A DNA stretch of 64,000 nucleotides from Herbaspirillum sp. alder98. Its GTDB lineage: Bacteria > Pseudomonadota > Gammaproteobacteria > Burkholderiales > Burkholderiaceae_D. The translations under genes were made by a program, and so were the position numbers. Location of the stretch: positions 186,001-250,000 of the forward strand of contig NZ_JAIUCY010000005.1 in NCBI RefSeq assembly GCF_020179755.1, in the 5' to 3' direction. This document shows positions 1 through 64,000 of the stretch, one piece after another. Position 1 is the first letter of the stretch; each line of letters opens with the position of its first letter. The notes under the pieces are model-generated. The model had not been told where the DNA came from. It saw only the letters and a program-made list of their open reading frames with translations, and ran no database searches.

Positions 1-1
1 G

Positions 2-1729
2 CGGCCCGACGCCTGGCTGGCGCGCTGGACGCCGCGCCTGTCGCTGTTTCATTCGCGGCTGTTCCTGGGCCTGACGCTGGCGGCATTGGGCTGGGGCACG
101 ATCGAGATTTTCCGCCAGTGGGACGCGTTTTCGGCCACGCTGGTCGATACCATCTCCTGGCGCGGAGTGCTCAGCTACGGCATTGCCCTGACTGCGGTCA
201 AGGTGCTGCACGAGTTGGGGCACGCGATGACCGCCAAACGCTTTGGCTGCCGGGTGCCGACCATGGGGGTGGCTTTCCTGGTGCTGTGGCCGGTGGCCTA
301 TACCGACACCAACGAAGTCTGGAAGCTGACCGACCACCGTCAACGCCTGGCGGTGGTCGGCGCCGGCGTGCTGACCGAACTGGCGGTGGCGGCATGGTCG
401 ACGCTGGCCTGGGCGCTACTGCCTGAAGGTACCTTGAAGTCGCTGGCGTTCCTGCTGGCGACGACCACGCTGATGGCCACACTGCTCATCAACGCCAGTC
501 CGTTCATGCGCTTTGACGGCTACTTCCTTCTGTCGGATTGGCTGCAGATACCGAACCTGCACGCGCGCGCCTTCGCACTGGCGCGCTGGGACCTGCGCGA
601 ACGCCTGTTCGCGCTGGGCCAGGCAGCGCCGGAACATTTCCCGCGGCCGCGCCGCATCGGCCTGATCCTGTTCGCCTATGCGACATGGATCTACCGGCTC
701 ACCGTGTTCCTCGGCATCGCCGCACTGGTGTACGCGTTCTTCATCAAGGCCGTCGGCATCTTCCTGTTCATTATTGAAATCGGCTGGTTTGTGCTGCGCC
801 CGTTTTCACAGGAGCTCAAGGCCTGGCAAACGCTGTGGCCTGCCATACGGCATAGCCGCCGTACCCGCGTCAGCGCTGCCATCGCCCTGCTGCTGGCGCT
901 GTCGCTGGTGGTGCCCTGGCCGGCCCGCATCAGCACCTCGGCCTTGCTGCGACCGGCCATGCAACTGGTGCTGTATGCGCCGCCAGGCGCGCAGGTAAGC
1001 GCCATGCCGGTGACCGAGGGCCAGCATGTCGCGGCCGGTACCCTCTTGCTGACACTATCGTCGGCAGAGTTGGAAGGCCGTCTGCGCGCAGCCAGGGCGC
1101 GCGAGCGCAGATTGCAATGGCAGATCAGCTCGGCGCCCTTCGATCCGGAACAGCGCGCACAGTGGCAAGTGGCACAGGAACAGTTGGGCGCGGTGCAAGC
1201 CGAGATCGCCGCCATCCAAGCCGATGCGGTGCGCTATGCGCCGGTGGCGCCCTTTGCCGGCGTGTTGCGCGACCTGTCGCCAGACCTGCGAGCGGGCGTG
1301 TGGCTGTCGCGCCAGGAACCGCTGGCGCGACTGGTATCGGACCAGGGTCTGGCCGTGGTGACCTATCTCGACGAGGACCAGATCGGCCAGGTCAGGATCG
1401 GCGACAAGGCGCGCTTTCACGCCGACGCGCCCGAAGGCCCTTCGGCCACGCTGGAGGTGACCGGCATCGACCGCGACGCCAGCCGCATCCTGCGCGAACC
1501 GGAACTGGCGAGTCTGTTCGGCGGCACCATCATCGCCCGTGAAAAGAACGGCCAGATCTATCCCGAGCGCCCGGTCTACCGCGTCACGCTGACGGCGGGC
1601 GATGTGCGCGACTCGGCCAGGCAACACGCGTGGCGCGGCACGGTCGTATTGGACGGCCAGTGGGCCGTGCCGGCCTGGCGCTACCTGCGTGGCGCACTGG
1701 CGGTCATCCGCCGCGAGGCGGGTTTCTGA
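2..1729 (+). CDS. M50 peptidase / HlyD-like membrane adaptor (5' partial)
   Basis: The reading frame is open to the left window edge, so the N-terminus is missing; 575 residues are visible. The front half is a polytopic membrane segment with a zinc-peptidase motif HELGH near residue 70 and a following AKRFGCRVPTMGV stretch typical of M50 (site-2 protease-like) proteins. The back half, from about residue 320, is a periplasmic adaptor: a lipoyl/HlyD-like beta segment (PPGAQVSAMPVTEGQHVAAG), a helical hairpin and a second beta block. This M50-plus-HlyD architecture is known as 'putative peptide zinc metalloprotease/efflux adaptor' proteins, often linked to type I secretion of large repeat proteins. 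It ends 4 bp from the convergent giant surface protein gene, so a role in that protein's export is plausible but inferred. An ABC exporter and TolC partner would be expected to the left, outside the window. Confidence 0.8.
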   Translation, partial: RPDAWLARWTPRLSLFHSRLFLGLTLAALGWGTIEIFRQWDAFSATLVDTISWRGVLSYGIALTAVKVLHELGHAMTAKRFGCRVPTMGVAFLVLWPVAYTDTNEVWKLTDHRQRLAVVGAGVLTELAVAAWSTLAWALLPEGTLKSLAFLLATTTLMATLLINASPFMRFDGYFLLSDWLQIPNLHARAFALARWDLRERLFALGQAAPEHFPRPRRIGLILFAYATWIYRLTVFLGIAALVYAFFIKAVGIFLFIIEIGWFVLRPFSQELKAWQTLWPAIRHSRRTRVSAAIALLLALSLVVPWPARISTSALLRPAMQLVLYAPPGAQVSAMPVTEGQHVAAGTLLLTLSSAELEGRLRAARARERRLQWQISSAPFDPEQRAQWQVAQEQLGAVQAEIAAIQADAVRYAPVAPFAGVLRDLSPDLRAGVWLSRQEPLARLVSDQGLAVVTYLDEDQIGQVRIGDKARFHADAPEGPSATLEVTGIDRDASRILREPELASLFGGTIIAREKNGQIYPERPVYRVTLTAGDVRDSARQHAWRGTVVLDGQWAVPAWRYLRGALAVIRREAGF

Positions 1730-1733
1730 TACC

Positions 1734-4700
1734 TCAGGCCTCTTGCATCGGCAAGGCAGCCACCAGCCTGGCAAGATATTGATCCAGGCCATCCCGTTGC
1801 GGCTGTGCGGCCAGGCGGATCTGCTCCGACAGGGCAATGCAGCCGACGCTCTCGGCGGCCGCCCCGCCACCGCTGCCATCGCCACCCGCACTTGCACCGG
1901 CGCCGGACTCGCCCACGCGGATGTGGAACTGCGTGGCCACCGCCTTGCCGCGATTGTCGTGCGCCACCACCTTGACGGTGACATCGGCGCTCAAGCAGGC
2001 CTTGGCGTCGACGATGAACTTGCCGGTGGCCGGGTTGAAGCTCACCCAGTAGGGCAAGGGCTTGCCATCCTCCCGGGTCGCCGTCAGATAGACGCCGGCA
2101 CGCTGGTCACCGTGGGCAAAGGCATCCCTGGGCACGAAGAACTCGGTATAGCTGGTCGCGGCCAATGTCTGGTCGCGGATACCCTGAGCGATGACGGGTC
2201 CGGCGCCCGGCCCGGCCTGTCCCGACACCGTCACGGCAAAGCCGCCACCCAGCGTCAGGGTGCCCAGCGCGGTAGGGTCCGTCAGCTCGCTGGCCCCATC
2301 CTGCTCGGCCGCGACGTCGTCCTGGATGAACAGGTCGCGACTCCATTCGGGCAACGCGAACGGCGACACGGACTCCGCAGGCTCGCTGCCGCTGCCGCCG
2401 GCGATATCGATGCCCGACATGCGCCACGACAGCGACGGCGACGACATGAATGCCAGCGCCCGACTCAACGCCGGCCTGAGCACCGACGGCGGCGCGGCCG
2501 ACACCTGCAGCGTGACGCTGGCGCTGCTGCTGTTGCCGGCCGGATCGGTGAGCACGACATTGACCAGGTAGCTGGCGCCCGGGACCAGCGCCAAGCCGCC
2601 GCTGATGGGGGTGGCAGCGGCCAGGTCCAGGGTCCAGTTGCCGTTGGCTGCCACGCCCACGTGGTACGTCGCGCCGCCTACCGTGACCGTCAGTCCTTCG
2701 CCGTTATCCACTGCTGCCGTCCCGCCAAACACCGGCTGCGGGCCGCTGGTGTCGACGCGATCGATGATGGGCGTGGCCGGTGGGATGGTGTCGATCACGA
2801 TATTGGCATGCGTGCTCAACACCGCACTCAATGCCAACTCGGCGTTGACCTGCAGGCCTGCTGCATCGACGATGACGCCGCCATTGAGGGCCATCGCGTT
2901 GCCCAGATCGAGTCCGGCGGCATTCTGGCCGGACGCCACCAGATAGGAAAACACCAGGGTCGAGGTGCCATTGCCACCGCTGTAGATGGCCATGCCACCG
3001 CTGTTGAGCAAGAAGGCAGGCGTCCCGCCGAAGGTATCGACCACGACCGGGCGATCAAAGGTGACGACGATGATGAGCGTGGCGCCGGCCCCGTAGGCGC
3101 CGCTGCCATTGGCGATATCGACATTGAGCACGTGTGGGTTGAGACCATCCACATTGACCGCTGCCGTGCTGCCCATGCCATTGAGGTTCAATATCGCATC
3201 GTTGCCTGCGGTATCCCTCAGCGCCCCGCCGTTGGCCACCATGCCCACCACCGTTACTCCGGTCAGGTCGCGCACGTCATTGGACACCACATAGCGAAAC
3301 AGCAGGCTGTCCGTACCGGAACCCGACACATAGCCGGCCTGCACGGTGCCGCCGACATCGAGCGCCAATGCGATGGAAGCAATGCCGGCACTGCCATTGA
3401 CGATCACGACCTCGGAAAAGTGGACCGTAAATTCCAGAACCTGACCCAGCGAATAAGTGCCATCCGGCGGCACCGTGACCGAGCTCACCAACGGCGGCGT
3501 GGTGTCCAGCATGTAGGGCAGCGACCAGGTCACCCCGGTATTGCCGGCAGCGTCCATGACTTCGATCCTGACCGTTGATCCTGCCGTATCGAACGTGCCG
3601 TCGATCATCCACGCCATGCCGCCGATGACGGTATCGGCGCGGGTCCAGGTGGATCCGTCGTCCAGCGACACCTGCACCCACTGTCCGACGCCCAGCGGCG
3701 CACTCAAGGTCCCGGCGATGGTGTGGGCCGTGCTGGCAGTCACCAGCGTCCCGGCCAGCATGCCGCCAGGCGACGAGAAGCTCACATCGTTCACCGTCTG
3801 GGTCGGCGCCGTGGTGATGACCGTCACACTCAGCGAAGCAGAACGGTTGCTGACGTTGCCGGCGCTATCGGTGGCGGAGGCATCGATCTCGTGCAATCCT
3901 TCGACCAGCGCCGTCACCGTAATGGACCATTGCCCGCTACCATCGGCCACGCCCGATCCCAGCACCACCACCCCATTGGAGCCGTACAGCGTCACCGTGG
4001 AACCCGCCTCGGCGGTCCCGGTAAAGGTCGGCGCAGGGTTGCGGGTGATGGCATCGTTGTTGGAGAAACCGGTGTCCGAAGCACTGGTCATGACCGGTTC
4101 AGAAGGTGCGCTCGGCGCCAGCGTATCGTAGGTGAGCGAAAGCGCAGCGCCCGCCCCGCCGCTATTGCCCGCGACATCGGTATAACTGGCGGCGGCCACG
4201 GTGATGCTGGCGCTACCGCTGTTGGCATTGGCGATCGGCGTGAAGACCGCTGTGCGGACTTGGCCGGTGCCGACAATGGAAGACAGCGTACCACCGCTGA
4301 CCGTCACATTAGCCTGCGTGAAGGTGCTGCCCGGGTCTTCGCTGAAGGTAAAAGTGATGGTCGCGGTCTCGCCGCTCTTGAGGCTGTCGACGTTGCTGGT
4401 GATGACCACCGTCGGCGCCGTGCTGTCGATGGTCACGCCCAGGCCGGCCGAGCGGGCGCCCAGGTTGCCGGCGCTGTCGGTGGCGCGCGCGGTGATGATA
4501 TGCAGTCCCTCGCTCAACACCGAGGTGGTCACCGACCAGTTGCCTCCTGTCGCCACGGCCGAACCCAGCACCGTAATGCCATCGGTGTCATAAAGCGTCA
4601 CGGTCGTACCGGCTTCAGCCGTGCCGGTAAAGCTTGGCGTGGTGATGCGGGTAATGCCATCGCTGCTGGACACGCCCGTGTCGGAGGCGCTGTCCATCAC

Positions 4701-7700
4701 CGGCGCCGATGGCGCGTTGGGCGCCAGCGTATCGAAGCTGATGCTCGGCGTGGCGCCCGCGCCGCCGCTGTTTCCCACCAGATCGGCATAACTGCCGGCG
4801 GCGACCGTGATGGTGGCCGTGCCGCTGTTGGTGCCAGCGGTGGGCGTGAAGATCGCCGTGCGGAGCAGGCCGCTGCCGGTAATGGCCGACAGCGTACCGC
4901 CTGTCACCACCACATCACCAGTGCTTCCATTCCAGCCGAACGTACTGCCCGGGTCTTCGCTGAAGGTGAAGGTAATCGTGGCCGTCGCGCCGCTATTGAG
5001 GGTCGCGACATTGCTGGTGATGACCAGCGTCGGCGGCGTGATGTCGATGGTAATGGTCAAGCCGCTGGATACACTGCTGGTATTGCCCGAGGTGTCGGTA
5101 CTCAAGGCATGCAGGGTATGCGTTCCTTCGGTCATGGCCGAGGTCATGATCGACCAGGTGCCGTTGGCCGTCGTCGTGGTGCCGAGGACGGTGATGCCGT
5201 TGCTGCCATAGAGCGTGATGGTGACCTGGCTGCCTGGCGTGGCCATGCCTCTGATGGTGGGCGTGGTGCTGTTGGTCATGTTGTCGATGCCGCCGACCAG
5301 CGTCAGCGCCGATGGCGCATCCGGCGCCAATGTATCGATACCGAGCAGGGGCGAGGCGGCCCCGCCACCGCCATTGCCTGCTGCATCGGTATAGCTGCCG
5401 GCGGCGACGACGATGCTGGCCGTGCCATTGTTGATCCCTGCCGTCGGCGTAAAGATCGCAGTGCGGGTCAGTCCCGAGCCGGCAATGGCTGACAACGTCC
5501 CCCCCGTGAGCGTCACATCGCTCAGGGTGAAACTGCTGCCCGGGTCTTCGCTGAAAGTAAAGGTGATGGTGGCGGTGGTGCCAATGACCAGCTTGTCGAT
5601 GTTGCTGCTGATGGCCAGGGTGGGGGGCGTCGTGTCGATGGTCAGCGCCAGGCTGGGCGATGCGGCACCGGTGTTGCCGGCACTATCGGTTGCGCGCGCG
5701 GTGATGGCATGCGCACCTTCAGCCAGCGCGGTGGCGGTGATCGACCAGGTGCCGCCGACGGCCACAGCGCTGCCCAGCACGGTGACGCCATCCGTATCGT
5801 AAAGCGTCACCGTGGCGCCGGCCTCGGCGGCGCCGGTGAAGGTCGGCATCGTGCTATTGGTGAGATTGCCCGGACCGCTGATGGCCGGGATCGATGGTGC
5901 ATTGGGCGCCAGGGTATCGTAGGTCAGTGCGGGCGCGCTGCCGGCTCCCCCGCTATTGCCTGCGGCATCGGTATAACTGCCAGCAGTGACCGTGATGCCG
6001 GCCGTGCCGCCGTTGATGTTGGCCGTCGGTGTAAAGACCGCCGTGCGGGTCAGTCCCGCGCCGGAAATGGCTGACAGCGTACCGCCCGTGACGGTCACAT
6101 CGCCCAGGGCGAAACTGCTGCCCGGGTCTTCGCTGAAGGTAAAGGTGATGGTGGCGGTGCCGCCAATCTTGAGGCTGCCGGCACTGCTGGTGATCAGCAC
6201 CGTCGGCGACGTGGTATCGATGACGATGTTGGCCTTCACCGACAGGCCGCTCACATTGCCCGCGCCGTCCGTGGCGGTCGCATGCAGGGCATGGCCGCCT
6301 TCGGCCAGGGCTGTGGTGGTGATGGACCAGGTGCCGCTAGTGGCCACCGCCGCTCCCAGCAGGGTGACGCCATCGCTGTCATAGAGCCTGACGGTCGTGC
6401 CGGCCTCGGCCGTGCCGGTGAACGTCGGCGTCGTGTTGCGGGTAATGCCGTCGTTGTTGAATACGCCGGTGTCCGATGCGCTGCTCATCACCGGCACTGA
6501 AGGTGCATCGGGAACCAGCGTATTGAAGCTCAACGTGGGGGCAACACCTGCGCCCCCGCTGTTACCCGCCGCATCGGTATAGCTGCCGGCCGCCACCGTG
6601 ATGCTGGCCGTGCCGCCTCCTACATGGTCGGTCGGCGTGAAGATCGCCGACCGGGTCAGGCCGGTACCGGTGATGGCCGTCAGCGTGCCACCGCCGACTG
6701 CCACATCAGCCTGCGTGAAGGTGCTGCCCGGGTCTTCACTGAAGGTAAAGGTGATGGTCGCCGTCTCGCCGCTCTTGAGGCTGCCGACGTTGCTGGTGAT
6801 GATCATCGTCGGCGATGTGGTATCGATGACGATGTTGGCCTTCACCGACAGGCCGCTGACATTGCCCGCGCCGTCCGTGGCGATCGCGTGCAGGGCATGG
6901 CCGCCTTCGGCCAGGACGGAGGTGGTGATGGACCAGGCGCCGCCAGTGGTCACCGCCGTTCCCAGCAGGGTGACGCCATCGCTGTCATAGAGCCTGACGG
7001 TCGTGCCCGCCTCGGCCGTGCCGGTGAACGTCGGCGTCGTGTTGCGGGTAATGCCGTCGTTGTTGAATACGCCGGTGTCCGATGCGCTGCTCATCACCGG
7101 CACCGACGGCGCATCGGGAACCAGCGTATTGAAGCTCAACGCGGGGGCGGCACCTGCGCCCCCGCTGTTACCCGCCACATCGGTATAGCTGCCGGCCGCA
7201 ACCGTGATGCTGGCCGTGCCGCCCCCCACATGATCGGTCGGCGTGAAGATCGCCGACCGTGTCAGGCCGCTGCCGGTGATGGCCGACAGCGCGCCGCCGC
7301 TGACTGCCACATCAGCCTGTGTGAAGGTGCTGCCCGGGTCTTCGCTGAAGGTAAAGGTGATGGTGGCCGTCTCGCCGCTCTTGAGACTGCCGACGCTGCT
7401 GGTGATGAGTACCGTCGGCGCCGTCGTGTCGATGGCCACGCCCAGGCCGGCCGACCGAGCGCCAATATTGCCGGCACCGTCGGTGGCGCGCGCGGTGATG
7501 GTATGCATGCCCTCGCTCAACACCGAGGTGATCAACGACCAGTTGCCCCCTGTCGCCACGGTCGAACCCAATACCGTGACGCCATCGCTGTCATAGAGCG
7601 TCACGGTAGAGCCGGCTTCGGCCGTGCCGGTAAAGCGTGGCGTGGTGATGCGGGTAATGCCGTCGCTGCCGGACACGCCGGTGTCCGATGCGCTGTCCAT

Positions 7701-10700
7701 CACGGGCGCCGACGGCGCATTCGGCGCCAGTGTATCGAAGCTGAGCGTGGGTGTGGCACCCGCGGCGCCGCTGTTACCCGCCACGTCGGTATAACTGCCG
7801 GCGGCAATGGTGATGCTGGCCGTGCCGCTGTTGGTGCCGGCGGTGGGCGTGAAGATCGCCGACCGGACCAGGCCCGCGCCCGTGATGGCCGACAGCGTAC
7901 CGCCGCTGACCACCACGTCCGCCAGCGCGAAGGTATTGCCCGGGTCTTCGCTGAAGGTGAAGGTGATGATGGCAGTCGTGCCAATCCTGAGGCTGCCGAC
8001 GTTGCTGGCGATGCTCACGCCCGGCGCTGTCGTATCGATGGCGACCACCAGCCCCGCCGAGCGCGGACTGACATTGCCGGCCGCATCGACAGCGGCGGCC
8101 TGCAGGACATGCGTGCCTTCGCCGAGCGGCGCTGCCGTGATCGACCAGTTGCCGCTGCCGTTGGCAACCACCGAGCCCAGCACGATGTTGCCGGCGCCGC
8201 CGATGGTGTCGTAGAGGATGACCGTGGCCCCCGCATCTGCGGTGCCGGTAAAGGTGGGGGTGGTATTGCGGGTGATGGCGTCGCTATCGGAAACCCCGGT
8301 GTCGGACACGCTGCTCATGACCGGCTGAGAGGGCGCATTCGGCGCCAGCGTATCGATGGCAAGCGTCTGCGCGGCACCGGCGCCACCGCTATTGCCGGCG
8401 GCATCGGTGTAGCTGCCGGCAGCGACCGAAATGCTGGCCACACCGCCGTTGACATCGGCGGTGGGCGTAAAGAGCGCCGACCGCATCAATCCCGTACCGC
8501 TGATGGCCGACAGCGTGCCGCCACTGATCACCACATCGCTCAGCATGAAGGTGCTGCCCGGATCTTCGCTGAAGGTAAAAGTAATGGTGGCCGTCTCGCC
8601 GCTCTTGACGGCGTCGAGGTTGCTGGTGACGAGCACCGTCGGCGCCGTGACATCGATGGTCACGCCAAGCCCGGCCGAGCGGGCGCCAATGTTGCCGGCG
8701 CTGTCGGCGGCGCGCGCGGTGATGGTATGCACGCCCTCGCTCAACGTCGTCGAGGTCACCGACCAGTTGCCCCCTGTCGCGACCGTCGAACCCAGCACCG
8801 TGACGCCATCGCTGTCATAGAGCGTCACGATGGAACCGGCTTCGGCCGTGCCGGAGATGGTCGGCGTGGTGATGCGGGTAATGCCGTCGTTGTTGGACAC
8901 GCCCGTGTCCGAGGCGCTGTCCATCACCGGCGCCGAAGGCGCATTCGGCGCCAGCGTATCGAAGCTCAGCGTGGGCATGATGCCGGCGCCTCCGCCATTG
9001 CCGGCCGCATCGGTATAGCTGCCGGCGGCCACGGAGATGCTGGCGCTGCCGCCGTTGGTATTGGCCGTGGGCGTAAAGCTGGCCGTGCGGACCAGGCCGG
9101 TTCCGCTGAGGGCCGACAGCGTGCCGCCGCTGACGGCCACATCCCCCAGCGTAAAGGTGTTGCCCGGGTCTTCGCTGAAGGTGAAGGTGATGGTCGCGCT
9201 CTGGCCGGCCCTCAGCGTGGCCACGTTGCTGGCAATGGACAGACCCGGCGCTGTCGTGTCGATAACCACCACCAGCGCGGCCGAGCGCGGGCTGACATTG
9301 CCTGCCGCATCGACCGCCGCGGCCTGCAGGACATGCCGCCCTTCACTGAGCACCGCGGTCGTGATGGACCAGTTGCCGCTGCCGTTGGCCACGGTCGACC
9401 CCAGCACGGTGACGCCGTTGGTGCCGTAGAGAATCACCGTGGAGCCGGCCTCGGCCGTTCCGGTGAAGGTAGGCGTGATGTTGCGGGTGATCGCGTCGCT
9501 ATTGGACACACCCGTATCGGAAGCGCTGCTCATCACCGGTGCCGACGGCGCGTTCGGCGCCAGCGTGTCATAGGGCAGCAGAAAGGTGACGGCAGCGCCG
9601 CTGGCATTGCCCGGGATATCGAGATAGCTGCCAGCGGCCACGGTGATGCTGCCGATGCCGTTGTTCATGCCTGTGGTCGGCGTGAAGATGGCGGTACGGC
9701 TCAGGCCGCTGCCGACCAGGGCCGACAGCATGCCGCCGGTTACCACCACATCACCGCTGGCGCCGTTCCACGTAAAGGATGAACCGGGATCCTCGCTGAA
9801 ATTGAAGGTGATGGTGGCGGTCTCGTTGGCGGCCAGACGACTGGCGTTGCTGGTAATGACGACGGTAGGAATGATGTTATCCACCCAGACCGGGCCCGAT
9901 GTCCTCATCGTGATATTGCCCGCATTGTCCATGGCCGTCACCGACGCGCTGCGATTGAGCGCATCGATGGTTCCCGCCACGATGGTGTAGCTGGCGCTCC
10001 ATAAGCCACCGGCATTGGTGGCCGCCACGTTGGCGCTGCCGCCGAACTGGCTGAAGTCCACCCTGACATTGATGATCACATCGCTGTTGTTGTCGCCCGC
10101 AGCCGTGTCGTTCCATCTCACGGTGACCACATCGCCGATCTTGTAGGCGCCACCGGCGCCGGTGGCGCCGGCAATCGATATCTGGCCAGTGGTGACGGTG
10201 GGGGCGATATTGTCGACGCTCAGGTTGCTGCTGTCGGTGCCGGTGGTGACCACACTACCGTTGGACGCACGCACCGAGACATTGCGGTTGACCGCATCGA
10301 TGTTGCCGGCGGTGATGGTATAGCTGGCGCTCCAGATGCCACCGGAACGGGTGCCCGCCACGCTGGCGCTGCCGCCGAACTGGCTGAAGTCGAAGGTCGC
10401 GGCCACGATGCCGCTGTTGTTGTTGCCACTGCTGCCGTTGTTCCACCGCGCGCTGACCGTGTCGCCGATCTTGTAGACGCCACCGATGCCGGTGCCGGTA
10501 GAGGTAATCGAAATCTGGCTGTCGGTGACGACAGGGAAAAGTTTGATATCGCTGACGGAAAAATTCTGGTAGACGACGTTGAGCCCACTGAACTCGAACT
10601 TTACGACATCGTTGAACACGGAATCGGCCTCAGAAATGGAGATGTAGCTACTGGGCCTGAAGTTATAGGTACGCGTTACCGTGCTCCCATCCGCGAATGT

Positions 10701-11717
10701 CCCCGTAAGGGTGGAACTGCCGGAACCATATGCATAGATGATCAATCCGTTTAAATCGAATGTCCCATTGATGGACATAACGATCTTCCCGGTATCGAAA
10801 GAACTTAGATCAGTGCTGTAGATGCCTGGAACCGTGCGATTGTAGAAAGCGATGTAGGAACCATTCGATGTCGAAACGAAGTTGAATAAAACGCCGTCGA
10901 TATTCTTGGTAAACGATTTTGTCGCCCCGCTCCCCACATCTGCGACAGTAATCGTGGCAACCCCCAACACACCACTGTAGCCATCGACCTCCAGGGCACG
11001 CACCTGGATGTCTCCTGTGTGCGACTCCAGCACCCAATTGGCCCCCAGGCCGGCGGCACCGGTGGCATCGGTCGATGCGGCCACATCGGCGCCGGTCAGC
11101 CGTGCGATGTCGTTGACGAACAATTGCCCGTCGTCGCCGGCGGCGATGTCGCAGCCGTACAGCAACAGATCCCCGCCGGCATTCAAGGCATGGCCGATGT
11201 CGGCCAGTTGCGCCTTGACCGACGCCGATGCCAGCGCCATCTCGTCCAGCACCAGGGTGCCGAGGTTGAGCATGCCCTCGGCGCCGTGCGAGAAGATGTG
11301 GATGGCGTCATAGCCGGTGTTTGCCTGCGCCCATTGCGCGATCTGCGCCAGGCCATCGGCGCTGCCGTCGAATTCGACGATGGCCACCCCGGCCCGGACC
11401 CCGGCTTCCAGCACCTGGACATTGACCAGCGAGGTATCGACGAACACCACTTCTTTCTTGCCGTCGTTGACGCCCGGGTCGGCCACCCGCACCAGATGCG
11501 CCGCTGCCGCTTCGGCGACATGGGCCGCATCATGCGCTTCACTGTCATGCGCGGCATCGACGGCGACGGCGACCGCAGCGGCGTCGAACATGATGCGCTG
11601 TTCCAGCGACAGCAAGCGTGATGCGCGCCGTAATGGCGGACGTCGCGATGGTGTGGATGATGTAGATGATGGACGTGACGCGTGCGACACGCGAAAAGGA
11701 ACGCGAGTTTCATTCAT
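1734..11717 (-). CDS. Giant DUF4347 surface/secreted protein with tandem Ig-like repeats
   Basis: A 3327-residue protein. The ATG at 11717 is preceded by GAGGGGG at good spacing, so I prefer it to the TTG eight codons upstream. Residues about 25-45 carry LSLEQRIMFDAAA, an N-terminal motif common in DUF4347 proteins. Residues about 70-245 form the DUF4347 domain (AIHIFSHGAEGMLNLG, LLLYGCDIAAGDDG). A mixed region follows, then ten copies of a composite module of roughly 200 residues. Each copy combines a TITFTFSEDPG Ig-like unit with a DTLAPNAPS...PTFTGTAEAG Ig-like unit. The last ~800 residues hold more divergent Ig-like units and a cadherin/He_PIG-like fold (YTEFFVPRDAFAHGD). No Sec signal is evident, which fits type I secretion; the C-terminus lacks a recognisable RTX repeat. 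Expected roles are cell-surface adhesion or biofilm formation. The neighbouring M50/HlyD protein may be its export adaptor. Confidence 0.85.
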   Translation of the reverse strand: MNETRVPFRVSHASRPSSTSSTPSRRPPLRRASRLLSLEQRIMFDAAAVAVAVDAAHDSEAHDAAHVAEAAAAHLVRVADPGVNDGKKEVVFVDTSLVNVQVLEAGVRAGVAIVEFDGSADGLAQIAQWAQANTGYDAIHIFSHGAEGMLNLGTLVLDEMALASASVKAQLADIGHALNAGGDLLLYGCDIAAGDDGQLFVNDIARLTGADVAASTDATGAAGLGANWVLESHTGDIQVRALEVDGYSGVLGVATITVADVGSGATKSFTKNIDGVLFNFVSTSNGSYIAFYNRTVPGIYSTDLSSFDTGKIVMSINGTFDLNGLIIYAYGSGSSTLTGTFADGSTVTRTYNFRPSSYISISEADSVFNDVVKFEFSGLNVVYQNFSVSDIKLFPVVTDSQISITSTGTGIGGVYKIGDTVSARWNNGSSGNNNSGIVAATFDFSQFGGSASVAGTRSGGIWSASYTITAGNIDAVNRNVSVRASNGSVVTTGTDSSNLSVDNIAPTVTTGQISIAGATGAGGAYKIGDVVTVRWNDTAAGDNNSDVIINVRVDFSQFGGSANVAATNAGGLWSASYTIVAGTIDALNRSASVTAMDNAGNITMRTSGPVWVDNIIPTVVITSNASRLAANETATITFNFSEDPGSSFTWNGASGDVVVTGGMLSALVGSGLSRTAIFTPTTGMNNGIGSITVAAGSYLDIPGNASGAAVTFLLPYDTLAPNAPSAPVMSSASDTGVSNSDAITRNITPTFTGTAEAGSTVILYGTNGVTVLGSTVANGSGNWSITTAVLSEGRHVLQAAAVDAAGNVSPRSAALVVVIDTTAPGLSIASNVATLRAGQSATITFTFSEDPGNTFTLGDVAVSGGTLSALSGTGLVRTASFTPTANTNGGSASISVAAGSYTDAAGNGGGAGIMPTLSFDTLAPNAPSAPVMDSASDTGVSNNDGITRITTPTISGTAEAGSIVTLYDSDGVTVLGSTVATGGNWSVTSTTLSEGVHTITARAADSAGNIGARSAGLGVTIDVTAPTVLVTSNLDAVKSGETATITFTFSEDPGSTFMLSDVVISGGTLSAISGTGLMRSALFTPTADVNGGVASISVAAGSYTDAAGNSGGAGAAQTLAIDTLAPNAPSQPVMSSVSDTGVSDSDAITRNTTPTFTGTADAGATVILYDTIGGAGNIVLGSVVANGSGNWSITAAPLGEGTHVLQAAAVDAAGNVSPRSAGLVVAIDTTAPGVSIASNVGSLRIGTTAIITFTFSEDPGNTFALADVVVSGGTLSAITGAGLVRSAIFTPTAGTNSGTASITIAAGSYTDVAGNSGAAGATPTLSFDTLAPNAPSAPVMDSASDTGVSGSDGITRITTPRFTGTAEAGSTVTLYDSDGVTVLGSTVATGGNWSLITSVLSEGMHTITARATDGAGNIGARSAGLGVAIDTTAPTVLITSSVGSLKSGETATITFTFSEDPGSTFTQADVAVSGGALSAITGSGLTRSAIFTPTDHVGGGTASITVAAGSYTDVAGNSGGAGAAPALSFNTLVPDAPSVPVMSSASDTGVFNNDGITRNTTPTFTGTAEAGTTVRLYDSDGVTLLGTAVTTGGAWSITTSVLAEGGHALHAIATDGAGNVSGLSVKANIVIDTTSPTMIITSNVGSLKSGETATITFTFSEDPGSTFTQADVAVGGGTLTAITGTGLTRSAIFTPTDHVGGGTASITVAAGSYTDAAGNSGGAGVAPTLSFNTLVPDAPSVPVMSSASDTGVFNNDGITRNTTPTFTGTAEAGTTVRLYDSDGVTLLGAAVATSGTWSITTTALAEGGHALHATATDGAGNVSGLSVKANIVIDTTSPTVLITSSAGSLKIGGTATITFTFSEDPGSSFALGDVTVTGGTLSAISGAGLTRTAVFTPTANINGGTAGITVTAGSYTDAAGNSGGAGSAPALTYDTLAPNAPSIPAISGPGNLTNSTMPTFTGAAEAGATVTLYDTDGVTVLGSAVAVGGTWSITATALAEGAHAITARATDSAGNTGAASPSLALTIDTTPPTLAISSNIDKLVIGTTATITFTFSEDPGSSFTLSDVTLTGGTLSAIAGSGLTRTAIFTPTAGINNGTASIVVAAGSYTDAAGNGGGGAASPLLGIDTLAPDAPSALTLVGGIDNMTNSTTPTIRGMATPGSQVTITLYGSNGITVLGTTTTANGTWSIMTSAMTEGTHTLHALSTDTSGNTSSVSSGLTITIDITPPTLVITSNVATLNSGATATITFTFSEDPGSTFGWNGSTGDVVVTGGTLSAITGSGLLRTAIFTPTAGTNSGTATITVAAGSYADLVGNSGGAGATPSISFDTLAPNAPSAPVMDSASDTGVSSSDGITRITTPSFTGTAEAGTTVTLYDTDGITVLGSAVATGGNWSVTTSVLSEGLHIITARATDSAGNLGARSAGLGVTIDSTAPTVVITSNVDSLKSGETATITFTFSEDPGSTFTQANVTVSGGTLSSIVGTGQVRTAVFTPIANANSGSASITVAAASYTDVAGNSGGAGAALSLTYDTLAPSAPSEPVMTSASDTGFSNNDAITRNPAPTFTGTAEAGSTVTLYGSNGVVVLGSGVADGSGQWSITVTALVEGLHEIDASATDSAGNVSNRSASLSVTVITTAPTQTVNDVSFSSPGGMLAGTLVTASTAHTIAGTLSAPLGVGQWVQVSLDDGSTWTRADTVIGGMAWMIDGTFDTAGSTVRIEVMDAAGNTGVTWSLPYMLDTTPPLVSSVTVPPDGTYSLGQVLEFTVHFSEVVIVNGSAGIASIALALDVGGTVQAGYVSGSGTDSLLFRYVVSNDVRDLTGVTVVGMVANGGALRDTAGNDAILNLNGMGSTAAVNVDGLNPHVLNVDIANGSGAYGAGATLIIVVTFDRPVVVDTFGGTPAFLLNSGGMAIYSGGNGTSTLVFSYLVASGQNAAGLDLGNAMALNGGVIVDAAGLQVNAELALSAVLSTHANIVIDTIPPATPIIDRVDTSGPQPVFGGTAAVDNGEGLTVTVGGATYHVGVAANGNWTLDLAAATPISGGLALVPGASYLVNVVLTDPAGNSSSASVTLQVSAAPPSVLRPALSRALAFMSSPSLSWRMSGIDIAGGSGSEPAESVSPFALPEWSRDLFIQDDVAAEQDGASELTDPTALGTLTLGGGFAVTVSGQAGPGAGPVIAQGIRDQTLAATSYTEFFVPRDAFAHGDQRAGVYLTATREDGKPLPYWVSFNPATGKFIVDAKACLSADVTVKVVAHDNRGKAVATQFHIRVGESGAGASAGGDGSGGGAAAESVGCIALSEQIRLAAQPQRDGLDQYLARLVAALPMQEA
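3900..9950 (-). repeat. About 600-bp tandem repeats inside the DUF4347 gene
   Basis: Ten copies of the segment encoding SEDPG occur at roughly 4330, 4950, 5540, 6120, 6730, 7335, 7940, 8570, 9165 and 9790, a period of about 600 bp. The copies covering about 6200-6800 and 6800-7400 are nearly identical at DNA level. This makes copy-number change by homologous recombination likely and would also challenge short-read assembly. Boundaries are approximate. Confidence 0.85.
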
Positions 11718-12133
11718 GACGATCCCCCTCAAAAGCGCCAATGAAATGCAGACTGCTGAATTGCCGTGCGTCGAAGCTGTGCCGACTATCCTGTGCTCAC
11801 CGAGTCACCCGACGCTTCCCCGGCGTCGTCGACCCAGCGCCCATCGAGGTCTTGAAGAGACTGATGGAATTCTGGCGTGTGGCAAAGCGAAGAAAGTAAT
11901 CTTTTCAATTACCGTCCCGCTTCAGATCCTTGCACTGGCAAGCAACCATACTTGCTTAGTTTTACAAAGCCGGCAAGGAAAGATTGAAATAAATGCAAAA
12001 CCCGGGATCAGGGACAAGAGGTGCCCTGCCGCCGCCATCGTCCGCTCGCAACGGCATGGCGATCATTTAAATGCCTGGCGGCATCATCATCATCGGCCTG
12101 TCTGCGTGGCCCATGCGAGAACACGCGGCTAAC
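11718..12133. other. Intergenic region upstream of the giant surface protein gene
   Basis: No gene is supported here. It separates the start of the DUF4347 gene from the end of the DedA gene, both on the minus strand. The part at about 11880-12000 is clearly more AT-rich than its surroundings and probably holds the promoter of the surface protein gene. I could not fix a -35/-10 pair with confidence. Confidence 0.4.
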
Positions 12134-12796
12134 TCAGGCGCTATGTACCTTGCGCTTGCCACGCAGCTTGCGATAGAGCTGCCACCCGGCACCGGCGATG
12201 ATCGGAATGATGGCGCCGATGATGCCGATGATGACCAGGGTATTGAGGTTTTGCTGGACCATCGGAATGTTGCCGAAAAGATACCCCAGCACCACCAGAC
12301 CAACGACCCACAGCAAGGCGCCGATCACGTTGAAGAACTGAAAGCGGGCAAAGCTCATGCCCGAGACACCCGCGATGAATGGGGCGAAGGTGCGCACAAT
12401 GGGCGTAAAACGCGCGATGACGATGGTCTTGCCGCCGTGCTTCTCGTAGAACGCGTGCGTCTTGCGCAGCGCGTCGGGATTGAGCCAGCGGTAGTTATGG
12501 GTATAGACCTTGTGCCCGACCAGCGAGCCGATCCAGTAATTGAGGGTGTTGCCGGTAATGGCCGCCACCACCAGCAAGAACATCAGCAGCCAGATGTTCA
12601 TGGCGCCGGTGGCGCAGAAGGTGCCGGCGATGAACAGCAGCGAATCTCCTGGCAGGAAAGGCAACACCACCAGGCCGGTCTCGCAGAACACGATGAGGAA
12701 GAGCACCGCATAGATCAGCGGGCCGTACTGCTCAATCAAGAAACCGAGATATTTGTCGACGTGAATCAGCACGTCCAGCAACTGCAGATAATCCAT
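12134..12796 (-). CDS. DedA family membrane protein
   Basis: A 220-residue polytopic inner-membrane protein of the DedA/SNARE-associated family, a family linked to lipid carrier recycling, membrane homeostasis and resistance to cationic stress. Visible family features are FCETGLVVLPFLPGDSLLF near the N-terminus, the conserved GxxxGxxxNYWIGSLVG region, and RFTPIVRTFAPFIAGVSGM around the middle. The length matches the family. I start it at the ATG for MDYLQLLD because the 56 codons upstream look non-coding (Cys- and Arg-rich, no membrane pattern). The start has only a weak ribosome-binding site. It is divergent from the chemoreceptor gene at 13081. The exact substrate cannot be read from the sequence. 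Confidence 0.85.
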   Translation of the reverse strand: MDYLQLLDVLIHVDKYLGFLIEQYGPLIYAVLFLIVFCETGLVVLPFLPGDSLLFIAGTFCATGAMNIWLLMFLLVVAAITGNTLNYWIGSLVGHKVYTHNYRWLNPDALRKTHAFYEKHGGKTIVIARFTPIVRTFAPFIAGVSGMSFARFQFFNVIGALLWVVGLVVLGYLFGNIPMVQQNLNTLVIIGIIGAIIPIIAGAGWQLYRKLRGKRKVHSA

Positions 12797-13080
12797 AAAC
12801 CCAATCGTCTCTAAACCATCACCTGCCGGCGCCCCCTTGCTGACCGACCCGGCCTTCCCTTGTCGGCAACAGCGCCGGATGACGCACGGCGCGCCATCCC
12901 GACGAAGAATAATACACCAACACTCCTGCCATCCCTTTGCCGTTTTTCGTCGGCTTTCAAGCACAGTCGGTTAACCCTTGATAAAGCACCTGACAGGACT
13001 TCAGAATCAGGGGCAGTCGTCCGATAACCATAAACGCGAGTTTTGAATACGCGCATAACATTACAAATACCAGGGGAAAT

Positions 13081-14832
13081 ATGTTGAGCCTTAACCTCAA
13101 GAACACAAGAATCGGCGTTCGCCTCGGGATGGGCTTCGCGATCATGGTGATATTGCTGGTCGGCGTCGGGGTGCTGGGATTGACGCGCATGGCCGAGCTC
13201 GACCGGCGCATGCAAGAGGTGACCACCGGCGCCTACCCCAAGACGGTACTGGCCAATGACGTGATCCTGCAGGAAAACGTGATCCTGCGCGCCGTGCGCA
13301 ACCTGTTACTCATGTCCGACCCAACCCAGCTGGAGCAACAGCAGGCCATCATCGCCAAGGCCATCACCAAGATCGGTGCCGACATGCAGGGGCTCGACAA
13401 GACCATCAACAGCGCCGGCGGACGCAGCATCTTCAATGAAATCCAGCAGGCGCGCACGGCCTACATCGCCAGTAGCGACAAGCTGGCCCAGCTCATCAAG
13501 GACGGGCGGCGCGACGAAGCCATCGCCGCCATGTACGCGCCGGCCGAGCAGGGCCTGCGCACCAGTTACCTCGACAAGGTGGCTGCGCTGGTGAAGTTCC
13601 AGGATCAGCTGATGCAGGATTCGGCCGCCGCCGTACGCGCGCAGTACGAGAGTGCGCGCAATCTCACGCTGGGCCTGATGTTGCTGGCGATCGCCTTTGC
13701 CGTGGCGGTGGCCTGGGTCCTGACCCGCAGCATCACACAGCCGCTCAACCACGCCGTGCGCCTGGCACGCACCGTGGCCGAAGGCGACCTGACCAGCCGC
13801 ATCGAGGTCAGCGGCCGCGACGAAACCGCCGAGCTGCTCACGGCATTGCAGAGCATGAATGGCAACCTGCAGAAGATCGTGCTGCAGGTGCGCGAATCGA
13901 CCGACACCATTACCACCGCGTCGGGCGAGATCGCCACCGGCAACCTCGACCTGTCCTCGCGTACCGAAGAACAGGCCAGCTCGCTGGAAGAAACCGCCTC
14001 GGCCATGGAACAACTGACCTCCACCGTCAAACAGAACGCCGACAACGCCCGCCAGGCCAACCAGCTGGCCGCTTCAGCCTCCGACGTGGCGGCCCAGGGC
14101 GGCAACGTGGTGGGCGAGGTGGTGCAGACGATGGGCTCGATCAACGAGTCGTCGCGCAAGATCGTCGACATCATCAGCGTGATCGACGGTATTGCCTTCC
14201 AGACCAATATCCTGGCCCTCAATGCTGCGGTGGAAGCGGCCCGCGCCGGCGAGCAGGGGCGCGGCTTTGCGGTGGTGGCCTCCGAAGTGCGCTCGCTGGC
14301 GCAGCGTTCTGCGGCAGCCGCCAAGGAAATCAAGGGGCTGATCGACGACTCGGTGGAAAAGGTCGGCAACGGCAGCCGCCTGGTCGAGCAGGCCGGCATC
14401 ACCATGAACGAGGTGGTCGACAGCGTGCGCCGGGTCACCGACGTGGTGGGCGAGATCTCATCGGCCAGCCAGGAGCAGAGCGACGGCATCGAGCAGGTCA
14501 ACCATGCCGTGTCGCAGATGGACCAGACCACGCAGCAAAACGCCGCGCTGGTCGAACAGGCCGCCGCTGCGGCGCAATCGCTGCAGGACCAGGCCAACCG
14601 TCTCACGGCAGTGGTCAGCGTGTTCAAGCTCGACAACCACGCAGCCCCGGTCAGGACTGCCGCCCCGCGCGCACCGGCCGCGCCGGTGACGCCGGTCAAG
14701 AACACCGCGACACCGCCCAAGCCGGCGCCAGTCAAGGCGCGGCCATCCGTGGCATTACCCGCCAAGCCTGCCAAGCCGGCCCTGCAGTCAAAGCCGGCCA
14801 ACGACGATGCGGGTGATTGGGAACAGTTCTAA
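13081..14832 (+). CDS. Methyl-accepting chemotaxis protein with four-helix-bundle sensor
   Basis: A 583-residue chemoreceptor. It has TM1 at about 11-33, a periplasmic four-helix-bundle (4HB_MCP type) sensor, TM2 at about 194-214, a HAMP domain to about 268, and a cytoplasmic signalling hairpin. The hairpin tip contains [20 protein letters not shown] followed by [13 protein letters not shown], the canonical CheA/CheW contact. The methylation helices contain [18 protein letters not shown]. After an Ala/Pro/Lys-rich linker the protein ends in DWEQF, which resembles the NWETF pentapeptide that tethers CheR/CheB. This suggests a high-abundance type receptor able to dock the adaptation enzymes. 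The ATG is preceded by AGGGGAAAT. The ligand is unknown. It is the only one of the three receptors here with such a tail. Confidence 0.93.
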   Translation: MLSLNLKNTRIGVRLGMGFAIMVILLVGVGVLGLTRMAELDRRMQEVTTGAYPKTVLANDVILQENVILRAVRNLLLMSDPTQLEQQQAIIAKAITKIGADMQGLDKTINSAGGRSIFNEIQQARTAYIASSDKLAQLIKDGRRDEAIAAMYAPAEQGLRTSYLDKVAALVKFQDQLMQDSAAAVRAQYESARNLTLGLMLLAIAFAVAVAWVLTRSITQPLNHAVRLARTVAEGDLTSRIEVSGRDETAELLTALQSMNGNLQKIVLQVRESTDTITTASGEIATGNLDLSSRTEEQASSLEETASAMEQLTSTVKQNADNARQANQLAASASDVAAQGGNVVGEVVQTMGSINESSRKIVDIISVIDGIAFQTNILALNAAVEAARAGEQGRGFAVVASEVRSLAQRSAAAAKEIKGLIDDSVEKVGNGSRLVEQAGITMNEVVDSVRRVTDVVGEISSASQEQSDGIEQVNHAVSQMDQTTQQNAALVEQAAAAAQSLQDQANRLTAVVSVFKLDNHAAPVRTAAPRAPAAPVTPVKNTATPPKPAPVKARPSVALPAKPAKPALQSKPANDDAGDWEQF

Positions 14833-14958
14833 GTCAATTCCACATGGCAACTTTCTCGTCGATGCGCCAGAATGTAAAAATGACTTATGATCAGCAGCAG
14901 CGATGCTCACCGGAGAATTGCATCGCCACCGACCAAGCAAGCAAGGGGGAAAGCGGCG

Positions 14959-17937
14959 ATGCATGAGAACGGGCCGTTCATCACTGAATTGAATCGCCAG
15001 CAATCCGGCGACGAACGCGGCGCCTTGCTGGCGGCGCTGTCTCGTTCCATGGCCATGCTTGAGTTCGCCGCCGATGGCACGCTGCTCGAGGTCAACGACA
15101 ACTTCCTGCGCCTGCTCGGCTACGAGCGCCACGAGCTGGTCGGCCAGCATCATCGGGTGCTGTGCGACGCGACCTACGTCACCACCGAGCAATACCAGGA
15201 TTTCTGGCGCCACCTGCAGCGCGGCGAAGTCATCTCGGGCACCCTGCAACGCATCCGCAGCGACGGCACCACCTTGTGGCTGGAAGCCATCTGCAGCCCG
15301 ATGCTCGACGACCAGGGCCAGTTGCTCAAGGTCATTTCGGTGGCCGCCGACATCACGGCCCACATCGACGATTCGCAACAGACCCACAGCGTGCTCAACG
15401 CACTGAACCGCTCGCTGGGGGTGGTCGAATTCACGGCCGATGGCATTATCCTGGGCGCCAACAGCAATTACCTCAAGACCATGCAGTATCTGGCGGCCGA
15501 ACTGATTGGCCAGCCACACAGCCTGCTTTGCCACGACGATTACGCCAACAGCCCCGAATATGCCGCCTTCTGGCGTGACGTCTGCTGCGGCCGCTTCTTT
15601 TCGGGGCGGTTCCAGCGGCGCGCCCGCAACGGCCGCACCGTGTGGTGGGAAGCCACCTATTCGCCGGTGCTCGACGCCCATGGACACCCGATCAAGGTCA
15701 TCTGCATCGGCGCCGACGTGACCTACCGCGTCACGCGCGAAGTCAAGGACCGCGAGCATCTGCACCTGTTATCGCTGGGCATCAACGAGACCGACAACGC
15801 GGTGATCATCACCGACGACCAGAACCGGATCGTCTTCCATAACATCGGCTTTACCCGCATGCTGGGCTTTCAGGCCCAGGACGCCATCGGCAAGAAGCCG
15901 CATGAACTGTTCGTCAACTATCCTTCGTTCGTGCGCTCGATCGAAGCCTGCCATAGCGAACTGCTGGCCGGGCGCAGTTACCACACCGAAGAATTGATCC
16001 ACGACATGCACGACCAGCCGCTCTGGATGTCGGCGGTGGTCAACCCCATCCTCGATGGCGAAGGCAAGCTGATCAATGCGGTCTGCGTGATGACCGACAT
16101 CACTAATACCAAGGTGCATGAAGTCCTGCAGTACAAGGTGCTCAATGCGATGGCGCGCGACTCGTCGCTGGCCGAGCAGATGAACCTGCTGTGCGAAGAA
16201 GTCGAACGCGTGGCGCCGGACGTGCTGGCCTCGATCCAGCGGGTCGATGACCAGGGGCGGCTGCACACCCTGGCCGGCCCCAGCCTGCCGGAGACATTCA
16301 ACCGCGCGCTGGATGGCCTGCAGATCGGCCCCCTCATGGGCAGTTGCGGCGCCGCCGCCTTCACCGGCCAGCCGGTATCGGTGGACGATATCGAGACCGA
16401 CCCGCGCTGGACCGACTATCGCGAACTGGCGCGCCAGCACGGCCTGCGCGCCTGCTGGTCGACCCCGATCAAGACCGCCGACGGCCGCGTGATCGGCACC
16501 TTTGCCTTTTATTATCGGATGCCGCGCCACCCGAACGCCTTCCACCGGCTGTTGGTCGACGCCGGCCTGCACCTGTGCGCCCTGGCCATCGAACGCGAAG
16601 CCTCGCGCGCAAAAATCCACCAGCTGGCGTTCTACGACGCCCTCACCGGCCTGCCCAACCGGGCGCTGCTGCTGGTGCAGGCGGGCCAGGCGATTGCGGC
16701 GGCCGAACGCAGCCACAGCACGGTGGCGGTGCTGTTCATCGATCTCGACCGTTTCAAGCAGGTCAACGACTCGCTGGGGCACCAGGCCGGCGATGAGCTG
16801 TTGCGCACCGTGGCCACGCGACTGCAGGTCCAGGCGCGCCGTTCGGATATCGTCGGTCGCCTGTCGGGCGACGAATTCGTGGTGGTGCTCAACCAGTACG
16901 ATGCCAACCACCTGACCGATGTCGTCAAGCGCATCCAGGACCATCTGTGCGAGCCCTGCCACATCAACGGCACGCCGCTCAATCCATCGGCCAGCATCGG
17001 CGTGGCCATGTTTCCGGCCAATGGCAGCGACATCGAAACCCTGCTGCATCGGGCCGATATGGCGATGTACCAGGCCAAGGCGGTCAACCGTGGTCGCTTC
17101 AGCTTCTTCAGCGACGAGATGAACAGCATGGCTCAGGAGCGCCTGGCGCTGGAAGGTGCGCTGCGCGACGCCTTGCGCGGGGGCGACTTCGTGCTCCATT
17201 ACCAGCCGCAGATCCATCTCCGGCATGGTGGATTGCACGGTGTCGAGGCGCTGGCACGCTGGCCGCATCCGCAATTGGGCAATATCTCGCCGGGGCGCTT
17301 CATTCCGATTGCCGAAGAGTGCGGCCTGATCGGCGAACTCGGCAAATGGGCGCTCGAGGAAGCCTGCTTCCAGCTCTCCGACTGGCGCCGGCGCGGGATC
17401 CAGGTGCCATCGGTATCGGTCAACCTGTCGGCCACCAATTTCCACGACCTGGAACTGCCGCAGTTCCTGGGCGACTTGTTGCAGCGCCATGCGCTCTCGC
17501 CCAGCGATCTGTGCATCGAAATTACCGAAACCGTCCTGATGGACACCAACCCCAGCACCAACCGCACCATCGCGGCGGTGCACGAGATGGGCGTGCCACT
17601 GGCCATGGACGACTTCGGCACCGGCTACTCCAGCCTGGGCTACCTGCGCAAGCTGCCCGTAGGCGAACTCAAGCTGGACCAGAGTTTTGTGCGCGACATG
17701 GCCAAGGACGAGACCGTCAGCGCGCTCACCAACGCCGTCATTCGGATTGGCGAAAGCCTCAAACTGACCGTGGTAGCCGAAGGCGTCGAAGAACTCGAAC
17801 AATGCCTGCTGCTGCAACAACAGGGATGCGACGTGGCGCAGGGTTATTATTTTTCGCGCCCGCTGTCAGCAGAAGCATTGGAAGACTGGCTTAGGAATTT
17901 CTCTCGCCACCCAATCGCCGATGGTGTTGCAAGATAG
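14959..17937 (+). CDS. PAS-PAS-PAS-GAF-GGDEF-EAL cyclic di-GMP signalling protein
   Basis: A 992-residue, apparently soluble protein. Three PAS domains lie at roughly 15-130, 135-250 and 255-380, then a GAF domain at about 385-530, a GGDEF domain at about 545-705 and an EAL domain at about 715-960. The cyclase signature reads RLSGDEF, a one-residue variant of GGDEF, with FIDLDRFKQVNDSLGH before it. The EAL domain keeps GVEALARW, EITETVLM and MDDFGTGYSSLGYL, so phosphodiesterase activity is likely; cyclase activity is uncertain. I use the ATG at 14959, which has AGGGGGA 8 bases upstream, instead of the unsupported ATG at 14887. It lies just after a chemoreceptor and may share sensing of the same habitat cues. 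The first two PAS domains resemble the type fused to chemoreceptors. Confidence 0.9.
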   Translation: MHENGPFITELNRQQSGDERGALLAALSRSMAMLEFAADGTLLEVNDNFLRLLGYERHELVGQHHRVLCDATYVTTEQYQDFWRHLQRGEVISGTLQRIRSDGTTLWLEAICSPMLDDQGQLLKVISVAADITAHIDDSQQTHSVLNALNRSLGVVEFTADGIILGANSNYLKTMQYLAAELIGQPHSLLCHDDYANSPEYAAFWRDVCCGRFFSGRFQRRARNGRTVWWEATYSPVLDAHGHPIKVICIGADVTYRVTREVKDREHLHLLSLGINETDNAVIITDDQNRIVFHNIGFTRMLGFQAQDAIGKKPHELFVNYPSFVRSIEACHSELLAGRSYHTEELIHDMHDQPLWMSAVVNPILDGEGKLINAVCVMTDITNTKVHEVLQYKVLNAMARDSSLAEQMNLLCEEVERVAPDVLASIQRVDDQGRLHTLAGPSLPETFNRALDGLQIGPLMGSCGAAAFTGQPVSVDDIETDPRWTDYRELARQHGLRACWSTPIKTADGRVIGTFAFYYRMPRHPNAFHRLLVDAGLHLCALAIEREASRAKIHQLAFYDALTGLPNRALLLVQAGQAIAAAERSHSTVAVLFIDLDRFKQVNDSLGHQAGDELLRTVATRLQVQARRSDIVGRLSGDEFVVVLNQYDANHLTDVVKRIQDHLCEPCHINGTPLNPSASIGVAMFPANGSDIETLLHRADMAMYQAKAVNRGRFSFFSDEMNSMAQERLALEGALRDALRGGDFVLHYQPQIHLRHGGLHGVEALARWPHPQLGNISPGRFIPIAEECGLIGELGKWALEEACFQLSDWRRRGIQVPSVSVNLSATNFHDLELPQFLGDLLQRHALSPSDLCIEITETVLMDTNPSTNRTIAAVHEMGVPLAMDDFGTGYSSLGYLRKLPVGELKLDQSFVRDMAKDETVSALTNAVIRIGESLKLTVVAEGVEELEQCLLLQQQGCDVAQGYYFSRPLSAEALEDWLRNFSRHPIADGVAR

Positions 17938-18375
17938 TTACTGAGTGCGCAAAAAACTAACGAAATAATCACAAATACTTCGACTTGATCGCTGATAGGC
18001 ATTGTCAAATCCATATCGCCGCGATAAAAATACAACAGCGACGCTCAATGTGAGCGCAAACATCAAAAGTAATTGATCCATATCAAGTAACGGCTGGCTA
18101 TACTTCGCCATCCCCCAGCAGATTCGATGATTTGACGCGGATGCGCTCTCCCCAGATGTGCTCGCGCCATCCAGGCAATCCTTACCCGACCGGCACTGCC
18201 CTCGCCGGCCGCTGATTGATCATGCAACCGAAATCCATGCACCTGGGGGGATAGCGCATCGAAGCGCACTAACAGCAAGCAGCAAGTTACCGCCTAACAG
18301 TCATGCCTTGGTCGCACCTGCGCCGCATGACTAAATGAATCCTCGTTTTCTTTACTTTAAATAACAACAACAGCT
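17938..18375. other. 438-bp intergenic region before second chemoreceptor
   Basis: No gene is supported; short open frames here lack coding character and ribosome-binding sites. The region is less GC-rich near 17940-18110 and just before the chemoreceptor start. It presumably contains the chemoreceptor promoter, but I see no convincing sigma-70 or sigma-28 site and no rho-independent terminator for the upstream gene. Confidence 0.4.
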
Positions 18376-20361
18376 ATGGCTATTGAATCGTCCGTTTCTG
18401 CCGTGCGCACGCGTTCCCTCCTGTCGAACCGTTCGGTCGGTACCAGGCTTACCGCCCTGACCGTGGCGCTGGTCGGCGCCGTATTCATCATTGCGCTGTT
18501 CCTGATTACTTACTCGTCTTCGCGCATGATCGAGCAACGCTCGGTGGAGCAGATGTCCAACGAGGCGCGCAGCGTGTCGCACATGGTCGAAATGTTCGAT
18601 CACTCGGTCACCAGCCAGGTCGACCGTTTCTCGACCATGTTTGGTAACGATTTCCCCGGCGCGTTCACGCTCGACGAAGCCCGCACCATCCAGATCGGCG
18701 ACCGCGCCACGCCTGCCTTCCAGAGCGCCGGCCGCGACCTCAACCTCGACTTCGCCATCCCCGACCGCTTCACTGCCGAGACCGGCGTATCGGCCACCAT
18801 CTTTGCCAAGACCGGCGATGATTTCGTGCGGGTGTCGACCTCCCTCAAGAAAGAAAACGGCGAGCGCGCCATCGGCACCCTGCTCGACCGCGCCCACCCC
18901 GGCTACGCCGCGCTGCGTGAAGACCGCCCCTACACCGGGCTGGCGACGCTGTTCGGCAAGCAGTACATCACCAAGTACGTGCCGGTGAAGGATGCCGGCA
19001 ACCGCATCGTCGGCGCGCTGTACGTCGGCATCGACATCTCGCCCAACGTCAAGGCCTTGCGCGACAAGATCAAGGCACTGAAGATCGGCGACACCGGCTT
19101 CTTCTATGTACTCAATGCCCGTCCCGGCAAGGAACTGGGCATCATGATTGCCGGCGCCCCGCGCGAAGGCAAGGAAGAAGGCGCCAGCCTGCTCGAGCTG
19201 AAGGACGCCAGTGGCCAGGAATACCTGCGCACAGTGCTGCAGCAAGAAAAGGGCACGCTGCGCTACACCGCCGCCGATGGCCGCGAAAAGATCGTCGCCT
19301 TCACCCGCTATCCCGCCTGGAACTGGCTGATCGCCGGCGAAACCTACGTCGACGAGATCACCCGTGAAGTCAAGACCATGCGCAACACCTTCATCGGCTT
19401 CGGCTTGCTGTTCCTGGCCTTGCTGGCGGTGATCCTGACGGTGATGGTGCGGCGCATGGTGTCGCGCCCGCTGGACGCCGTCTGCGTTGCGGCCGACCGC
19501 ATCGCCAGCGGCGACCTGAGCACCCGCCTGCACGTCACCCGTGGCGACGAGATCGGTCGCCTGATGCAGTCCTTCAACGGCATCAGCGAAGGCTTGTCGG
19601 CGGTGGTGGCGAGCGTGCGCTCGGGCACCGACGAGATCAATACCGCCGCCAGCGAGATTGCCGCCGGCAACCTCAACCTGTCCTCGCGCACCGAGCAGCA
19701 GGCCGGCGCGCTCGAAGAGACCGCCTCGGCCATGGAGCAACTGACCTCGACCGTGAAGCAGAACGCCGACAATGCCCAGCAAGCCGATCACCTGGCCGAC
19801 AGCGCATCGAGCGTGGCCAGCCAGGGCGGCGAAGTGGTCAACCAGGTGGTCGACACGATGACCGCCATCAATACCTCGTCGCAACGCATCGTCGACATCA
19901 TCAGCGTGATCGACGGTATTGCCTTCCAGACCAATATCCTGGCGCTGAATGCGGCGGTGGAAGCGGCCCGCGCCGGCGAACAGGGTCGTGGCTTTGCGGT
20001 GGTAGCCTCCGAAGTGCGCACGCTGGCCCAGCGCAGCGCCGTGGCAGCCAAGGAAATCAAGGAACTGATCGATGCCTCGGTGCACACCGTCGACAACGGC
20101 GGGCAGCTGGTGCAGAAGGCCGGCAGCACCATGAGCGACGTGGTCTCCAGCGTGCAGCGGGTGTCGACCGTGATCCGCGAGATCACCACCGCCAGCCGCG
20201 AGCAGAGCGACGGCATCGACCAGATCAACCGTGCCATCGCCCAGATGGACCAGACCACCCAGCAGAACGCCGCGCTGGTCGAAGAAGCCGCTGCCGCTGC
20301 CCAGTCGCTGCAGCAGCAGGCGGTACGCCTGGCCGACGCGGTCAGCACCTTCCGGCTCTGA
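18376..20361 (+). CDS. Methyl-accepting chemotaxis protein with Cache sensor
   Basis: A 661-residue chemoreceptor with TM1 at about 24-48, a large periplasmic domain at about 50-330 of Cache3/Cache2 type ([39 protein letters not shown]), TM2 at about 336-356, a HAMP domain, and the MCP signalling domain with [20 protein letters not shown] at the tip. Cache domains of this class usually bind small organic acids, amino acids or amines in the periplasm; the ligand cannot be named from sequence. Unlike the receptor at 13081 it ends in STFRL without a CheR-docking pentapeptide. There is no clear ribosome-binding site before the ATG, but the N-terminal sequence up to TM1 fits this start. It ends 66 bp before mutL. 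Confidence 0.92.
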
Positions 20362-20415
20362 TCGCCGGCAGTCCGGCGCGCTGGCGGCCCACGCAAATGC
20401 CTGGGCCGTCGGCGT

Positions 20416-20421
20416 TATAAT
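20416..20421 (+). promoter_or_regulatory. Putative -10 box of mutL, leaderless arrangement
   Basis: A perfect TATAAT lies 6 bp before the mutL ATG, with no good -35 hexamer and no Shine-Dalgarno sequence. A start point about 7 bp downstream of the box would fall on the ATG itself, so the mRNA may be leaderless. The site is read from sequence only. Confidence 0.5.
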
Positions 20422-20427
20422 CGCGCC

Positions 20428-22281
20428 ATGAATGCACCGTTCGCTCCCTCCCCCTCCTCGACGCAAGACGCCCCTCGCCCGATCCAGGCCCTGCCAGACC
20501 AGCTGATCTCGCAGATAGCCGCCGGCGAGGTCATCGAACGGCCCTCTGCCGTGGTCAAGGAACTGCTGGAAAACGCGCTGGACGCCGGCGCCACCCAGAT
20601 CACGGTGCGACTGGAGCAAGGCGGCGTCAAGCGCATTGCCATCACCGACAACGGTCGCGGCATTCCCCCCGAGCAACTCCCTCTGGCATTGGCCCGCCAT
20701 GCCACCTCCAAGATCGCCTCGCTGGTCGACCTGGAAAACGTCGGCACGCTGGGTTTTCGGGGTGAAGCGCTGGCCTCGATCGCCTCGGTGGCGCAACTGA
20801 CGGTCACCACCCGCACCGCCGACGCCGCGCATGCATGGGAACTCACCGGCTCGCACCACGGCACGGTGTCACCGGCCTCGGGCGCGACCGGCACCACCAT
20901 CGATGTGCAGGACCTGTACTTCAACACCCCGGCGCGCCGCAAGTTCTTGAAGAGCGAACAGACCGAATACGGCCACTGCGCCGAAGTGGTCCGCCGGATC
21001 GCCCTGGCGCGCCCGGATGTCAGCTTTTCGCTGTCGCACAACGGCAAGACCATCGACCACTGGAACGTGGGCGAATTTGCCAAGCGCAGCGCGCATATCC
21101 TGGGTGACGACTTCGCCAACGCCCGCCTGCCCCTCGAAGAAAGCGCCGGCCCTTTGCGGCTGCACGGCTTTGTCGGCTTGCCGACCGCCTCCAAGGCGCG
21201 CGGCGACGCCCAGTACTTTTATGTGAATGGCCGCTTCGTGCGCGACAAGTTGCTGATGCACGCGGTGCGCGCCGCCTATCAGGACGTGCTGCACGGCGAC
21301 CGTTATCCATCTTATGCGCTGGCGCTCGAACTCGACCCGGCGCTGGTCGACGTCAACGTCCATCCATCCAAGATCGAAGTGCGTTTTCGCGACAGCCGCA
21401 GCGTGCACCAGTTCGTGTTCCATGCGGTATCGCGCGCGCTGGCGGCGACCTCGGCCACCTCGTTCGGCCAGGCCCCGGCGCCGCAAGCCGCGCCCAGCGC
21501 AGCGCTGCCCTGGATCGGCAACACGGCGCAACAGGCCAGCCTGCCGACCCAGTTCGGCGCCACTCCGGCGCGACCGTTTTCGTTCGGCGGCGACGCCTCG
21601 GGCGTGCGCCAGGATGTGCAGGCCTATGGCGCCATGTTCCGCCCCGCGCCGAACCCGGCACCTGCACCGCAGCCCGCGCCCGAACTGCCTTCGGGTGAAT
21701 TCCCGCTGGGCTTTGCGCTGGCGCAGCTGCACGGCATCTACGTGCTGGCCCAGAACAGCAGCGGGCTGGTGGTAGTCGACATGCATGCGGCGCACGAACG
21801 CATCCTCTACGAGCAACTCAAGAATGCGCTGGACGGCAACGAGATGTTCGTCCAGCCGTTGCTGATCCCGGTCACCTTCTACGCTGACGCGGTCGAGGTC
21901 GGCACCGCCGAAGAGCATCAGCAGACGCTCTCGGCGCTGGGCTTCGACATCGCCGTGATGTCGCCCACCACGCTGGCGGTGCGCGCGGTGCCGGCGCTGC
22001 TCAAGAACGCCGACGCCCAATCGCTGGCGCGCGACGTGCTGCGCGACGTACGGGAGTATGGCGGCTCGCGGGTGCTGGTGGAACGGCGCAACGAATTGCT
22101 GGGCACGCTGGCGTGCCACACCGCCGTGCGCGCCAATCGCAGCCTGACCCTGCCCGAGATGAACGCCCTGCTGCGCCAGATGGAGGCCACCGAGCGGGCC
22201 GACCAGTGTAATCACGGCCGGCCGACCTGGAGCCAGATGGCGCTGTCGGACCTCGACAAACTGTTCTTGCGCGGCCAGTAA
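20428..22281 (+). CDS. mutL: DNA mismatch repair protein MutL (endonuclease type)
   Basis: A 617-residue MutL that couples MutS mismatch recognition to strand removal. The GHKL ATPase half shows [15 protein letters not shown] and GFRGEAL. A Pro/Ala-rich linker spans about residues 345-420. The C-terminal half carries [12 protein letters not shown], matching the DQHA(X2)E(X4)E metal-binding endonuclease motif, plus [10 protein letters not shown] and CNHGRP. These residues are typical of MutL proteins that nick DNA themselves in bacteria lacking MutH; E. coli MutL lacks them. No MutH gene is seen here, but only a window is available. miaA follows after 1 bp, the classical mutL-miaA arrangement, so co-transcription is likely. 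Confidence 0.97.
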
Positions 22282-22282
22282 G

Positions 22283-23236
22283 ATGGACAAGCTTCCCCTG
22301 GCCGTGGCCATCATGGGCCCGACCGCCTCCGGCAAGACGGCGGCGGCGCTTGAAGTGGCGCGCCACATTCCGTGCGAAATCATCTCGGTCGATTCGGCGT
22401 TGGTCTATCGCGGCATGGACATCGGCACCGCCAAGCCGACCCGCGCCGAACTGGACAGCGTGCCGCACCACCTGATCGACATCCTCGATCCCGGCCAGGC
22501 TTATTCGGCCATGCAATTCCGCCAGGATGCATTGCGCCTGACGCAAGAAATCACCGCCCGCGGACGCCTGCCCTTGCTGGTGGGCGGCACCATGCTGTAC
22601 TTCAAGGTACTGCGCGACGGACTGGACGAACTGCCCCAGGCCGACCCCGCATTGCGTGCGCAGCTCGATGAAGAGGCGGCACGCCTTGGCATGCCCGCCA
22701 TGCACGCCCGGCTGGCCGAGCTCGATCCGGTGACGGCGCAACGGCTCAAGCCGAACGACAGCCAGCGCATCCAGCGTGCGCTGGAGATCAGCTTATTAAC
22801 TGGCAAGCCGATGTCGTCGTTGCTGTCGCAGCAACAATCGCAACCGCTGCCGTTCAGGTTGCTGCCGCTGGCGCTGGAACCGGCTGATCGATCTGTATTG
22901 CATGCCCGCATCGCATTGCGTTTCGACCTGATGCTGCGCGGCGGCGCCTTGCTGGACGAGGTAGAGAGCCTGCGCGCCCGCGGCGATCTTCACCTTGGAC
23001 TACCGTCGATGCGATGCGTGGGATACCGGCAGGCCTGGGAATACCTGGACGGCGAGATCGACGCCGAGGCGCTGCGTGACAAGGGCATCGCCGCCACCCG
23101 CCAGTTGGCCAAGCGCCAGTTGACCTGGCTGCGCTCGATGCCGGATCGCATCGTCATCGACTGCAATGCACCCGATGCCACGGCGCAGGTGTTGCAGCAA
23201 GTGCAACATGCTCAACACACGCAGGCGTCTGAGTAG
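22283..23236 (+). CDS. miaA: tRNA dimethylallyltransferase MiaA
   Basis: A 317-residue enzyme that adds a dimethylallyl group to N6 of A37 in tRNAs reading codons that start with U, the first step to ms2i6A. The P-loop [10 protein letters not shown] is at the N-terminus, followed by the substrate-site motif [17 protein letters not shown] and [15 protein letters not shown]. Length agrees with the family. It starts 1 bp after the mutL stop. MiaB, the next enzyme of the same modification, is also in this window at 36738. One member of the substrate class, a tRNA, lies directly downstream, although tRNA-Met reading AUG is not a usual MiaA substrate. Confidence 0.97.
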
Positions 23237-23264
23237 AATTTTTGCGGAAGGTGCGCCTGAGGCA

Positions 23265-23293
23265 TTGACAGCCCGACCAGACTAACCTATAGT
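23265..23293 (+). promoter_or_regulatory. Strong sigma-70 promoter of the tRNA gene
   Basis: TTGACA at 23265-23270 is followed by a 17-bp spacer and TATAGT at 23288-23293. A start around 23300 places the tRNA 5' end a few bases downstream. A GC-rich discriminator (TGCGGGC) follows, as expected for a stringently controlled stable-RNA promoter. Confidence 0.8.
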
Positions 23294-23308
23294 TGCGGGC
23301 TTGCTTCT

Positions 23309-23385
23309 GGTGATATAGCTCAGTTGGTTAGAGCACAGCACTCATAATGCTGGGGTCGGTGGTTCAAGTCCACCTATCACCACCA
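23309..23385 (+). tRNA. tRNA-Met (CAT)
   Basis: A complete cloverleaf of 77 nt with CCA encoded. The acceptor stem is GGTGATA/TATCACC, the D stem GCTC/GAGC, the anticodon stem CAGCA/TGCTG with loop CTCATAA, and the T stem GGTGG/CCACC with loop TTCAAGT. The anticodon is CAT. The D arm and the GAGCACAGCACTCATAATGC stretch resemble elongator tRNA-Met; a lysidine-modified tRNA-Ile2, which shares the CAT anticodon, is the main alternative. Confidence 0.95.
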
Positions 23386-23430
23386 GATACCCGTCGCTGC
23401 ATGTGCAACATGCGTATGCGGCGTCGTCCG

Positions 23431-23468
23431 AAAAGCCCGCTGACTCGAAAGAGCAGCGGGCTTTTTGT
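23431..23468. terminator. Bidirectional rho-independent terminator
   Basis: The stem GCCCGCTG/CAGCGGGC encloses a short loop, with AAAA on the left and TTTTTG on the right. It ends the tRNA transcript on the plus strand and could also end the convergent TPR-sulfotransferase transcript on the minus strand. Confidence 0.85.
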
Positions 23469-23537
23469 TTCTGCGCCAACGCTCGTACACACGTTTTTGG
23501 ATGGCGGCGCAATCGAATGGAACTGGGAGCGCCGTGC

Positions 23538-25649
23538 TTACGCAGGCTCAGCTTTGTCGAGGCTGGATTGATCGATCCCGAGGGCGCTCAGCAGCGGCCC
23601 GAGATATGCGGCATGGCGACGCCAACGACCTTTCGAGGTCGTGTAGATCGGCTGCCGCACTTGACTCACGCTGGCAGTGCGCACCACCCGACTGGTCTTG
23701 TGGAAGTCGAGACAGGCATCGTCCCATGGCAGGCCGACAAAAGCGATCAATCGTCTTGCCTGGGCCTCCAGGTCGTCGACTACGTCTTCATAATCGACTT
23801 CGATGAAGCGATCTTGCGGCAATACCTCGCGCAAGCTTTCCATCAAGAATTGGTAGTCTCGATAAAACACGCCCAGTTCGTCTTGCCGGTAAGAAAACAG
23901 CTGTTCGCCTGCGAAATGCTTGCTGTAGCACGACAAGCAGGTATCGACCGCATCGCGACGGCAGTGAATGATGCGCGCACCAGAAAGGACGAGTGGAATC
24001 AGCCCGGCATAGAGGAAATTGGCCGGCATCTTGTCGACCAGGCGCAGCGCGTGGGGCGCCAGATCGTCGACACGGGATAAATAGGCACGCCCGACGCGGG
24101 CAAAATCTTCCGCCCCCCAGCGCGCCACATCATCCGGGAAACTGCCCACCCCATCGACTGCAAAACGCAACGCGCTCAGTTCTCCCGCGCCAAAAATGTC
24201 GGCATGTGACGCAAGAATCTGCTCTACCAGCGTGGTGCCGGAACGCGGCATGCCGACGATGAACACCGGACGATCGGATGCCGCACCAGCGCGCCTGAAC
24301 TTGTCCATCAATTCAGGGGTAAAGGTAGCCGCAATCTGACGCATCCACTGCCCCGTCTTCTCTGCGTCATACACCACGACATCGCGTTTGATCGCATTGC
24401 CGCGATCGAGATGATAAAAAGCGCGTTCGGAATTGGCGCTGTCGAGATAGGCCTTGCCCAACGCAAAATGCAAACCCATCTGGTCATTGAGGGTCGGCTT
24501 GATCGCGTGTGTCAGCGCAGCTTCCATTAGTGCGATATCAGGATCGTCAGCACGATAAGTCTTGGTGTCGACGCGCGCCATCGTCACGCGTATCGATTCA
24601 GGAAATTGCGCCAGCGTGCGATCGAAGGCTGCAATGGCGGCCTCCTTGTCGCCCATTTCCAGAAGCAGGAGCGCGCGTGCCGTCATGGCCTCTTCCGTCA
24701 CCGTGCCTGGCAATGCTGCGGCCTGGTCGAAACTGTTCAGCGCTTGCTCATGCTGATCCAATGCCTGCAACGCACGGCCTAAGGTATTGTGCGCCCTGGC
24801 ATTGTCAGGCGCCACGCTGACCGCCTGACGCGCGCACGCCAGCGCGTCCTGGGGGCGCTCTGTCTTGATCAGCACCTGCGCTCGTGCGGCCAATGCACCA
24901 GGATGCTGCGGCGCAAAAGCCATCAATGCATTGAGGTGCCGCAACGCGTCGACATAGCGCAGGCGCGATATCTCGATCTCGGCCAGATTGAGGTACGCAT
25001 CCGCCAGATGCGGGTTGAGTTCGATGGCCATCTCTGCGGCTACGGCGGCTTCATCGAAACGACCCAAATCGCACAACAGGAAGGCCAGATTACTGTGCGC
25101 CTCCGGATAGTTCGGATGCAGCGCCAGCGCCTGCCGGTAACTGGCTTGCGCCGCGTCCAACTGGTTGAGAAGCTTGTAGGTATTGCCGAGGTTATTATGG
25201 ATTTCCGGATTGGCCGGTTGCAGCGCGCACACGCGCTGCAGGCATTCCAGACTGGCATCGAGCTTGCCACTTTCCTGAAGAATGATGCCCAGGTTGGTCC
25301 AGCCGGCAATCAGATTCGGGTCTTGCGCCACGGCCCGCCGGGCGGCCTTCTCGGCCTCTGTCAGCAGCCCCTGCTGACGACAGACTTCGGCCAGGTTGCT
25401 GCAATAAGAGGCCGATGCAGTCGTTGCTGCACATGCTCGGCGCAAGTAATCGAGGGCCAGGTCGGGCTTGCCATAGGCATGCGCCATCAAACCTAACAAA
25501 TGCAAGGCATCCGGCTGGTACGGCGCCATTTGCAATACCTGCCTGGCAAGCTGCTCGGCCATTGGCGCTTGTCCGGCATTCCAGTGCGCATAGGCGCGCT
25601 TGAGCGCCTCGGGAATGGTGATCTGGTTTGCGAATGGGAAATTGTTCAT
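23538..25649 (-). CDS. TPR-repeat sulfotransferase family protein
   Basis: A 703-residue protein. Residues about 20-400 are tandem tetratricopeptide repeats (for example AGWTNLGIILQESGKL, EIHNNLGNTYKLLNQLDAAQ). Residues about 470-690 are a sulfotransferase domain with the PAPS 5'-phosphosulfate loop RPVFIVGMPRSGTTLVEQIL and the 3'-phosphate segment IIHCRRDAVDTCLSCY. TPR-sulfotransferase fusions are widespread in proteobacteria but their acceptors are mostly unknown; PAPS-dependent sulfation of a protein or glycan is the inferred reaction. I start it at MNNFPF (ATG 25649); the 24 codons upstream are Cys-rich and unlike the family. GC content is a little lower than in the core genes. It is a single-gene unit between two possible terminators. 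Confidence 0.85.
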   Translation of the reverse strand: MNNFPFANQITIPEALKRAYAHWNAGQAPMAEQLARQVLQMAPYQPDALHLLGLMAHAYGKPDLALDYLRRACAATTASASYCSNLAEVCRQQGLLTEAEKAARRAVAQDPNLIAGWTNLGIILQESGKLDASLECLQRVCALQPANPEIHNNLGNTYKLLNQLDAAQASYRQALALHPNYPEAHSNLAFLLCDLGRFDEAAVAAEMAIELNPHLADAYLNLAEIEISRLRYVDALRHLNALMAFAPQHPGALAARAQVLIKTERPQDALACARQAVSVAPDNARAHNTLGRALQALDQHEQALNSFDQAAALPGTVTEEAMTARALLLLEMGDKEAAIAAFDRTLAQFPESIRVTMARVDTKTYRADDPDIALMEAALTHAIKPTLNDQMGLHFALGKAYLDSANSERAFYHLDRGNAIKRDVVVYDAEKTGQWMRQIAATFTPELMDKFRRAGAASDRPVFIVGMPRSGTTLVEQILASHADIFGAGELSALRFAVDGVGSFPDDVARWGAEDFARVGRAYLSRVDDLAPHALRLVDKMPANFLYAGLIPLVLSGARIIHCRRDAVDTCLSCYSKHFAGEQLFSYRQDELGVFYRDYQFLMESLREVLPQDRFIEVDYEDVVDDLEAQARRLIAFVGLPWDDACLDFHKTSRVVRTASVSQVRQPIYTTSKGRWRRHAAYLGPLLSALGIDQSSLDKAEPA

Positions 25650-25865
25650 TTTCAGAAGTTCCGCACAACGGGAACATGCAATGCCAACAAATGAGCGTTT
25701 CGACAAGAAACGGAACCACACCAGCGTGCGATTTTTGTTCGCCCAACTACTGTCCGGGCCTCATTCTAAAGCGATTTCAGGCGTTGATGCGCTACCGTGC
25801 TCCACGGACTTCTTTGGCGTGGCTGGCGCAGCGCGGAGCAGCGAATATGGCGTACGGAAGGGATA

Positions 25866-25894
25866 GGCTCCCACCGTTGATGCCGGCGGGAGCC
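25866..25894 (-). terminator. Possible terminator after the autotransporter gene
   Basis: An inverted repeat GGCTCCC/GGGAGCC with three further inner pairs lies 11 bp past the autotransporter stop. It is not followed by a clear U tract on the minus strand, so termination is uncertain. Confidence 0.35.
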
Positions 25895-25904
25895 ACGAAC
25901 TTAC

Positions 25905-28900
25905 TCAGAACTGGTAGCGCAGACGCACGTCGCCAGTCTGGCCGGTATAGCCAGAACCCGCTTCGACGGTATAACGCGCCACCACGCTCAGATTGTCGCG
26001 ACGAACCAGCGTTGCGCTCAGCGCCAATACTGCGGTATCGCGCACAGGCGTGGCACCGGTGCTGGTAAAGCTGGTGGACCCGGTCGAGTCCGCAGCGAAC
26101 GAAGACACCGATTGCAAGGCGCGATCATGGAACTCGTGACGCCAGCTGATTTGTGCGGCCGGCACCACGTCGCCATAGGTGGTGGTGAATGAACGTTCCA
26201 GCTTGATGCCCAGTTCGCTCTTGAGCGAACTGTTCTTGCTTCCGTTCACGTTCAGTGCAGCACCATTGCCGCCGGTTTCGGTATAGCCGCCTTGGCGCGT
26301 GATGCTGTAGCCGAGACCGGCAATTGGCGTCAAGACGGTACGTGCCCAGACCCCGTCGAGCTTGAGCGGCATGCCTGCCTGTACGGAAGTTGCATATTGC
26401 GTACCGTTGAAACGGCCATTGGCCATGCCGGAGAAACCACTGAAATCAATCGCACGCGTGGAGTCGTACTTGTGCCGGATGGCGCCTGCCACCACATCCA
26501 CATACCAATCATCGGCAGCGTAGCCGCCATAACCCATCAGGCCATACGAATTGACATGAGATGAACTGCCTGTGTTGTCATCGCGTCCGCTGATGGAATT
26601 GCTGGCATAACTCAGCAATGCGCCGACGCGCCAGCGTTGGCTGACCATACGGTCGGCACCCAGCACGAGGCCGGTATAGCTGGAGCGGAAACCGCTGACA
26701 TTGTCACGCATATCTTGGTGCGCAGAGCCACCGAAACCCTGTCCCCAAACGGCCCAGTCATTGGCCGCTTCACCGGTGGAAATACCGCTTCCGCCCGACG
26801 CCTGCGCTACCCGCAAGCCATCCACGTGGGCCGCCACGACATTGAGCACCTGAGTGGTGGCCGCCGTCGACGACTGCGTTGCCGCCACCGTATTAGCGGT
26901 CGGGCTCAATACTGCGCCGGCCTTGTTGGCCGCAGCGGTCGATCCCAGTGCCGCAGTCGCATTGAATACATTCAGCAGGCTGACGTTGGCGCCGTTATAG
27001 TTGTTCAAGCTCCTCAAGGCAGACACGGCATTGGGGGTTGTCGCAAAATTGCTCACCGCGGTCGAGCCGGTGCCGCTGTTACCGCCGGTGCTGCTGTTAC
27101 CGCCGGTGCTGCTGTTACCGCCGGTGCTGCTGTTACCGCCGGTGCTGCTGCTACCTAATGTCAGTACCAGATTGGTATTGCCGCCGTCCACCACATTTGC
27201 GCCCGTCACGGTGAAGCCGGTCAGCGAATAATTCAAGCTGCTGGTGCTGTAATTGGCCGTACCCGTGGTAATCAGCACCACGTATTTCTGGCCGTTGGCA
27301 AATGCGTAGCTGTTAGTCTTGGTCAAGCCGATCGTCGAGCCCGAGGCAATCGTCGAATTACCCTGCACATAGAGATAGCCGTAGCCGGTATTGCTGGCGA
27401 GGCCGGTTGCGGTCGCACCATCATTGACGCCGATGAGCAACTTGGCGCTGGCGCCCTGGCTGTAATTACCGGTAATGGTGGCGTGATTGTTCAACTGCAA
27501 GGTGCTGCCAACATTACTGACCGTGCGGGAGCCGACGTTGATATTGTCGTTGAGCAATATGTTGCCGCTACCGAAAACCAGGTTCGCGGAGGTGCTGATG
27601 ATTGAACCCATGGCACCGGAAGTAATGGCGCCACTGCTGCCAGTCAGGGTGCCAAAGGTGGCGCCGCTGCCGCCATTGATGGTTTGGTCGCGGGTAGAAA
27701 GGTTTGCGATCGTGCCAGCGATCAAGCCACTATTGGAAATGGGGCCAAGGGTGCCGGTCGCTGCGTTATAGACGGCATAGCCAGTGCTTGAAATAGTGCC
27801 GCTGTTGACCAGCGTGCCGATACTGCCTGCATTGCCGATCCCGCCGAGGGCGCCGGTGATGACGCCGCTGTTGCTCAGGCTGGCGATGGTGCCGTTGGCA
27901 CTGGTGCCAACACCGACGTTGGTGGTTCCCGTGATGGTCCCGGCATTGGTCAGGGTACCGACGGTAATCGTACCCGAGGGCGTGAGATTGCCGGCCAGGA
28001 TTGCGGTGCCCCCCCGAATTATCCCTGTGCTGCTGTTCTCCAGCGAGGTGATATTGCTACCGTTATCTGTCTGGATACCGTAGGTCGTGCCGGTGATGGT
28101 GCCGCTATTGAGCAGCGATGTGATGGTGCCGGTGCCACCGTTATAGATACCGGTAGCAGTGCCATTGATGGTGCCGCTATTGGACAGCGAGGTGATGGTG
28201 GCAAGGTTGTAGATAGCCCTGATGCCACTGATAAGCCCCGTGCTGGTATTGCTCAACGCGGAGATGGTGCCGCTCGAGTAATTCTGAATTGCGTAGTTGC
28301 CACCGGCAATGGTGCCGCTGTTGGTCAGGGTACCGATAACGCTCAGGGAACCATTGTAGACGCCAGAGTTGCCGCCTGCGATAGACCCGCCATTGGTCAG
28401 GGTCGATATCCTGTTGTTAGAGTTGTTGGTAATGGCGACGTTACCACTCGAAATGACTCCACCTGCGAGGTTATTGAGCAAAGTGATCGATGCCGAGCCG
28501 TCATTATAAACACCACTGTACGGACCGCTGATCAAACCGCTGTTCGTCAATGTGCCGATAGTACCTTGGTTTCTGATGGCATATGACGAACTGCTCGATA
28601 TCGTGCCATTGTTGGTGACGAGCCCCACCGTGAACGTGCTGTTGACACGAAAACCGGTTTCGCCGCCGCGAATGACGCCGTTATTGGTAAGAGTGCCGAC
28701 GCTTGCCGTCGCCGCCAGTGCCGGCGATCCTCCGGAGATGCTGACGCCGGCGGAAATGGAACAATCGTTCGCGCCCCAGATCTGGGTGCCGCTCGCGGTA
28801 GACGTAAAGGAACCGCCAGTGGAACAGGCAGCCTGCGCGCTCAGCGGGATAAAACTGGCAGCGATCGCCAGGCTCAGTAGAGACAACTGGCCCAAGCGTA

Positions 28901-28985
28901 CCGGTGCTTGCGACTTACACGCCTTGCGGCCTAGACGTTGAACCGGATCAACAAGTTCATCACGAACGACATTAGTTTTGGCCAC
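25905..28985 (-). CDS. Type V autotransporter adhesin (AIDA-like repeats)
   Basis: A 1026-residue classical autotransporter. A long signal region (about 1-52, ending AQAA) resembles extended Sec signals of type Va proteins. The passenger (about 53-640) is a beta-helix of short repeats such as LTNSGTIAGG, SNSGTINGT and GIYNGGTGTI. A Ser/Gly/Asn linker with repeated GGNSST follows at about 640-670. The C-terminal ~260 residues (from WAVWGQGFGGSAHQ) are the 12-strand beta-barrel translocator, ending in RLRYQF with the terminal Phe used for outer-membrane assembly. The start is a GTG preceded by GGGGGAAAT; no nearby in-frame ATG fits as well. Predicted function is surface display and adhesion or self-aggregation; the target is unknown. 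Confidence 0.93.
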   Translation of the reverse strand: MAKTNVVRDELVDPVQRLGRKACKSQAPVRLGQLSLLSLAIAASFIPLSAQAACSTGGSFTSTASGTQIWGANDCSISAGVSISGGSPALAATASVGTLTNNGVIRGGETGFRVNSTFTVGLVTNNGTISSSSSYAIRNQGTIGTLTNSGLISGPYSGVYNDGSASITLLNNLAGGVISSGNVAITNNSNNRISTLTNGGSIAGGNSGVYNGSLSVIGTLTNSGTIAGGNYAIQNYSSGTISALSNTSTGLISGIRAIYNLATITSLSNSGTINGTATGIYNGGTGTITSLLNSGTITGTTYGIQTDNGSNITSLENSSTGIIRGGTAILAGNLTPSGTITVGTLTNAGTITGTTNVGVGTSANGTIASLSNSGVITGALGGIGNAGSIGTLVNSGTISSTGYAVYNAATGTLGPISNSGLIAGTIANLSTRDQTINGGSGATFGTLTGSSGAITSGAMGSIISTSANLVFGSGNILLNDNINVGSRTVSNVGSTLQLNNHATITGNYSQGASAKLLIGVNDGATATGLASNTGYGYLYVQGNSTIASGSTIGLTKTNSYAFANGQKYVVLITTGTANYSTSSLNYSLTGFTVTGANVVDGGNTNLVLTLGSSSTGGNSSTGGNSSTGGNSSTGGNSGTGSTAVSNFATTPNAVSALRSLNNYNGANVSLLNVFNATAALGSTAAANKAGAVLSPTANTVAATQSSTAATTQVLNVVAAHVDGLRVAQASGGSGISTGEAANDWAVWGQGFGGSAHQDMRDNVSGFRSSYTGLVLGADRMVSQRWRVGALLSYASNSISGRDDNTGSSSHVNSYGLMGYGGYAADDWYVDVVAGAIRHKYDSTRAIDFSGFSGMANGRFNGTQYATSVQAGMPLKLDGVWARTVLTPIAGLGYSITRQGGYTETGGNGAALNVNGSKNSSLKSELGIKLERSFTTTYGDVVPAAQISWRHEFHDRALQSVSSFAADSTGSTSFTSTGATPVRDTAVLALSATLVRRDNLSVVARYTVEAGSGYTGQTGDVRLRYQF
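27075..27146 (-). repeat. 18-bp tandem repeat, four perfect copies
   Basis: The unit GCTGTTACCGCCGGTGCT (plus-strand reading) occurs four times without a mismatch and encodes the GGNSST linker of the autotransporter. The unit is a multiple of three, so slippage would change linker length without breaking the frame. Confidence 0.92.
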
Positions 28986-29158
28986 ATTTCCCCCGGGCTG
29001 TAAATTTTCACTAACAAATTGATAATTTTTTTTGGGGAATTATAAATTAGCACTTTCTAATTTTTTTTTGCTTTTTTACCACAATGCCGTAAATTTTGAT
29101 CAGCAGACACGATCGAATTACGCTAAAAAACCAACCGTCATCCTGAGGCCGATCGCCG
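28986..29158. promoter_or_regulatory. AT-rich promoter region of the autotransporter gene
   Basis: This stretch is far more AT-rich than the rest of the window and has T tracts of 8 and 9 bases (about 29025-29070). It lies directly upstream of the autotransporter start on the minus strand and downstream of the NAD-binding protein gene. Such A/T tracts are typical of H-NS-type silencing targets and of bent promoter DNA. No single -10/-35 pair stands out. Confidence 0.5.
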
Positions 29159-30097
29159 TTACGACACGCCACTCAAGCAAGCCCGTATGCCCTCCGCATA
29201 AGGCGTCTTTTTAATCGGTCCGATTAATTCGTGAAGGGCTGAATCGTCCATGATCACCGGACGGGTCAGCAGGTAGTGCATCTCTACCATCTCCCGCATG
29301 AACGGATTGAACAGGCCGACCAGACGCAGCATGGTCTTGCCGGCCACCCGCGTCTTCAGCTTCCGGCCGGTCTGACGTTCCAACTCGGCGATCAACTCCC
29401 GCTGCGTCGTGACGCCGGCTCCCGCCAGGTGCCAGACCTTGCCGAATGCCTCGGGGGTGTTGATGAGCCTTGCCACCACCGGCCCGACGTCAGGCACGAA
29501 GACGAACTCATGCGCACGGTCGAGCGGCCCCACCATGTCCGCAGCACCGCCATGGACGGCGGCCCTGATGGCCCCATGCAGAAGACTGGCTTCGACACCC
29601 GGGCCATAGAAGTCGGGCAGGCGCAGCACGGCGGCATGGATGCGCCCTTCCGCATGGGCCTGCATCAGCAGATCTTCCTGGGCCTTGCGCATGCGGCCCT
29701 TGAAGGTGTGCGGCTGGCGCGGATGATCTTCTCGCACAGGCAGGGACTGCGGCACGCCATAGGGATACACCGTGCCGATCATGATGATATTGCGCACACC
29801 CGCACTGACCGCGCCCGCCAGGGTCTTGCGCATCAGCTCAGGGTGCAGGTCGAACCGTGTGTAATCGACGCCGACCAGATAAATCAGCGTGTCGATGCCG
29901 CGCGCTGCGGCTTCTACGGACGCCGGACAATCGGGATTCCATGTGACGATTTCCGCCAGCGGGTCTGCGCCAAATGCCCGCCGCAAGTTCGCTTCGCTGC
30001 GACCGACGACACGATAAGGCAGACCGAGGGCAGCAAGCGTCGCGGCAATACTGTTACCGATAGCGCCGGCGGCGCCGAACAGGGCGATCTTGGACAT
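29159..30097 (-). CDS. NAD-dependent epimerase/dehydratase-like (atypical SDR) protein
   Basis: A 312-residue Rossmann-fold protein with an N-terminal nucleotide site SKIALFGAAGAIGNSIA (GxxGxxG). It shows GIDTLIYLVGVDYTRF, IIMIGTVYPYGVPQ and RLPDFYGPGVEAS. The usual YxxxK catalytic pair is not evident in standard form, which suggests an atypical SDR or NmrA-like family member. Its substrate is unknown. The ATG has AAGGAG upstream. It is divergent from a LysR regulator with a 97-bp gap, the typical layout for a regulator and its target gene. Confidence 0.8.
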   Translation of the reverse strand: MSKIALFGAAGAIGNSIAATLAALGLPYRVVGRSEANLRRAFGADPLAEIVTWNPDCPASVEAAARGIDTLIYLVGVDYTRFDLHPELMRKTLAGAVSAGVRNIIMIGTVYPYGVPQSLPVREDHPRQPHTFKGRMRKAQEDLLMQAHAEGRIHAAVLRLPDFYGPGVEASLLHGAIRAAVHGGAADMVGPLDRAHEFVFVPDVGPVVARLINTPEAFGKVWHLAGAGVTTQRELIAELERQTGRKLKTRVAGKTMLRLVGLFNPFMREMVEMHYLLTRPVIMDDSALHELIGPIKKTPYAEGIRACLSGVS

Positions 30098-30194
30098 GGG
30101 GCGGCTCCTTGCATGGTTGTCGTTACAGAGCGCCAGTATGCAAAATTGACACTTAAATGAAAATTACCTAAATTAGCCTTCCCCCTATAAATAA

Positions 30195-31103
30195 ATGAAT
30201 AGCATGGCCGATGCCGAACCAAACTGGGAGTGGTACAGGACCTTCCTTAAGGTAATGGATACCGGGTCGCTATCGGCGGCAGGGCGAGAGATGGGATTGA
30301 CGCAACCGACCGTGGGTCGTCACATCGACAACCTGGAATCGGCATTGGGACTAAAACTGTTCGTGCGTTCCTTCGACGGCTTTTCTCCGACCGATGCGGC
30401 GCTTGAACTCAAACCCTATGCGGCCGGCATCTCAGCCACCACATCGGCCCTGCGGCGCGTGGCCAGCAGCCATGGCATTGGCGTTCGCGGCACGGTCAGG
30501 CTGACCGCCAGCGAAATCGTCAGCGTGGAAATCCTGCCTCCCATCCTGACCGCACTCAAGGAAGAACATCCTGCGCTGAACATCGAACTGGTCATGTCCA
30601 ATAGCGCCGACGACTTGCTGCAACGCGAAGCCGACATCGCCGTGCGCATGTTCAAGCCGGCGCAGGATGCGTTGATCGCCAAACGACTGGGGGGTATCGA
30701 AGTAGGACTGCATGCACACAGACGCTATCTGGCGGCGCACGGCACGCCGGGTTCGATCGATGCCCTGTCGGGGCATGCTCTCATCGGTTTCGATAACGAA
30801 AGCGCCTACATTCGCAAGTTTCAGGCGCAATTTCCCTGGTTCTCGCGCGCCAACCTGACGTTTCGCGCCGACAGCGACCTGGCGCAACTGGCCGCCATTC
30901 GCGCCGGCTTCGGCATTGGCATCTGCCAGGTCGCACTGGCGGCAAAGGACACGGACCTGGTCCATCTTCTGCCCAGACAGTTCTCACTCAAGCTGGACAC
31001 CTGGGTGGCAATGCATGAGGATCTACGGGCAAGTCCACGCTGCGCGGTCACCTTCGCAGCGCTGGTCGCCGGGCTGAACGCCTACATGCGAGAACTGCTA
31101 TAA
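30195..31103 (+). CDS. LysR family transcriptional regulator
   Basis: A 302-residue LysR-type regulator. The winged helix-turn-helix is at about residues 15-75 (DTGSLSAAGREMGLTQPTVG, RHIDNLESALGLKLFVRS). The effector domain begins near 100 (VRGTVRLTASEIVSVEILPP) with the usual two-lobed pattern through LAAIRAGFGIGICQVAL. Length matches the family. It is transcribed away from the NAD-binding protein gene and probably controls it and itself. The start could be this ATG or the one three codons downstream; neither has a clear Shine-Dalgarno sequence. Confidence 0.92.
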   Translation: MNSMADAEPNWEWYRTFLKVMDTGSLSAAGREMGLTQPTVGRHIDNLESALGLKLFVRSFDGFSPTDAALELKPYAAGISATTSALRRVASSHGIGVRGTVRLTASEIVSVEILPPILTALKEEHPALNIELVMSNSADDLLQREADIAVRMFKPAQDALIAKRLGGIEVGLHAHRRYLAAHGTPGSIDALSGHALIGFDNESAYIRKFQAQFPWFSRANLTFRADSDLAQLAAIRAGFGIGICQVALAAKDTDLVHLLPRQFSLKLDTWVAMHEDLRASPRCAVTFAALVAGLNAYMRELL

Positions 31104-31110
31104 AGATGCC

Positions 31111-31857
31111 ATGAAAAAAGTTATTGCACATCCCCTGGAATCCCAGTTCGTCTTTGCGCGCGGAACGGAAATCACGCGCATAGCGTATGAACCGTCAGAT
31201 GGACTGAAGATTCATGTGGTTGATCTAAGCGGCGCATCGGGATGTATCGTGGTCTTCGCAGATACGCTGGGTTTCAGGGTGCTTGATGAACGCGAACTCA
31301 TGGAATACTGGCCCGTCTGTTCAACACCCAGTGGGTGGCTTTTTCATATCCAGGAAGGTGGCTGGCGGGATCAAGAGCTAGCACGCGCAGGCACCTGCAT
31401 GTCAGAACTGTTCACTGATACAAAAGAGTATCTGATCACCGGAATCAATGAATGCGTGTCCGTATTCAGCAGCGCGCCTCCGGCACTGCACTCTGATCAA
31501 TTCCCAGGTCTTAAAGGTACTGCCATGACCCAATATCCGCCGCAAGTTGCGCTCGAACAAGCCATGATACGTGCCCTGGAAGGGGGGGAAGGAAAGTCCC
31601 TCCCGATCGCCGATTTTGAGATTCTCCGGGCAGATACGTGGGTTGCTGTCTGGGTGTTCTTTGTCACCGAACAAGATGCCAGGGAACACGCTGAGGCGGG
31701 CGCGCTGATCGGAGTCGAGAGGGACTTTCGCGCATGGCTGCTGGCACTCCAAGAACAGTTTTCATTCGGAGAGCTGCCGTCGATCAGCTTTGAGCTCGAC
31801 TCCAAGGAGAATGTCGATAAGAACTATCAGGGTAGCTACTACTTGCGCATGCGCTAA
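31111..31857 (+). CDS. Hypothetical protein, possibly two fused immunity-like halves
   Basis: A 248-residue protein I do not recognise. There is no signal peptide or membrane segment. The first ~125 residues (HPLESQFVFARGTEITRIAY through SVFSSAPPALH) and the last ~110 residues (from MTQYPPQVALEQAMIRALEG) look like two separate small alpha/beta acidic domains joined by a short linker. The second begins at an internal Met, as if two genes had fused. Size, acidity, orphan status and visibly lower GC than the neighbours recall immunity proteins of toxin systems, but no toxin is adjacent, so this is only an inference. It starts 7 bp after the LysR gene and may be translated from the same message. 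Confidence 0.6.
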   Translation: MKKVIAHPLESQFVFARGTEITRIAYEPSDGLKIHVVDLSGASGCIVVFADTLGFRVLDERELMEYWPVCSTPSGWLFHIQEGGWRDQELARAGTCMSELFTDTKEYLITGINECVSVFSSAPPALHSDQFPGLKGTAMTQYPPQVALEQAMIRALEGGEGKSLPIADFEILRADTWVAVWVFFVTEQDAREHAEAGALIGVERDFRAWLLALQEQFSFGELPSISFELDSKENVDKNYQGSYYLRMR

Positions 31858-31967
31858 GCAGATAATGCCCACGGCAATGACGTCGCATCGGAACCGCGAA
31901 GGCGCCCCCGGCGCCTGCCCGGACGGCAGGCGCCGGATCGGGCGTCAGGCGTTGATCGTGAACCCGA

Positions 31968-32705
31968 TCACTCCCAGATCGTCTCGATCTCTGTGTCCAG
32001 AAAATACCCGGCGCCGCGCTCGGTGCGGAGCAAGGTCGGGTTCTTGGGATCGCTCTCGAGCTTGCGCCGCAACCGCAGAATCTGCACATCGACCGCGCGG
32101 TCGTAGACTTCATCGAACGCGCGTGTGCTCTCTAACAGGTGCTCGCGCGAAATGATGCGGCCCGGGGCGCTCAAGAAAACCACCAGCAGATTGAATTCGG
32201 CATTGGTCAGGCTGACCACGCGCGCATCCGGCGCCACCAGCTTGCGGGTGTTCAGGTTCAGGTCCCAACCGCCGAAGCGATAGGCACGCGGGTGATTACC
32301 CCGTGTCACCGGTGGCGCCTGCACGCCATGCCCGGCGCGGCGCAGCACAGCGCGCATGCGGGCCAGCACTTCACGCAGCGAGAACGGCTTGGTGACATAG
32401 TCGTCGGCGCCCAGCTCCAGGCCCATGACCAGATCGGCCTCTTCATTGCGACCGGTGATGCAGATGATCGACATCGTGGTGTCGCGACGCCATTGACGCG
32501 CCAGATCGGCGCCGTCGCCATCGGGCAGCCCCAGGTCGAGCAATACCATGTCGTAGGTCTTGGCCTTGACGGCGGCGACCGCTTCGGCCACCGTGCCGGC
32601 GCCGTCGGCGGTGATGCCGTGTCCGCTCAGGTACTCGATGAGCAACTTGCGCATCTGATGGTCGTCATCCACGACCAGGATCTTGGGTGAAAGGGGAGCG
32701 TTCAT
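31968..32705 (-). CDS. OmpR-family two-component response regulator
   Basis: A 245-residue regulator. The receiver domain (about 8-120) has the acidic pair DDDH, the phospho-acceptor Asp in MVLLDLGLPDGDG, and the Lys of DDYVTKPFSLREVL. The C-terminal winged helix (about 150-240) has REHLLESTRAFDEV and VDVQILRLRRKLESD, typical of OmpR/PhoB DNA-binding domains. It lies 21 bp downstream of the hybrid kinase gene on the same strand and is the obvious phospho-partner. The ATG is preceded by AAAGGAAAA. Target genes cannot be told from the window. Confidence 0.93.
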   Translation of the reverse strand: MNAPLSPKILVVDDDHQMRKLLIEYLSGHGITADGAGTVAEAVAAVKAKTYDMVLLDLGLPDGDGADLARQWRRDTTMSIICITGRNEEADLVMGLELGADDYVTKPFSLREVLARMRAVLRRAGHGVQAPPVTRGNHPRAYRFGGWDLNLNTRKLVAPDARVVSLTNAEFNLLVVFLSAPGRIISREHLLESTRAFDEVYDRAVDVQILRLRRKLESDPKNPTLLRTERGAGYFLDTEIETIWE

Positions 32706-32726
32706 CGGTTTTCCTTTTTTCTCACT

Positions 32727-34805
32727 TTATTGTTTTTGCGCCGTCGCCAGCGCCGCAGCGATGGCTGAGCGCAAGGCCGCCTGTTCAAACGGCTTGCTAA
32801 CTATTGGCATCTGCAGACCTGCCGCGAGCTGCGCAGCCTGGGCGTTGCCGGAACACAGCAGCGCCGGCATCCCGGGCCTGAGCGCCAGCACCTGCGTCAA
32901 CAGGGCATCACCACGCAAGTGCGGCATGTCGAGATCGGTCACCAGCAAGTCGACCGCCTGCGGCTCGACCGCGAATTCGCGCAATGCCTCCTGCGGATCG
33001 GCAAAGCCGATGGGTTCGAAGCCCATTGCCGCCAGCGACTCTTCGAGCAATGCGCGTTGGGCATCGTCGTCGTCCACCACGAACACGCATTCGCCCTGGC
33101 CCAGTGGCGTGGATGCTGCGTCTTGCGACACAACAGCTGCAGCCGCCGGCGGCGATGCCACGCTACCCGTCGGCGCGGCCGGCAGCAACAGGCGAAACAT
33201 GGTGCCAGCCGGGCTGCTGGTGACAGCGACCGCGCCATCATGCTCGGTGGCGATGCCGGCCACAATCGCCAGGCCGAGGCCGGTGCCCTTCTCGCCCGCG
33301 CCCGTGCGGGTGGAGAAGAATGGATCGAACAGGCGCGACATGTTTTCTGGCGCGATACCTGTGCCATCGTCGGCCACATCCAGCCACAACGCCAGGTCTG
33401 GCGGCGGCGCGCCGATCAGCACTGGTCCCAGCGGCGCATCGCCGCCCTGCAGGCTGACCACCACGCGCGAGCGTGCGGCCTGGCTGGCATTGCGCACCAG
33501 GTTCAACGCTACCCGCGTCAGTTGCGTGGGGTGGGCATGCACCACCAATGGCAGCGCTGGCGGCGTGAATTCGATCTCGATCCCGGGACGGCATAATGGC
33601 CGCGCCAGTCGCACCGCCTCGCCGACCGCATCGCGCAGGTCGACCATGACGCGCTGGCGATCGCCGCGGCGTGCCGCCAGCAGAATCTGTTCGGTCAGGT
33701 CGCGGCCGCGCGCCACCGCCAACATCACTTCGTTCAGTGGCGCGGCCGCCGGCGAGGCCGGGTCAAGACGGTCCTGGGCCAGCTCGGCATAGCCGCCGGC
33801 GGCGCCCAGCACGTTATTGAAATCATGCGCAATGCCGCCGGCCATCAAGCCCAGCGATTCAAAACGCCGCATCTGCTCCATGCGCGCCGACAGCGCCTGA
33901 CGCTCGCGCACCGCCACCGCCACGAAAAAGCCCAGCATCGCCAGACCGGCCAGGTCGACCTGCAGGCTCCAGGTGCTGCCCAGCCCATCTTGCCGATAGG
34001 GCCCGTAGTCATAGAGGGTAAGCAGCACCGCCAGCACGGCGGCAACGCTCATGGTCAATGTGGCACTGCGCATGCCGCCATACAGCGCTGCGCCGGCCAG
34101 CGCCAGCGACAGCCATACGCGCAGCATCTCCGGCGAGAAATCGAAGACGACACTGGCCAGCAGTCCACCGGCCACGATCAGCACACCGATGAGCGACGGC
34201 AGGTCAATGCCGCGGGTGCCGACGCCAATGACAGCCGGGCGATGCGACGGCTGCGACCAGGTCAGCAGCGTGGGCGCCAACACCAGGATCGCCAGACCAT
34301 TCCCTACTAACAGCGTGCGCCACTCGTCGAACCAGCTGCCGCCCATGGCCGAGAACGCCAGCGTGGCGCCGGCAGCCGAGACCAGCAACATCACCAGCAC
34401 CGGCAGCAGCAACACGAAACGCGTCAACCTGCGCAAGGTATCGAACTGGCCATCGCGTGCCACCCAGCGGCGGCCTATCAGCAGACACGCCACGATCTCG
34501 ATCACGTCCAGCAAGGCAAAGCCGGCATCGACCGGCGCGGGCAATGGATCGCGGTGACCGACCAGCATCATCGCAATGAACACCGCCAGCAGATAAGGTG
34601 GCCAGGTGCGACCAGGCTTGCGCCAGAGCAACGCGATCATGAACGCTGGCGCTGGCCAGGCGATCGCGGCCAGCGTCGTGCTCTGGGCAATATTGGCAGC
34701 GGGACTGGCCAGCAGGTAATACACCAGTGCAGCCAGCGCGGCGGACAAGACCGTGCGCCCCCAATCGACGGGAGAATAGGCGGGGGAGACGTTGCGCTGT
34801 CGCAT
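32727..34805 (-). CDS. Hybrid sensor histidine kinase with MASE1 membrane sensor
   Basis: A 692-residue kinase. Residues about 10-300 are a MASE1-type membrane sensor with eight or so transmembrane helices (for example SPAANIAQSTTLAAIAWPAP, WRTLLVGNGLAILVLAPTLL). The dimerisation H-box GGIAHDFNNVLGAAGG has the phosphorylated His. The ATPase domain has LNLVRNASQAARS, VADDGTGIAPENMSRLFDPF and GEKGTGLGLAIVAGI. A C-terminal receiver (about 565-690) has VVDDDDAQR and the acceptor Asp in LLVTDLDMPH. The IAHDFNN-type H-box is common in hybrid kinases of the NtrB-like class. The signal is unknown. It is the first gene of a two-gene unit with the OmpR-type regulator. Confidence 0.92.
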   Translation of the reverse strand: MRQRNVSPAYSPVDWGRTVLSAALAALVYYLLASPAANIAQSTTLAAIAWPAPAFMIALLWRKPGRTWPPYLLAVFIAMMLVGHRDPLPAPVDAGFALLDVIEIVACLLIGRRWVARDGQFDTLRRLTRFVLLLPVLVMLLVSAAGATLAFSAMGGSWFDEWRTLLVGNGLAILVLAPTLLTWSQPSHRPAVIGVGTRGIDLPSLIGVLIVAGGLLASVVFDFSPEMLRVWLSLALAGAALYGGMRSATLTMSVAAVLAVLLTLYDYGPYRQDGLGSTWSLQVDLAGLAMLGFFVAVAVRERQALSARMEQMRRFESLGLMAGGIAHDFNNVLGAAGGYAELAQDRLDPASPAAAPLNEVMLAVARGRDLTEQILLAARRGDRQRVMVDLRDAVGEAVRLARPLCRPGIEIEFTPPALPLVVHAHPTQLTRVALNLVRNASQAARSRVVVSLQGGDAPLGPVLIGAPPPDLALWLDVADDGTGIAPENMSRLFDPFFSTRTGAGEKGTGLGLAIVAGIATEHDGAVAVTSSPAGTMFRLLLPAAPTGSVASPPAAAAVVSQDAASTPLGQGECVFVVDDDDAQRALLEESLAAMGFEPIGFADPQEALREFAVEPQAVDLLVTDLDMPHLRGDALLTQVLALRPGMPALLCSGNAQAAQLAAGLQMPIVSKPFEQAALRSAIAAALATAQKQ

Positions 34806-35247
34806 GCGGCACAGGGAAGATGGAAGGTGTCAGGAGTCTAACATTCACACACACCTGCCCGGCGGGCGCTGGAAGTTTTCTGCACGGAAATCAATCCTAT
34901 TGCCTCGCAACAATAATACAAGTCGACAGGCTGAACAAAGGTGCAGGGCTACCCGGTTTCGGTTAGCAAATCTGGGGCTGAGATGCTTACACCAGAACGC
35001 CAATCATTGCCGTGCGAAAACATCTGAAGGCCTTATGTGGCAAGGGTTTCCGGGCGGCAGCACATTACAAAATAAATCCTTACTTTTGTTAAAATCTCGT
35101 TGTTTTTTTCCCAAGTCATCGTTAAGCTTCGTCCTGTCGAGTTTAACGTTCGATAGCGCAGCAAAATGCGAATATGGGAATTGCCACAAAGAAATCTCCA
35201 TGTGCTCGCGACTGCTCCCTCTTCGAAATTACAAAATGGGATTAATC
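34806..35247. other. Intergenic region upstream of PEP-CTERM gene
   Basis: No gene is supported. The kinase gene leaves to the left and the PEP-CTERM gene starts at the right end, so both promoters should be here. The stretch 35070-35120 is AT-rich. I checked for a sigma-54 site, often reported for PEP-CTERM systems, and found only a poor match near 35038. Confidence 0.4.
35075..35104 (+). promoter_or_regulatory. Candidate sigma-70 promoter for PEP-CTERM gene
   Basis: TTACAA at 35075-35080, an 18-bp spacer and TTAAAA at 35099-35104 form a weak promoter match in an AT-rich patch. It would give a leader of about 135 nt. Confidence 0.3.
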
Positions 35248-35811
35248 ATGAAAAAGATTTTCGCGGGCATGTTCCTGGCTCTGTCGCTGCTGGCGGCAGG
35301 TTCCTCGGCTAATGCAGCTGACATCAACGGTACTCAAGTGCTGACCTTTGTCGGTGACACCTCCGACTTCGGCTCCAAGTTCGGTAGCGGCACCACCAAC
35401 AAGACGTTTGCTGAAAAATTCACCTTCGCGGTGTCCAACGCGTTCGACCTGTCGTCGGCGATCATTTCCATCGCCCTGAAGACCCAGTCGGCGGTTGACC
35501 TGACCGGTTTCACCCTGACCAGCTCCAACGGCACCAACATCACGGGCACCAAGAGCACTGTCGGCAACACCCAGTATTTCGAACTGAGCGGCAACACCCT
35601 GGCTTCCGGCAGCTACACGCTGACCGTGCTGGGCAAGATCACCGGCACCGCTGGTGGCAGCTTCGGCGGCAACATCAGCATCTCGGCCGTGCCTGAAGTC
35701 ACGACCACTGCGATGATGCTGGCTGGCCTGGCCATCGTCGGCTTCGGCGCCTACCGTCGTCGTCGCCAGGATGCTGGCCGCGTCAACCTGGGCAACGTTG
35801 CAATGGCCTAA
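35248..35811 (+). CDS. FxDxF-like PEP-CTERM sorting-domain protein
   Basis: A 187-residue exported protein. A Sec signal peptide (MKKIFAGMFLALSLLAAGSS, cleavage near ANA-AD) is followed by a beta-rich Ser/Thr/Asn body with VGDTSDFGSKF and EKFTFAVSNAF, which recalls the FxDxF group. The C-terminus has AVPEVTTTAMMLAGLAIVGF and then AYRRRR: the PEP-CTERM layout of a VPE motif, a membrane helix and an Arg cluster. Such proteins are processed by exosortase and often occur in exopolysaccharide producers. No exosortase or EPS gene is in this window, so the machinery must be elsewhere. I use the ATG at 35248, which begins a proper signal peptide and has GGGA upstream. A strong terminator follows. Confidence 0.85.
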   Translation: MKKIFAGMFLALSLLAAGSSANAADINGTQVLTFVGDTSDFGSKFGSGTTNKTFAEKFTFAVSNAFDLSSAIISIALKTQSAVDLTGFTLTSSNGTNITGTKSTVGNTQYFELSGNTLASGSYTLTVLGKITGTAGGSFGGNISISAVPEVTTTAMMLAGLAIVGFGAYRRRRQDAGRVNLGNVAMA

Positions 35812-35834
35812 GTCAGACTTCGGTCAGACAATAC

Positions 35835-35868
35835 AAAACGCCCCGATGGTTCGCCATCGGGGCGTTTT
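35835..35868. terminator. Bidirectional rho-independent terminator
   Basis: A perfect stem AAAACGCCCCGATGG/CCATCGGGGCGTTTT with a TTCG tetraloop. It separates the convergent PEP-CTERM and isochorismatase genes and can act in both directions. Confidence 0.93.
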
Positions 35869-35894
35869 GCTTTAGTGCTGCCGAATCTGGCAAA

Positions 35895-36500
35895 TCAGCG
35901 ATTCAAGGCCGACGCATCTGCCACCACCGTGGCATAACGATCGGCCAGCTCGGCCAGTGCCGTGCGCTGCACATCGGCGGCGGCAATTGCCGCACCCCCC
36001 AATGGATCGGGCAGGTCGCGTGTGGCGCAGGCGGCGGCCACCACGGTACTGGCATAGCCATGATCGAGCGCCGAGCGGGTGGTGGCGCTGACGCACATGT
36101 GAGTGGCGAAGCCAGCGATCACCAGCGACTGGCGCCCGGTCTTCTTCAATTCTGCATCGAGGGTGGTACCGGCGAATGAATTGGGCAGGCCCTTGCCCAC
36201 CACGACTTCGCCCGCCTGCGGTTCGATGCCGGCAATGATGGCCGAGCCCGGGCCCTGCGGGTCGAACAGCGCAGCGCCGGGCTTGCTCTGGTGCACCACG
36301 TGGATTACCGGCGCGCCGGCTGCGCGCGCCTGGCGCAACAGTTCGGCGACCTGCGCCACTGCGGCATCAATGCCGGTCAGCGGCACGCGACCGGTGGTGT
36401 ATTCGGCCTGATGATCGATGATCACCAGGACGGCCTCTTGCCAGGATGCAATGCGCGGACTGCCGCCGGCGATCTGGACCAGGGTCTGGGGTGCGGTCAT
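35895..36500 (-). CDS. Isochorismatase-like cysteine hydrolase
   Basis: A 201-residue member of the isochorismatase-like hydrolase superfamily, which includes nicotinamidases and many uncharacterised amidases. The expected triad is visible: Asp29 in VLVIIDHQAEY, a Lys in GEVVVGKGLPNSF, and the nucleophilic Cys in GFATHMCVSATTRSALDHGY. The conserved cis-peptide region precedes the Cys. Substrate specificity cannot be assigned. It stands alone, convergent with the PEP-CTERM gene across a terminator and divergent from miaB. Confidence 0.88.
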   Translation of the reverse strand: MTAPQTLVQIAGGSPRIASWQEAVLVIIDHQAEYTTGRVPLTGIDAAVAQVAELLRQARAAGAPVIHVVHQSKPGAALFDPQGPGSAIIAGIEPQAGEVVVGKGLPNSFAGTTLDAELKKTGRQSLVIAGFATHMCVSATTRSALDHGYASTVVAAACATRDLPDPLGGAAIAAADVQRTALAELADRYATVVADASALNR

Positions 36501-36605
36501 GGCGTTTCCTTATATATAGACAACGGTTGGAATGGCCGCCATGGTAAAACAATCAACGCCGGTCTGCAGCGCCCCTGGCTGCGGGCCGGACCGCCCTTGC
36601 GGTGC

Positions 36606-36611
36606 TATAAT
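36606..36611 (+). promoter_or_regulatory. Putative -10 box upstream of miaB
   Basis: A perfect TATAAT preceded by a TGC extended element lies about 127 bp before the miaB ATG. No clear -35 hexamer is present. Confidence 0.4.
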
Positions 36612-36737
36612 CGCCAGCCTTTAAGGGGCACGCCGGCGCACATGTGCTACGACAGAACCAACCCGTGCGCCCTGCTCCAACGCCTTCCCTGCCGCGCCGC
36701 ATCCCCATCGGGGCGCGCTTCATGCCTGTAAAACCAT

Positions 36738-38078
36738 ATGCAGAAAAAAGTATTCATCAAGACCTTCGGTTGCCAGATGAACGAATACGATTCGGACAAG
36801 ATGGCCGACGTGCTCAACATCGCCGAGGGACTGGTCAAGACCGATCGTCCGGAAGACGCCGACGTGATCCTGCTCAACACCTGCTCGGTGCGTGAGAAGG
36901 CGCAAGAGAAAGTGTTCTCGGATCTGGGCCGCCTGCGCGAACTGAAGAAGAAGAACCCCGACCTGCTGATCGGCGTGGGTGGTTGCGTAGCGTCCCAGGA
37001 AGGCGAATCCATCATCAAGCGCGCGCCATTCGTCGATATGGTATTTGGCCCGCAGACACTGCACCGCCTGCCGCAGATGATCACCGAGCGCCGCTATACC
37101 GGACGCGCGCAGGTCGACATCAGCTTTCCCGAGATCGAGAAGTTCGACCACCTGCCGCCGGCCCGGGTCGAGGGCGCGACCGCCTATGTGTCGATCATGG
37201 AAGGCTGCAGCAAGTATTGCAGTTATTGCGTGGTGCCTTATACCCGCGGCGAAGAAGTATCGCGCCGCTTCGAGGATGTGCTGACCGAAGTGGCAGGCCT
37301 GGCCGAGCAGGGCGTGAAGGAAATCACGCTGCTGGGCCAGAACGTGAACGCGTTTCGCGGCGCCATGGAAGACGGCGAGATTGCCGACTTCGCGCTGCTG
37401 ATCGAATACATCGCCGAGATTCCCGGCATCGAGCGCATTCGCTTCGTGACCAGCCATCCCAAGGAATTCTCGCAACGCCTGATCGATGTCTACGCCAAGG
37501 TGCCCAAGCTGGTAGACCACCTGTACCTGCCGGCCCAGCACGGCTCCGACCGCGTGCTGGCAGCCATGAAGCGCGGCTATACCGCCATCGAATACAAGTC
37601 GGTGCTGCGCCGCCTGCGCCAGGTGCGCCCCAACATCACGGTGTCGTCCGACTTCATCGTCGGCTTCCCCGGTGAAACCGAAGAAGACTTCGAGGCGCTG
37701 ATGAAGCTGATCAACGACGTCGGCTTCGACAACAGTTTTTCGTTCGTCTTCAGCGCCCGTCCCGGCACGCCGGCGGCCAACCTGGCCGACGATACCCCGC
37801 AAGAGGTCAAGCTCAAGCGCTTGCAGCGCCTGCAGGCGGCGATCAATGACAACGTCGCCAGGATCAGCGAGTCGATGCTGGGCAGTGTGCAGCGCATCCT
37901 GGTCGAGGGACCGTCCAAGCGTGACCCCAACGAGCTGCAGGGCCGCACCGAAAACAATCGCGTGGTCAATTTCGATGGCGGCCCGAATGGTGCGCGCCTG
38001 GTCGGCCAATTGATCGACGTGGCCATCGTTGAAGCTTTCCCGTTCTCGCTGCGAGGCGAGGTTGTCGTTAAACAATGA
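36738..38078 (+). CDS. miaB: tRNA-2-methylthio-N6-dimethylallyladenosine synthase MiaB
   Basis: A 446-residue radical-SAM methylthiotransferase that converts i6A37 to ms2i6A37 in tRNA. The N-terminal UPF0004 domain keeps its three cluster cysteines ([37 protein letters not shown]). The radical-SAM cluster is [19 protein letters not shown] (CxxxCxxC). The C-terminal TRAM domain is around [20 protein letters not shown]. It acts after MiaA, whose gene is about 14 kb to the left. It heads the conserved block miaB-phoH-ybeY, probably one operon. Confidence 0.97.
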
Positions 38079-38094
38079 CCCTTGCGGACTCTCA

Positions 38095-39252
38095 TTGAAA
38101 AAAATACCAAACCAGCCGCACCATTTCATCCCGCAGCCACTGGACAACCGGCGCCTGGCCAACCTGTGCGGCGCGCTCGATGAAAATCTGCGCCAGATTT
38201 CGGCCGCGCTCGATGTCACCATCTTCCGGCGCGGCGACCGCTTCGTGGTCACCGGCACCAATGCGCAACGCGCAGTAGACGTTCTGGAGCGTTTCTACCA
38301 GCGTGCCGAGCGCGTCGTGGCGGTGGAAGACATCCAGCTGGCGCTGGTCGAGCAGCGCGCCCATGCCGCCGCCGACGAGGAAGCCGGCTTCGCGCCAGCA
38401 GCGGCCACCGGGGCTCGCGCGCGCCGCGCCAGCGCCGCCAGGAAAACCGAACCCGCACCTGACGCCGACGCAGCCGACGACAACGACAAGACCATCGCCG
38501 ACAGCCCCGTGCTCAAGACCCGCAAGCATGACCTGCGCGGCCGCACGCCGCACCAGTCGCAGTATCTCAATGCCATTCTCGAACACGACATCACCTTCGG
38601 CGTCGGCCCGGCCGGCACTGGCAAGACGTATCTGGCAGTGGCCTGCGCGGTCGATGCGCTGGAGCGCGACAGCGTCCAGCGCATCGTGCTGACCCGTCCG
38701 GCGGTGGAAGCCGGCGAACGCCTGGGCTTCCTGCCGGGCGACCTGGCGCAGAAGGTCGATCCCTATCTGCGACCGCTCTACGATGCGCTGTACGATCTGC
38801 TGGGTTTTGATCGGACCCAGAAACTGTTCGAAAAGCAGGCCATCGAGATCGCACCGCTGGCCTACATGCGCGGCCGCACCCTGAACCATGCCTTCATCAT
38901 TCTTGACGAGGCCCAGAACACCACGGCCGAGCAGATGAAGATGTTCTTGACCCGCATCGGTTTCGGCAGCAAGGCCGTGATCACCGGCGACGTCACCCAG
39001 ATCGACCTGCACCAGGGCCAGCGCAGCGGCTTGATCGATGCCTTGTCGGTGCTGCAGGACGTGCGTGGCATCGCCTTCTCGCGCTTTTCCAGCGCCGATG
39101 TGGTGCGCCATCCGCTGGTGGCGCGCATCGTCGACGCCTATGACGGCGCCAACAATCCTGCGCCCAAGCCCGATACCGCCCGCAACACCGCGCGCGCGGC
39201 CACCAACCTGTTGACCAAATCAGCCAAACCCCGCAATGTCCGCAAAACCTAA
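38095..39252 (+). CDS. ybeZ: PhoH-like ATPase (YbeZ)
   Basis: A PhoH/YbeZ-family ATPase with Walker [14 protein letters not shown] and Walker [14 protein letters not shown], plus [18 protein letters not shown]. The family is associated with YbeY in RNA metabolism. About 385 residues if translation starts at the TTG of 38095, which gives an N-terminus like known homologues. The frame extends upstream to an ATG at 38029, but that part overlaps miaB and looks non-coding. An Ala/Lys/Arg-rich insertion lies at about residues 95-145. The stop overlaps ybeY by 17 nt, so the two are translationally coupled. The start codon is the least certain point. Confidence 0.93.
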
Positions 39253-39694
39253 GCTCGCCCTGTCGGTGCAATATGCCGATGCCAGCCTGAAAGACACCAT
39301 CACCCGTCCCCTGCTGCGCCGCTGGGTGCAGGCGGCCTTGTTTGCGCCGGCCGAGCTGACGCTGCGCTTCGTCGATGCCGAAGAGGGGCGCACGCTCAAC
39401 CGTGACTATCGTGGCAAGGATTACGCCACCAACGTGCTGACCTTCGCCTACACCGAGGACGAGGACAGCGAAGTGACCCAGGCCGACATCATCTTTTGCA
39501 CTGAAGTACTGTTCAGGGAAGCGGCCGAGCAGAAGAAGACGGTGATCGAACATACCGCCCACCTGGTGGTGCATGGCGTGCTGCATGCGCAGGGCTACGA
39601 TCACGAGGACGACGAAGAAGCCACCGAGATGGAAACCATCGAGACCGAACTGCTGGCCACGCTGGGTTTTTCCGATCCTTACGCTCAGCGCTGA
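39236..39694 (+). CDS. ybeY: Endoribonuclease YbeY
   Basis: A 152-residue single-strand-specific metallo-endoribonuclease needed for 16S rRNA 3' maturation and ribosome quality control. The zinc-binding motif H-x3-H-x5-H is seen in [31 protein letters not shown] is the other family signature. Length is normal. It overlaps the 3' end of the PhoH-like gene by 17 nt. In many proteobacteria the next genes are corC (ybeX) and lnt; here a chemoreceptor and palindromic repeats come in between. Confidence 0.96.
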
Positions 39695-39732
39695 TATTGG
39701 CGTGCATCAATAGGGAAAAAGACAACAAGGCA

Positions 39733-39836
39733 AAAGACGCTGGGTCCTGACTTTCGTCAGGACGACGGAGATAAATAACTCGACTTGACCTTTATATGGT
39801 CTCCGTCGTACCGGCGAAGGCCGGTACCCAGCGCCG
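39733..39836. repeat. REP/BIME-like pair of palindromic units
   Basis: Unit 1 (39733-39768) contains GCTGGGTCCTGAC...GTCAGGACGACGG. Unit 2 (39801-39836) is its inverse type, CCGTCGTACCGGCGAAGGCC followed by GGTACCCAGC. The 36 bases of unit 1 are repeated without a mismatch at 54525-54560. The alternating orientation matches bacterial interspersed mosaic elements, which depend on a RAYT transposase encoded elsewhere. Confidence 0.88.
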
Positions 39837-40003
39837 TTGGTTGCGCCCCGGCATCCCCGCAACAGCGGGAAATCAGTATCGAGAATTTACAGAGCGCCCC
39901 TATAGGAAACGGGCAACATTGTCGCTCTGCCACCCCCTCCTGCATCGCTTTATCCCCCCACCGATAACGAAAGTCGCAAAGACATGTCGAGCTGACAAGC
40001 CTG

Positions 40004-40050
40004 TCAGGGTTTTCCTGTGCGCTGTCAGCTAAATTTCAGGAAAACCCTGA
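40004..40050. promoter_or_regulatory. 14-bp perfect inverted repeat upstream of chemoreceptor
   Basis: Arms TCAGGGTTTTCCTG (40004-40017) and CAGGAAAACCCTGA (40037-40050) are exact complements separated by 19 bp, 57 bp before the chemoreceptor ATG. It may be an operator for a dimeric regulator or an RNA hairpin in the leader. There is no T tract after it. Confidence 0.6.
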
Positions 40051-40107
40051 TGGCTGGTGGGGGGGGCCGTGGACAACAATCGTTTCACCACTACTCGGGA
40101 GGATGTC

Positions 40108-41757
40108 ATGAACAACTTCAAGATCGGCCAACGCCTTGGCCTCGGTTTCGCCGCATTGCTGATTCTGTTAGTCGCCATCGCCGGTTTCGGCCTGCGCCAG
40201 GTTTCCAAGCTCAACGATCGCATCGAGTTCCTGACCTCCGTCGACGAGGGCAAACTGCTGGCACTATCCAAGACCCAATTCGCCGTCGGCCTGCGCGCCA
40301 TCGGCGCACGTAACCTGGTGCTGGTGTCCACCCCCGCCGACCAGAAGAACGACATCGCCCTGGTGACCTCGGCGCAGAAAGACATCGACACCGGCATCGC
40401 CCAGCTGGCCACGCTGATGCAGGCCGAAGGCACCTCGCAGGAAGAGCGCCAGATGCTCGACCAGCTGCGCTCGCTGGAAGCGACCTACCTGCCCATCGCC
40501 ACCCGCATCGGCCAACTTGCCACCTCGCAACAGACCGAAGCCGCCAAGACTGCGCTGATCAACGACTGCATGCCGATCCTGCGCCAGGTTATCGCCCATA
40601 TCGCCCGCTTCAATGACGTGCTGCGCGCCAATTCGACCGCCAACGTGGCCGCCGCCGACGAAGCCTACTCGCTGGCCAAGTGGACCATGCTGGCCACCAG
40701 CCTGATCGCCCTGCTGCTGGGTACCGCCATCGCCTGGCTGCTGACCCGCTCGATCTCGGTGCCGCTGCAACAAGCCGTGACCGTGGCCCAGAACGTCAGT
40801 GCCGGTGACCTCAGCAGCCGCATCGTGGTCAAGGGCCGCGACGAACTGGGCCAGTTGATGACCGCCTTGAAGGGCATGAACGACAGCCTGCAATCGATCG
40901 TCGGCGAAGTCCGCCACGGCACCGACACCATCGCTGTCGCCTCGGACGAAATCAAGCGCGGCAACATGGACCTGTCGGCCCGCACCGAACAACAGGCCGG
41001 TTCGCTCCAGGAAACCGCCTCGGCGATGGAAGAACTGACCGCCACCGTCAAGCAGAACGCCGAAAACGCCCAGCAAGCCAACCAGCTGGCAGCATCGGCA
41101 TCGAAAGTGGCCGTCAAGGGCGGCGACGTGGTGCACCGCGTGATCGGCACCATGGATTCGATCAGCGAATCGTCGAAGAAGATCGTGGACATCATCAGCG
41201 TCATCGACGGCATCGCCTTCCAGACCAACATCCTGGCGCTGAACGCCGCAGTCGAAGCGGCCCGGGCCGGTGAACAAGGTCGCGGTTTCGCAGTGGTAGC
41301 GTCCGAAGTGCGCTCGCTGGCCCAGCGCTCGGCCACCGCCGCCAAGGAAATCAAGCAACTCATCGATGACTCGGTGACCAAGGTCGCCGCAGGTTCGGCC
41401 CTGGTCAACGAAGCCGGCGCCACCATGACCGAAGTGGTCGACAGCATCAAGAGCGTCACCACCATCATGCACGACATCAGCGCCGCCAGCGCCGAACAGA
41501 CCATGGGTATCGAACAGATCAACCGCGCCATCACGATGATCGACGAAGCCACCCAGCAAAACGCCGCGCTGGTCGAAGAGGCCGCCGCTGCCGCCGCTTC
41601 GATGCAGGAGCAGACCAATAGCCTCTCGGGCCTGGTGTCGGTATTCAAGCTGGACGACAGCGTGCCCCTGCCAGCCGCTGCCAACGCTCCGATGGTGCAC
41701 ATCAACCCGGCGCCGGCCCTGGGCGGCCTGCGCACCGGCACACTGGGTTATGCCTGA
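40108..41757 (+). CDS. Methyl-accepting chemotaxis protein with four-helix-bundle sensor
   Basis: A 549-residue chemoreceptor. TM1 spans about 9-30 ([20 protein letters not shown]), then a 4HB-type periplasmic sensor, TM2 at about 193-215 ([19 protein letters not shown]), HAMP, and the signalling domain with [20 protein letters not shown] at the tip. The ATG at 40108 has GGGAGGA at ideal spacing; the frame opens 17 codons earlier without support. The C-terminus (TGTLGYA) has no CheR-docking pentapeptide. It sits between ybeY and corC, a pair usually adjacent, so it looks like an insertion into the core block. A strong terminator follows, making it an independent unit. Confidence 0.93.
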
Positions 41758-41833
41758 TGCACATCGGCAACAACGCGCAGTTGCAGTGACGGCAGGACCA
41801 GTTTTGCAGTGACATCCTTGAGGGTAGTTTTTT

Positions 41834-41863
41834 GCCGGCATCCGTGGATGCCGGCTTTTTTTT
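41834..41863 (+). terminator. Rho-independent terminator after chemoreceptor
   Basis: Stem GCCGGCATCC/GGATGCCGGC with a 2-base apex, followed by eight T. It ends the chemoreceptor transcript and separates it from corC. Confidence 0.93.
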
Positions 41864-42023
41864 GTGGCGGCAATGGCGAACAAATACCCGTTTCCGGCAT
41901 GCAACCACGTCCATTTCTACGCAAAATGCAAGCTCGACGGCAAGCGAGCGCTTAGTGGACATGTCACATAATTGTTGTATCCTATGGTCCTTAGCCACTA
42001 CGACGGGTCAGCAACCCAGCCCT

Positions 42024-42905
42024 ATGCAAGATCACTCTAGTAGCGTCAAATCCATTGACGCTAAACCCCACCGTTCGCTGTTTGAACGTCTCACCGCCCT
42101 CATCTCCCCCGAACCTGAAAACCGCGCAGAGCTGCTTGAAGTGCTGCACGACGCACACGAGCGCAACCTGATCGACGCCGACGCCCTGTCGATGATCGAA
42201 GGCGTGTTCCAGGTGTCCGACCTCGCCGCGCGCGACATCATGGTGCCGCGCTCGCAGATGGATACGATCGACATCGGCAAGCCCATCGAGACCTGGATGC
42301 CCGACGTGCTGTCGACTTCGCACTCGCGCTTTCCGGCGGTGGACGGTGAACGAGACAAGGTGGTCGGTATCTTGCTGGCCAAGGACTTGCTGCGCTACTA
42401 CGCGGAAGAATCCTTCGATGTGCGCGACATGCTGCGTCCCGCCATCTTCATCCCCGAATCGAAACGCCTCAACGTGCTGCTGCGCGACTTCCGCGCCAAC
42501 CGCAACCACATGGCCATCGTGGTCGATGAATACGGCGGCGTGGCCGGCCTGATCACCATCGAAGACGTGCTGGAGCAGATCGTCGGCGACATCGAGGACG
42601 AGTACGACTTCGACGAAGCCGAAGACAACGTGCTGGCGCTCAAGGACAGCCCGACCGGCCCGCGCTGGCGCGTCAAGGGCCTGACCGAGATATCGCAGTT
42701 CAACGACGAGATCGGTAGCCGTTTTTCGGACGAGGATGCCGACACCATCGGCGGCCTGGTCGCCAATCACGTCGGCCGTGTGCCACGCAAGGGCGACGAA
42801 TTCGACATCGACGGCCTGCACTTCGAAGTGCTGCGCGCCGATGCCCGCCAGACCCACGTGCTGCTGGTCTCAACCATCCCTCCTGCGTCGATCGACGAAG
42901 AATGA
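42024..42905 (+). CDS. corC: CorC/YbeX-family CBS-domain protein
   Basis: A 293-residue soluble protein with two CBS domains (about 70-190; RDIMVPRSQMDTI, HMAIVVDEYGGVAGLITIED) and a C-terminal CorC_HlyC domain (about 205-285). Family members are annotated as magnesium/cobalt efflux proteins. In Enterobacteria YbeX is also linked genetically to ybeY and ribosome function, which fits this locus. The chosen ATG gives the expected N-terminus (SLFERLTALISPEPENRAEL); longer frames upstream run through the terminator. lnt follows after 22 bp. Confidence 0.93.
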   Translation: MQDHSSSVKSIDAKPHRSLFERLTALISPEPENRAELLEVLHDAHERNLIDADALSMIEGVFQVSDLAARDIMVPRSQMDTIDIGKPIETWMPDVLSTSHSRFPAVDGERDKVVGILLAKDLLRYYAEESFDVRDMLRPAIFIPESKRLNVLLRDFRANRNHMAIVVDEYGGVAGLITIEDVLEQIVGDIEDEYDFDEAEDNVLALKDSPTGPRWRVKGLTEISQFNDEIGSRFSDEDADTIGGLVANHVGRVPRKGDEFDIDGLHFEVLRADARQTHVLLVSTIPPASIDEE

Positions 42906-42927
42906 TCGCAACTGAAGCGGCGCTGGC

Positions 42928-44514
42928 GTGAACTCCCTGATCCCTAACAAATTGCCGGGTGCGCCTGCGCTGCTGGCGATCGCTGCCGGCGCGCTCAACG
43001 TGCTGGCGTTCGCCCCGTTCGGGCTATGGCCGCTGCAGATACTGGCGCTGGCGTGGCTGTTCCATGGCATCGTCGCCACGCCGCAAGCCGGCGCGCGGCG
43101 GCATTTCGTGCGGGCCTGGCTGTACGGCTTCGGCTGGTCGGCCGCCAGCGTGCACTGGCTCTATATCAGCATGCACGACTATGGCGGCATGCCGGGCTGG
43201 ATGGCGGCGCTGGCCGTGGCGCTGCTGGCGCTCTATGTCGGCTTGTATGCCGGTGCGGCGGCGGCGCTGGCGGTCTGGTTGCGGGGTCGCTGGTCGTCTT
43301 CGCCGCGCATACTGGGCCTGTTGATCCTGCCGGCGCTGTGGGCCTTGTCGGAATGGCTGCGCGGCTGGATATTTACCGGCTTCCCCTGGCTGGTGTCGGG
43401 CTATGCGCATACCACCGGCCCGCTGGCCGGCTTTGCGCCGCTGGCGGGGGTGTATGGCGTGGGCTGGGTGGCAGCATTGATCGCCGGCGCGCTGGCGCTG
43501 CTATATCAGGCACTGCGCCGACGCGGCAACGTGGCCGGCGCCATGCGGCTGGGTCTGCCACTGGCGACGGTGCTGGTGATGCTGGCAGCAGGCCTGCTGC
43601 TGCGCACGGTGGCCTGGACCGCGCCGGCCGGCGCCCCTATTTCGGTGCGACTGCTGCAGGGCAATGTGCCGCAGGAAATGAAATTCTCCAATGAGGCGCT
43701 GGTGTCGACGCTGAGCATGTACGAGCAGATGATCAGTGCCGCCCCCGCCGACCTGATCGCCACGCCCGAGACCGCCATCCCGTTGTTGCCGCAGCAACTT
43801 CCGCCGGACTACCTGGAACGACTGGCGCGCTTCGTGCAGCACAGCGGCAGCCACCTGATGCTGGGCATCCCCTTGTCGGACAGCCCGCAGCAATATGCCA
43901 ACGGCGTGCTCGGCTTCAGTCCCGACACCACCTCGGGCGGGATGCCTTATCGTTATGACAAGCATCACCTGGTGCCGTTTGGCGAATTCATTCCGCCCGG
44001 CTTTCGCTGGTTCGTCGACATGATGAGCATCCCGCTGGGCGACATGACCCGTGGCGGCCCGACCCAGGCGCCGCTGGCGGTCAAGGACCAATGGGTGCTG
44101 CCCAATATCTGCTACGAGGATCTGTTCGGCGAGGAAATCGCCGGCCAGTTGCGCAGCGCCTACCGCGAAGGCCGGCCCCAGGCCAGCATCCTGCTCAACC
44201 TGTCCAACATCGCCTGGTTCGGCGACTCGATCGCGCTACCGCAGCACCTGCAGATTTCGCAGATGCGCACGCTCGAGACCGGCCGGCCGATGCTGCGCGC
44301 CACCAACACCGGCGCCACTGCCGTGATCCTGCCCGGCAACGGCACGCCGCAGGAGCTGACACCCTTTACCCGCGGCGTGCTCAGCGCCAGCGTGCCCGGC
44401 TACAGCGGCCAGACGCCGTACATTCTGTTGGGCAATGCGCTGGTGGTCGGGCTGTCGTTACTGATGCTGCTGGTGGCCTGGGGCCGCAACAAGGCCGCAA
44501 GACTGCGTCACTGA
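42928..44514 (+). CDS. lnt: Apolipoprotein N-acyltransferase Lnt
   Basis: A 528-residue inner-membrane enzyme that adds the third acyl chain to the N-terminal Cys of lipoproteins, the last step of lipoprotein maturation. The N-terminal ~210 residues hold several transmembrane helices (LLAIAAGALNVLAFAPFGLW, GFPWLVSGYAHT). The periplasmic carbon-nitrogen hydrolase domain has the triad Glu in ATPETAIPLLP, Lys in the YDKHHLVPFGEF region and Cys in NICYEDLFGEE. A final helix closes the protein. The start is GTG. corC-lnt is a conserved pair. Confidence 0.95.
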   Translation: MNSLIPNKLPGAPALLAIAAGALNVLAFAPFGLWPLQILALAWLFHGIVATPQAGARRHFVRAWLYGFGWSAASVHWLYISMHDYGGMPGWMAALAVALLALYVGLYAGAAAALAVWLRGRWSSSPRILGLLILPALWALSEWLRGWIFTGFPWLVSGYAHTTGPLAGFAPLAGVYGVGWVAALIAGALALLYQALRRRGNVAGAMRLGLPLATVLVMLAAGLLLRTVAWTAPAGAPISVRLLQGNVPQEMKFSNEALVSTLSMYEQMISAAPADLIATPETAIPLLPQQLPPDYLERLARFVQHSGSHLMLGIPLSDSPQQYANGVLGFSPDTTSGGMPYRYDKHHLVPFGEFIPPGFRWFVDMMSIPLGDMTRGGPTQAPLAVKDQWVLPNICYEDLFGEEIAGQLRSAYREGRPQASILLNLSNIAWFGDSIALPQHLQISQMRTLETGRPMLRATNTGATAVILPGNGTPQELTPFTRGVLSASVPGYSGQTPYILLGNALVVGLSLLMLLVAWGRNKAARLRH

Positions 44515-44605
44515 ACTCCTCGAAACCCGGATCAAGGGGCCCAAAAGGCGCTAAAATCCAGGGTTTTGGCAATTCCTCGCCGGCTTCTCTGGCAACCACT
44601 TCAAG

Positions 44606-45529
44606 ATGCTGACATTTCAACAAATCATCCTCAAGCTGCAAGAATACTGGGACGCCCAAGGTTGCGCGCTGCTGCAACCCTACGACATGGAAGTCGGCGC
44701 CGGTACCTCGCATACCGCCACCTTCCTGCGCGCCATCGGCCCTGAGCCCTGGCGCGCCGCCTATGTGCAGCCCTCGCGCCGTCCCAAGGATGGCCGCTAC
44801 GGCGAAAACCCGAACCGCATGCAGCACTACTATCAATACCAGGTGGTATTGAAGCCGGCCCCCGAAAACATCCTCGACCTGTACCTGGGATCGCTCTCGG
44901 CGCTGGGCCTGGACCTGAAGCAGAACGATGTGCGCTTCGTCGAGGACGACTGGGAAAACCCGACCCTGGGCGCCTGGGGCCTGGGCTGGGAAGTCTGGCT
45001 CAACGGCATGGAAGTGACCCAGTTCACCTACTTCCAGCAGGTCGGCGGCCTCGACTGCAAGCCGGTGCTGGGCGAGATCACCTACGGCATCGAACGCCTG
45101 GCGATGTATCTGCAGGGCGTCGAGAACGTGTACGACCTGGTGTGGACCGAGTGGGAAGAAAACGGCGTCACCAAGCGCCTGACCTACGGCGACGTGTTCC
45201 ACCAGAACGAAGTCGAGCAGTCGACCTTCAACTTCGAATACTCCAATACCGAGTTCCTGTTCTCGTTGTTTACCAACTACGAGACCGAAGCCAAGCGCCT
45301 GATGGAAGTGCCGTTGGCGCTGCCGGCCTACGAACAGGTGCTCAAGGCGGCGCACACCTTCAACATGCTCGACGCGCGCGGCGCCATTTCGGTGACCGAG
45401 CGGGCCGCCTATATCGGCCGCATCCGCAACCTGTCGCGCGCCGTGGCGCAGGCCTATTTCGAATCGCGCGAGCGGCTCGGGTTCCCGATGCTGGGCACCG
45501 CCCCCGCCGCCACACAAGCCGCCGCTTGA
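44606..45529 (+). CDS. glyQ: Glycyl-tRNA synthetase alpha subunit
   Basis: A 307-residue class II synthetase subunit that activates glycine in the alpha2beta2 enzyme. Recognisable stretches are [39 protein letters not shown] and [20 protein letters not shown]. Length matches the family. The beta-subunit gene follows 64 bp downstream on the same strand. An AT-rich GCTAAAAT stretch about 50 bp upstream may be a -10 element. Confidence 0.97.
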
Positions 45530-45593
45530 GCCAGCGACAACCGAACAGCGCCCGCCTGGCGGGCACACCGTGCAAGACAGCAAGACAGACAAC

Positions 45594-47714
45594 ATGACCC
45601 AGACACTTCTCGTAGAACTCGTCACCGAAGAACTGCCACCCAAGGCCTTGGCCAAACTGGGTGACGCCTTCGCCGCCGGCATCTTCAACGGCCTCAAGGC
45701 ACGCGGCTATCTGGACGCGCAAGCTGCCGCCACCGCCTACGCCACGCCGCGCCGGCTGGCCGTCTCCATCACCGGCGTGCACGCCGCCTCGCCCGACAAG
45801 TCCATCCGCGAAAAGGTGCTGCCGGTGTCGGTCGGCCTGGACGCCGAAGGCAAACCGTCGGCGCCATTGCTCAAGAAACTGACGGCACTGGCCACCCAGA
45901 CCGGCGTCGCGTCGATCACGCCCGAGCAGCTGGAACGGGCCCAGGACGGCAAGGCCGAGAGCTTCTTCTTCACCTATACCGCCAAGGGTTCGCCGCTGGC
46001 GCAGGGCCTGCAGGCCGCGCTTGAGGATTCGCTCTCCAAGCTGCCGATCCCCAAGGTCATGAGCTACCAGCGCCAGTCCGGCCATGCGGCCGGACAGACC
46101 GTGCATTTCGTGCGTCCGGCGCACTACCTGGTGGCGCTGCTGGGCGAGCAGGTGGTGCCGCTGACCATCCTCGGTCTCGACGCCGGCCGCACGACGCTGG
46201 GTCATCGTTTCCTGTCGTCGGGCGCGTTGCAGATCGCCAGCCCCGACAGCTACGTGGCGACGCTGGCCGATCAGGGCCGCGTGATTGCCAGCTTTACCGA
46301 ACGCCGCGAAAAGATCCGCAGCGCGCTGCAAGCACTTGCCGGCGCCGACCAGGTCCTGATGCCCGACAGCCTGCTCGACGAAGTCACGGCGCTGGTCGAA
46401 TGGCCGGTGGTCTACGAATGCCGCTTCGAAGATGAATTCCTGTCGGTGCCGCAGGAATGCCTGATCCTGACCATGCAGACCAACCAGAAGTACTTCGCCC
46501 TGACCGACAGCAGTGGTCGTCTGCGTTCGCGCTTCCTGATCGTCTCGAACCTGGCCACCGACACGCCGCAGCACATCATCCAGGGTAACGAACGGGTGGT
46601 GCGCCCGCGCCTGTCGGACGCCAAGTTCTTCTTCGAGCAGGACAAGAAGAAAGCGCTGGCCGATCGCGTGCCGCTGCTGGCCAACGTGGTCTACCACAAC
46701 AAGCTGGGCAACCAGCTGCAACGCACCGAACGCGTACGCGCGCTGGCCGGCGCCATCGCCAGCCAGTTGTCGGCCGACGTTGCCCTGGCCGAACGCGGCG
46801 CCCTGCTGGCCAAGGCCGACCTGCTGACCGACATGGTGGGCGAATTCCCTGAGCTGCAAGGCATCATGGGCACCTACTATGCGCGTCACGACGGCGAAGC
46901 CGACGAAGTGGCGCTGGCCGCCAGCGAGCATTACCAGCCGCGCTTTGCCGGCGATGCGCTGCCCGCCAGCACCACCGGCGCCATCGTGGCGCTGGCCGAC
47001 AAGCTCGAGACACTGGTGGGAATCTGGGGCATCGGCCTGCAACCCACCGGCGACAAGGATCCGTTCGCGCTGCGCCGCCACGCACTGGGCGTGTTACGCA
47101 TGCTGGTCGAAAAACGCCTGCCGCTGTCGCTGGCCAAGCTGCTCGATACCGCCGTGGCGCTGTTTGCCGGCAATGCCGCCTTCAAGGACCCGCGCGCCGA
47201 AGTGCAGGCCTTCCTGTACGACCGCCTGCGCGGCCTGCTGCGCGAGCGCGGCTTCGCCCAGAACGAAGTCGAGGCCGTGGTGGCGCAACAGCCCGACGTG
47301 CTCGACAACGTGGTCGAACGCCTGGACGCGGTCAAGGCGTTTGCCGCCCTGCCCGAAGCCGAAGCGCTGGCTGCGGCCAACAAGCGCATTACCAATATCC
47401 TGAAGAAGATCGAAGGCGTGGCCATCGACGGTCATGGCGCAGTGCGTCCGGAATTGCTGGCCGAGGCCGCCGAGCAAGGCCTGTACGCGGCCATGCAGGC
47501 GACTCGTCCGCAGGTGCAGACGGCCTACGCCAAGGGCGACTTTGCCGGCGCGCTGAAGGCGCTGGCGCAGTTGCGCCAGAACGTCGACGCCTTCTTCAAC
47601 GACGTGATGGTCAACGCCGAAGACGAACAGCTGCGCCGCAACCGCCAGGCATTGCTGGCCGAACTGCACGGCATGCTCAACCAGGTCGCCGACATCTCCA
47701 AGCTGGCCGCCTGA
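45594..47714 (+). CDS. glyS: Glycyl-tRNA synthetase beta subunit
   Basis: A 706-residue beta subunit needed for tRNA-Gly binding and charging. It begins [18 protein letters not shown], the conserved N-terminus, so I use the ATG at 45594 and not the GTG eight codons earlier. Family stretches are [29 protein letters not shown] and [13 protein letters not shown] near the anticodon-binding C-terminal part. It is the partner of glyQ immediately upstream. Confidence 0.97.
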
Positions 47715-47730
47715 GCGACCTGCAACTTGC

Positions 47731-47756
47731 GGCCGCCCCTGGCAACCGGGGCGGCC
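47731..47756 (+). other. Intercistronic stem-loop between glyS and gmhB
   Basis: Perfect 9-bp arms GGCCGCCCC and GGGGCGGCC with an 8-nt loop. No T tract follows, so it may be a weak terminator, a processing site or an mRNA stabiliser. Confidence 0.6.
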
Positions 47757-47778
47757 GGTTCAAAGGGAAGCCACTCGC

Positions 47779-48336
47779 ATGAAACTGATCATTCTCGATC
47801 GCGACGGCGTGATCAACCAGGACTCCGACGCCTTCATCAAGTCGCCGGACGAATGGATTCCGATCAAGGGCTCGCTGGAAGCCATTGCCCGCCTCAACCA
47901 GGCCGGCTACCGGGTGGTGGTCGCTACCAACCAGTCGGGCGTGGCGCGCGGCCTGTTCGATATCAAGACCCTCAACGCTATCCACCAGAAGATGCACAAT
48001 GCGGCCCAGCAGGTCGGCGCCGATATCGATGCCGTGTTCTTCTGCCCGCATTCGGCCGACGACAACTGCGATTGCCGCAAGCCCAAGCCGGGCATGTTCA
48101 ACGAGATCGGCCGCCGCTTCGGCATCAGCCTGCGCGGTGGCGTGGTGACCGTTGGCGATTCGCTGCGCGACCTGCAGGCCGGCTTCGTGGCCGGCTGCGC
48201 GCCCTACCTGGTGCTGACCGGCAAGGGCGAGAAGACCGAAGCGAAGGGCGGCCTGCCGCCCGGCACGCTGGTCTACCCCAATCTGTCGGCGGTGGTCGAC
48301 TTCATCCTGAAATCGCCGGTCGACGTCTCGGTCTGA
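47779..48336 (+). CDS. gmhB: D,D-heptose 1,7-bisphosphate phosphatase GmhB
   Basis: A 185-residue HAD phosphatase of the LPS-core heptose pathway that removes the C7 phosphate from heptose 1,7-bisphosphate. The nucleophile motif is LDRDGVINQD, motif II is ATNQSGVARG, the zinc site is CPHSADDNCDCRKPKPG, and the last acidic motif is GDSLRDLQAG. Length is typical. AAAGGGAAG precedes the ATG. plsC follows, so envelope genes are grouped. Confidence 0.95.
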   Translation: MKLIILDRDGVINQDSDAFIKSPDEWIPIKGSLEAIARLNQAGYRVVVATNQSGVARGLFDIKTLNAIHQKMHNAAQQVGADIDAVFFCPHSADDNCDCRKPKPGMFNEIGRRFGISLRGGVVTVGDSLRDLQAGFVAGCAPYLVLTGKGEKTEAKGGLPPGTLVYPNLSAVVDFILKSPVDVSV

Positions 48337-48362
48337 CCGGCACCCCTTCATGCCACTAGTGC

Positions 48363-49166
48363 ATGGGAGACAATATCTTGCGTTTTACTCTGATCCTGCG
48401 TTCTGCCGTCTATCTGGTGATCATGGCCATCGCCACCGTGGTGTGGTCGTTCGCCTGCCTGCTGTCGGCGCCGCTGTCCTATCCCAAGCGTTACTGGTGG
48501 ACCTCGCGCTGGAACGTCTTCGTGCTGTGGGCGCTGCGCGTCATCTGCGGCGTGCGCCACGAAGTACGCGGCATGGAAAACCTGCCCGACGCGCCGGCGG
48601 TGTTGCTGTCGAAGCATCAATCGGCATGGGAAACGATTTTCTACGTGATCCAGATGACGCGCCCGCTGGTGTTCGTGTTCAAGAAGGAACTGACCTACAT
48701 TCCCTTTTTCGGCTGGGGCATTGCGTTGTTGCGCATGATCCCGATCGATCGCAAGAAAGGCCGTGACGCCTTCGCCCAGGTGCTCGAGCAAGGTCGCCAG
48801 CGCCTGGCCAGCGGCCAGTGGATCATGATGTTTCCCGAAGGCACCCGCACCCAGGTCGGCAGCCAGGGCAAGTACAAGGCCGGCGGTTCGCGCCTGGCGG
48901 TCGAGACCGGCACCCTGGTGGTGCCGATTGCGGTCAACTCCGGCGAGTGCTGGCCCAAGGGTTCGTTCGTCAAGAAACCGGGCACCATCATCGTGTCGAT
49001 CGGCAAGCCGATCGCACCCGAAGGCATGACTGCTGCAGAGATGAACGAACGCGTCGAAAATTGGATAGAATCCGAGATGCGCGTGATTTCGCCGGCAGCC
49101 TATAAAAACAGCGCGCCCCGGCAAGCCGCCGCAGCCCCCGCTTCCCGCGATCCGGCACGGTCCTGA
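48363..49166 (+). CDS. plsC: 1-acyl-sn-glycerol-3-phosphate acyltransferase
   Basis: A 267-residue membrane acyltransferase making phosphatidic acid. An N-terminal hydrophobic helix (about 8-35) precedes the catalytic HX4(D/E) box seen as SKHQSAWETIF; here the acidic residue is Glu. The glycerol-phosphate-binding FPEGTR is present in MMFPEGTRTQVG. VPIAVNSGECWPKG is block IV. The C-terminal tail is Ala/Pro/Arg-rich and probably disordered. It starts 26 bp after gmhB. Confidence 0.92.
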   Translation: MGDNILRFTLILRSAVYLVIMAIATVVWSFACLLSAPLSYPKRYWWTSRWNVFVLWALRVICGVRHEVRGMENLPDAPAVLLSKHQSAWETIFYVIQMTRPLVFVFKKELTYIPFFGWGIALLRMIPIDRKKGRDAFAQVLEQGRQRLASGQWIMMFPEGTRTQVGSQGKYKAGGSRLAVETGTLVVPIAVNSGECWPKGSFVKKPGTIIVSIGKPIAPEGMTAAEMNERVENWIESEMRVISPAAYKNSAPRQAAAAPASRDPARS

Positions 49167-49196
49167 ACTTCATGTGAGATAACCGCTGCGACTGCC

Positions 49197-50144
49197 TTGA
49201 TACTGCTGCGCAAACCCAAAGCCAATCCCGACCAGCTGTCGCTGGACCTGTTCGCCATCGAGCCGGCCGCCCCAGCTGTCATCGTCCCCGACGCCGGTCC
49301 GGCCCTGCCGTCGCCGACCGAACAGACACCGCTCATCGTCACGCCCAATCCAGTGGTGCACGCCGCGCCGCTGCCGCCCAGCTTGCTGCCCGACACGGCG
49401 CCGTCGACCCGCCCGGCCGATGGCCGCCGCCGCATCGTCCTCGGCGAGCACACGCTCGACTATGCGTTGTTGCGTTCGAAGCGGCGCACCATCGGCTTCC
49501 TGGTCAGCGATGAAGGCTTGCGGGTGACCGCGCCGAAGTGGGTCACGCTGACCGAGATCGACAATGCGGTGCGCGAGAAGCAGCGCTGGATCCTGACCAA
49601 GCTCAATGAACGCCGCGAGCGTTCGGCACGCCGCTTGCAGCCGCAGATGCAATGGTGTGACGGCGCCACCCTGCCCTACCTGGGCGAAGACATCACGCTG
49701 CGCATTCGCAGCGGCCAGCGCGCCGCCGTGTTCCTCGATGAAGACACGCAGGAACTCAATGTCAGCCTGCCAACTGGTGCTGGCGAACAGCAATTGAAGG
49801 ACCGCGTGCAAGGCTGGCTGCAGGCGCGCGCCGAAGAACTGTTCGGTCGTCGCCTGATCGTCTATGCCGAGAAACTGGGCGTGACCTATCGCTCGTTCGC
49901 CTTGTCGTCGGCGACCACCCAGTGGGGCTCATGCACGGCCGATGGTCGTATCCGCCTGAACTGGCGGCTGATGCATTTCACCCTGCCCCTGATCGACTAT
50001 GTGATCGCCCACGAACTGGCGCACCTGCGCGAGATGAACCACGGTCCCCAGTTCTGGGCCACGGTGCAATCGATCTTTCCCGAGTTCGAGATGGCCAAGA
50101 AGGCCTTGCGCGACAGCGCACCGGAGACCCTGCCGATTTTCTAG
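49197..50144 (+). CDS. YgjP-like (DUF45) zinc metallopeptidase-type protein
   Basis: A 315-residue protein. The first ~90 residues are Pro/Ala-rich and likely disordered. The rest is the YgjP-like metallopeptidase domain, with zinc ligands in IAHELAHLREMNHGPQFW (HExxH plus a downstream His) and the family stretch TTQWGSCTADGRIRLNWRL. Proteins of this family are predicted metal-dependent hydrolases without firm substrates. The start is a TTG; no in-frame ATG lies near, so the exact N-terminus is uncertain. It directly follows plsC, as in many related genomes. Confidence 0.85.
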   Translation: MILLRKPKANPDQLSLDLFAIEPAAPAVIVPDAGPALPSPTEQTPLIVTPNPVVHAAPLPPSLLPDTAPSTRPADGRRRIVLGEHTLDYALLRSKRRTIGFLVSDEGLRVTAPKWVTLTEIDNAVREKQRWILTKLNERRERSARRLQPQMQWCDGATLPYLGEDITLRIRSGQRAAVFLDEDTQELNVSLPTGAGEQQLKDRVQGWLQARAEELFGRRLIVYAEKLGVTYRSFALSSATTQWGSCTADGRIRLNWRLMHFTLPLIDYVIAHELAHLREMNHGPQFWATVQSIFPEFEMAKKALRDSAPETLPIF

Positions 50145-50157
50145 GCGAAGGACACCA

Positions 50158-51156
50158 TCAGCCATCCACCTGGCGCCGCAGCGCACGCGGCGTGGTGCCG
50201 AACTGCTTGCGAAAGGCGCGGCTGAAATGGGATGGATCGTTGAAGCCCCAGCGTAGCGCAATGTCATACGAGCGCAGCGCCTGCGGCGCCAGCAGTTCGG
50301 CTCGGCAACGTTCCAGCCGTCGCCGCCATACGTAACGCATCAGCGACGTCCCCTCCTCTTCGAACAATTGATTCACATAGCGCGGCGACAACCCGGCGCC
50401 GGCTGCCACCATGGTGCTATCCAGTTCACAGTCGCCAAGGTGCAATTCGATGAAGCGCTTTACCCGCGCCAGTGACTGGATGCGGTTGCCGACGACACAC
50501 GACTCTGGCACGACCGCGCCATCAATGGCCAGCGCCAGCAGGTCGACGATCTGCCCCGACAGTTGCTCGTGGTGCTGCAACCCCAATTGCGATGCACTGC
50601 CCGCCACGCTGCGCACGAAACCCGATGCCAGCGCGCCGGCGCCCTGGCGGCCATCGATGACCCGGGCCGTGATGTGGCGCATGCGACCTACGCGCCCTTC
50701 CAGCGTCTGGCGCGGTATCTGCAGGATCAGCTTGCTGAAGTCTTCCGGAAAGATCAGGCGGTGCGGTCGCGCGCCGTCATAGATGGCCATGTCGCCGGCC
50801 AACAGCCGCGCCTCACGCCCGTCTTGCGCAATGAATTCGCTGCCCGCCAGCAACAGCACCGCAAAATAACAATCTTCGCTTTCGCTGCGGGCATCGCGCC
50901 CCACCCTGGTCACCGCCTGCGCCTTCGCGCTGACGCTGGTCAGGCGTAGCGCCGCATATTGGTGCGCCTGCATTTCTCCGAAGAAATCGGTGCCCAGGCG
51001 CGAGGCGATCTGCACTTCGGCAAAGCGTCGGCACACCATCTCGCGCCAGTAATCGACCCGCTCGTGCGGGCGCAGATGGCGGGTCGACAGATGCAGCTCG
51101 GCCGGCGCGGGCAGAGGCGCAGTTGCAAACGACGATGGCGATGAATCCTGAGGCAT
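50158..51156 (-). CDS. AraC family regulator (NitR-like)
   Basis: A 332-residue regulator with an N-terminal AraC-binding-2 type sensor (about 30-210; DYWREMVCRRFAEVQ) and a C-terminal double helix-turn-helix (about 230-330; GLSPRYVNQLFEEEGTSLMR, DIALRWGFNDPSHFSRAFRK). This architecture is shared with NitR, the activator of nitrilase genes in Rhodococcus. It is divergent from the nitrilase gene with a 214-bp gap. I infer that it activates the nitrilase/aldoxime dehydratase genes in response to a nitrile or aldoxime. The ATG at 51156 has GGAGA upstream; the frame extends 17 codons further without support. Confidence 0.9.
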   Translation of the reverse strand: MPQDSSPSSFATAPLPAPAELHLSTRHLRPHERVDYWREMVCRRFAEVQIASRLGTDFFGEMQAHQYAALRLTSVSAKAQAVTRVGRDARSESEDCYFAVLLLAGSEFIAQDGREARLLAGDMAIYDGARPHRLIFPEDFSKLILQIPRQTLEGRVGRMRHITARVIDGRQGAGALASGFVRSVAGSASQLGLQHHEQLSGQIVDLLALAIDGAVVPESCVVGNRIQSLARVKRFIELHLGDCELDSTMVAAGAGLSPRYVNQLFEEEGTSLMRYVWRRRLERCRAELLAPQALRSYDIALRWGFNDPSHFSRAFRKQFGTTPRALRRQVDG

Positions 51157-51193
51157 GACACGGTCTCCGACTGGCTGGAATGCTGCGTGTGAC

Positions 51194-51210
51194 GCAATGG
51201 TCTGCATTGC
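51194..51210. promoter_or_regulatory. Possible operator between araC-type gene and nitrilase
   Basis: Inverted repeat GCAATG-N5-CATTGC, 38 bp upstream of the regulator start and within the divergent promoter region. It is a candidate binding site for the AraC-type regulator or another dimer. Confidence 0.4.
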
Positions 51211-51370
51211 AGTGTGCGCACATCACGCCGGCAATACAAGCAAGAAGCATGTCACGAATGTGGTTTTTGGGGCCGATCTCCGTTTCAGTCAAATCGGCCG
51301 CCGTCCTGGTCAAGACCGCGCCGGCGCGCATGCCGATACTGCAACGGCCCATCAACCACAGGAGCCATGC

Positions 51371-52393
51371 ATGCAGCAATCCCCCTTGAAGGTGGCGGTC
51401 GTCCAGGCCGCCCCCGCCTTCCTCGATCTCGACGCCGGCATCGACAAGTCGATCGCACTGATCGCCCAGGCCGCGCACAGCGGCGCCAGGCTGATCGCGT
51501 TCCCCGAAACCTGGCTGCCCGGCTATCCGTTCTGGGTCTGGCTGGGCACGCCGGCCTGGAGCATCATGCGGGGCTTCGTCAATCGCTACTTCGATAACTC
51601 TCTGCAATACGACAGCCCGCAAGCCGATCGATTGCGACAGGCTGCGCGCCAGCACGGCATGCATGTGGTCATGGGCTTGTCGGAGCGGGCCGGCAGTTCA
51701 CTTTATATCGGGCAATGGATCATCGGCCCGGACGGCGTCGACATCGCCCGTCGACGCAAGCTCAAGCCGACCCACGTCGAACGCACCGTGTTCGGTGACG
51801 GCGATGGCAGCGACCTGGCGGTGCATGACCTGCCGATCGGCCGGGTCGGCGCGCTGTGCTGCTGGGAACATCTGCAACCGCTGTCGAAGTACGCCATGTA
51901 TGCGCAGAACGAACAGGTCCACGTGGCGGCCTGGCCCAGCTTTTCGCTGTACCAGCCGCTGGCGCATGCGCTCGGACCCGAGGTCAATAACGCCGCCAGC
52001 CGGCTCTATGCAGTCGAGGGTTCGTGCTTTGTGCTGGCGCCCTGCGCGACCGTGACGCCAGCCATGATCGAGCTGCTGTGCGACAGCGACGACAAGCGCC
52101 AACTGCTGGGCGCCGGTGGCGGCCACAGCGTCATCTATGGCCCCGACGGCGCGTCATTGTGCGCCACGCTGGCGCCGGATGAAGAAGGCCTGCTGCTGGC
52201 CGAACTCGACTTCAACGCCATCACCGTGGCCAAGTCGGTGGCCGACCCGGCCGGACATTACGCGCGCCCCGACGTCACCCGATTGTTGCTCAACCGCAGC
52301 CGCGCCCGTCCGGTGGAATACGTACTGCCGCCATGCGAACAGCTGGAGCCGGGCGCTGACCCGAGCGACGCCGCCGCCACCGATACCCCCTGA
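51371..52393 (+). CDS. Nitrilase
   Basis: A 340-residue nitrilase-branch enzyme that hydrolyses a nitrile to a carboxylic acid and ammonia. The triad is Glu in AFPETWLPGYPFW, Lys in RRKLKPTHVERTVFG, and the nucleophile Cys in GALCCWEHLQPLSK. The CWEH context and the FPE-W-PGYPFW stretch mark true nitrilases, not amidases. The ATG at 51371 has AGGAG 7 bases upstream. The next gene, 10 bp downstream, encodes an aldoxime dehydratase that supplies nitriles, so an arylacetonitrile such as phenylacetonitrile or indole-3-acetonitrile is a likely substrate (inference). Confidence 0.93.
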   Translation: MQQSPLKVAVVQAAPAFLDLDAGIDKSIALIAQAAHSGARLIAFPETWLPGYPFWVWLGTPAWSIMRGFVNRYFDNSLQYDSPQADRLRQAARQHGMHVVMGLSERAGSSLYIGQWIIGPDGVDIARRRKLKPTHVERTVFGDGDGSDLAVHDLPIGRVGALCCWEHLQPLSKYAMYAQNEQVHVAAWPSFSLYQPLAHALGPEVNNAASRLYAVEGSCFVLAPCATVTPAMIELLCDSDDKRQLLGAGGGHSVIYGPDGASLCATLAPDEEGLLLAELDFNAITVAKSVADPAGHYARPDVTRLLLNRSRARPVEYVLPPCEQLEPGADPSDAAATDTP

Positions 52394-52403
52394 GGAGAAT
52401 TCC

Positions 52404-53465
52404 ATGGAATCCGCCATCGCCGCTCACCTGCAATGCCCGCGCAGCCAGCCCAGCCGGGTCGATGCAGCCTATGAACCTTCCTATCCATGCTGGACCGCGC
52501 GCGCCGACCCCGCCGTGGGCCAGGTCGTGATGGGCTACTTCGGCGTGCAGTCGCGCGGCCCGGCCGCGCACGGCATCGCCTGTCGCGCATTGATGCAGAT
52601 CGTCGCCGGTTTTGCGGCAGCCGACGGTCCCGACCACCACGACCTGACGCACTATGTCGATGCCGCCGGCTACGACAACATGATCGCCATCGCCTACTGG
52701 CGCTCGCCGGCCGCATTTGCGCGCTGGCGCGACAGCGCCGCTGTCGCCGGCTGGTGGGACGACCCGGCGCGCCTGCAGGACGGCATCGGTTACTTCCGCG
52801 AAGTCCTCAGCCCGCGCACCGAGCATTTCGAAACCATGTTCAACACGCCAGACAATCCCGAAGGCATCGGCCGGGTAATGGATGGCATGAGCACGCCCTT
52901 TCGCGAGCATGGCTACTGGGGCTCGATGCGCGAACGCATACCGCTGGCGCAGACCGATTCGCTGGCGCCGGCAGGGCAATTGCAGGGCCGTGCCGATGCC
53001 GCGCAACCGGGGCGAATCCGCCTCGCCGGCCATACCAATGTGGCGGTGATCCGTTCCGGCCAGCAATGGAGCAGCACCACCGGACGCGAGCGCGAACTGT
53101 ATCTGCAGGAGATGGAACCGGTGCTGGCGCGCGGCATGCAATTCCTGCGCGACCACGGGCGCGATATCGGCTGCTACAGCAACCGCTACATGCACCACGT
53201 CGACGCCAGCGGCCAGCGCCAGGAAAAAAGCTTCGGCCTCAGTTTCTGGCGTTCGCTGGGCGACATGGAGCAATGGGCCGAATCACATCCCACGCATGTC
53301 GAAATCTTCGGCACCTTCCTGCGCATGGTGCAGGCGCTCGACTTCCAGCTGGCGCTGAGCGTGTATCACGAAGTGAGCGTGCTCAGGCCCGACGAGCAGG
53401 ATTACGAATACATCAACTGCCATCCAGGCACTGGCCTGTTGCCAGCCGCCACACAACATCGATAA
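52404..53465 (+). CDS. Aldoxime dehydratase (OxdB-like haem enzyme)
   Basis: A 353-residue protein matching phenylacetaldoxime dehydratases, haem enzymes that turn aldoximes into nitriles by loss of water. Typical stretches are GYFGVQSRG, DAAGYDNMIAIAYWRSP, GYWGSMRERIP, CYSNRYMHHVD and SHPTHVEIFGTFLRMVQ. The His residues of the last two segments correspond in position to the haem-ligand and catalytic His of known enzymes. Length agrees with OxdB (about 350). GAGGAG precedes the ATG. It is coupled to a nitrilase upstream, giving the complete aldoxime-nitrile-acid route. Confidence 0.92.
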   Translation: MESAIAAHLQCPRSQPSRVDAAYEPSYPCWTARADPAVGQVVMGYFGVQSRGPAAHGIACRALMQIVAGFAAADGPDHHDLTHYVDAAGYDNMIAIAYWRSPAAFARWRDSAAVAGWWDDPARLQDGIGYFREVLSPRTEHFETMFNTPDNPEGIGRVMDGMSTPFREHGYWGSMRERIPLAQTDSLAPAGQLQGRADAAQPGRIRLAGHTNVAVIRSGQQWSSTTGRERELYLQEMEPVLARGMQFLRDHGRDIGCYSNRYMHHVDASGQRQEKSFGLSFWRSLGDMEQWAESHPTHVEIFGTFLRMVQALDFQLALSVYHEVSVLRPDEQDYEYINCHPGTGLLPAATQHR

Positions 53466-53478
53466 CCAGGGAGAGAAC

Positions 53479-54384
53479 ATGCAACACCCATCATCACGTC
53501 ATCCATTGCGTCGTTTCGGCGCCCGCGTCCCGGCCGCCCTGCTGATCTGGGCGCTGGCACGTTCGGCCAGCGCGCTCGAAGTCACCGCGGGCGACTATGA
53601 AGCTTTTCCGGCCGGCAGCAACATCGCCATGATGTATCTCCAGTATGCGCAGCGCAGCGACTCCTTCGCCAATGGCAACAAGCTGTCCTCGAACTTCGAC
53701 ATGAACTCCAGCGTGGCGCTGGCGCGTTTCATCCATGTGGTCAAGCTGAGCGACAACGCAGTGCTCGATCCGCAGTTCATCCTGCCTTTCGGCCAGCTGC
53801 GCACCGGCGGCGACGCCAGCGTGTTAGGTAACGCCAGCGGCACGGGCGACCTCATCGTGGGGGCGCCGGTCAAGTATGTGCTCGACCAGAATACCCGCGA
53901 CGTCATCAGCATCGGGCCTTACCTGTACCTGCCCACCGGCAGCTACGACAGCAACAAGTTGCTCAACCTGGGGGAAAATCGCTGGAAGGCATTAGTGCAG
54001 CTGGCGTATATCCGCCACTTCAACGCGCAATGGGCACTCGATCTGGTGGGTGACGTGACCGTCCATGGCGACAACACCAACTACACCCCGGCGCACGCGA
54101 CATTGAAGCAAGCGGCGCGCTACGAAGTGCAGGCGCACCTGCGCTACAACCTGTCGCAGGCCACGGCCCTGTCGGCGGGCGTGGGGAGCATTCATGGCGG
54201 CCAGACCAAGGTCAACGGGGTTGACCAGAACGACCGCATCAACACGCAATACGCGCGCCTGACCGTAACCAGCTTCATCACGCCGACAGTGCAATGGCAG
54301 GTGCAATACGGACGCGACTTGTCGGTGGAGAATGGACTGAAGGAAAAGAACCGGATCAACCTGCGACTGGCCAAGTTGTTTTGA
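53479..54384 (+). CDS. Outer-membrane phenol_MetA_deg (SphA-like) protein
   Basis: A 301-residue exported beta-barrel-like protein. A signal peptide ends near SASA-LE. The body alternates polar and aromatic strands (YEAFPAGSNIAMMYLQYAQR, ISIGPYLYLPTGSYD, QWQVQYGRDLSVENG) and ends in LRLAKLF with a terminal Phe, as in outer-membrane proteins. It resembles the phenol-degradation 'meta' / SphA family, found beside aromatic catabolism genes and thought to assist uptake or sensing of hydrophobic aromatics. It is 13 bp after the aldoxime dehydratase, with GGGAGAG before the ATG, so it belongs to the same operon. Confidence 0.85.
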   Translation: MQHPSSRHPLRRFGARVPAALLIWALARSASALEVTAGDYEAFPAGSNIAMMYLQYAQRSDSFANGNKLSSNFDMNSSVALARFIHVVKLSDNAVLDPQFILPFGQLRTGGDASVLGNASGTGDLIVGAPVKYVLDQNTRDVISIGPYLYLPTGSYDSNKLLNLGENRWKALVQLAYIRHFNAQWALDLVGDVTVHGDNTNYTPAHATLKQAARYEVQAHLRYNLSQATALSAGVGSIHGGQTKVNGVDQNDRINTQYARLTVTSFITPTVQWQVQYGRDLSVENGLKEKNRINLRLAKLF

Positions 54385-54411
54385 TGAAGGTGGGGACGCT
54401 ATCTCTGTTGC

Positions 54412-54560
54412 ACGACGCTGGGTTCCTGCCTTCGCAGGAACGACGGGTTGGTGATAACTCCATCTCCGTCGTCCCGGCGTAGGCCGGGACCCAGTGACTT
54501 AGGCGGCGCACCTGCCGTCGGTGGAAAGACGCTGGGTCCTGACTTTCGTCAGGACGACGG
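54412..54560. repeat. REP/BIME-like array of three palindromic units
   Basis: Three palindromes in alternating orientation: about 54414-54446 (GCTGGGTTCCTGCC...GGAACGACGG), about 54464-54496 (CCGTCGTCCCGGCG...GGGACCCAGTG) and 54525-54560, the last identical to the unit at 39733-39768. They fill the gap between the convergent SphA-like and livF genes and may serve as terminator-like or mRNA-protecting structures. Confidence 0.9.
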
Positions 54561-54572
54561 TGGATGACGGAG

Positions 54573-55367
54573 TTACTTGCGCGCCAACCCCAGATAACTT
54601 TCGACGATCTGCTTGTCGGCGGCCAGCGCATCGGCCGGTCCTTCCTTGACCAGCTCGCCCATCTCCAGCACATAACCGTAATCGGCCACCTGCAAGGCCG
54701 CACGCGCATTCTGTTCGACCAGCAAGGTGGCCACGCCGGTGTCGCGCAGTGCGCTGATGATGCCCAGGATTTCCTTGGTGATCAGCGGCGCCAGTCCCAG
54801 GCTCGGCTCGTCCAGCATCAGCACTTGCGGCTTGGCCATCAACGCACGACCCACCGCCAGCATCTGGCGCTCGCCACCCGATAAAGTGCCGGCTTCCTGC
54901 TTGCGCCTTTCCTTCAGGCGCGGAAACAGCGAGAAGACCGAATCGAGCTGGTCCAGATAGTCGCGCTCCCGGTTGCGATGCCGTTTGTAGGCGCCCAGTT
55001 GCAGGTTGTCCTCGACACTCATGGTGGCGAACAACTCGCGCTTCTCGGGCACCAGCGACAGACCGCGCGCCACCCTTTCCTCGACCTCCAGGCTGGACAG
55101 GTCATGCCCCTGGTAGAGCACCCGTCCACTGGCCGTTCCATTGACCGGCAAGGCGCCCATGATGGCGTTGAGCAGGGTCGACTTGCCGGCGCCATTGGGA
55201 CCGATCACGGTCACGATCTGGCCGGCGCGCAACTTCAGCGCGGCGCCGTGCAAGGCCTCGACCTTGCCATAGCGGGCCGACAATCCGTTCACTTCCAGCA
55301 CCACCGGTGCGGCCGGCGCTGCGGCAGCGACTTCGGCGTGGGCGATCATGGTTTCGGCATTCATCAT
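54573..55367 (-). CDS. Branched-chain-type ABC transporter ATPase (LivF-like)
   Basis: A 264-residue ATP-binding protein with Walker [10 protein letters not shown], the ABC signature LSGGERQML and Walker [14 protein letters not shown], of the HAAT (LivF) family. The ATG at 55367 overlaps the stop of the upstream permease/ATPase gene as ATGA and has GGAGGAG before it, so translation is coupled. It is the last gene of the minus-strand unit with paaZ and a periplasmic binding protein, which argues for import of aromatic acids and not amino acids (inference). Confidence 0.93.
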
Positions 55368-57154
55368 TGCGCTCCTCCAAGATAGGCTTCCAGGACGGCC
55401 GGATGCACCTGGATCTGGGCCGGGGTTCCTTCGGCGATCTTGGTGCCGAATTCCATGACCACGATGTGATCGGTCAATTGCATCACGAAGTCCATGTCGT
55501 GCTCCACCAGCAGCACCGCCATGCCCTCGCCGCGCAACTTGGCCAGCAGCGCCGAGAGCGCCTGCTTTTCTTTCAGGCGTAGACCCGCGGCAGGTTCGTC
55601 CAGCAGCAGCAAGGCCGGATCGCAGCACAATGCGCGCGCAATCTCCAGGATCCGTTGCTGCCCCAGCGCCAGGCTGCCTGCCTGGCGATACAGCATGTCG
55701 CCCAGGCCCACCCGTTCGAGCTGGCGGCGCGCCTCGGCCAGAATCTTGGCTTCTTCGCGACGATTGGCGCGCAGGATGCCGGCCAGGATACCGCCCTGGG
55801 GCGCGAAGTCACCGCGCCGGAAGGCGCCCATGGCAGCGTTCTCCAGCACCGTCATGCCGGGCACCAGGCGCACGTGCTGGAAGGTGCGCGCAATGCCACG
55901 ACTGGCGATCTCGCGTGACGACAGGCCGGCAATCGATTTGCCGCGATAGTCGACCTTGCCGCTGGTGATCGACAATACGCCCGTCACCAGGTTGAAGGTG
56001 GTCGACTTGCCGGCGCCGTTGGGGCCGATCAGGCCGACGATCTCACCGGCCTTGACCGAAAAACTGACGTCATTGACCGCCACCAGTCCGCCGAACTGCT
56101 TGCGGGCCGCCTCTACCTCAAGGATGACTTCGCCACCGGCCGGCTTGGCCGATTGCGCCAGCGCCGGCGCATCGTCCGGCGCCCGGACCGGCGAGCGGTT
56201 GCCCAGGCGCGCCTGGATGAACGGCCACAAGCCCTCGTTGGCGTATTGCAGGAAGATCACCAGCGCAATGCCGAACACGATGGCTTCGAAGTTGCCGCCC
56301 GTGCCCAGTACGCCCGGCAGCCACTCCTGCAGGAAGTTGCCCAGCAAGGTGATCAAGCCGGCGCCCAGCAACGCGCCCCATACGTAACCGGCGCCGCCCA
56401 CCACCACCATCAGCAGATAATCGATGCCGTACTTGAGGCCGAACGGGGTCGGGTTCACCGCGTGCTGCAAATGGGCGTACAACCAGCCGGAGATACCGGC
56501 CAGGATGGCGGCATAGACGAAGATGACGATCTTCATGCGCGCGGTATTGACGCCCATCGCTTCCGGCATCACCTGGCCGAACTTGAGCGCACGCACTGCC
56601 CGCCCGGCGCGTGAATTGAGAAAGTTCTGCACCGACAGCAGCGCCAGGATGGCGACGATCCAGATCAGCACGTACATCGAAGGACCATTCGAAAATTCGA
56701 AGCTGCCCAGCGAGATCGAGGGAATGCCACCCAGCCCGTCATGCTTGCCCAGCGACTCCAGGTTGCCGAACAGGTAATACAGCGACAGGCCCCAGGCGAT
56801 CGTGGACAACGGCAGATAATGGCCCGAGATGCGCATGGTGACGGCGCCAATCAGCAAGGCCGAAACGCCGGTGATGGCGATACCGGCCAGCAGGCCGATC
56901 CAGGGCGACACCGCGTACTGCGTGGTGAGATAAGCGGTGGTGTAGGCGCCGATACCGACGAAGGCGGCCTGCCCGAACGAGGTCAGGCCGGCGACGCCGG
57001 TCAGCAGCACCAGGCCCAGCGCCACGATGCTGTACAGACCAACGTAGGAAAGCAGCGTGATCCAGAAGGGCGGCACGCCCAGTTGCGGCAACAGCAGCAC
57101 GACGGCGAAGAAGACCAGCGGGATGGCGGCACGCCAGGATGATGGAAATGACAT
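55364..57154 (-). CDS. Fused permease-ATPase of branched-chain-type ABC importer (LivM-LivG)
   Basis: A 596-residue fusion. Residues about 1-320 are a LivM-type permease with about nine membrane helices ([28 protein letters not shown] region, [20 protein letters not shown]). After a linker (about 320-345) comes a LivG-type ATPase with Walker [10 protein letters not shown], signature [15 protein letters not shown] and Walker [12 protein letters not shown]. LivM and LivG are separate in E. coli; the fusion is known in some importers of proteobacteria. I use the ATG at 57154, placed after the livH stop with GAGGGAG upstream, although in-frame Met codons occur 8 and 10 codons earlier inside livH. 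Confidence 0.93.
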
Positions 57155-57164
57155 GGCGGCTCCC

Positions 57165-58217
57165 TCAGGCTTCTTCATCGACATGGTTGCTGGTGAGCGA
57201 ACGCCACAGCAACACCGGGATGATCACGGTAAACACGATGAGCTCCTTGAACGAACTGGCCCAGAACGACGAAAAGCTCTCGACCAGGCCGACCGACAAT
57301 GCCCCAAGCGCGGCAATCGGGTAACTGGCCAGTCCACCGAAGATGGCGGCCACGAAACCCTTGAGCGCAATCAAGAAGCCGGACTCGTAGTTGACGATGG
57401 TGAACGGTGCGATCAGGATCCCGCACAACGCGCCGATGCCGGCGGCCATGGTGAACGACAGCTTGCCGGCCTGGTTGATGCCCACGCCCACCAGCCGCGC
57501 GCCCAGGCGGTTGACGGCGGTGGCGCGCAAGGCCTTGCCCGACAGCGTGCGCCCGAAATAGAAATAGATGGCCGTGATCAGCGCGGCTACGGTGACCACC
57601 ACGATCACGCTCTGGCCCGACACCATGCTCTCGCCCAGGTTGAATTGCAGGTCGGTGAACGGCTTGGTGTTGGAGCCTTCGGGTCCGAACATGAACAGGC
57701 CCAGCCCGACCATCGCCAGGTGCACCCCGAGCGAGGCAATGAGCAACACCAGGATGCTGGCATGCGCCAGCGGCTGATAAGCGACGCGGTAGATCATCGG
57801 GCCCATCGGCACCACAATGGCCAGCGTCAATCCGATCTGCGCCAGCATCGGCAAGTCTTGCAGCGCGACCGTGCGCGTGAGCGCATACACGGCCAGCGGA
57901 AACACCAGGTACTTGCCCAGCAATAGCGGCAGCCGCGCCGGCAGTCGCGTGCGGCGTTCGGCCACCCGCAGGTTGTCGATCAGTTCGACCGCCAGGGCCA
58001 CCAGGCCCAGCGCCACCAGCAGCAGCGCCGTCAACGGCGCCTGGCCGGCCTGCATCGCCGCCAGCGTCAGCGCGCCGAAGGCCACGAACTCGCCTTGCGG
58101 CAAGAAGATGACCCGGGTCACCGAAAATACCAATACCAATGCCAGCGACAGCAGGGCATAGATCGCGCCCGTCGTGATGCCGTCCTGGATCAGCACCGTC
58201 ATGATGCTTGCGTCCAC
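57165..58217 (-). CDS. Branched-chain-type ABC transporter permease (LivH-like)
   Basis: A 350-residue inner-membrane permease of the HAAT family with [36 protein letters not shown] and [20 protein letters not shown]. It is longer than E. coli LivH because of a hydrophilic and hydrophobic insert at about 80-130 ([20 protein letters not shown]). The start is GTG at 58217 with GGGAGGAAG at good spacing; the next in-frame ATG is five codons later and too far from that site. It lies between paaZ and the LivMG fusion gene. Confidence 0.93.
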
Positions 58218-58310
58218 TTCTTCCTCCCGGTTTTGCCATCATGGCGGCGTCGATTTCCCGCGACGCCGCCATGGGGTATGACTGCAGATTGCCCTCGACT
58301 GCGGCTTTTA

Positions 58311-60362
58311 TTAGTTTTTCTTTGATACCAGCGTCAGGATGTCATACGACGCCACCAGCTCGCCGTCCTGGTTACTCACTTCGACGTCCCACGCCACGAC
58401 GCCCTGGCCGACGCCATTGACATCGGTCTTGTTGCGATCGATCTTGCGCTTGCAGGTCAGGCGCGCCTGGATGGTGTCGCCGATCCCGACCGGCTTGACG
58501 AAGCGCAGCGTGTCGAGGCCGTAGTTGGCCAGCACCGGTCCCGGCGCGGGCGACACGAACAGCCCGGCCGCCGCCGACAGCACGAAGTAACCGTGCGCGA
58601 TGCGCTTGCCGAAGACCGATTCCTTCGCGGCGATCTCGTCGAAGTGCATGTAGAAGAAATCGCCCGAGAGACCGCCGAAATTGACGATGTCGGCTTCGCT
58701 GACGGTGCGCCGGTGGGTCAGCAGCGAGTCGCCGATCTGCAGGTCTTCGAAGTGATGGCGGAACGGGTGGATGGCCGATTCCCGCACCGCCGCGCCACGC
58801 ACGTGCTCGCCGACGACGGCGGCCAGCATGGTGGGCGAACCCTGTACCGCGGCGCGTTGCAGGTAGTGCTTCACGGCGCGCGAACCACCCAGCTCTTCGC
58901 CGCCACCGGCGCGCCCGGGGCCGCCATGCTTCAACTGTGGCAAGGGCGAACCGTGGCCGGTCGACTCGACCGCGGCTTCGCGGTCCAGGATCAGCAGGCG
59001 ACCGTGCCAGGCAGCGGCTACCGGAATGGCCTTGGCCGCCACCGCCGGGTCGCGCGTGACCAGGCTGCCCACCAGGCTGCCTCGACCGCGTGCGGCCAGG
59101 TCCAGCGCGCCGTCGAGGTCGTCGTAGGCAATCAGGGTGCTGACCGGGCCAAAGGCCTCGACGTCGTGCACCGCTTCATTGGCGCTGTCGCGACACAACA
59201 GCAGGGTCGGCGCGAAGAAAGCGCCATCGGAGACGCCATCGCCCTGCGGCGAAAAACCGTCGCTGGCGCCAAATACCTGTTCGGCGCCCTGCTTGAGCCG
59301 CGCCACCCGTTCTGCCACATCGTGTTGCTGCGCCTTCGATGCCAGCGGCCCCATGCGCACGCCCTCTACCGACGGGTCACCCACCACCGTCTTGGCCAGG
59401 CGCGCGCGCAAGCGCTCGGCGACCGCATCGATGTGCTGGCGCGGCACGATGGCGCGGCGGATGGCAGTACATTTCTGGCCGGCTTTGGTGGTCATCTCGC
59501 GCGCCACTTCCTTGACGAAGAGATCAAACTCTTCATCGTCAGGCGACACGTCGGGACCAAGAATGGCGCAGTTCAGCGAGTCGGCTTCGGCATTGAAGGG
59601 AATCGACTGGCGAATCAGGTTGGGGTGCACCCGCAGCTTGGCGGCGGTATCGGCCGAACCGGTGAAGGTCACCACGTCCTGCCCCTGCAGGCGATCCAGC
59701 AGGTCGCCGGTGGAGCCGATCACCAGTTGCAGGCTGCCAGCCGGCAGCAGGCCCGATTCATTGATCAGGCGCACGGCGGCTTCAGTCAGGTAACTGGTGG
59801 CGGTGGCCGGCTTGACGATGCAGGGCATACCGGCCAGGAAGGTCGGCGCAAACTTCTCGAGCATGCCCCAGACCGGAAAATTGAACGCATTGATATGCAC
59901 GGCCACGCCACCACGCGGCACCAGGATGTGGGTACCGGCGAACCGGCCCTGCTTGCCCAGCGGGATGGCCGGTCCTTCGTGAACCAGGTTGGACGACGGA
60001 AACTCGTTGCCGCCAACGCTGGAATAGGCAAACAGCGTGCCGCTGCCGCCTTCGATGTCGATCCAGCTATCGGCGCGGGTGGCGCCGCTGTGGGCCGAGA
60101 CTGTGTATAACTTTTCCTTGTGCTCGTTGAGGTACTTGGCGAGCGCCTTGAGGATCGCGGCGCGCTGCTGGAAATCCAGCTTCAGCAAGCCAGGCAGGCC
60201 GGTGCGACGCGCATGGTCGAGCGCTTCGCCGAAGTCGATCGCTTCGTTGTGGGTGCTGGCGATCTGGCGTCCGTTGACGGCGCTGTGCAACGCCTGGGCC
60301 GGGGTTTCACCGAACCAGCGGCCGGCGATGAAGCTCTGCAAGAGCGTGGATTGTGCAGTCAT
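58311..60362 (-). CDS. paaZ: Bifunctional oxepin-CoA hydrolase / semialdehyde dehydrogenase PaaZ
   Basis: A 683-residue fusion of an aldehyde dehydrogenase (about 1-520) and a MaoC-type (R)-hydratase (about 540-683), as in E. coli PaaZ (681 residues). It opens oxepin-CoA and oxidises the semialdehyde product in aerobic phenylacetate breakdown. Dehydrogenase residues are Glu in FNAEADSLN and Cys in KAGQKCTAIRRAI. The hydratase site is in GDFFYMHFDEIAAKESVFG and KRIAHGYFVLS. The ATG at 60362 gives the expected N-terminus; the 29 codons upstream are out of character. Its place between a periplasmic binding protein and permease genes, not beside paaABCDE, is notable. Confidence 0.95.
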   Translation of the reverse strand: MTAQSTLLQSFIAGRWFGETPAQALHSAVNGRQIASTHNEAIDFGEALDHARRTGLPGLLKLDFQQRAAILKALAKYLNEHKEKLYTVSAHSGATRADSWIDIEGGSGTLFAYSSVGGNEFPSSNLVHEGPAIPLGKQGRFAGTHILVPRGGVAVHINAFNFPVWGMLEKFAPTFLAGMPCIVKPATATSYLTEAAVRLINESGLLPAGSLQLVIGSTGDLLDRLQGQDVVTFTGSADTAAKLRVHPNLIRQSIPFNAEADSLNCAILGPDVSPDDEEFDLFVKEVAREMTTKAGQKCTAIRRAIVPRQHIDAVAERLRARLAKTVVGDPSVEGVRMGPLASKAQQHDVAERVARLKQGAEQVFGASDGFSPQGDGVSDGAFFAPTLLLCRDSANEAVHDVEAFGPVSTLIAYDDLDGALDLAARGRGSLVGSLVTRDPAVAAKAIPVAAAWHGRLLILDREAAVESTGHGSPLPQLKHGGPGRAGGGEELGGSRAVKHYLQRAAVQGSPTMLAAVVGEHVRGAAVRESAIHPFRHHFEDLQIGDSLLTHRRTVSEADIVNFGGLSGDFFYMHFDEIAAKESVFGKRIAHGYFVLSAAAGLFVSPAPGPVLANYGLDTLRFVKPVGIGDTIQARLTCKRKIDRNKTDVNGVGQGVVAWDVEVSNQDGELVASYDILTLVSKKN

Positions 60363-60406
60363 GGCAATTCCGGTTGGCGGCAAGATGCTTGCCGTTGAGG
60401 CTGAAA

Positions 60407-60438
60407 CGAAGCGCGCCGGTCGTGGCCGACGCGCTTCG
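60407..60438 (-). other. Intercistronic stem-loop between binding-protein gene and paaZ
   Basis: Perfect 9-bp arms CGAAGCGCG and CGCGCTTCG with a 14-nt loop, 12 bp after the binding-protein stop. No T tract follows. Such hairpins commonly protect the upstream message and raise binding-protein levels above those of the membrane parts. Confidence 0.6.
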
Positions 60439-60449
60439 CGGGCATGCAA

Positions 60450-61595
60450 TTACGGTTGGTATTTCCAGGCGCCGTTGACGATCTTGACCATCACCGAGGC
60501 GCGTTGATCCAGGCCCAGATGATCGGTGGCCGACATGTTGTACACGCCATGCACGCCGTTGACGTTCTTGGACGCTTCCAGCGCGTCACGCAACGCAGCG
60601 CGGAATTCAGGCGTGCCAGGCTTGCCCTTCTTCAGTGCTTCGGGGGCCGCCGCCTGCAGCAGCAGGCCGGCATCCCAGGCGTAGCCGCCGAACAGCGAGA
60701 CGCTGTCCTTGCCATGGGCCGCTTCGTACTTGGTGGTGTAGTCCAGCGCCACCTTGCGGATCGGGTTGTCGGCCGGCAGTTGCGCCGCCACCAGCACCGG
60801 GCCGGCCGGCAGCAATGTGTTATCCAGCACCTTGCCGCCTACGCGCAGGAAGTCGGCATTGGCCACGCCGTGGGTCTGGTAGATCTGGCCCTTGTAGCCG
60901 CGTTCGGCCAGGGCACGCTGCGGCACCACGGCGGGCGTGCCAGAGCCGGCGATCAGGATCGCGTCAGGCTTGGCCGAGATTAACTTCAGCGCTTGCGCGG
61001 TGGCCGAGGTGTCGGTACGCGAGAAGCGTTCGTTGGCGACCACTTCGACCTTCTTCAACGCTGCGGCCTTGCTGAATTCGGTGTACCAGCCTTCACCATA
61101 GGCATCGGAAAAACCGATGAAACCGATACGCTTGTAGCCGCGCGCCACCATGTCCTGGACGATCGCCAGCGACATCATGATGTCGTTCTGGGGGGTCTTG
61201 AAGACCCACTTCTTCTTGGCATCCATCGGCTCGACGATGCGCGCCGAGGCGGCCAGCGAGATCATCGGGGTCTGCGCTTCGGAGACCACTTCGATCATCG
61301 ACAGCGAATTGGGCGAGACGGTCGAGCCGATGATCAGGTCGACGTTGTTTTCGGTGATGAAGCGACGGGTGTTCTTGACTGCCTGGGTGGTGTCGGAGGC
61401 ATCGTCGAGGACGATGTAGTTGACCTTCTGGCCGGCGATGCTGGTCGGCAGCAGGGCAATCGTGTTCTTCTCGGGGATTCCCAGCGAGGCGGCCGGGCCG
61501 GTGGTGGACACGGTGACGCCGACGTTGATGTCGGCCATTGCGGCGCCGGTGCAACCCAGCAGGACCAACGCAGTCAGCTTGCGAACGAATTTCAT
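60450..61595 (-). CDS. Periplasmic substrate-binding protein (LivJ-like)
   Basis: A 381-residue ABC-importer receptor. The signal peptide is MKFVRKLTALVLLGCTGAAM, cut near AMA-DI. The mature protein has the periplasmic-binding type I pattern: VGVTVSTTGPAASLGIPEKN, VDLIIGSTVSPNSLSMIEV, IGFIGFSDAYGEGWYTEF. Members of this group near aromatic degradation genes bind aromatic acids. It belongs to the minus-strand unit tetR-binding protein-paaZ-livH-livMG-livF, so phenylacetate or a related aryl acid is the likely ligand; this is an inference from context. Confidence 0.92.
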   Translation of the reverse strand: MKFVRKLTALVLLGCTGAAMADINVGVTVSTTGPAASLGIPEKNTIALLPTSIAGQKVNYIVLDDASDTTQAVKNTRRFITENNVDLIIGSTVSPNSLSMIEVVSEAQTPMISLAASARIVEPMDAKKKWVFKTPQNDIMMSLAIVQDMVARGYKRIGFIGFSDAYGEGWYTEFSKAAALKKVEVVANERFSRTDTSATAQALKLISAKPDAILIAGSGTPAVVPQRALAERGYKGQIYQTHGVANADFLRVGGKVLDNTLLPAGPVLVAAQLPADNPIRKVALDYTTKYEAAHGKDSVSLFGGYAWDAGLLLQAAAPEALKKGKPGTPEFRAALRDALEASKNVNGVHGVYNMSATDHLGLDQRASVMVKIVNGAWKYQP

Positions 61596-61670
61596 GAACA
61601 GTCTCCTTGGTTGATGTTCTTGTCACTTCTCGTGGCGCCGGCTGGCCTGCCGGGCGCTGCACGTCTTGCC

Positions 61671-61711
61671 GAAATGACGCCACCACCTCTCAGGGGAGTT
61701 CACGTCATTTC
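61671..61711 (-). other. Inverted repeat at the end of tetR
   Basis: Arms GAAATGACG (61671-61679) and CGTCATTTC (61703-61711) are perfect complements with a 23-nt loop; the second arm includes the tetR stop codon. It may separate the expression of the regulator from that of the downstream binding protein. Confidence 0.45.
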
Positions 61712-62325
61712 TTGTTCTTTGCTTCCGGCATCAGGTCGACTGCACCGATGCCGCCAAACAGCAGGTCCGACACCACCGAGGCCATGCGTTCATGGGTCAG
61801 CTCGCCGTCCGGCTTCAACCACATGAACATCCAGTTGATCATGCCGAACAACAGCATGGTCAGCGGCTTGGCCATGCGCGCCGCTTCCAGTTCCGGACGC
61901 ACGCCGACCATCGCCTGCGCCATCGCTTCGACCACCCGGCGCTCGCCGGCAAAGATGCGCTCCTGGTCCTGCGGCGCCAGGAAGCGCACGTCTTCGGTCA
62001 GCACCCGATGCTCGTTCTGGGCATCCGAATACTCTTCCACGAAACGCTGCACCATCATGCGCAGGCGCGGCTCCGGCGCCAGGTTCAGTTGCTCGACTTC
62101 GTCGACCAGCGCGCCCAGGCGTTCGATGTGGCCTTCGCAGATGTACATCAGCAACTGCACCTTGTCCGACACATAGTGATACAGCGCCGCCTTGGACAAG
62201 CCGCATGCTTCTGCCACGCCGTTCATCGAGGTGCCGGCAAAACCATTGCGCGCGAACAGCGCCGCTGCCTGCTCGATGATGTGCTCGCGCTGATTGTCAA
62301 ATCCTGCTGCACGCTTGCGTGGCAT
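61705..62325 (-). CDS. TetR family regulator, PaaR-like
   Basis: A 206-residue TetR-type repressor. The DNA-binding domain is at about 10-60 (AAALFARNGFAGTSMNGVAE, ACGLSKAALYHYVSDK). The ligand domain follows (DVRFLAPQDQERIFAGERRV, MLLFGMINWMFMWLKPDG). It resembles PaaR-type regulators of phenylacetate genes in Betaproteobacteria, which release DNA on binding phenylacetyl-CoA. The ATG at 62325 has AAGGA 8 bases upstream; a TTG at 62352 and an ATG at 62334 are less well placed. It heads the transport/paaZ unit and faces paaY; a perfect palindrome lies between (62595-62608). Confidence 0.9.
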   Translation of the reverse strand: MPRKRAAGFDNQREHIIEQAAALFARNGFAGTSMNGVAEACGLSKAALYHYVSDKVQLLMYICEGHIERLGALVDEVEQLNLAPEPRLRMMVQRFVEEYSDAQNEHRVLTEDVRFLAPQDQERIFAGERRVVEAMAQAMVGVRPELEAARMAKPLTMLLFGMINWMFMWLKPDGELTHERMASVVSDLLFGGIGAVDLMPEAKNKK

Positions 62326-62591
62326 GGCGTTCATCCTTATGTTTTTTTGCAAAGCCGTGATTGTGCCGCAAATCAGGGGCCAATCGCGACATCGCCTGTG
62401 CAGCGCCTATGAATCGCGCGCTAGCGCGAACCCGGCGTCCCGGCGTGCTGTGTTGTCGCTTGGATGCAAAAAATCTGGAATGACCGTCGTTGCCCTGCCA
62501 GACCACTACTGCGCATTGCTACTGCACCTGCAAAATCATTCGCTGCCTTGACCTGATCGGTGCTCATGCACAAAAAAACTTCAAAACATTA

Positions 62592-62620
62592 TTGACCGAC
62601 CGGTCGGTTGAAATTATTAT
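62592..62620 (+). promoter_or_regulatory. paaY-paaA promoter with embedded PaaR-type operator
   Basis: TTGACC (62592-62597), a 17-bp spacer and TATTAT (62615-62620) form a good sigma-70 promoter toward paaY. The perfect palindrome ACCGACCGGTCGGT (62595-62608) covers part of the -35 box and the spacer. A TetR-type dimer bound there would block RNA polymerase. The same palindrome can also serve the leftward tetR promoter. Confidence 0.75.
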
Positions 62621-62650
62621 TCCCTAAAAACCGGCGTCAGGCAAATGGTT

Positions 62651-62677
62651 TTTTCGGCATCCAGAGGATGCCGAAAA
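62651..62677 (+). other. 12-bp hairpin in the paaY leader
   Basis: Arms TTTTCGGCATCC and GGATGCCGAAAA are perfect complements with a 3-nt loop. In the plus-strand transcript it lies about 30 nt after the likely start and 113 nt before paaY. No T tract follows, so mRNA stabilisation is more likely than termination. Confidence 0.55.
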
Positions 62678-62790
62678 GCACCCCGACCAAGACAAGAAAA
62701 GCCCGCCGAGCGCAGCGAAAGCCCCGCGTGGACTGTGACCATTGAAGCGCTACAGTCCGCCAGAGCAGCCACGCAACCAAGGAGACCGCA

Positions 62791-63393
62791 GTGCCGTGCT
62801 ATTCGATAGAAGGTGTGATCCCGGTAGTGGACCCGAGCGCCTACGTGCATCCGACTGCCGTGCTGATCGGCGACGTCATCATCGGCCCCGATTGCTATAT
62901 CGGCCCGGCCGCCTGCCTGCGTGGCGACTTCGGCCGCATCGTGCTGGAGCGCGGCGCCAACGTGCAGGACACCTGCGTGGTGCATGGCTTTCCCGCGCAC
63001 GACACGATCATTGAAGAGAACGGCCATATCGGCCATGGCGCCGTACTGCACAGCTGCATCGTGCGACGTGACGCCCTGGTGGGCATGAACGCGGTGGTGA
63101 TGGACGACGCCGAGGTAGGCGAACAGGCCATCGTGGCGGCCAGCGCATTCGTGCGCGCCGGCATGAAGATCGCCCCCCGTACGCTGGTGGCAGGCGTGCC
63201 GGCCAAGCAGATCCGTGAGCTCAGCGCGCAAGAGATCGCCTGGAAGCAGGAAGGCACCCGCACCTATCAAGACCTGACCCGGCGCTGCCTGAGCAGCATG
63301 CAGGAAGTGCAACCCCTGGCCGCCGTCGAAGCCGGGCGGCCGAAATTGGCGGCGCCCTTCGTCGAACCACTGATCGCGGCCAAGCAGGCCTAG
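62791..63393 (+). CDS. paaY: PaaY, gamma-carbonic-anhydrase-like hexapeptide-repeat protein
   Basis: A 200-residue left-handed beta-helix protein with hexapeptide repeats (VLIGDVIIGPDCYIGPAACL). The His ligands of gamma-class carbonic-anhydrase-like proteins are in CVVHGFPAHDT and GHIGHGAVLH. PaaY is associated with phenylacetate degradation and acts as a thioesterase that removes dead-end CoA esters. The GTG start has AAGGAG at ideal spacing. It is the first gene after the palindrome-controlled promoter and is followed by paaA after 93 bp. The C-terminal ~25 residues (PLAAVEAGRPKLAAPFVEPL) are an unusual Ala/Pro tail. Confidence 0.92.
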   Translation: MPCYSIEGVIPVVDPSAYVHPTAVLIGDVIIGPDCYIGPAACLRGDFGRIVLERGANVQDTCVVHGFPAHDTIIEENGHIGHGAVLHSCIVRRDALVGMNAVVMDDAEVGEQAIVAASAFVRAGMKIAPRTLVAGVPAKQIRELSAQEIAWKQEGTRTYQDLTRRCLSSMQEVQPLAAVEAGRPKLAAPFVEPLIAAKQA

Positions 63394-63486
63394 CAATACA
63401 ACAATCCCCGGTCGATGCCCATGGCAGGCCGGCCAGGTCGCGTGCCGCCGGCACGACCACCGAATCATTTCATGGAGGACAACACC

Positions 63487-64000
63487 ATGTACGCACAACT
63501 GGTAGAGACGGGCCTGAAGAAGGTCCAGGGCATGGAAGACATGAGCCCCGAAGAGCAGGCGTTCCAGGCCCGCATCGACGAGGGCGTCAAGATCGAACCC
63601 AAGGACTGGATGCCGGACGCCTATCGCAAGACGCTGGTACGCCAGATCTCGCAGCATGCCCACTCCGAGATCGTGGGCCAGTTGCCCGAGGCCAACTGGG
63701 TCACGCGGGCGCCGACGCTGCAGCGCAAGGCCGTGCTGCTGGCCAAGATCCAGGACGAGGCCGGCCACGGCCTGTACCTCTACAGCGCCGCCGAAACCCT
63801 GGGCGTGTCGCGCGACCAGTTGCTGGGCGACCTGCATTCGGGCAAGGCCAAGTATTCGAGCATCTTCAACTACCCCACCCTGTCGTGGGCCGACATGGGC
63901 GCCATCGGCTGGCTGGTGGATGGCTCGGCCATCATCAACCAGATTCCGCTGTGCCGCTGTTCGTACGGCCCCTACGCCCGCGCCATGGTGCGGGTGTGCA
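63487..64000 (+). CDS. paaA: Phenylacetyl-CoA epoxidase subunit PaaA (3' partial)
   Basis: The first 171 codons of the catalytic subunit of the ring 1,2-phenylacetyl-CoA epoxidase, cut by the right window edge. The N-terminal region reads [20 protein letters not shown] and [40 protein letters not shown] contains an ExxH di-iron ligand pair. The ATG has GGAGG 8 bases upstream. The enzyme forms the ring epoxide that PaaG isomerises to oxepin-CoA, the substrate of PaaZ encoded on the opposite strand here. paaBCDE should follow beyond the window. Confidence 0.96.

Follow-up and report, generated by a model that had tools for sequence, protein, structure and literature searches.

A putative NitR-type aldoxime–nitrile operon beside the paa locus of Herbaspirillum sp. 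alder98

The aldoxime–nitrile cassette

The window analyzed here is a 64,000-nt stretch of the Herbaspirillum sp. alder98 contig NZ_JAIUCY010000005.1 (positions 186,001 to 250,000), and all coordinates are positions within it. Genes were called from the list of open reading frames (ORFs) and profile searches (Pfam, and NCBIfam with curated cut-offs). A compact cassette of four genes, recognized by ORFs and profile matches, occupies 50158-54384. A NitR-like regulator of the AraC/XylS family (50158..51207, minus strand; PF14525, 91 bits; PF12833, 78 bits) is divergent from nit (51371..52393, plus strand), which encodes an arylacetonitrilase-like nitrilase (CN_hydrolase; PF00795, 186 bits, cut-off 23). 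These are followed by oxd (52404..53465, plus strand), encoding a heme aldoxime dehydratase (Oxd; PF13816, 316 bits, cut-off 25), and by the gene for a PF13557 outer-membrane-type protein (53479..54384, plus strand; 123 bits, cut-off 22). Beyond the cassette lie liv genes, paaZ, a PaaR-like regulator gene, paaY, and paaA; the ORFs and profiles confirm the genes and their order as given in the original prediction.

The match of Oxd to PF13816 spans the full profile (1-310 of 310). Among solved structures, the protein is nearest to OxdA (3w08, 404 bits) and OxdRE (3a15, 401 bits), while OxdB (7f2y) scores 206 bits, and the label “OxdB-like” originally given to it is therefore withdrawn. It scores 474 bits against the NCBIfam OxdA equivalog NF050090, the cut-off of which is 600, and is classified on its sequence as a relative of OxdA without being filed as OxdA. 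In an alignment to solved Oxds, with positions counted by eye and then read, Arg178, Ser218, His298, and His322 are all present. His298 is the counterpart of His299 in OxdA, which we take to be the heme ligand. The catalytic residues described for OxdA are Arg178, Ser219, and His320 (PMC5391958).

The nitrilase harbors a complete catalytic set, Glu46, Lys130, Glu137, and Cys164, and matches two NCBIfam nitrilase models, in each case below the cut-off (221 vs 503 and 52 vs 500 bits). Its closest solved relative is NitA (6zby, 428 bits), presumably the structure of the EBC191 nitrilase. The EBC191 form of NitA is reported to be an arylacetonitrilase with the catalytic set Glu48, Lys130, Glu137, and Cys164 (PMC6930498). 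The combined evidence supports enzymes of the kinds needed to convert an aldoxime via the nitrile to the acid.

Clusters of the NitR-nit-oxd type have been described (PMC8955678; PMC4342420). In those of Bacillus sp. OxB-1 and Bradyrhizobium sp. LTSPM299, an AraC-type regulator gene and a nitrilase gene likewise stand upstream of oxd, and the same aldoxime-to-nitrile-to-acid sequence is encoded (PMC8955678); in contrast, the window has the PF13557 protein after oxd, an Oxd nearer OxdA/OxdRE than OxdB, and adjoining paa genes. The Oxd–nitrile hydratase–amidase clusters of Pseudomonas chlororaphis B23 and Rhodococcus share the pathway logic (PMC8955678), and a cluster of this type also occurs elsewhere in the alder98 genome, but the window locus employs a nitrilase instead of nitrile hydratase and amidase. 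With an AraC-family regulator, a nitrilase, and an Oxd encoded in a single compact locus, the cassette is classified as a NitR-nit-oxd aldoxime–nitrile operon of the published kind, the regulator of which is predicted to respond to an aldoxime or nitrile inducer.

Comparable nit-oxd loci occur in Variovorax and one Xenophilus (L014, L016-L044, L046, L051, L053, and L054). Here too, the nitrilase gene lies directly upstream of oxd, and the products are 59-63% (nitrilase) and 63-68% (Oxd) identical to those of the window. However, identity of the AraC-type regulator, where one was found, is just 30-34%, and the at most 10 kb examined on each side contain neither paa genes nor, at the thresholds used, a gene related to that of the PF13557 protein. 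Identity of the Variovorax-like arylacetonitrilase Nit09 (1005 bp, PMC7228900) with the nitrilase linked to oxd in V. boronicumulans (L053; 1035 bp counted from the first Met) was considered and rejected because the lengths differ.

A search for sigma-70 promoters in 50100-54700 returned no promoter-like site, and a terminator search of the same interval returned one terminator-like site, inside nit, with no excess over shuffles. The region between the regulator gene and nit contains two direct copies of a 13-bp sequence, with starts 21 bp apart (51280..51313, plus strand), and the best-scoring tandem repeat of the window is located at nit. The repeat is conserved in two loci that carry the same four genes, those of Herbaspirillum sp. 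3R11 (L013) and Janthinobacterium sp. PC23-8 (L015). In 34 genus genomes, zero-mismatch matches to the repeat pattern, which was built from the very loci that it finds, occur only in G000 and G019; at two mismatches there are eight further matches, compared with four for a backwards control. Shuffled intergenic regions reach the tandem score in 50 (window), 147 (L013), and 50 (L015) of 1000 cases, and the best-scoring pair in L013 is another repeat. The repeat alone is weak by such simple shuffles, and the case for an operator rests on conservation across the three loci.

Nothing with a comparable tandem score was found in 14 scanned Variovorax, Xenophilus, and Rhizobium loci, nor in L055 and L056. 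A half-site pattern matches four times in 42 Oxd loci, with 0.33 expected, but it was widened after a Pseudomonas match had been seen, so that this excess lends no independent support. Genome G015, which lacks the cassette, also has one half-site between paaR and paaY (L058:5101), and this is regarded as chance. The NitR site described for A. faecalis is palindromic and does not agree with the direct repeat of the window (PMC6265244). The conserved 13-bp tandem repeat is a candidate for the NitR operator.

The paa–liv block and its operator

The cassette and the liv–paa unit are convergent, their stop codons separated by 188 bp, and an imperfect inverted repeat (54466..54560), the 35-nt arms of which are 77% complementary, lies in between. 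The minus strand then encodes, by profile matches, the LivF, fused LivM-LivG, and LivH components of an ABC importer (54573..58217). Of 17 other paa loci retrieved from the genus, 16 have these importer genes next to paaZ. PaaZ, the bifunctional ring-opening enzyme (58311..60449, minus strand; TIGR02278, 990 bits, cut-off 563), stands between the permease genes and an upstream gene for a periplasmic substrate-binding protein (Peripla_BP_6; 60450..61595, minus strand; PF13458, 140 bits), which is likewise present in 16 of the 17 loci.

Next come a PaaR-like regulator of the TetR family (61705..62352, minus strand; PF00440 and PF17932), with a PaaR operator in its promoter region, and, on the plus strand, PaaY (62791..63393; TIGR02287, 320.7 bits, cut-off 319.6) and PaaA (63415..64000; TIGR02156, 532 bits, cut-off 280). 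PaaA extends past the window end, and its score comes from the complete gene in L057; a paa cluster starting with this gene continues beyond the window. Among the paa products scored, PaaA, C, E, H, and K, the 3-oxoadipyl-CoA thiolase, PaaZ, and PaaY exceed their cut-offs; PaaF is slightly under its own (349 vs 371), and with a strict threshold of 1e-60 no match was obtained for the ORFs in the places of PaaB and PaaI.

The operator, ACCGACCGGTCGGT, lies between paaR and paaY (62595..62608). This is its sole exact match in the 5.34-Mb genome, which has two one-mismatch sites, on contigs C11 and C25; when the pattern was run backwards as a control, each strand yielded 27 matches. All 17 other genus paa loci carry it exactly or with one mismatch. 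The PaaR-regulated paa genes of Burkholderia cenocepacia have a TetR regulator and the identical 14-bp operator, which has been mutated there, but the window differs in gene arrangement and in the Liv-type importer within the block (PMC2770484). With the main paa genes in place together with this operator, the block is assigned as a paa phenylacetate catabolic locus under predicted PaaR control.

Control of the cassette by PaaR was considered and rejected, as the exact operator occurs at paaR/paaY and not at the cassette. The window has 11 operator-like matches with up to three mismatches, compared with a mean of 4.2 and a maximum of nine in 100 shuffles. Two of them, at 51809 and 54439 (three mismatches each), fall at the cassette, the first inside nit and the second behind the outer-membrane gene; they are set aside because they lie outside promoters, not because of their count. 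The cassette and paa loci appear to have separate regulators.

Linkage of the two loci in relatives

The original prediction was of a contiguous island joining the aldoxime and paa genes, and it named conserved linkage in related genomes as a check; in the relatives examined, this check fails. None of the 17 other genus paa loci has oxd or nit beside it; 12 of these genomes lack any Oxd, and in the other five oxd is either on a different contig or separated from paa by over 1 Mb. Conversely, at most 10 kb was examined on each side of 42 loci encoding close Oxd relatives, and no paa genes were found at any of them. The four-gene cassettes of L013 and L015, in which the AraC-type regulator occupies the same position (65% and 58% identical, respectively), have no paa genes within 10 kb, and paaZ in these genomes is on another contig or about 145 kb away, a distance that takes G318 and G394 as one genome.

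The nearest relative by these genes, G015, aligns with the window over 47628-50144 and again from 54580 on, but has nothing matching 50145-54579; the same paa block and other flank enclose different genes at the cassette spot. These may be T6SS-immunity-like; of three ORFs scored, one matches Pfam DUF2515 and the other two match none. Horizontal transfer was also sought by composition, and the cassette (64.1% G+C) resembles its surroundings (63.9%), giving no signal of recent arrival.

Linkage of oxd-nit to paa was therefore seen in only one of the genomes examined, and no regulator site common to both loci was found. Of the original prediction, the enzyme kinds, the inspected catalytic residues, and the main paa genes stand, while a single oxd-nit-liv-paa island is not supported by the relatives examined. 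The linkage is most likely a neighborhood of this one genome, probably of recent origin, although G015 may have lost the cassette rather than alder98 having gained it. The component genes are ordinary, and the neighborhood is not found in the relatives examined; an eye-catching arrangement of genes does not show that a pathway evolved as a unit unless relatives have it too.

Substrates and possible roles

Oximes are made by plants as defense chemicals. The locus is probably best explained as a self-contained NitR-type aldoxime–nitrile operon, likely for arylaliphatic substrates, recently placed beside the ordinary paa–liv locus of the genus. It is proposed that the outer-membrane-type protein would let an aldoxime or nitrile in, Oxd would dehydrate the aldoxime to the nitrile, and the nitrilase would hydrolyze the nitrile to the acid and ammonia; the operon itself would have been inserted recently between the flank shared with G015 and the paa–liv locus. 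Arylaliphatic compounds such as phenylacetaldoxime are the most likely substrate class. If phenylacetaldoxime is the substrate, the paa pathway would draw off the resulting phenylacetate. Such metabolic coupling, from phenylacetonitrile via phenylacetate to paa, is plausible and requires no gene linkage.

A possible, though clearly less probable, alternative is that the operon serves to detoxify plant aldoximes and nitriles in general, aliphatic or mixed, or to scavenge nitrogen from them, and that the acid formed does not enter paa. The proximity of Oxd to OxdA/OxdRE rather than OxdB is consistent with this, as is the preference for isovaleraldoxime of OxdK, which shares about 90% identity with OxdA; on the other hand, arylaliphatic aldoximes are preferred by OxdRG, an enzyme of the OxdRE kind (PMC8955678). 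The nearness of the partner nitrilase to NitA, an arylacetonitrilase in its EBC191 form (PMC6930498), also argues against it, as does a second OxdA-like locus in this genome (C22, 100.9-108.5 kb), with nitrile hydratase and a P47K-type (CobW-domain) gene, which is available for other substrates.

It is somewhat less likely still that the paa linkage has been kept by selection for the use of phenylacetaldoxime or phenylacetonitrile as a carbon and nitrogen source. The products fit the pathway, the main paa genes are present, the units converge closely, and the operator-like matches in the window exceed those of every shuffle. PaaZ is over its cut-off in 34 of 41 genomes with close Oxd relatives, but full-length paaZ is also found in 19 of 34 genus genomes, so that co-occurrence alone says little, and the separate operators and one-genome linkage point the other way. 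Conversion of indole-3-acetaldoxime to the auxin indole-3-acetic acid is improbable: OxdB and OxdRG accept this aldoxime (PMC8955678) and Nit09 shows 34% relative activity on indole-3-acetonitrile (PMC7228900), but the same sources report that phenyl substrates are preferred, OxdK shows very low activity toward indole-3-acetaldoxime (PMC8955678), and none of the sequence features inspected points to indole.

The gene for the PF13557 protein is found repeatedly, and in more than one layout, close to oxd genes of the OxdA class; its product is possibly a dedicated outer-membrane channel for aldoximes or nitriles. A broader and doubtful extension is that the aldoxime operons of several Proteobacteria, in both nitrilase and nitrile hydratase layouts, own a PF13557 channel and a common AraC-type operator, and that one of them has here just joined paa as the first step of an island from plant oximes to central metabolism. 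The possible aldoxime/nitrile outer-membrane protein and the candidate operator for NitR-like regulators offer leads in an under-studied area of plant–bacteria chemistry. The genome carries three different aldoxime–nitrile loci, making it a good system to tell their substrates apart, and two of its three PF13557 matches lie near oxd.

Gene Content and Enzymes

ORF and profile searches of the source Herbaspirillum genome (G000, 5.34 Mb; window at C22:186001-250000) bear out the genes and gene order originally predicted for window positions 50158-64000. An AraC-family regulator on the minus strand is followed on the plus strand by a nitrilase, an aldoxime dehydratase (Oxd), and a PF13557 outer-membrane-type protein, the four genes forming a cassette at 50158-54384. 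Next, on the minus strand, come LivF, a fused LivM-LivG, and LivH, and then PaaZ, a periplasmic binding protein, and a TetR regulator (PaaR); PaaY and PaaA lie on the plus strand and extend to the window end. The phenylacetate degradation (paa) genes run on past this end. Profile scoring, which took in PaaA, C, E, F, H, K, the thiolase, and the ORFs at the PaaB and PaaI positions (PaaD and PaaG were left out), placed PaaA, PaaC, PaaE, PaaH, PaaK, and the 3-oxoadipyl-CoA thiolase over the curated cut-offs and PaaF slightly under (349 of 371 bits), with no profile match for the PaaB- and PaaI-position ORFs at the strict threshold used. An inverted repeat, presumably REP-like, separates the two convergent units (cassette and liv-paa side) at 54466-54560. 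The lower-G+C part of the window harbors a large repetitive protein (25905-28985), autotransporter-like by eye.

The predicted assignments of both enzymes are correct in kind, with catalytic residues aligned to those of known enzymes. Against solved structures, the window Oxd scores 404 bits with OxdA (3w08), 401 with OxdRE (3a15), and 206 with OxdB (7f2y), and its profile score of 474 bits falls short of the 600 set as the cut-off for the OxdA equivalog. His298 occupies the position of the heme ligand. Ser218, His322, and Arg178 align with the OxdA catalytic residues Ser219, His320, and Arg178 (PMC5391958). Oxds studied as proteins include one of Variovorax paradoxus and a 346-residue enzyme of Pseudomonas sp. 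RIT-PI-q (PMC11568032). Locus L047 comes from the latter strain; its Oxd also has 346 residues and shares 59% identity with that of the window. The nearest solved relative of the nitrilase is NitA (6zby, 428 bits), which we take to be the enzyme of P. fluorescens EBC191. The Glu-Lys-Glu-Cys set given for the EBC191 arylacetonitrilase is retained, and the catalytic Cys is directly followed by a Trp, as it is in the A. faecalis nitrilase (PMC6930498).

Linkage to the Phenylacetate Genes

The original prediction treated oxd-nit-liv-paa as one island. This is not supported: a search of relatives for conserved linkage found it neither in 17 other paa loci compared within the genus nor in 42 loci that carry close relatives of the Oxd, such that, among the loci examined, oxd-nit stands beside paa only in G000. 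Of 34 genomes in the genus, 19 carry a full-length paaZ and a further two only pieces of it; 17 of the 18 other full-length loci were compared (G027 was left out), with 13-19.5 kb taken from each. In all 17, paaZ, the TetR regulator, PaaY, and PaaA occur together, accompanied in 16 (exception, L064) by the binding protein and Liv genes. The oxd, nit, and outer-membrane genes are absent from every one of these stretches, of which L067 covers just 1.8 kb beyond livF, where its contig ends. Twelve of the 17 genomes have no Oxd genome-wide, and the other five carry it apart from paa: on a different contig in G003, G013, and G019, and at a distance of over 1 Mb in G011 and G012. The 42 Oxd loci, covering up to 10 kb on each side and in several cases shortened by contig ends, contain no PaaA, PaaY, PaaR, or true PaaZ; an aldehyde-dehydrogenase match in L045 (29%) is not true PaaZ. 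The same four-gene cassette occurs in Herbaspirillum sp. 3R11 (L013), with paaZ on a different contig, and in Janthinobacterium sp. PC23-8 (L015), with paaZ ~145 kb away (G318 and G394 taken as one genome). Three Variovorax nit-oxd loci (L029, L041, L051) have an importer of the fused LivM-LivG type, 48-59% identical, ~4-7 kb downstream, without paaZ.

The genome nearest by these genes, G015 (paaZ 97% identical), aligns to window 47628-50144 at 92% and from 54580 onward at 90-91%, with 3.9 kb of different sequence in place of 50145-54579. The paa block was found to adjoin the gene at 49197-50144, named by eye as metallopeptidase-like, in just two of the 19 full-length-paaZ genomes, G000 and G015. 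Because G015 has other sequence at this spot and the flank-paa adjacency is confined to these two genomes, the junction looks young and variable. The cassette spot in G015 itself resembles a variable spot; either gain of the cassette in G000 or its loss in G015 would account for the difference. At that spot, G015 encodes a DUF2515 protein and two mutually similar ORFs without Pfam match (L058:13325-16886).

The cassette is a further example of an already known operon kind, in a neighborhood seen once. Clusters of nitrilase, the AraC-family regulator NitR, and oxd are described for Bacillus sp. OxB-1 and Bradyrhizobium, and oxd clusters with nitrile hydratase for Pseudomonas and Rhodococcus (PMC8955678); the former share nitrilase, AraC-family regulator, and oxd with the window cassette. 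Strain OxB-1 converts phenylacetaldoxime to phenylacetate by the nitrilase/oxd route, the aldoxime inducing expression (PMC4342420). A nitrilase lies directly upstream of oxd in 37 of the 42 loci, the other five being the Pseudomonas loci; in L047 (Pseudomonas) and L080 (genome G141), the oxd neighbors are nitrile hydratase alpha, beta, and amidase. Oxd was found at E <= 1e-60 in 7 of 392 family genomes searched. No literature joining oxd-nit to paa was recognized by title and abstract start among the papers listed, in a search outside which most subscription journals fall.

Additional Loci and the PF13557 Protein

Three oxd genes occur in G000, against a single one in each of the nine other genus genomes that encode an Oxd. 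The second locus, ~132 kb upstream of the cassette on the same contig (L055:2854-10547; C22 about 100.9-108.5 kb), is ordered PF13557 protein, amidase, nitrile hydratase alpha and beta, CobW-domain (P47K-type) gene, oxd, and AraC, and its Oxd is OxdA-like (606 bits to 3w08). The third, on C25 (L056:1842-16030; ~185.8-200.0 kb), carries a divergent oxd whose product is slightly nearer OxdB (173 bits) than OxdA (162 bits), an amidase, two Liv-type ABC transporters, and a nitrilase nearest plant NIT4 (385 bits). Two similar-looking small genes there (L056:97-438 and 9733-10470) may be regulators; the latter has no Pfam match at 1e-8.

Two of the three PF13557 matches in G000 are near oxd. In genus loci with oxd at least 48% identical to that of the window, a PF13557 gene lies within 5.9 kb (start to start) in 6 of 6; for the divergent class (29-34%), none of 6 has one within 39 kb, four of these loci being on contigs, some short, without any PF13557 match. 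Counted by similarity to the window protein, by which distant members could be missed, 7 of the 42 relatives have it (L013, L015, and five Pseudomonas loci). Its gene follows oxd, precedes it, or lies ~5 kb off beyond the amidase, on the opposite strand in L077-L079. Many columns are invariant across 11 aligned members. A term search found the words "outer membrane" in neither review (PMC8955678, PMC11568032), and no literature linking aldoxime/nitrile clusters to an outer-membrane protein was recognized by title and abstract start among the best matches. We infer that the PF13557 protein may be a channel for aldoximes or nitriles.

Regulatory Sequences and Proposed Working

The 14-bp PaaR operator ACCGACCGGTCGGT belongs to an inverted repeat that B. 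cenocepacia requires for negative control (PMC2770484). It occurs exactly once in the G000 genome, between paaR and paaY (62595-62608), with two one-mismatch sites on other contigs, and is present, exactly or with one mismatch, in all 17 other genus paa loci. It is absent from the AraC regulator-nit region. Weaker matches, with as many as 3 mismatches, are overrepresented across the window (11 versus a shuffle mean of 4.2, largest 9), those at the cassette lying outside promoters. One of the one-mismatch sites (C11:857540-857553) is ~3.6 kb from another CN_hydrolase gene (C11:853231-853986).

The regulator-nit intergenic region harbors a tandem repeat at 51280-51313, CCGTTTCAGTCAA and CCGTCCTGGTCAA separated by 8 bases, which is a candidate operator. 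It is kept in L013 and L015, where most neighboring sequence differs; zero-mismatch matches occur only in G000 and G019 of 34 genomes, the pattern being derived from these loci. By eye, a clear half-site precedes the outer-membrane gene in Pseudomonas L048 and L050, as does a half-site pair with 22 bp spacing in L080.

Under control of the AraC-type regulator, the outer-membrane-type protein would admit the aldoxime, Oxd would convert it to the nitrile, and the nitrilase would yield the acid and ammonia. With phenylacetaldoxime as the substrate, the acid would be phenylacetate, to be taken over by PaaK and the epoxidase; indole or aliphatic substrates are possible instead. PaaZ is over cut-off in 34 of 41 genomes with close Oxd relatives (raw count; that of L023 left out), and therefore aldoxime-to-paa coupling without gene linkage may be common.
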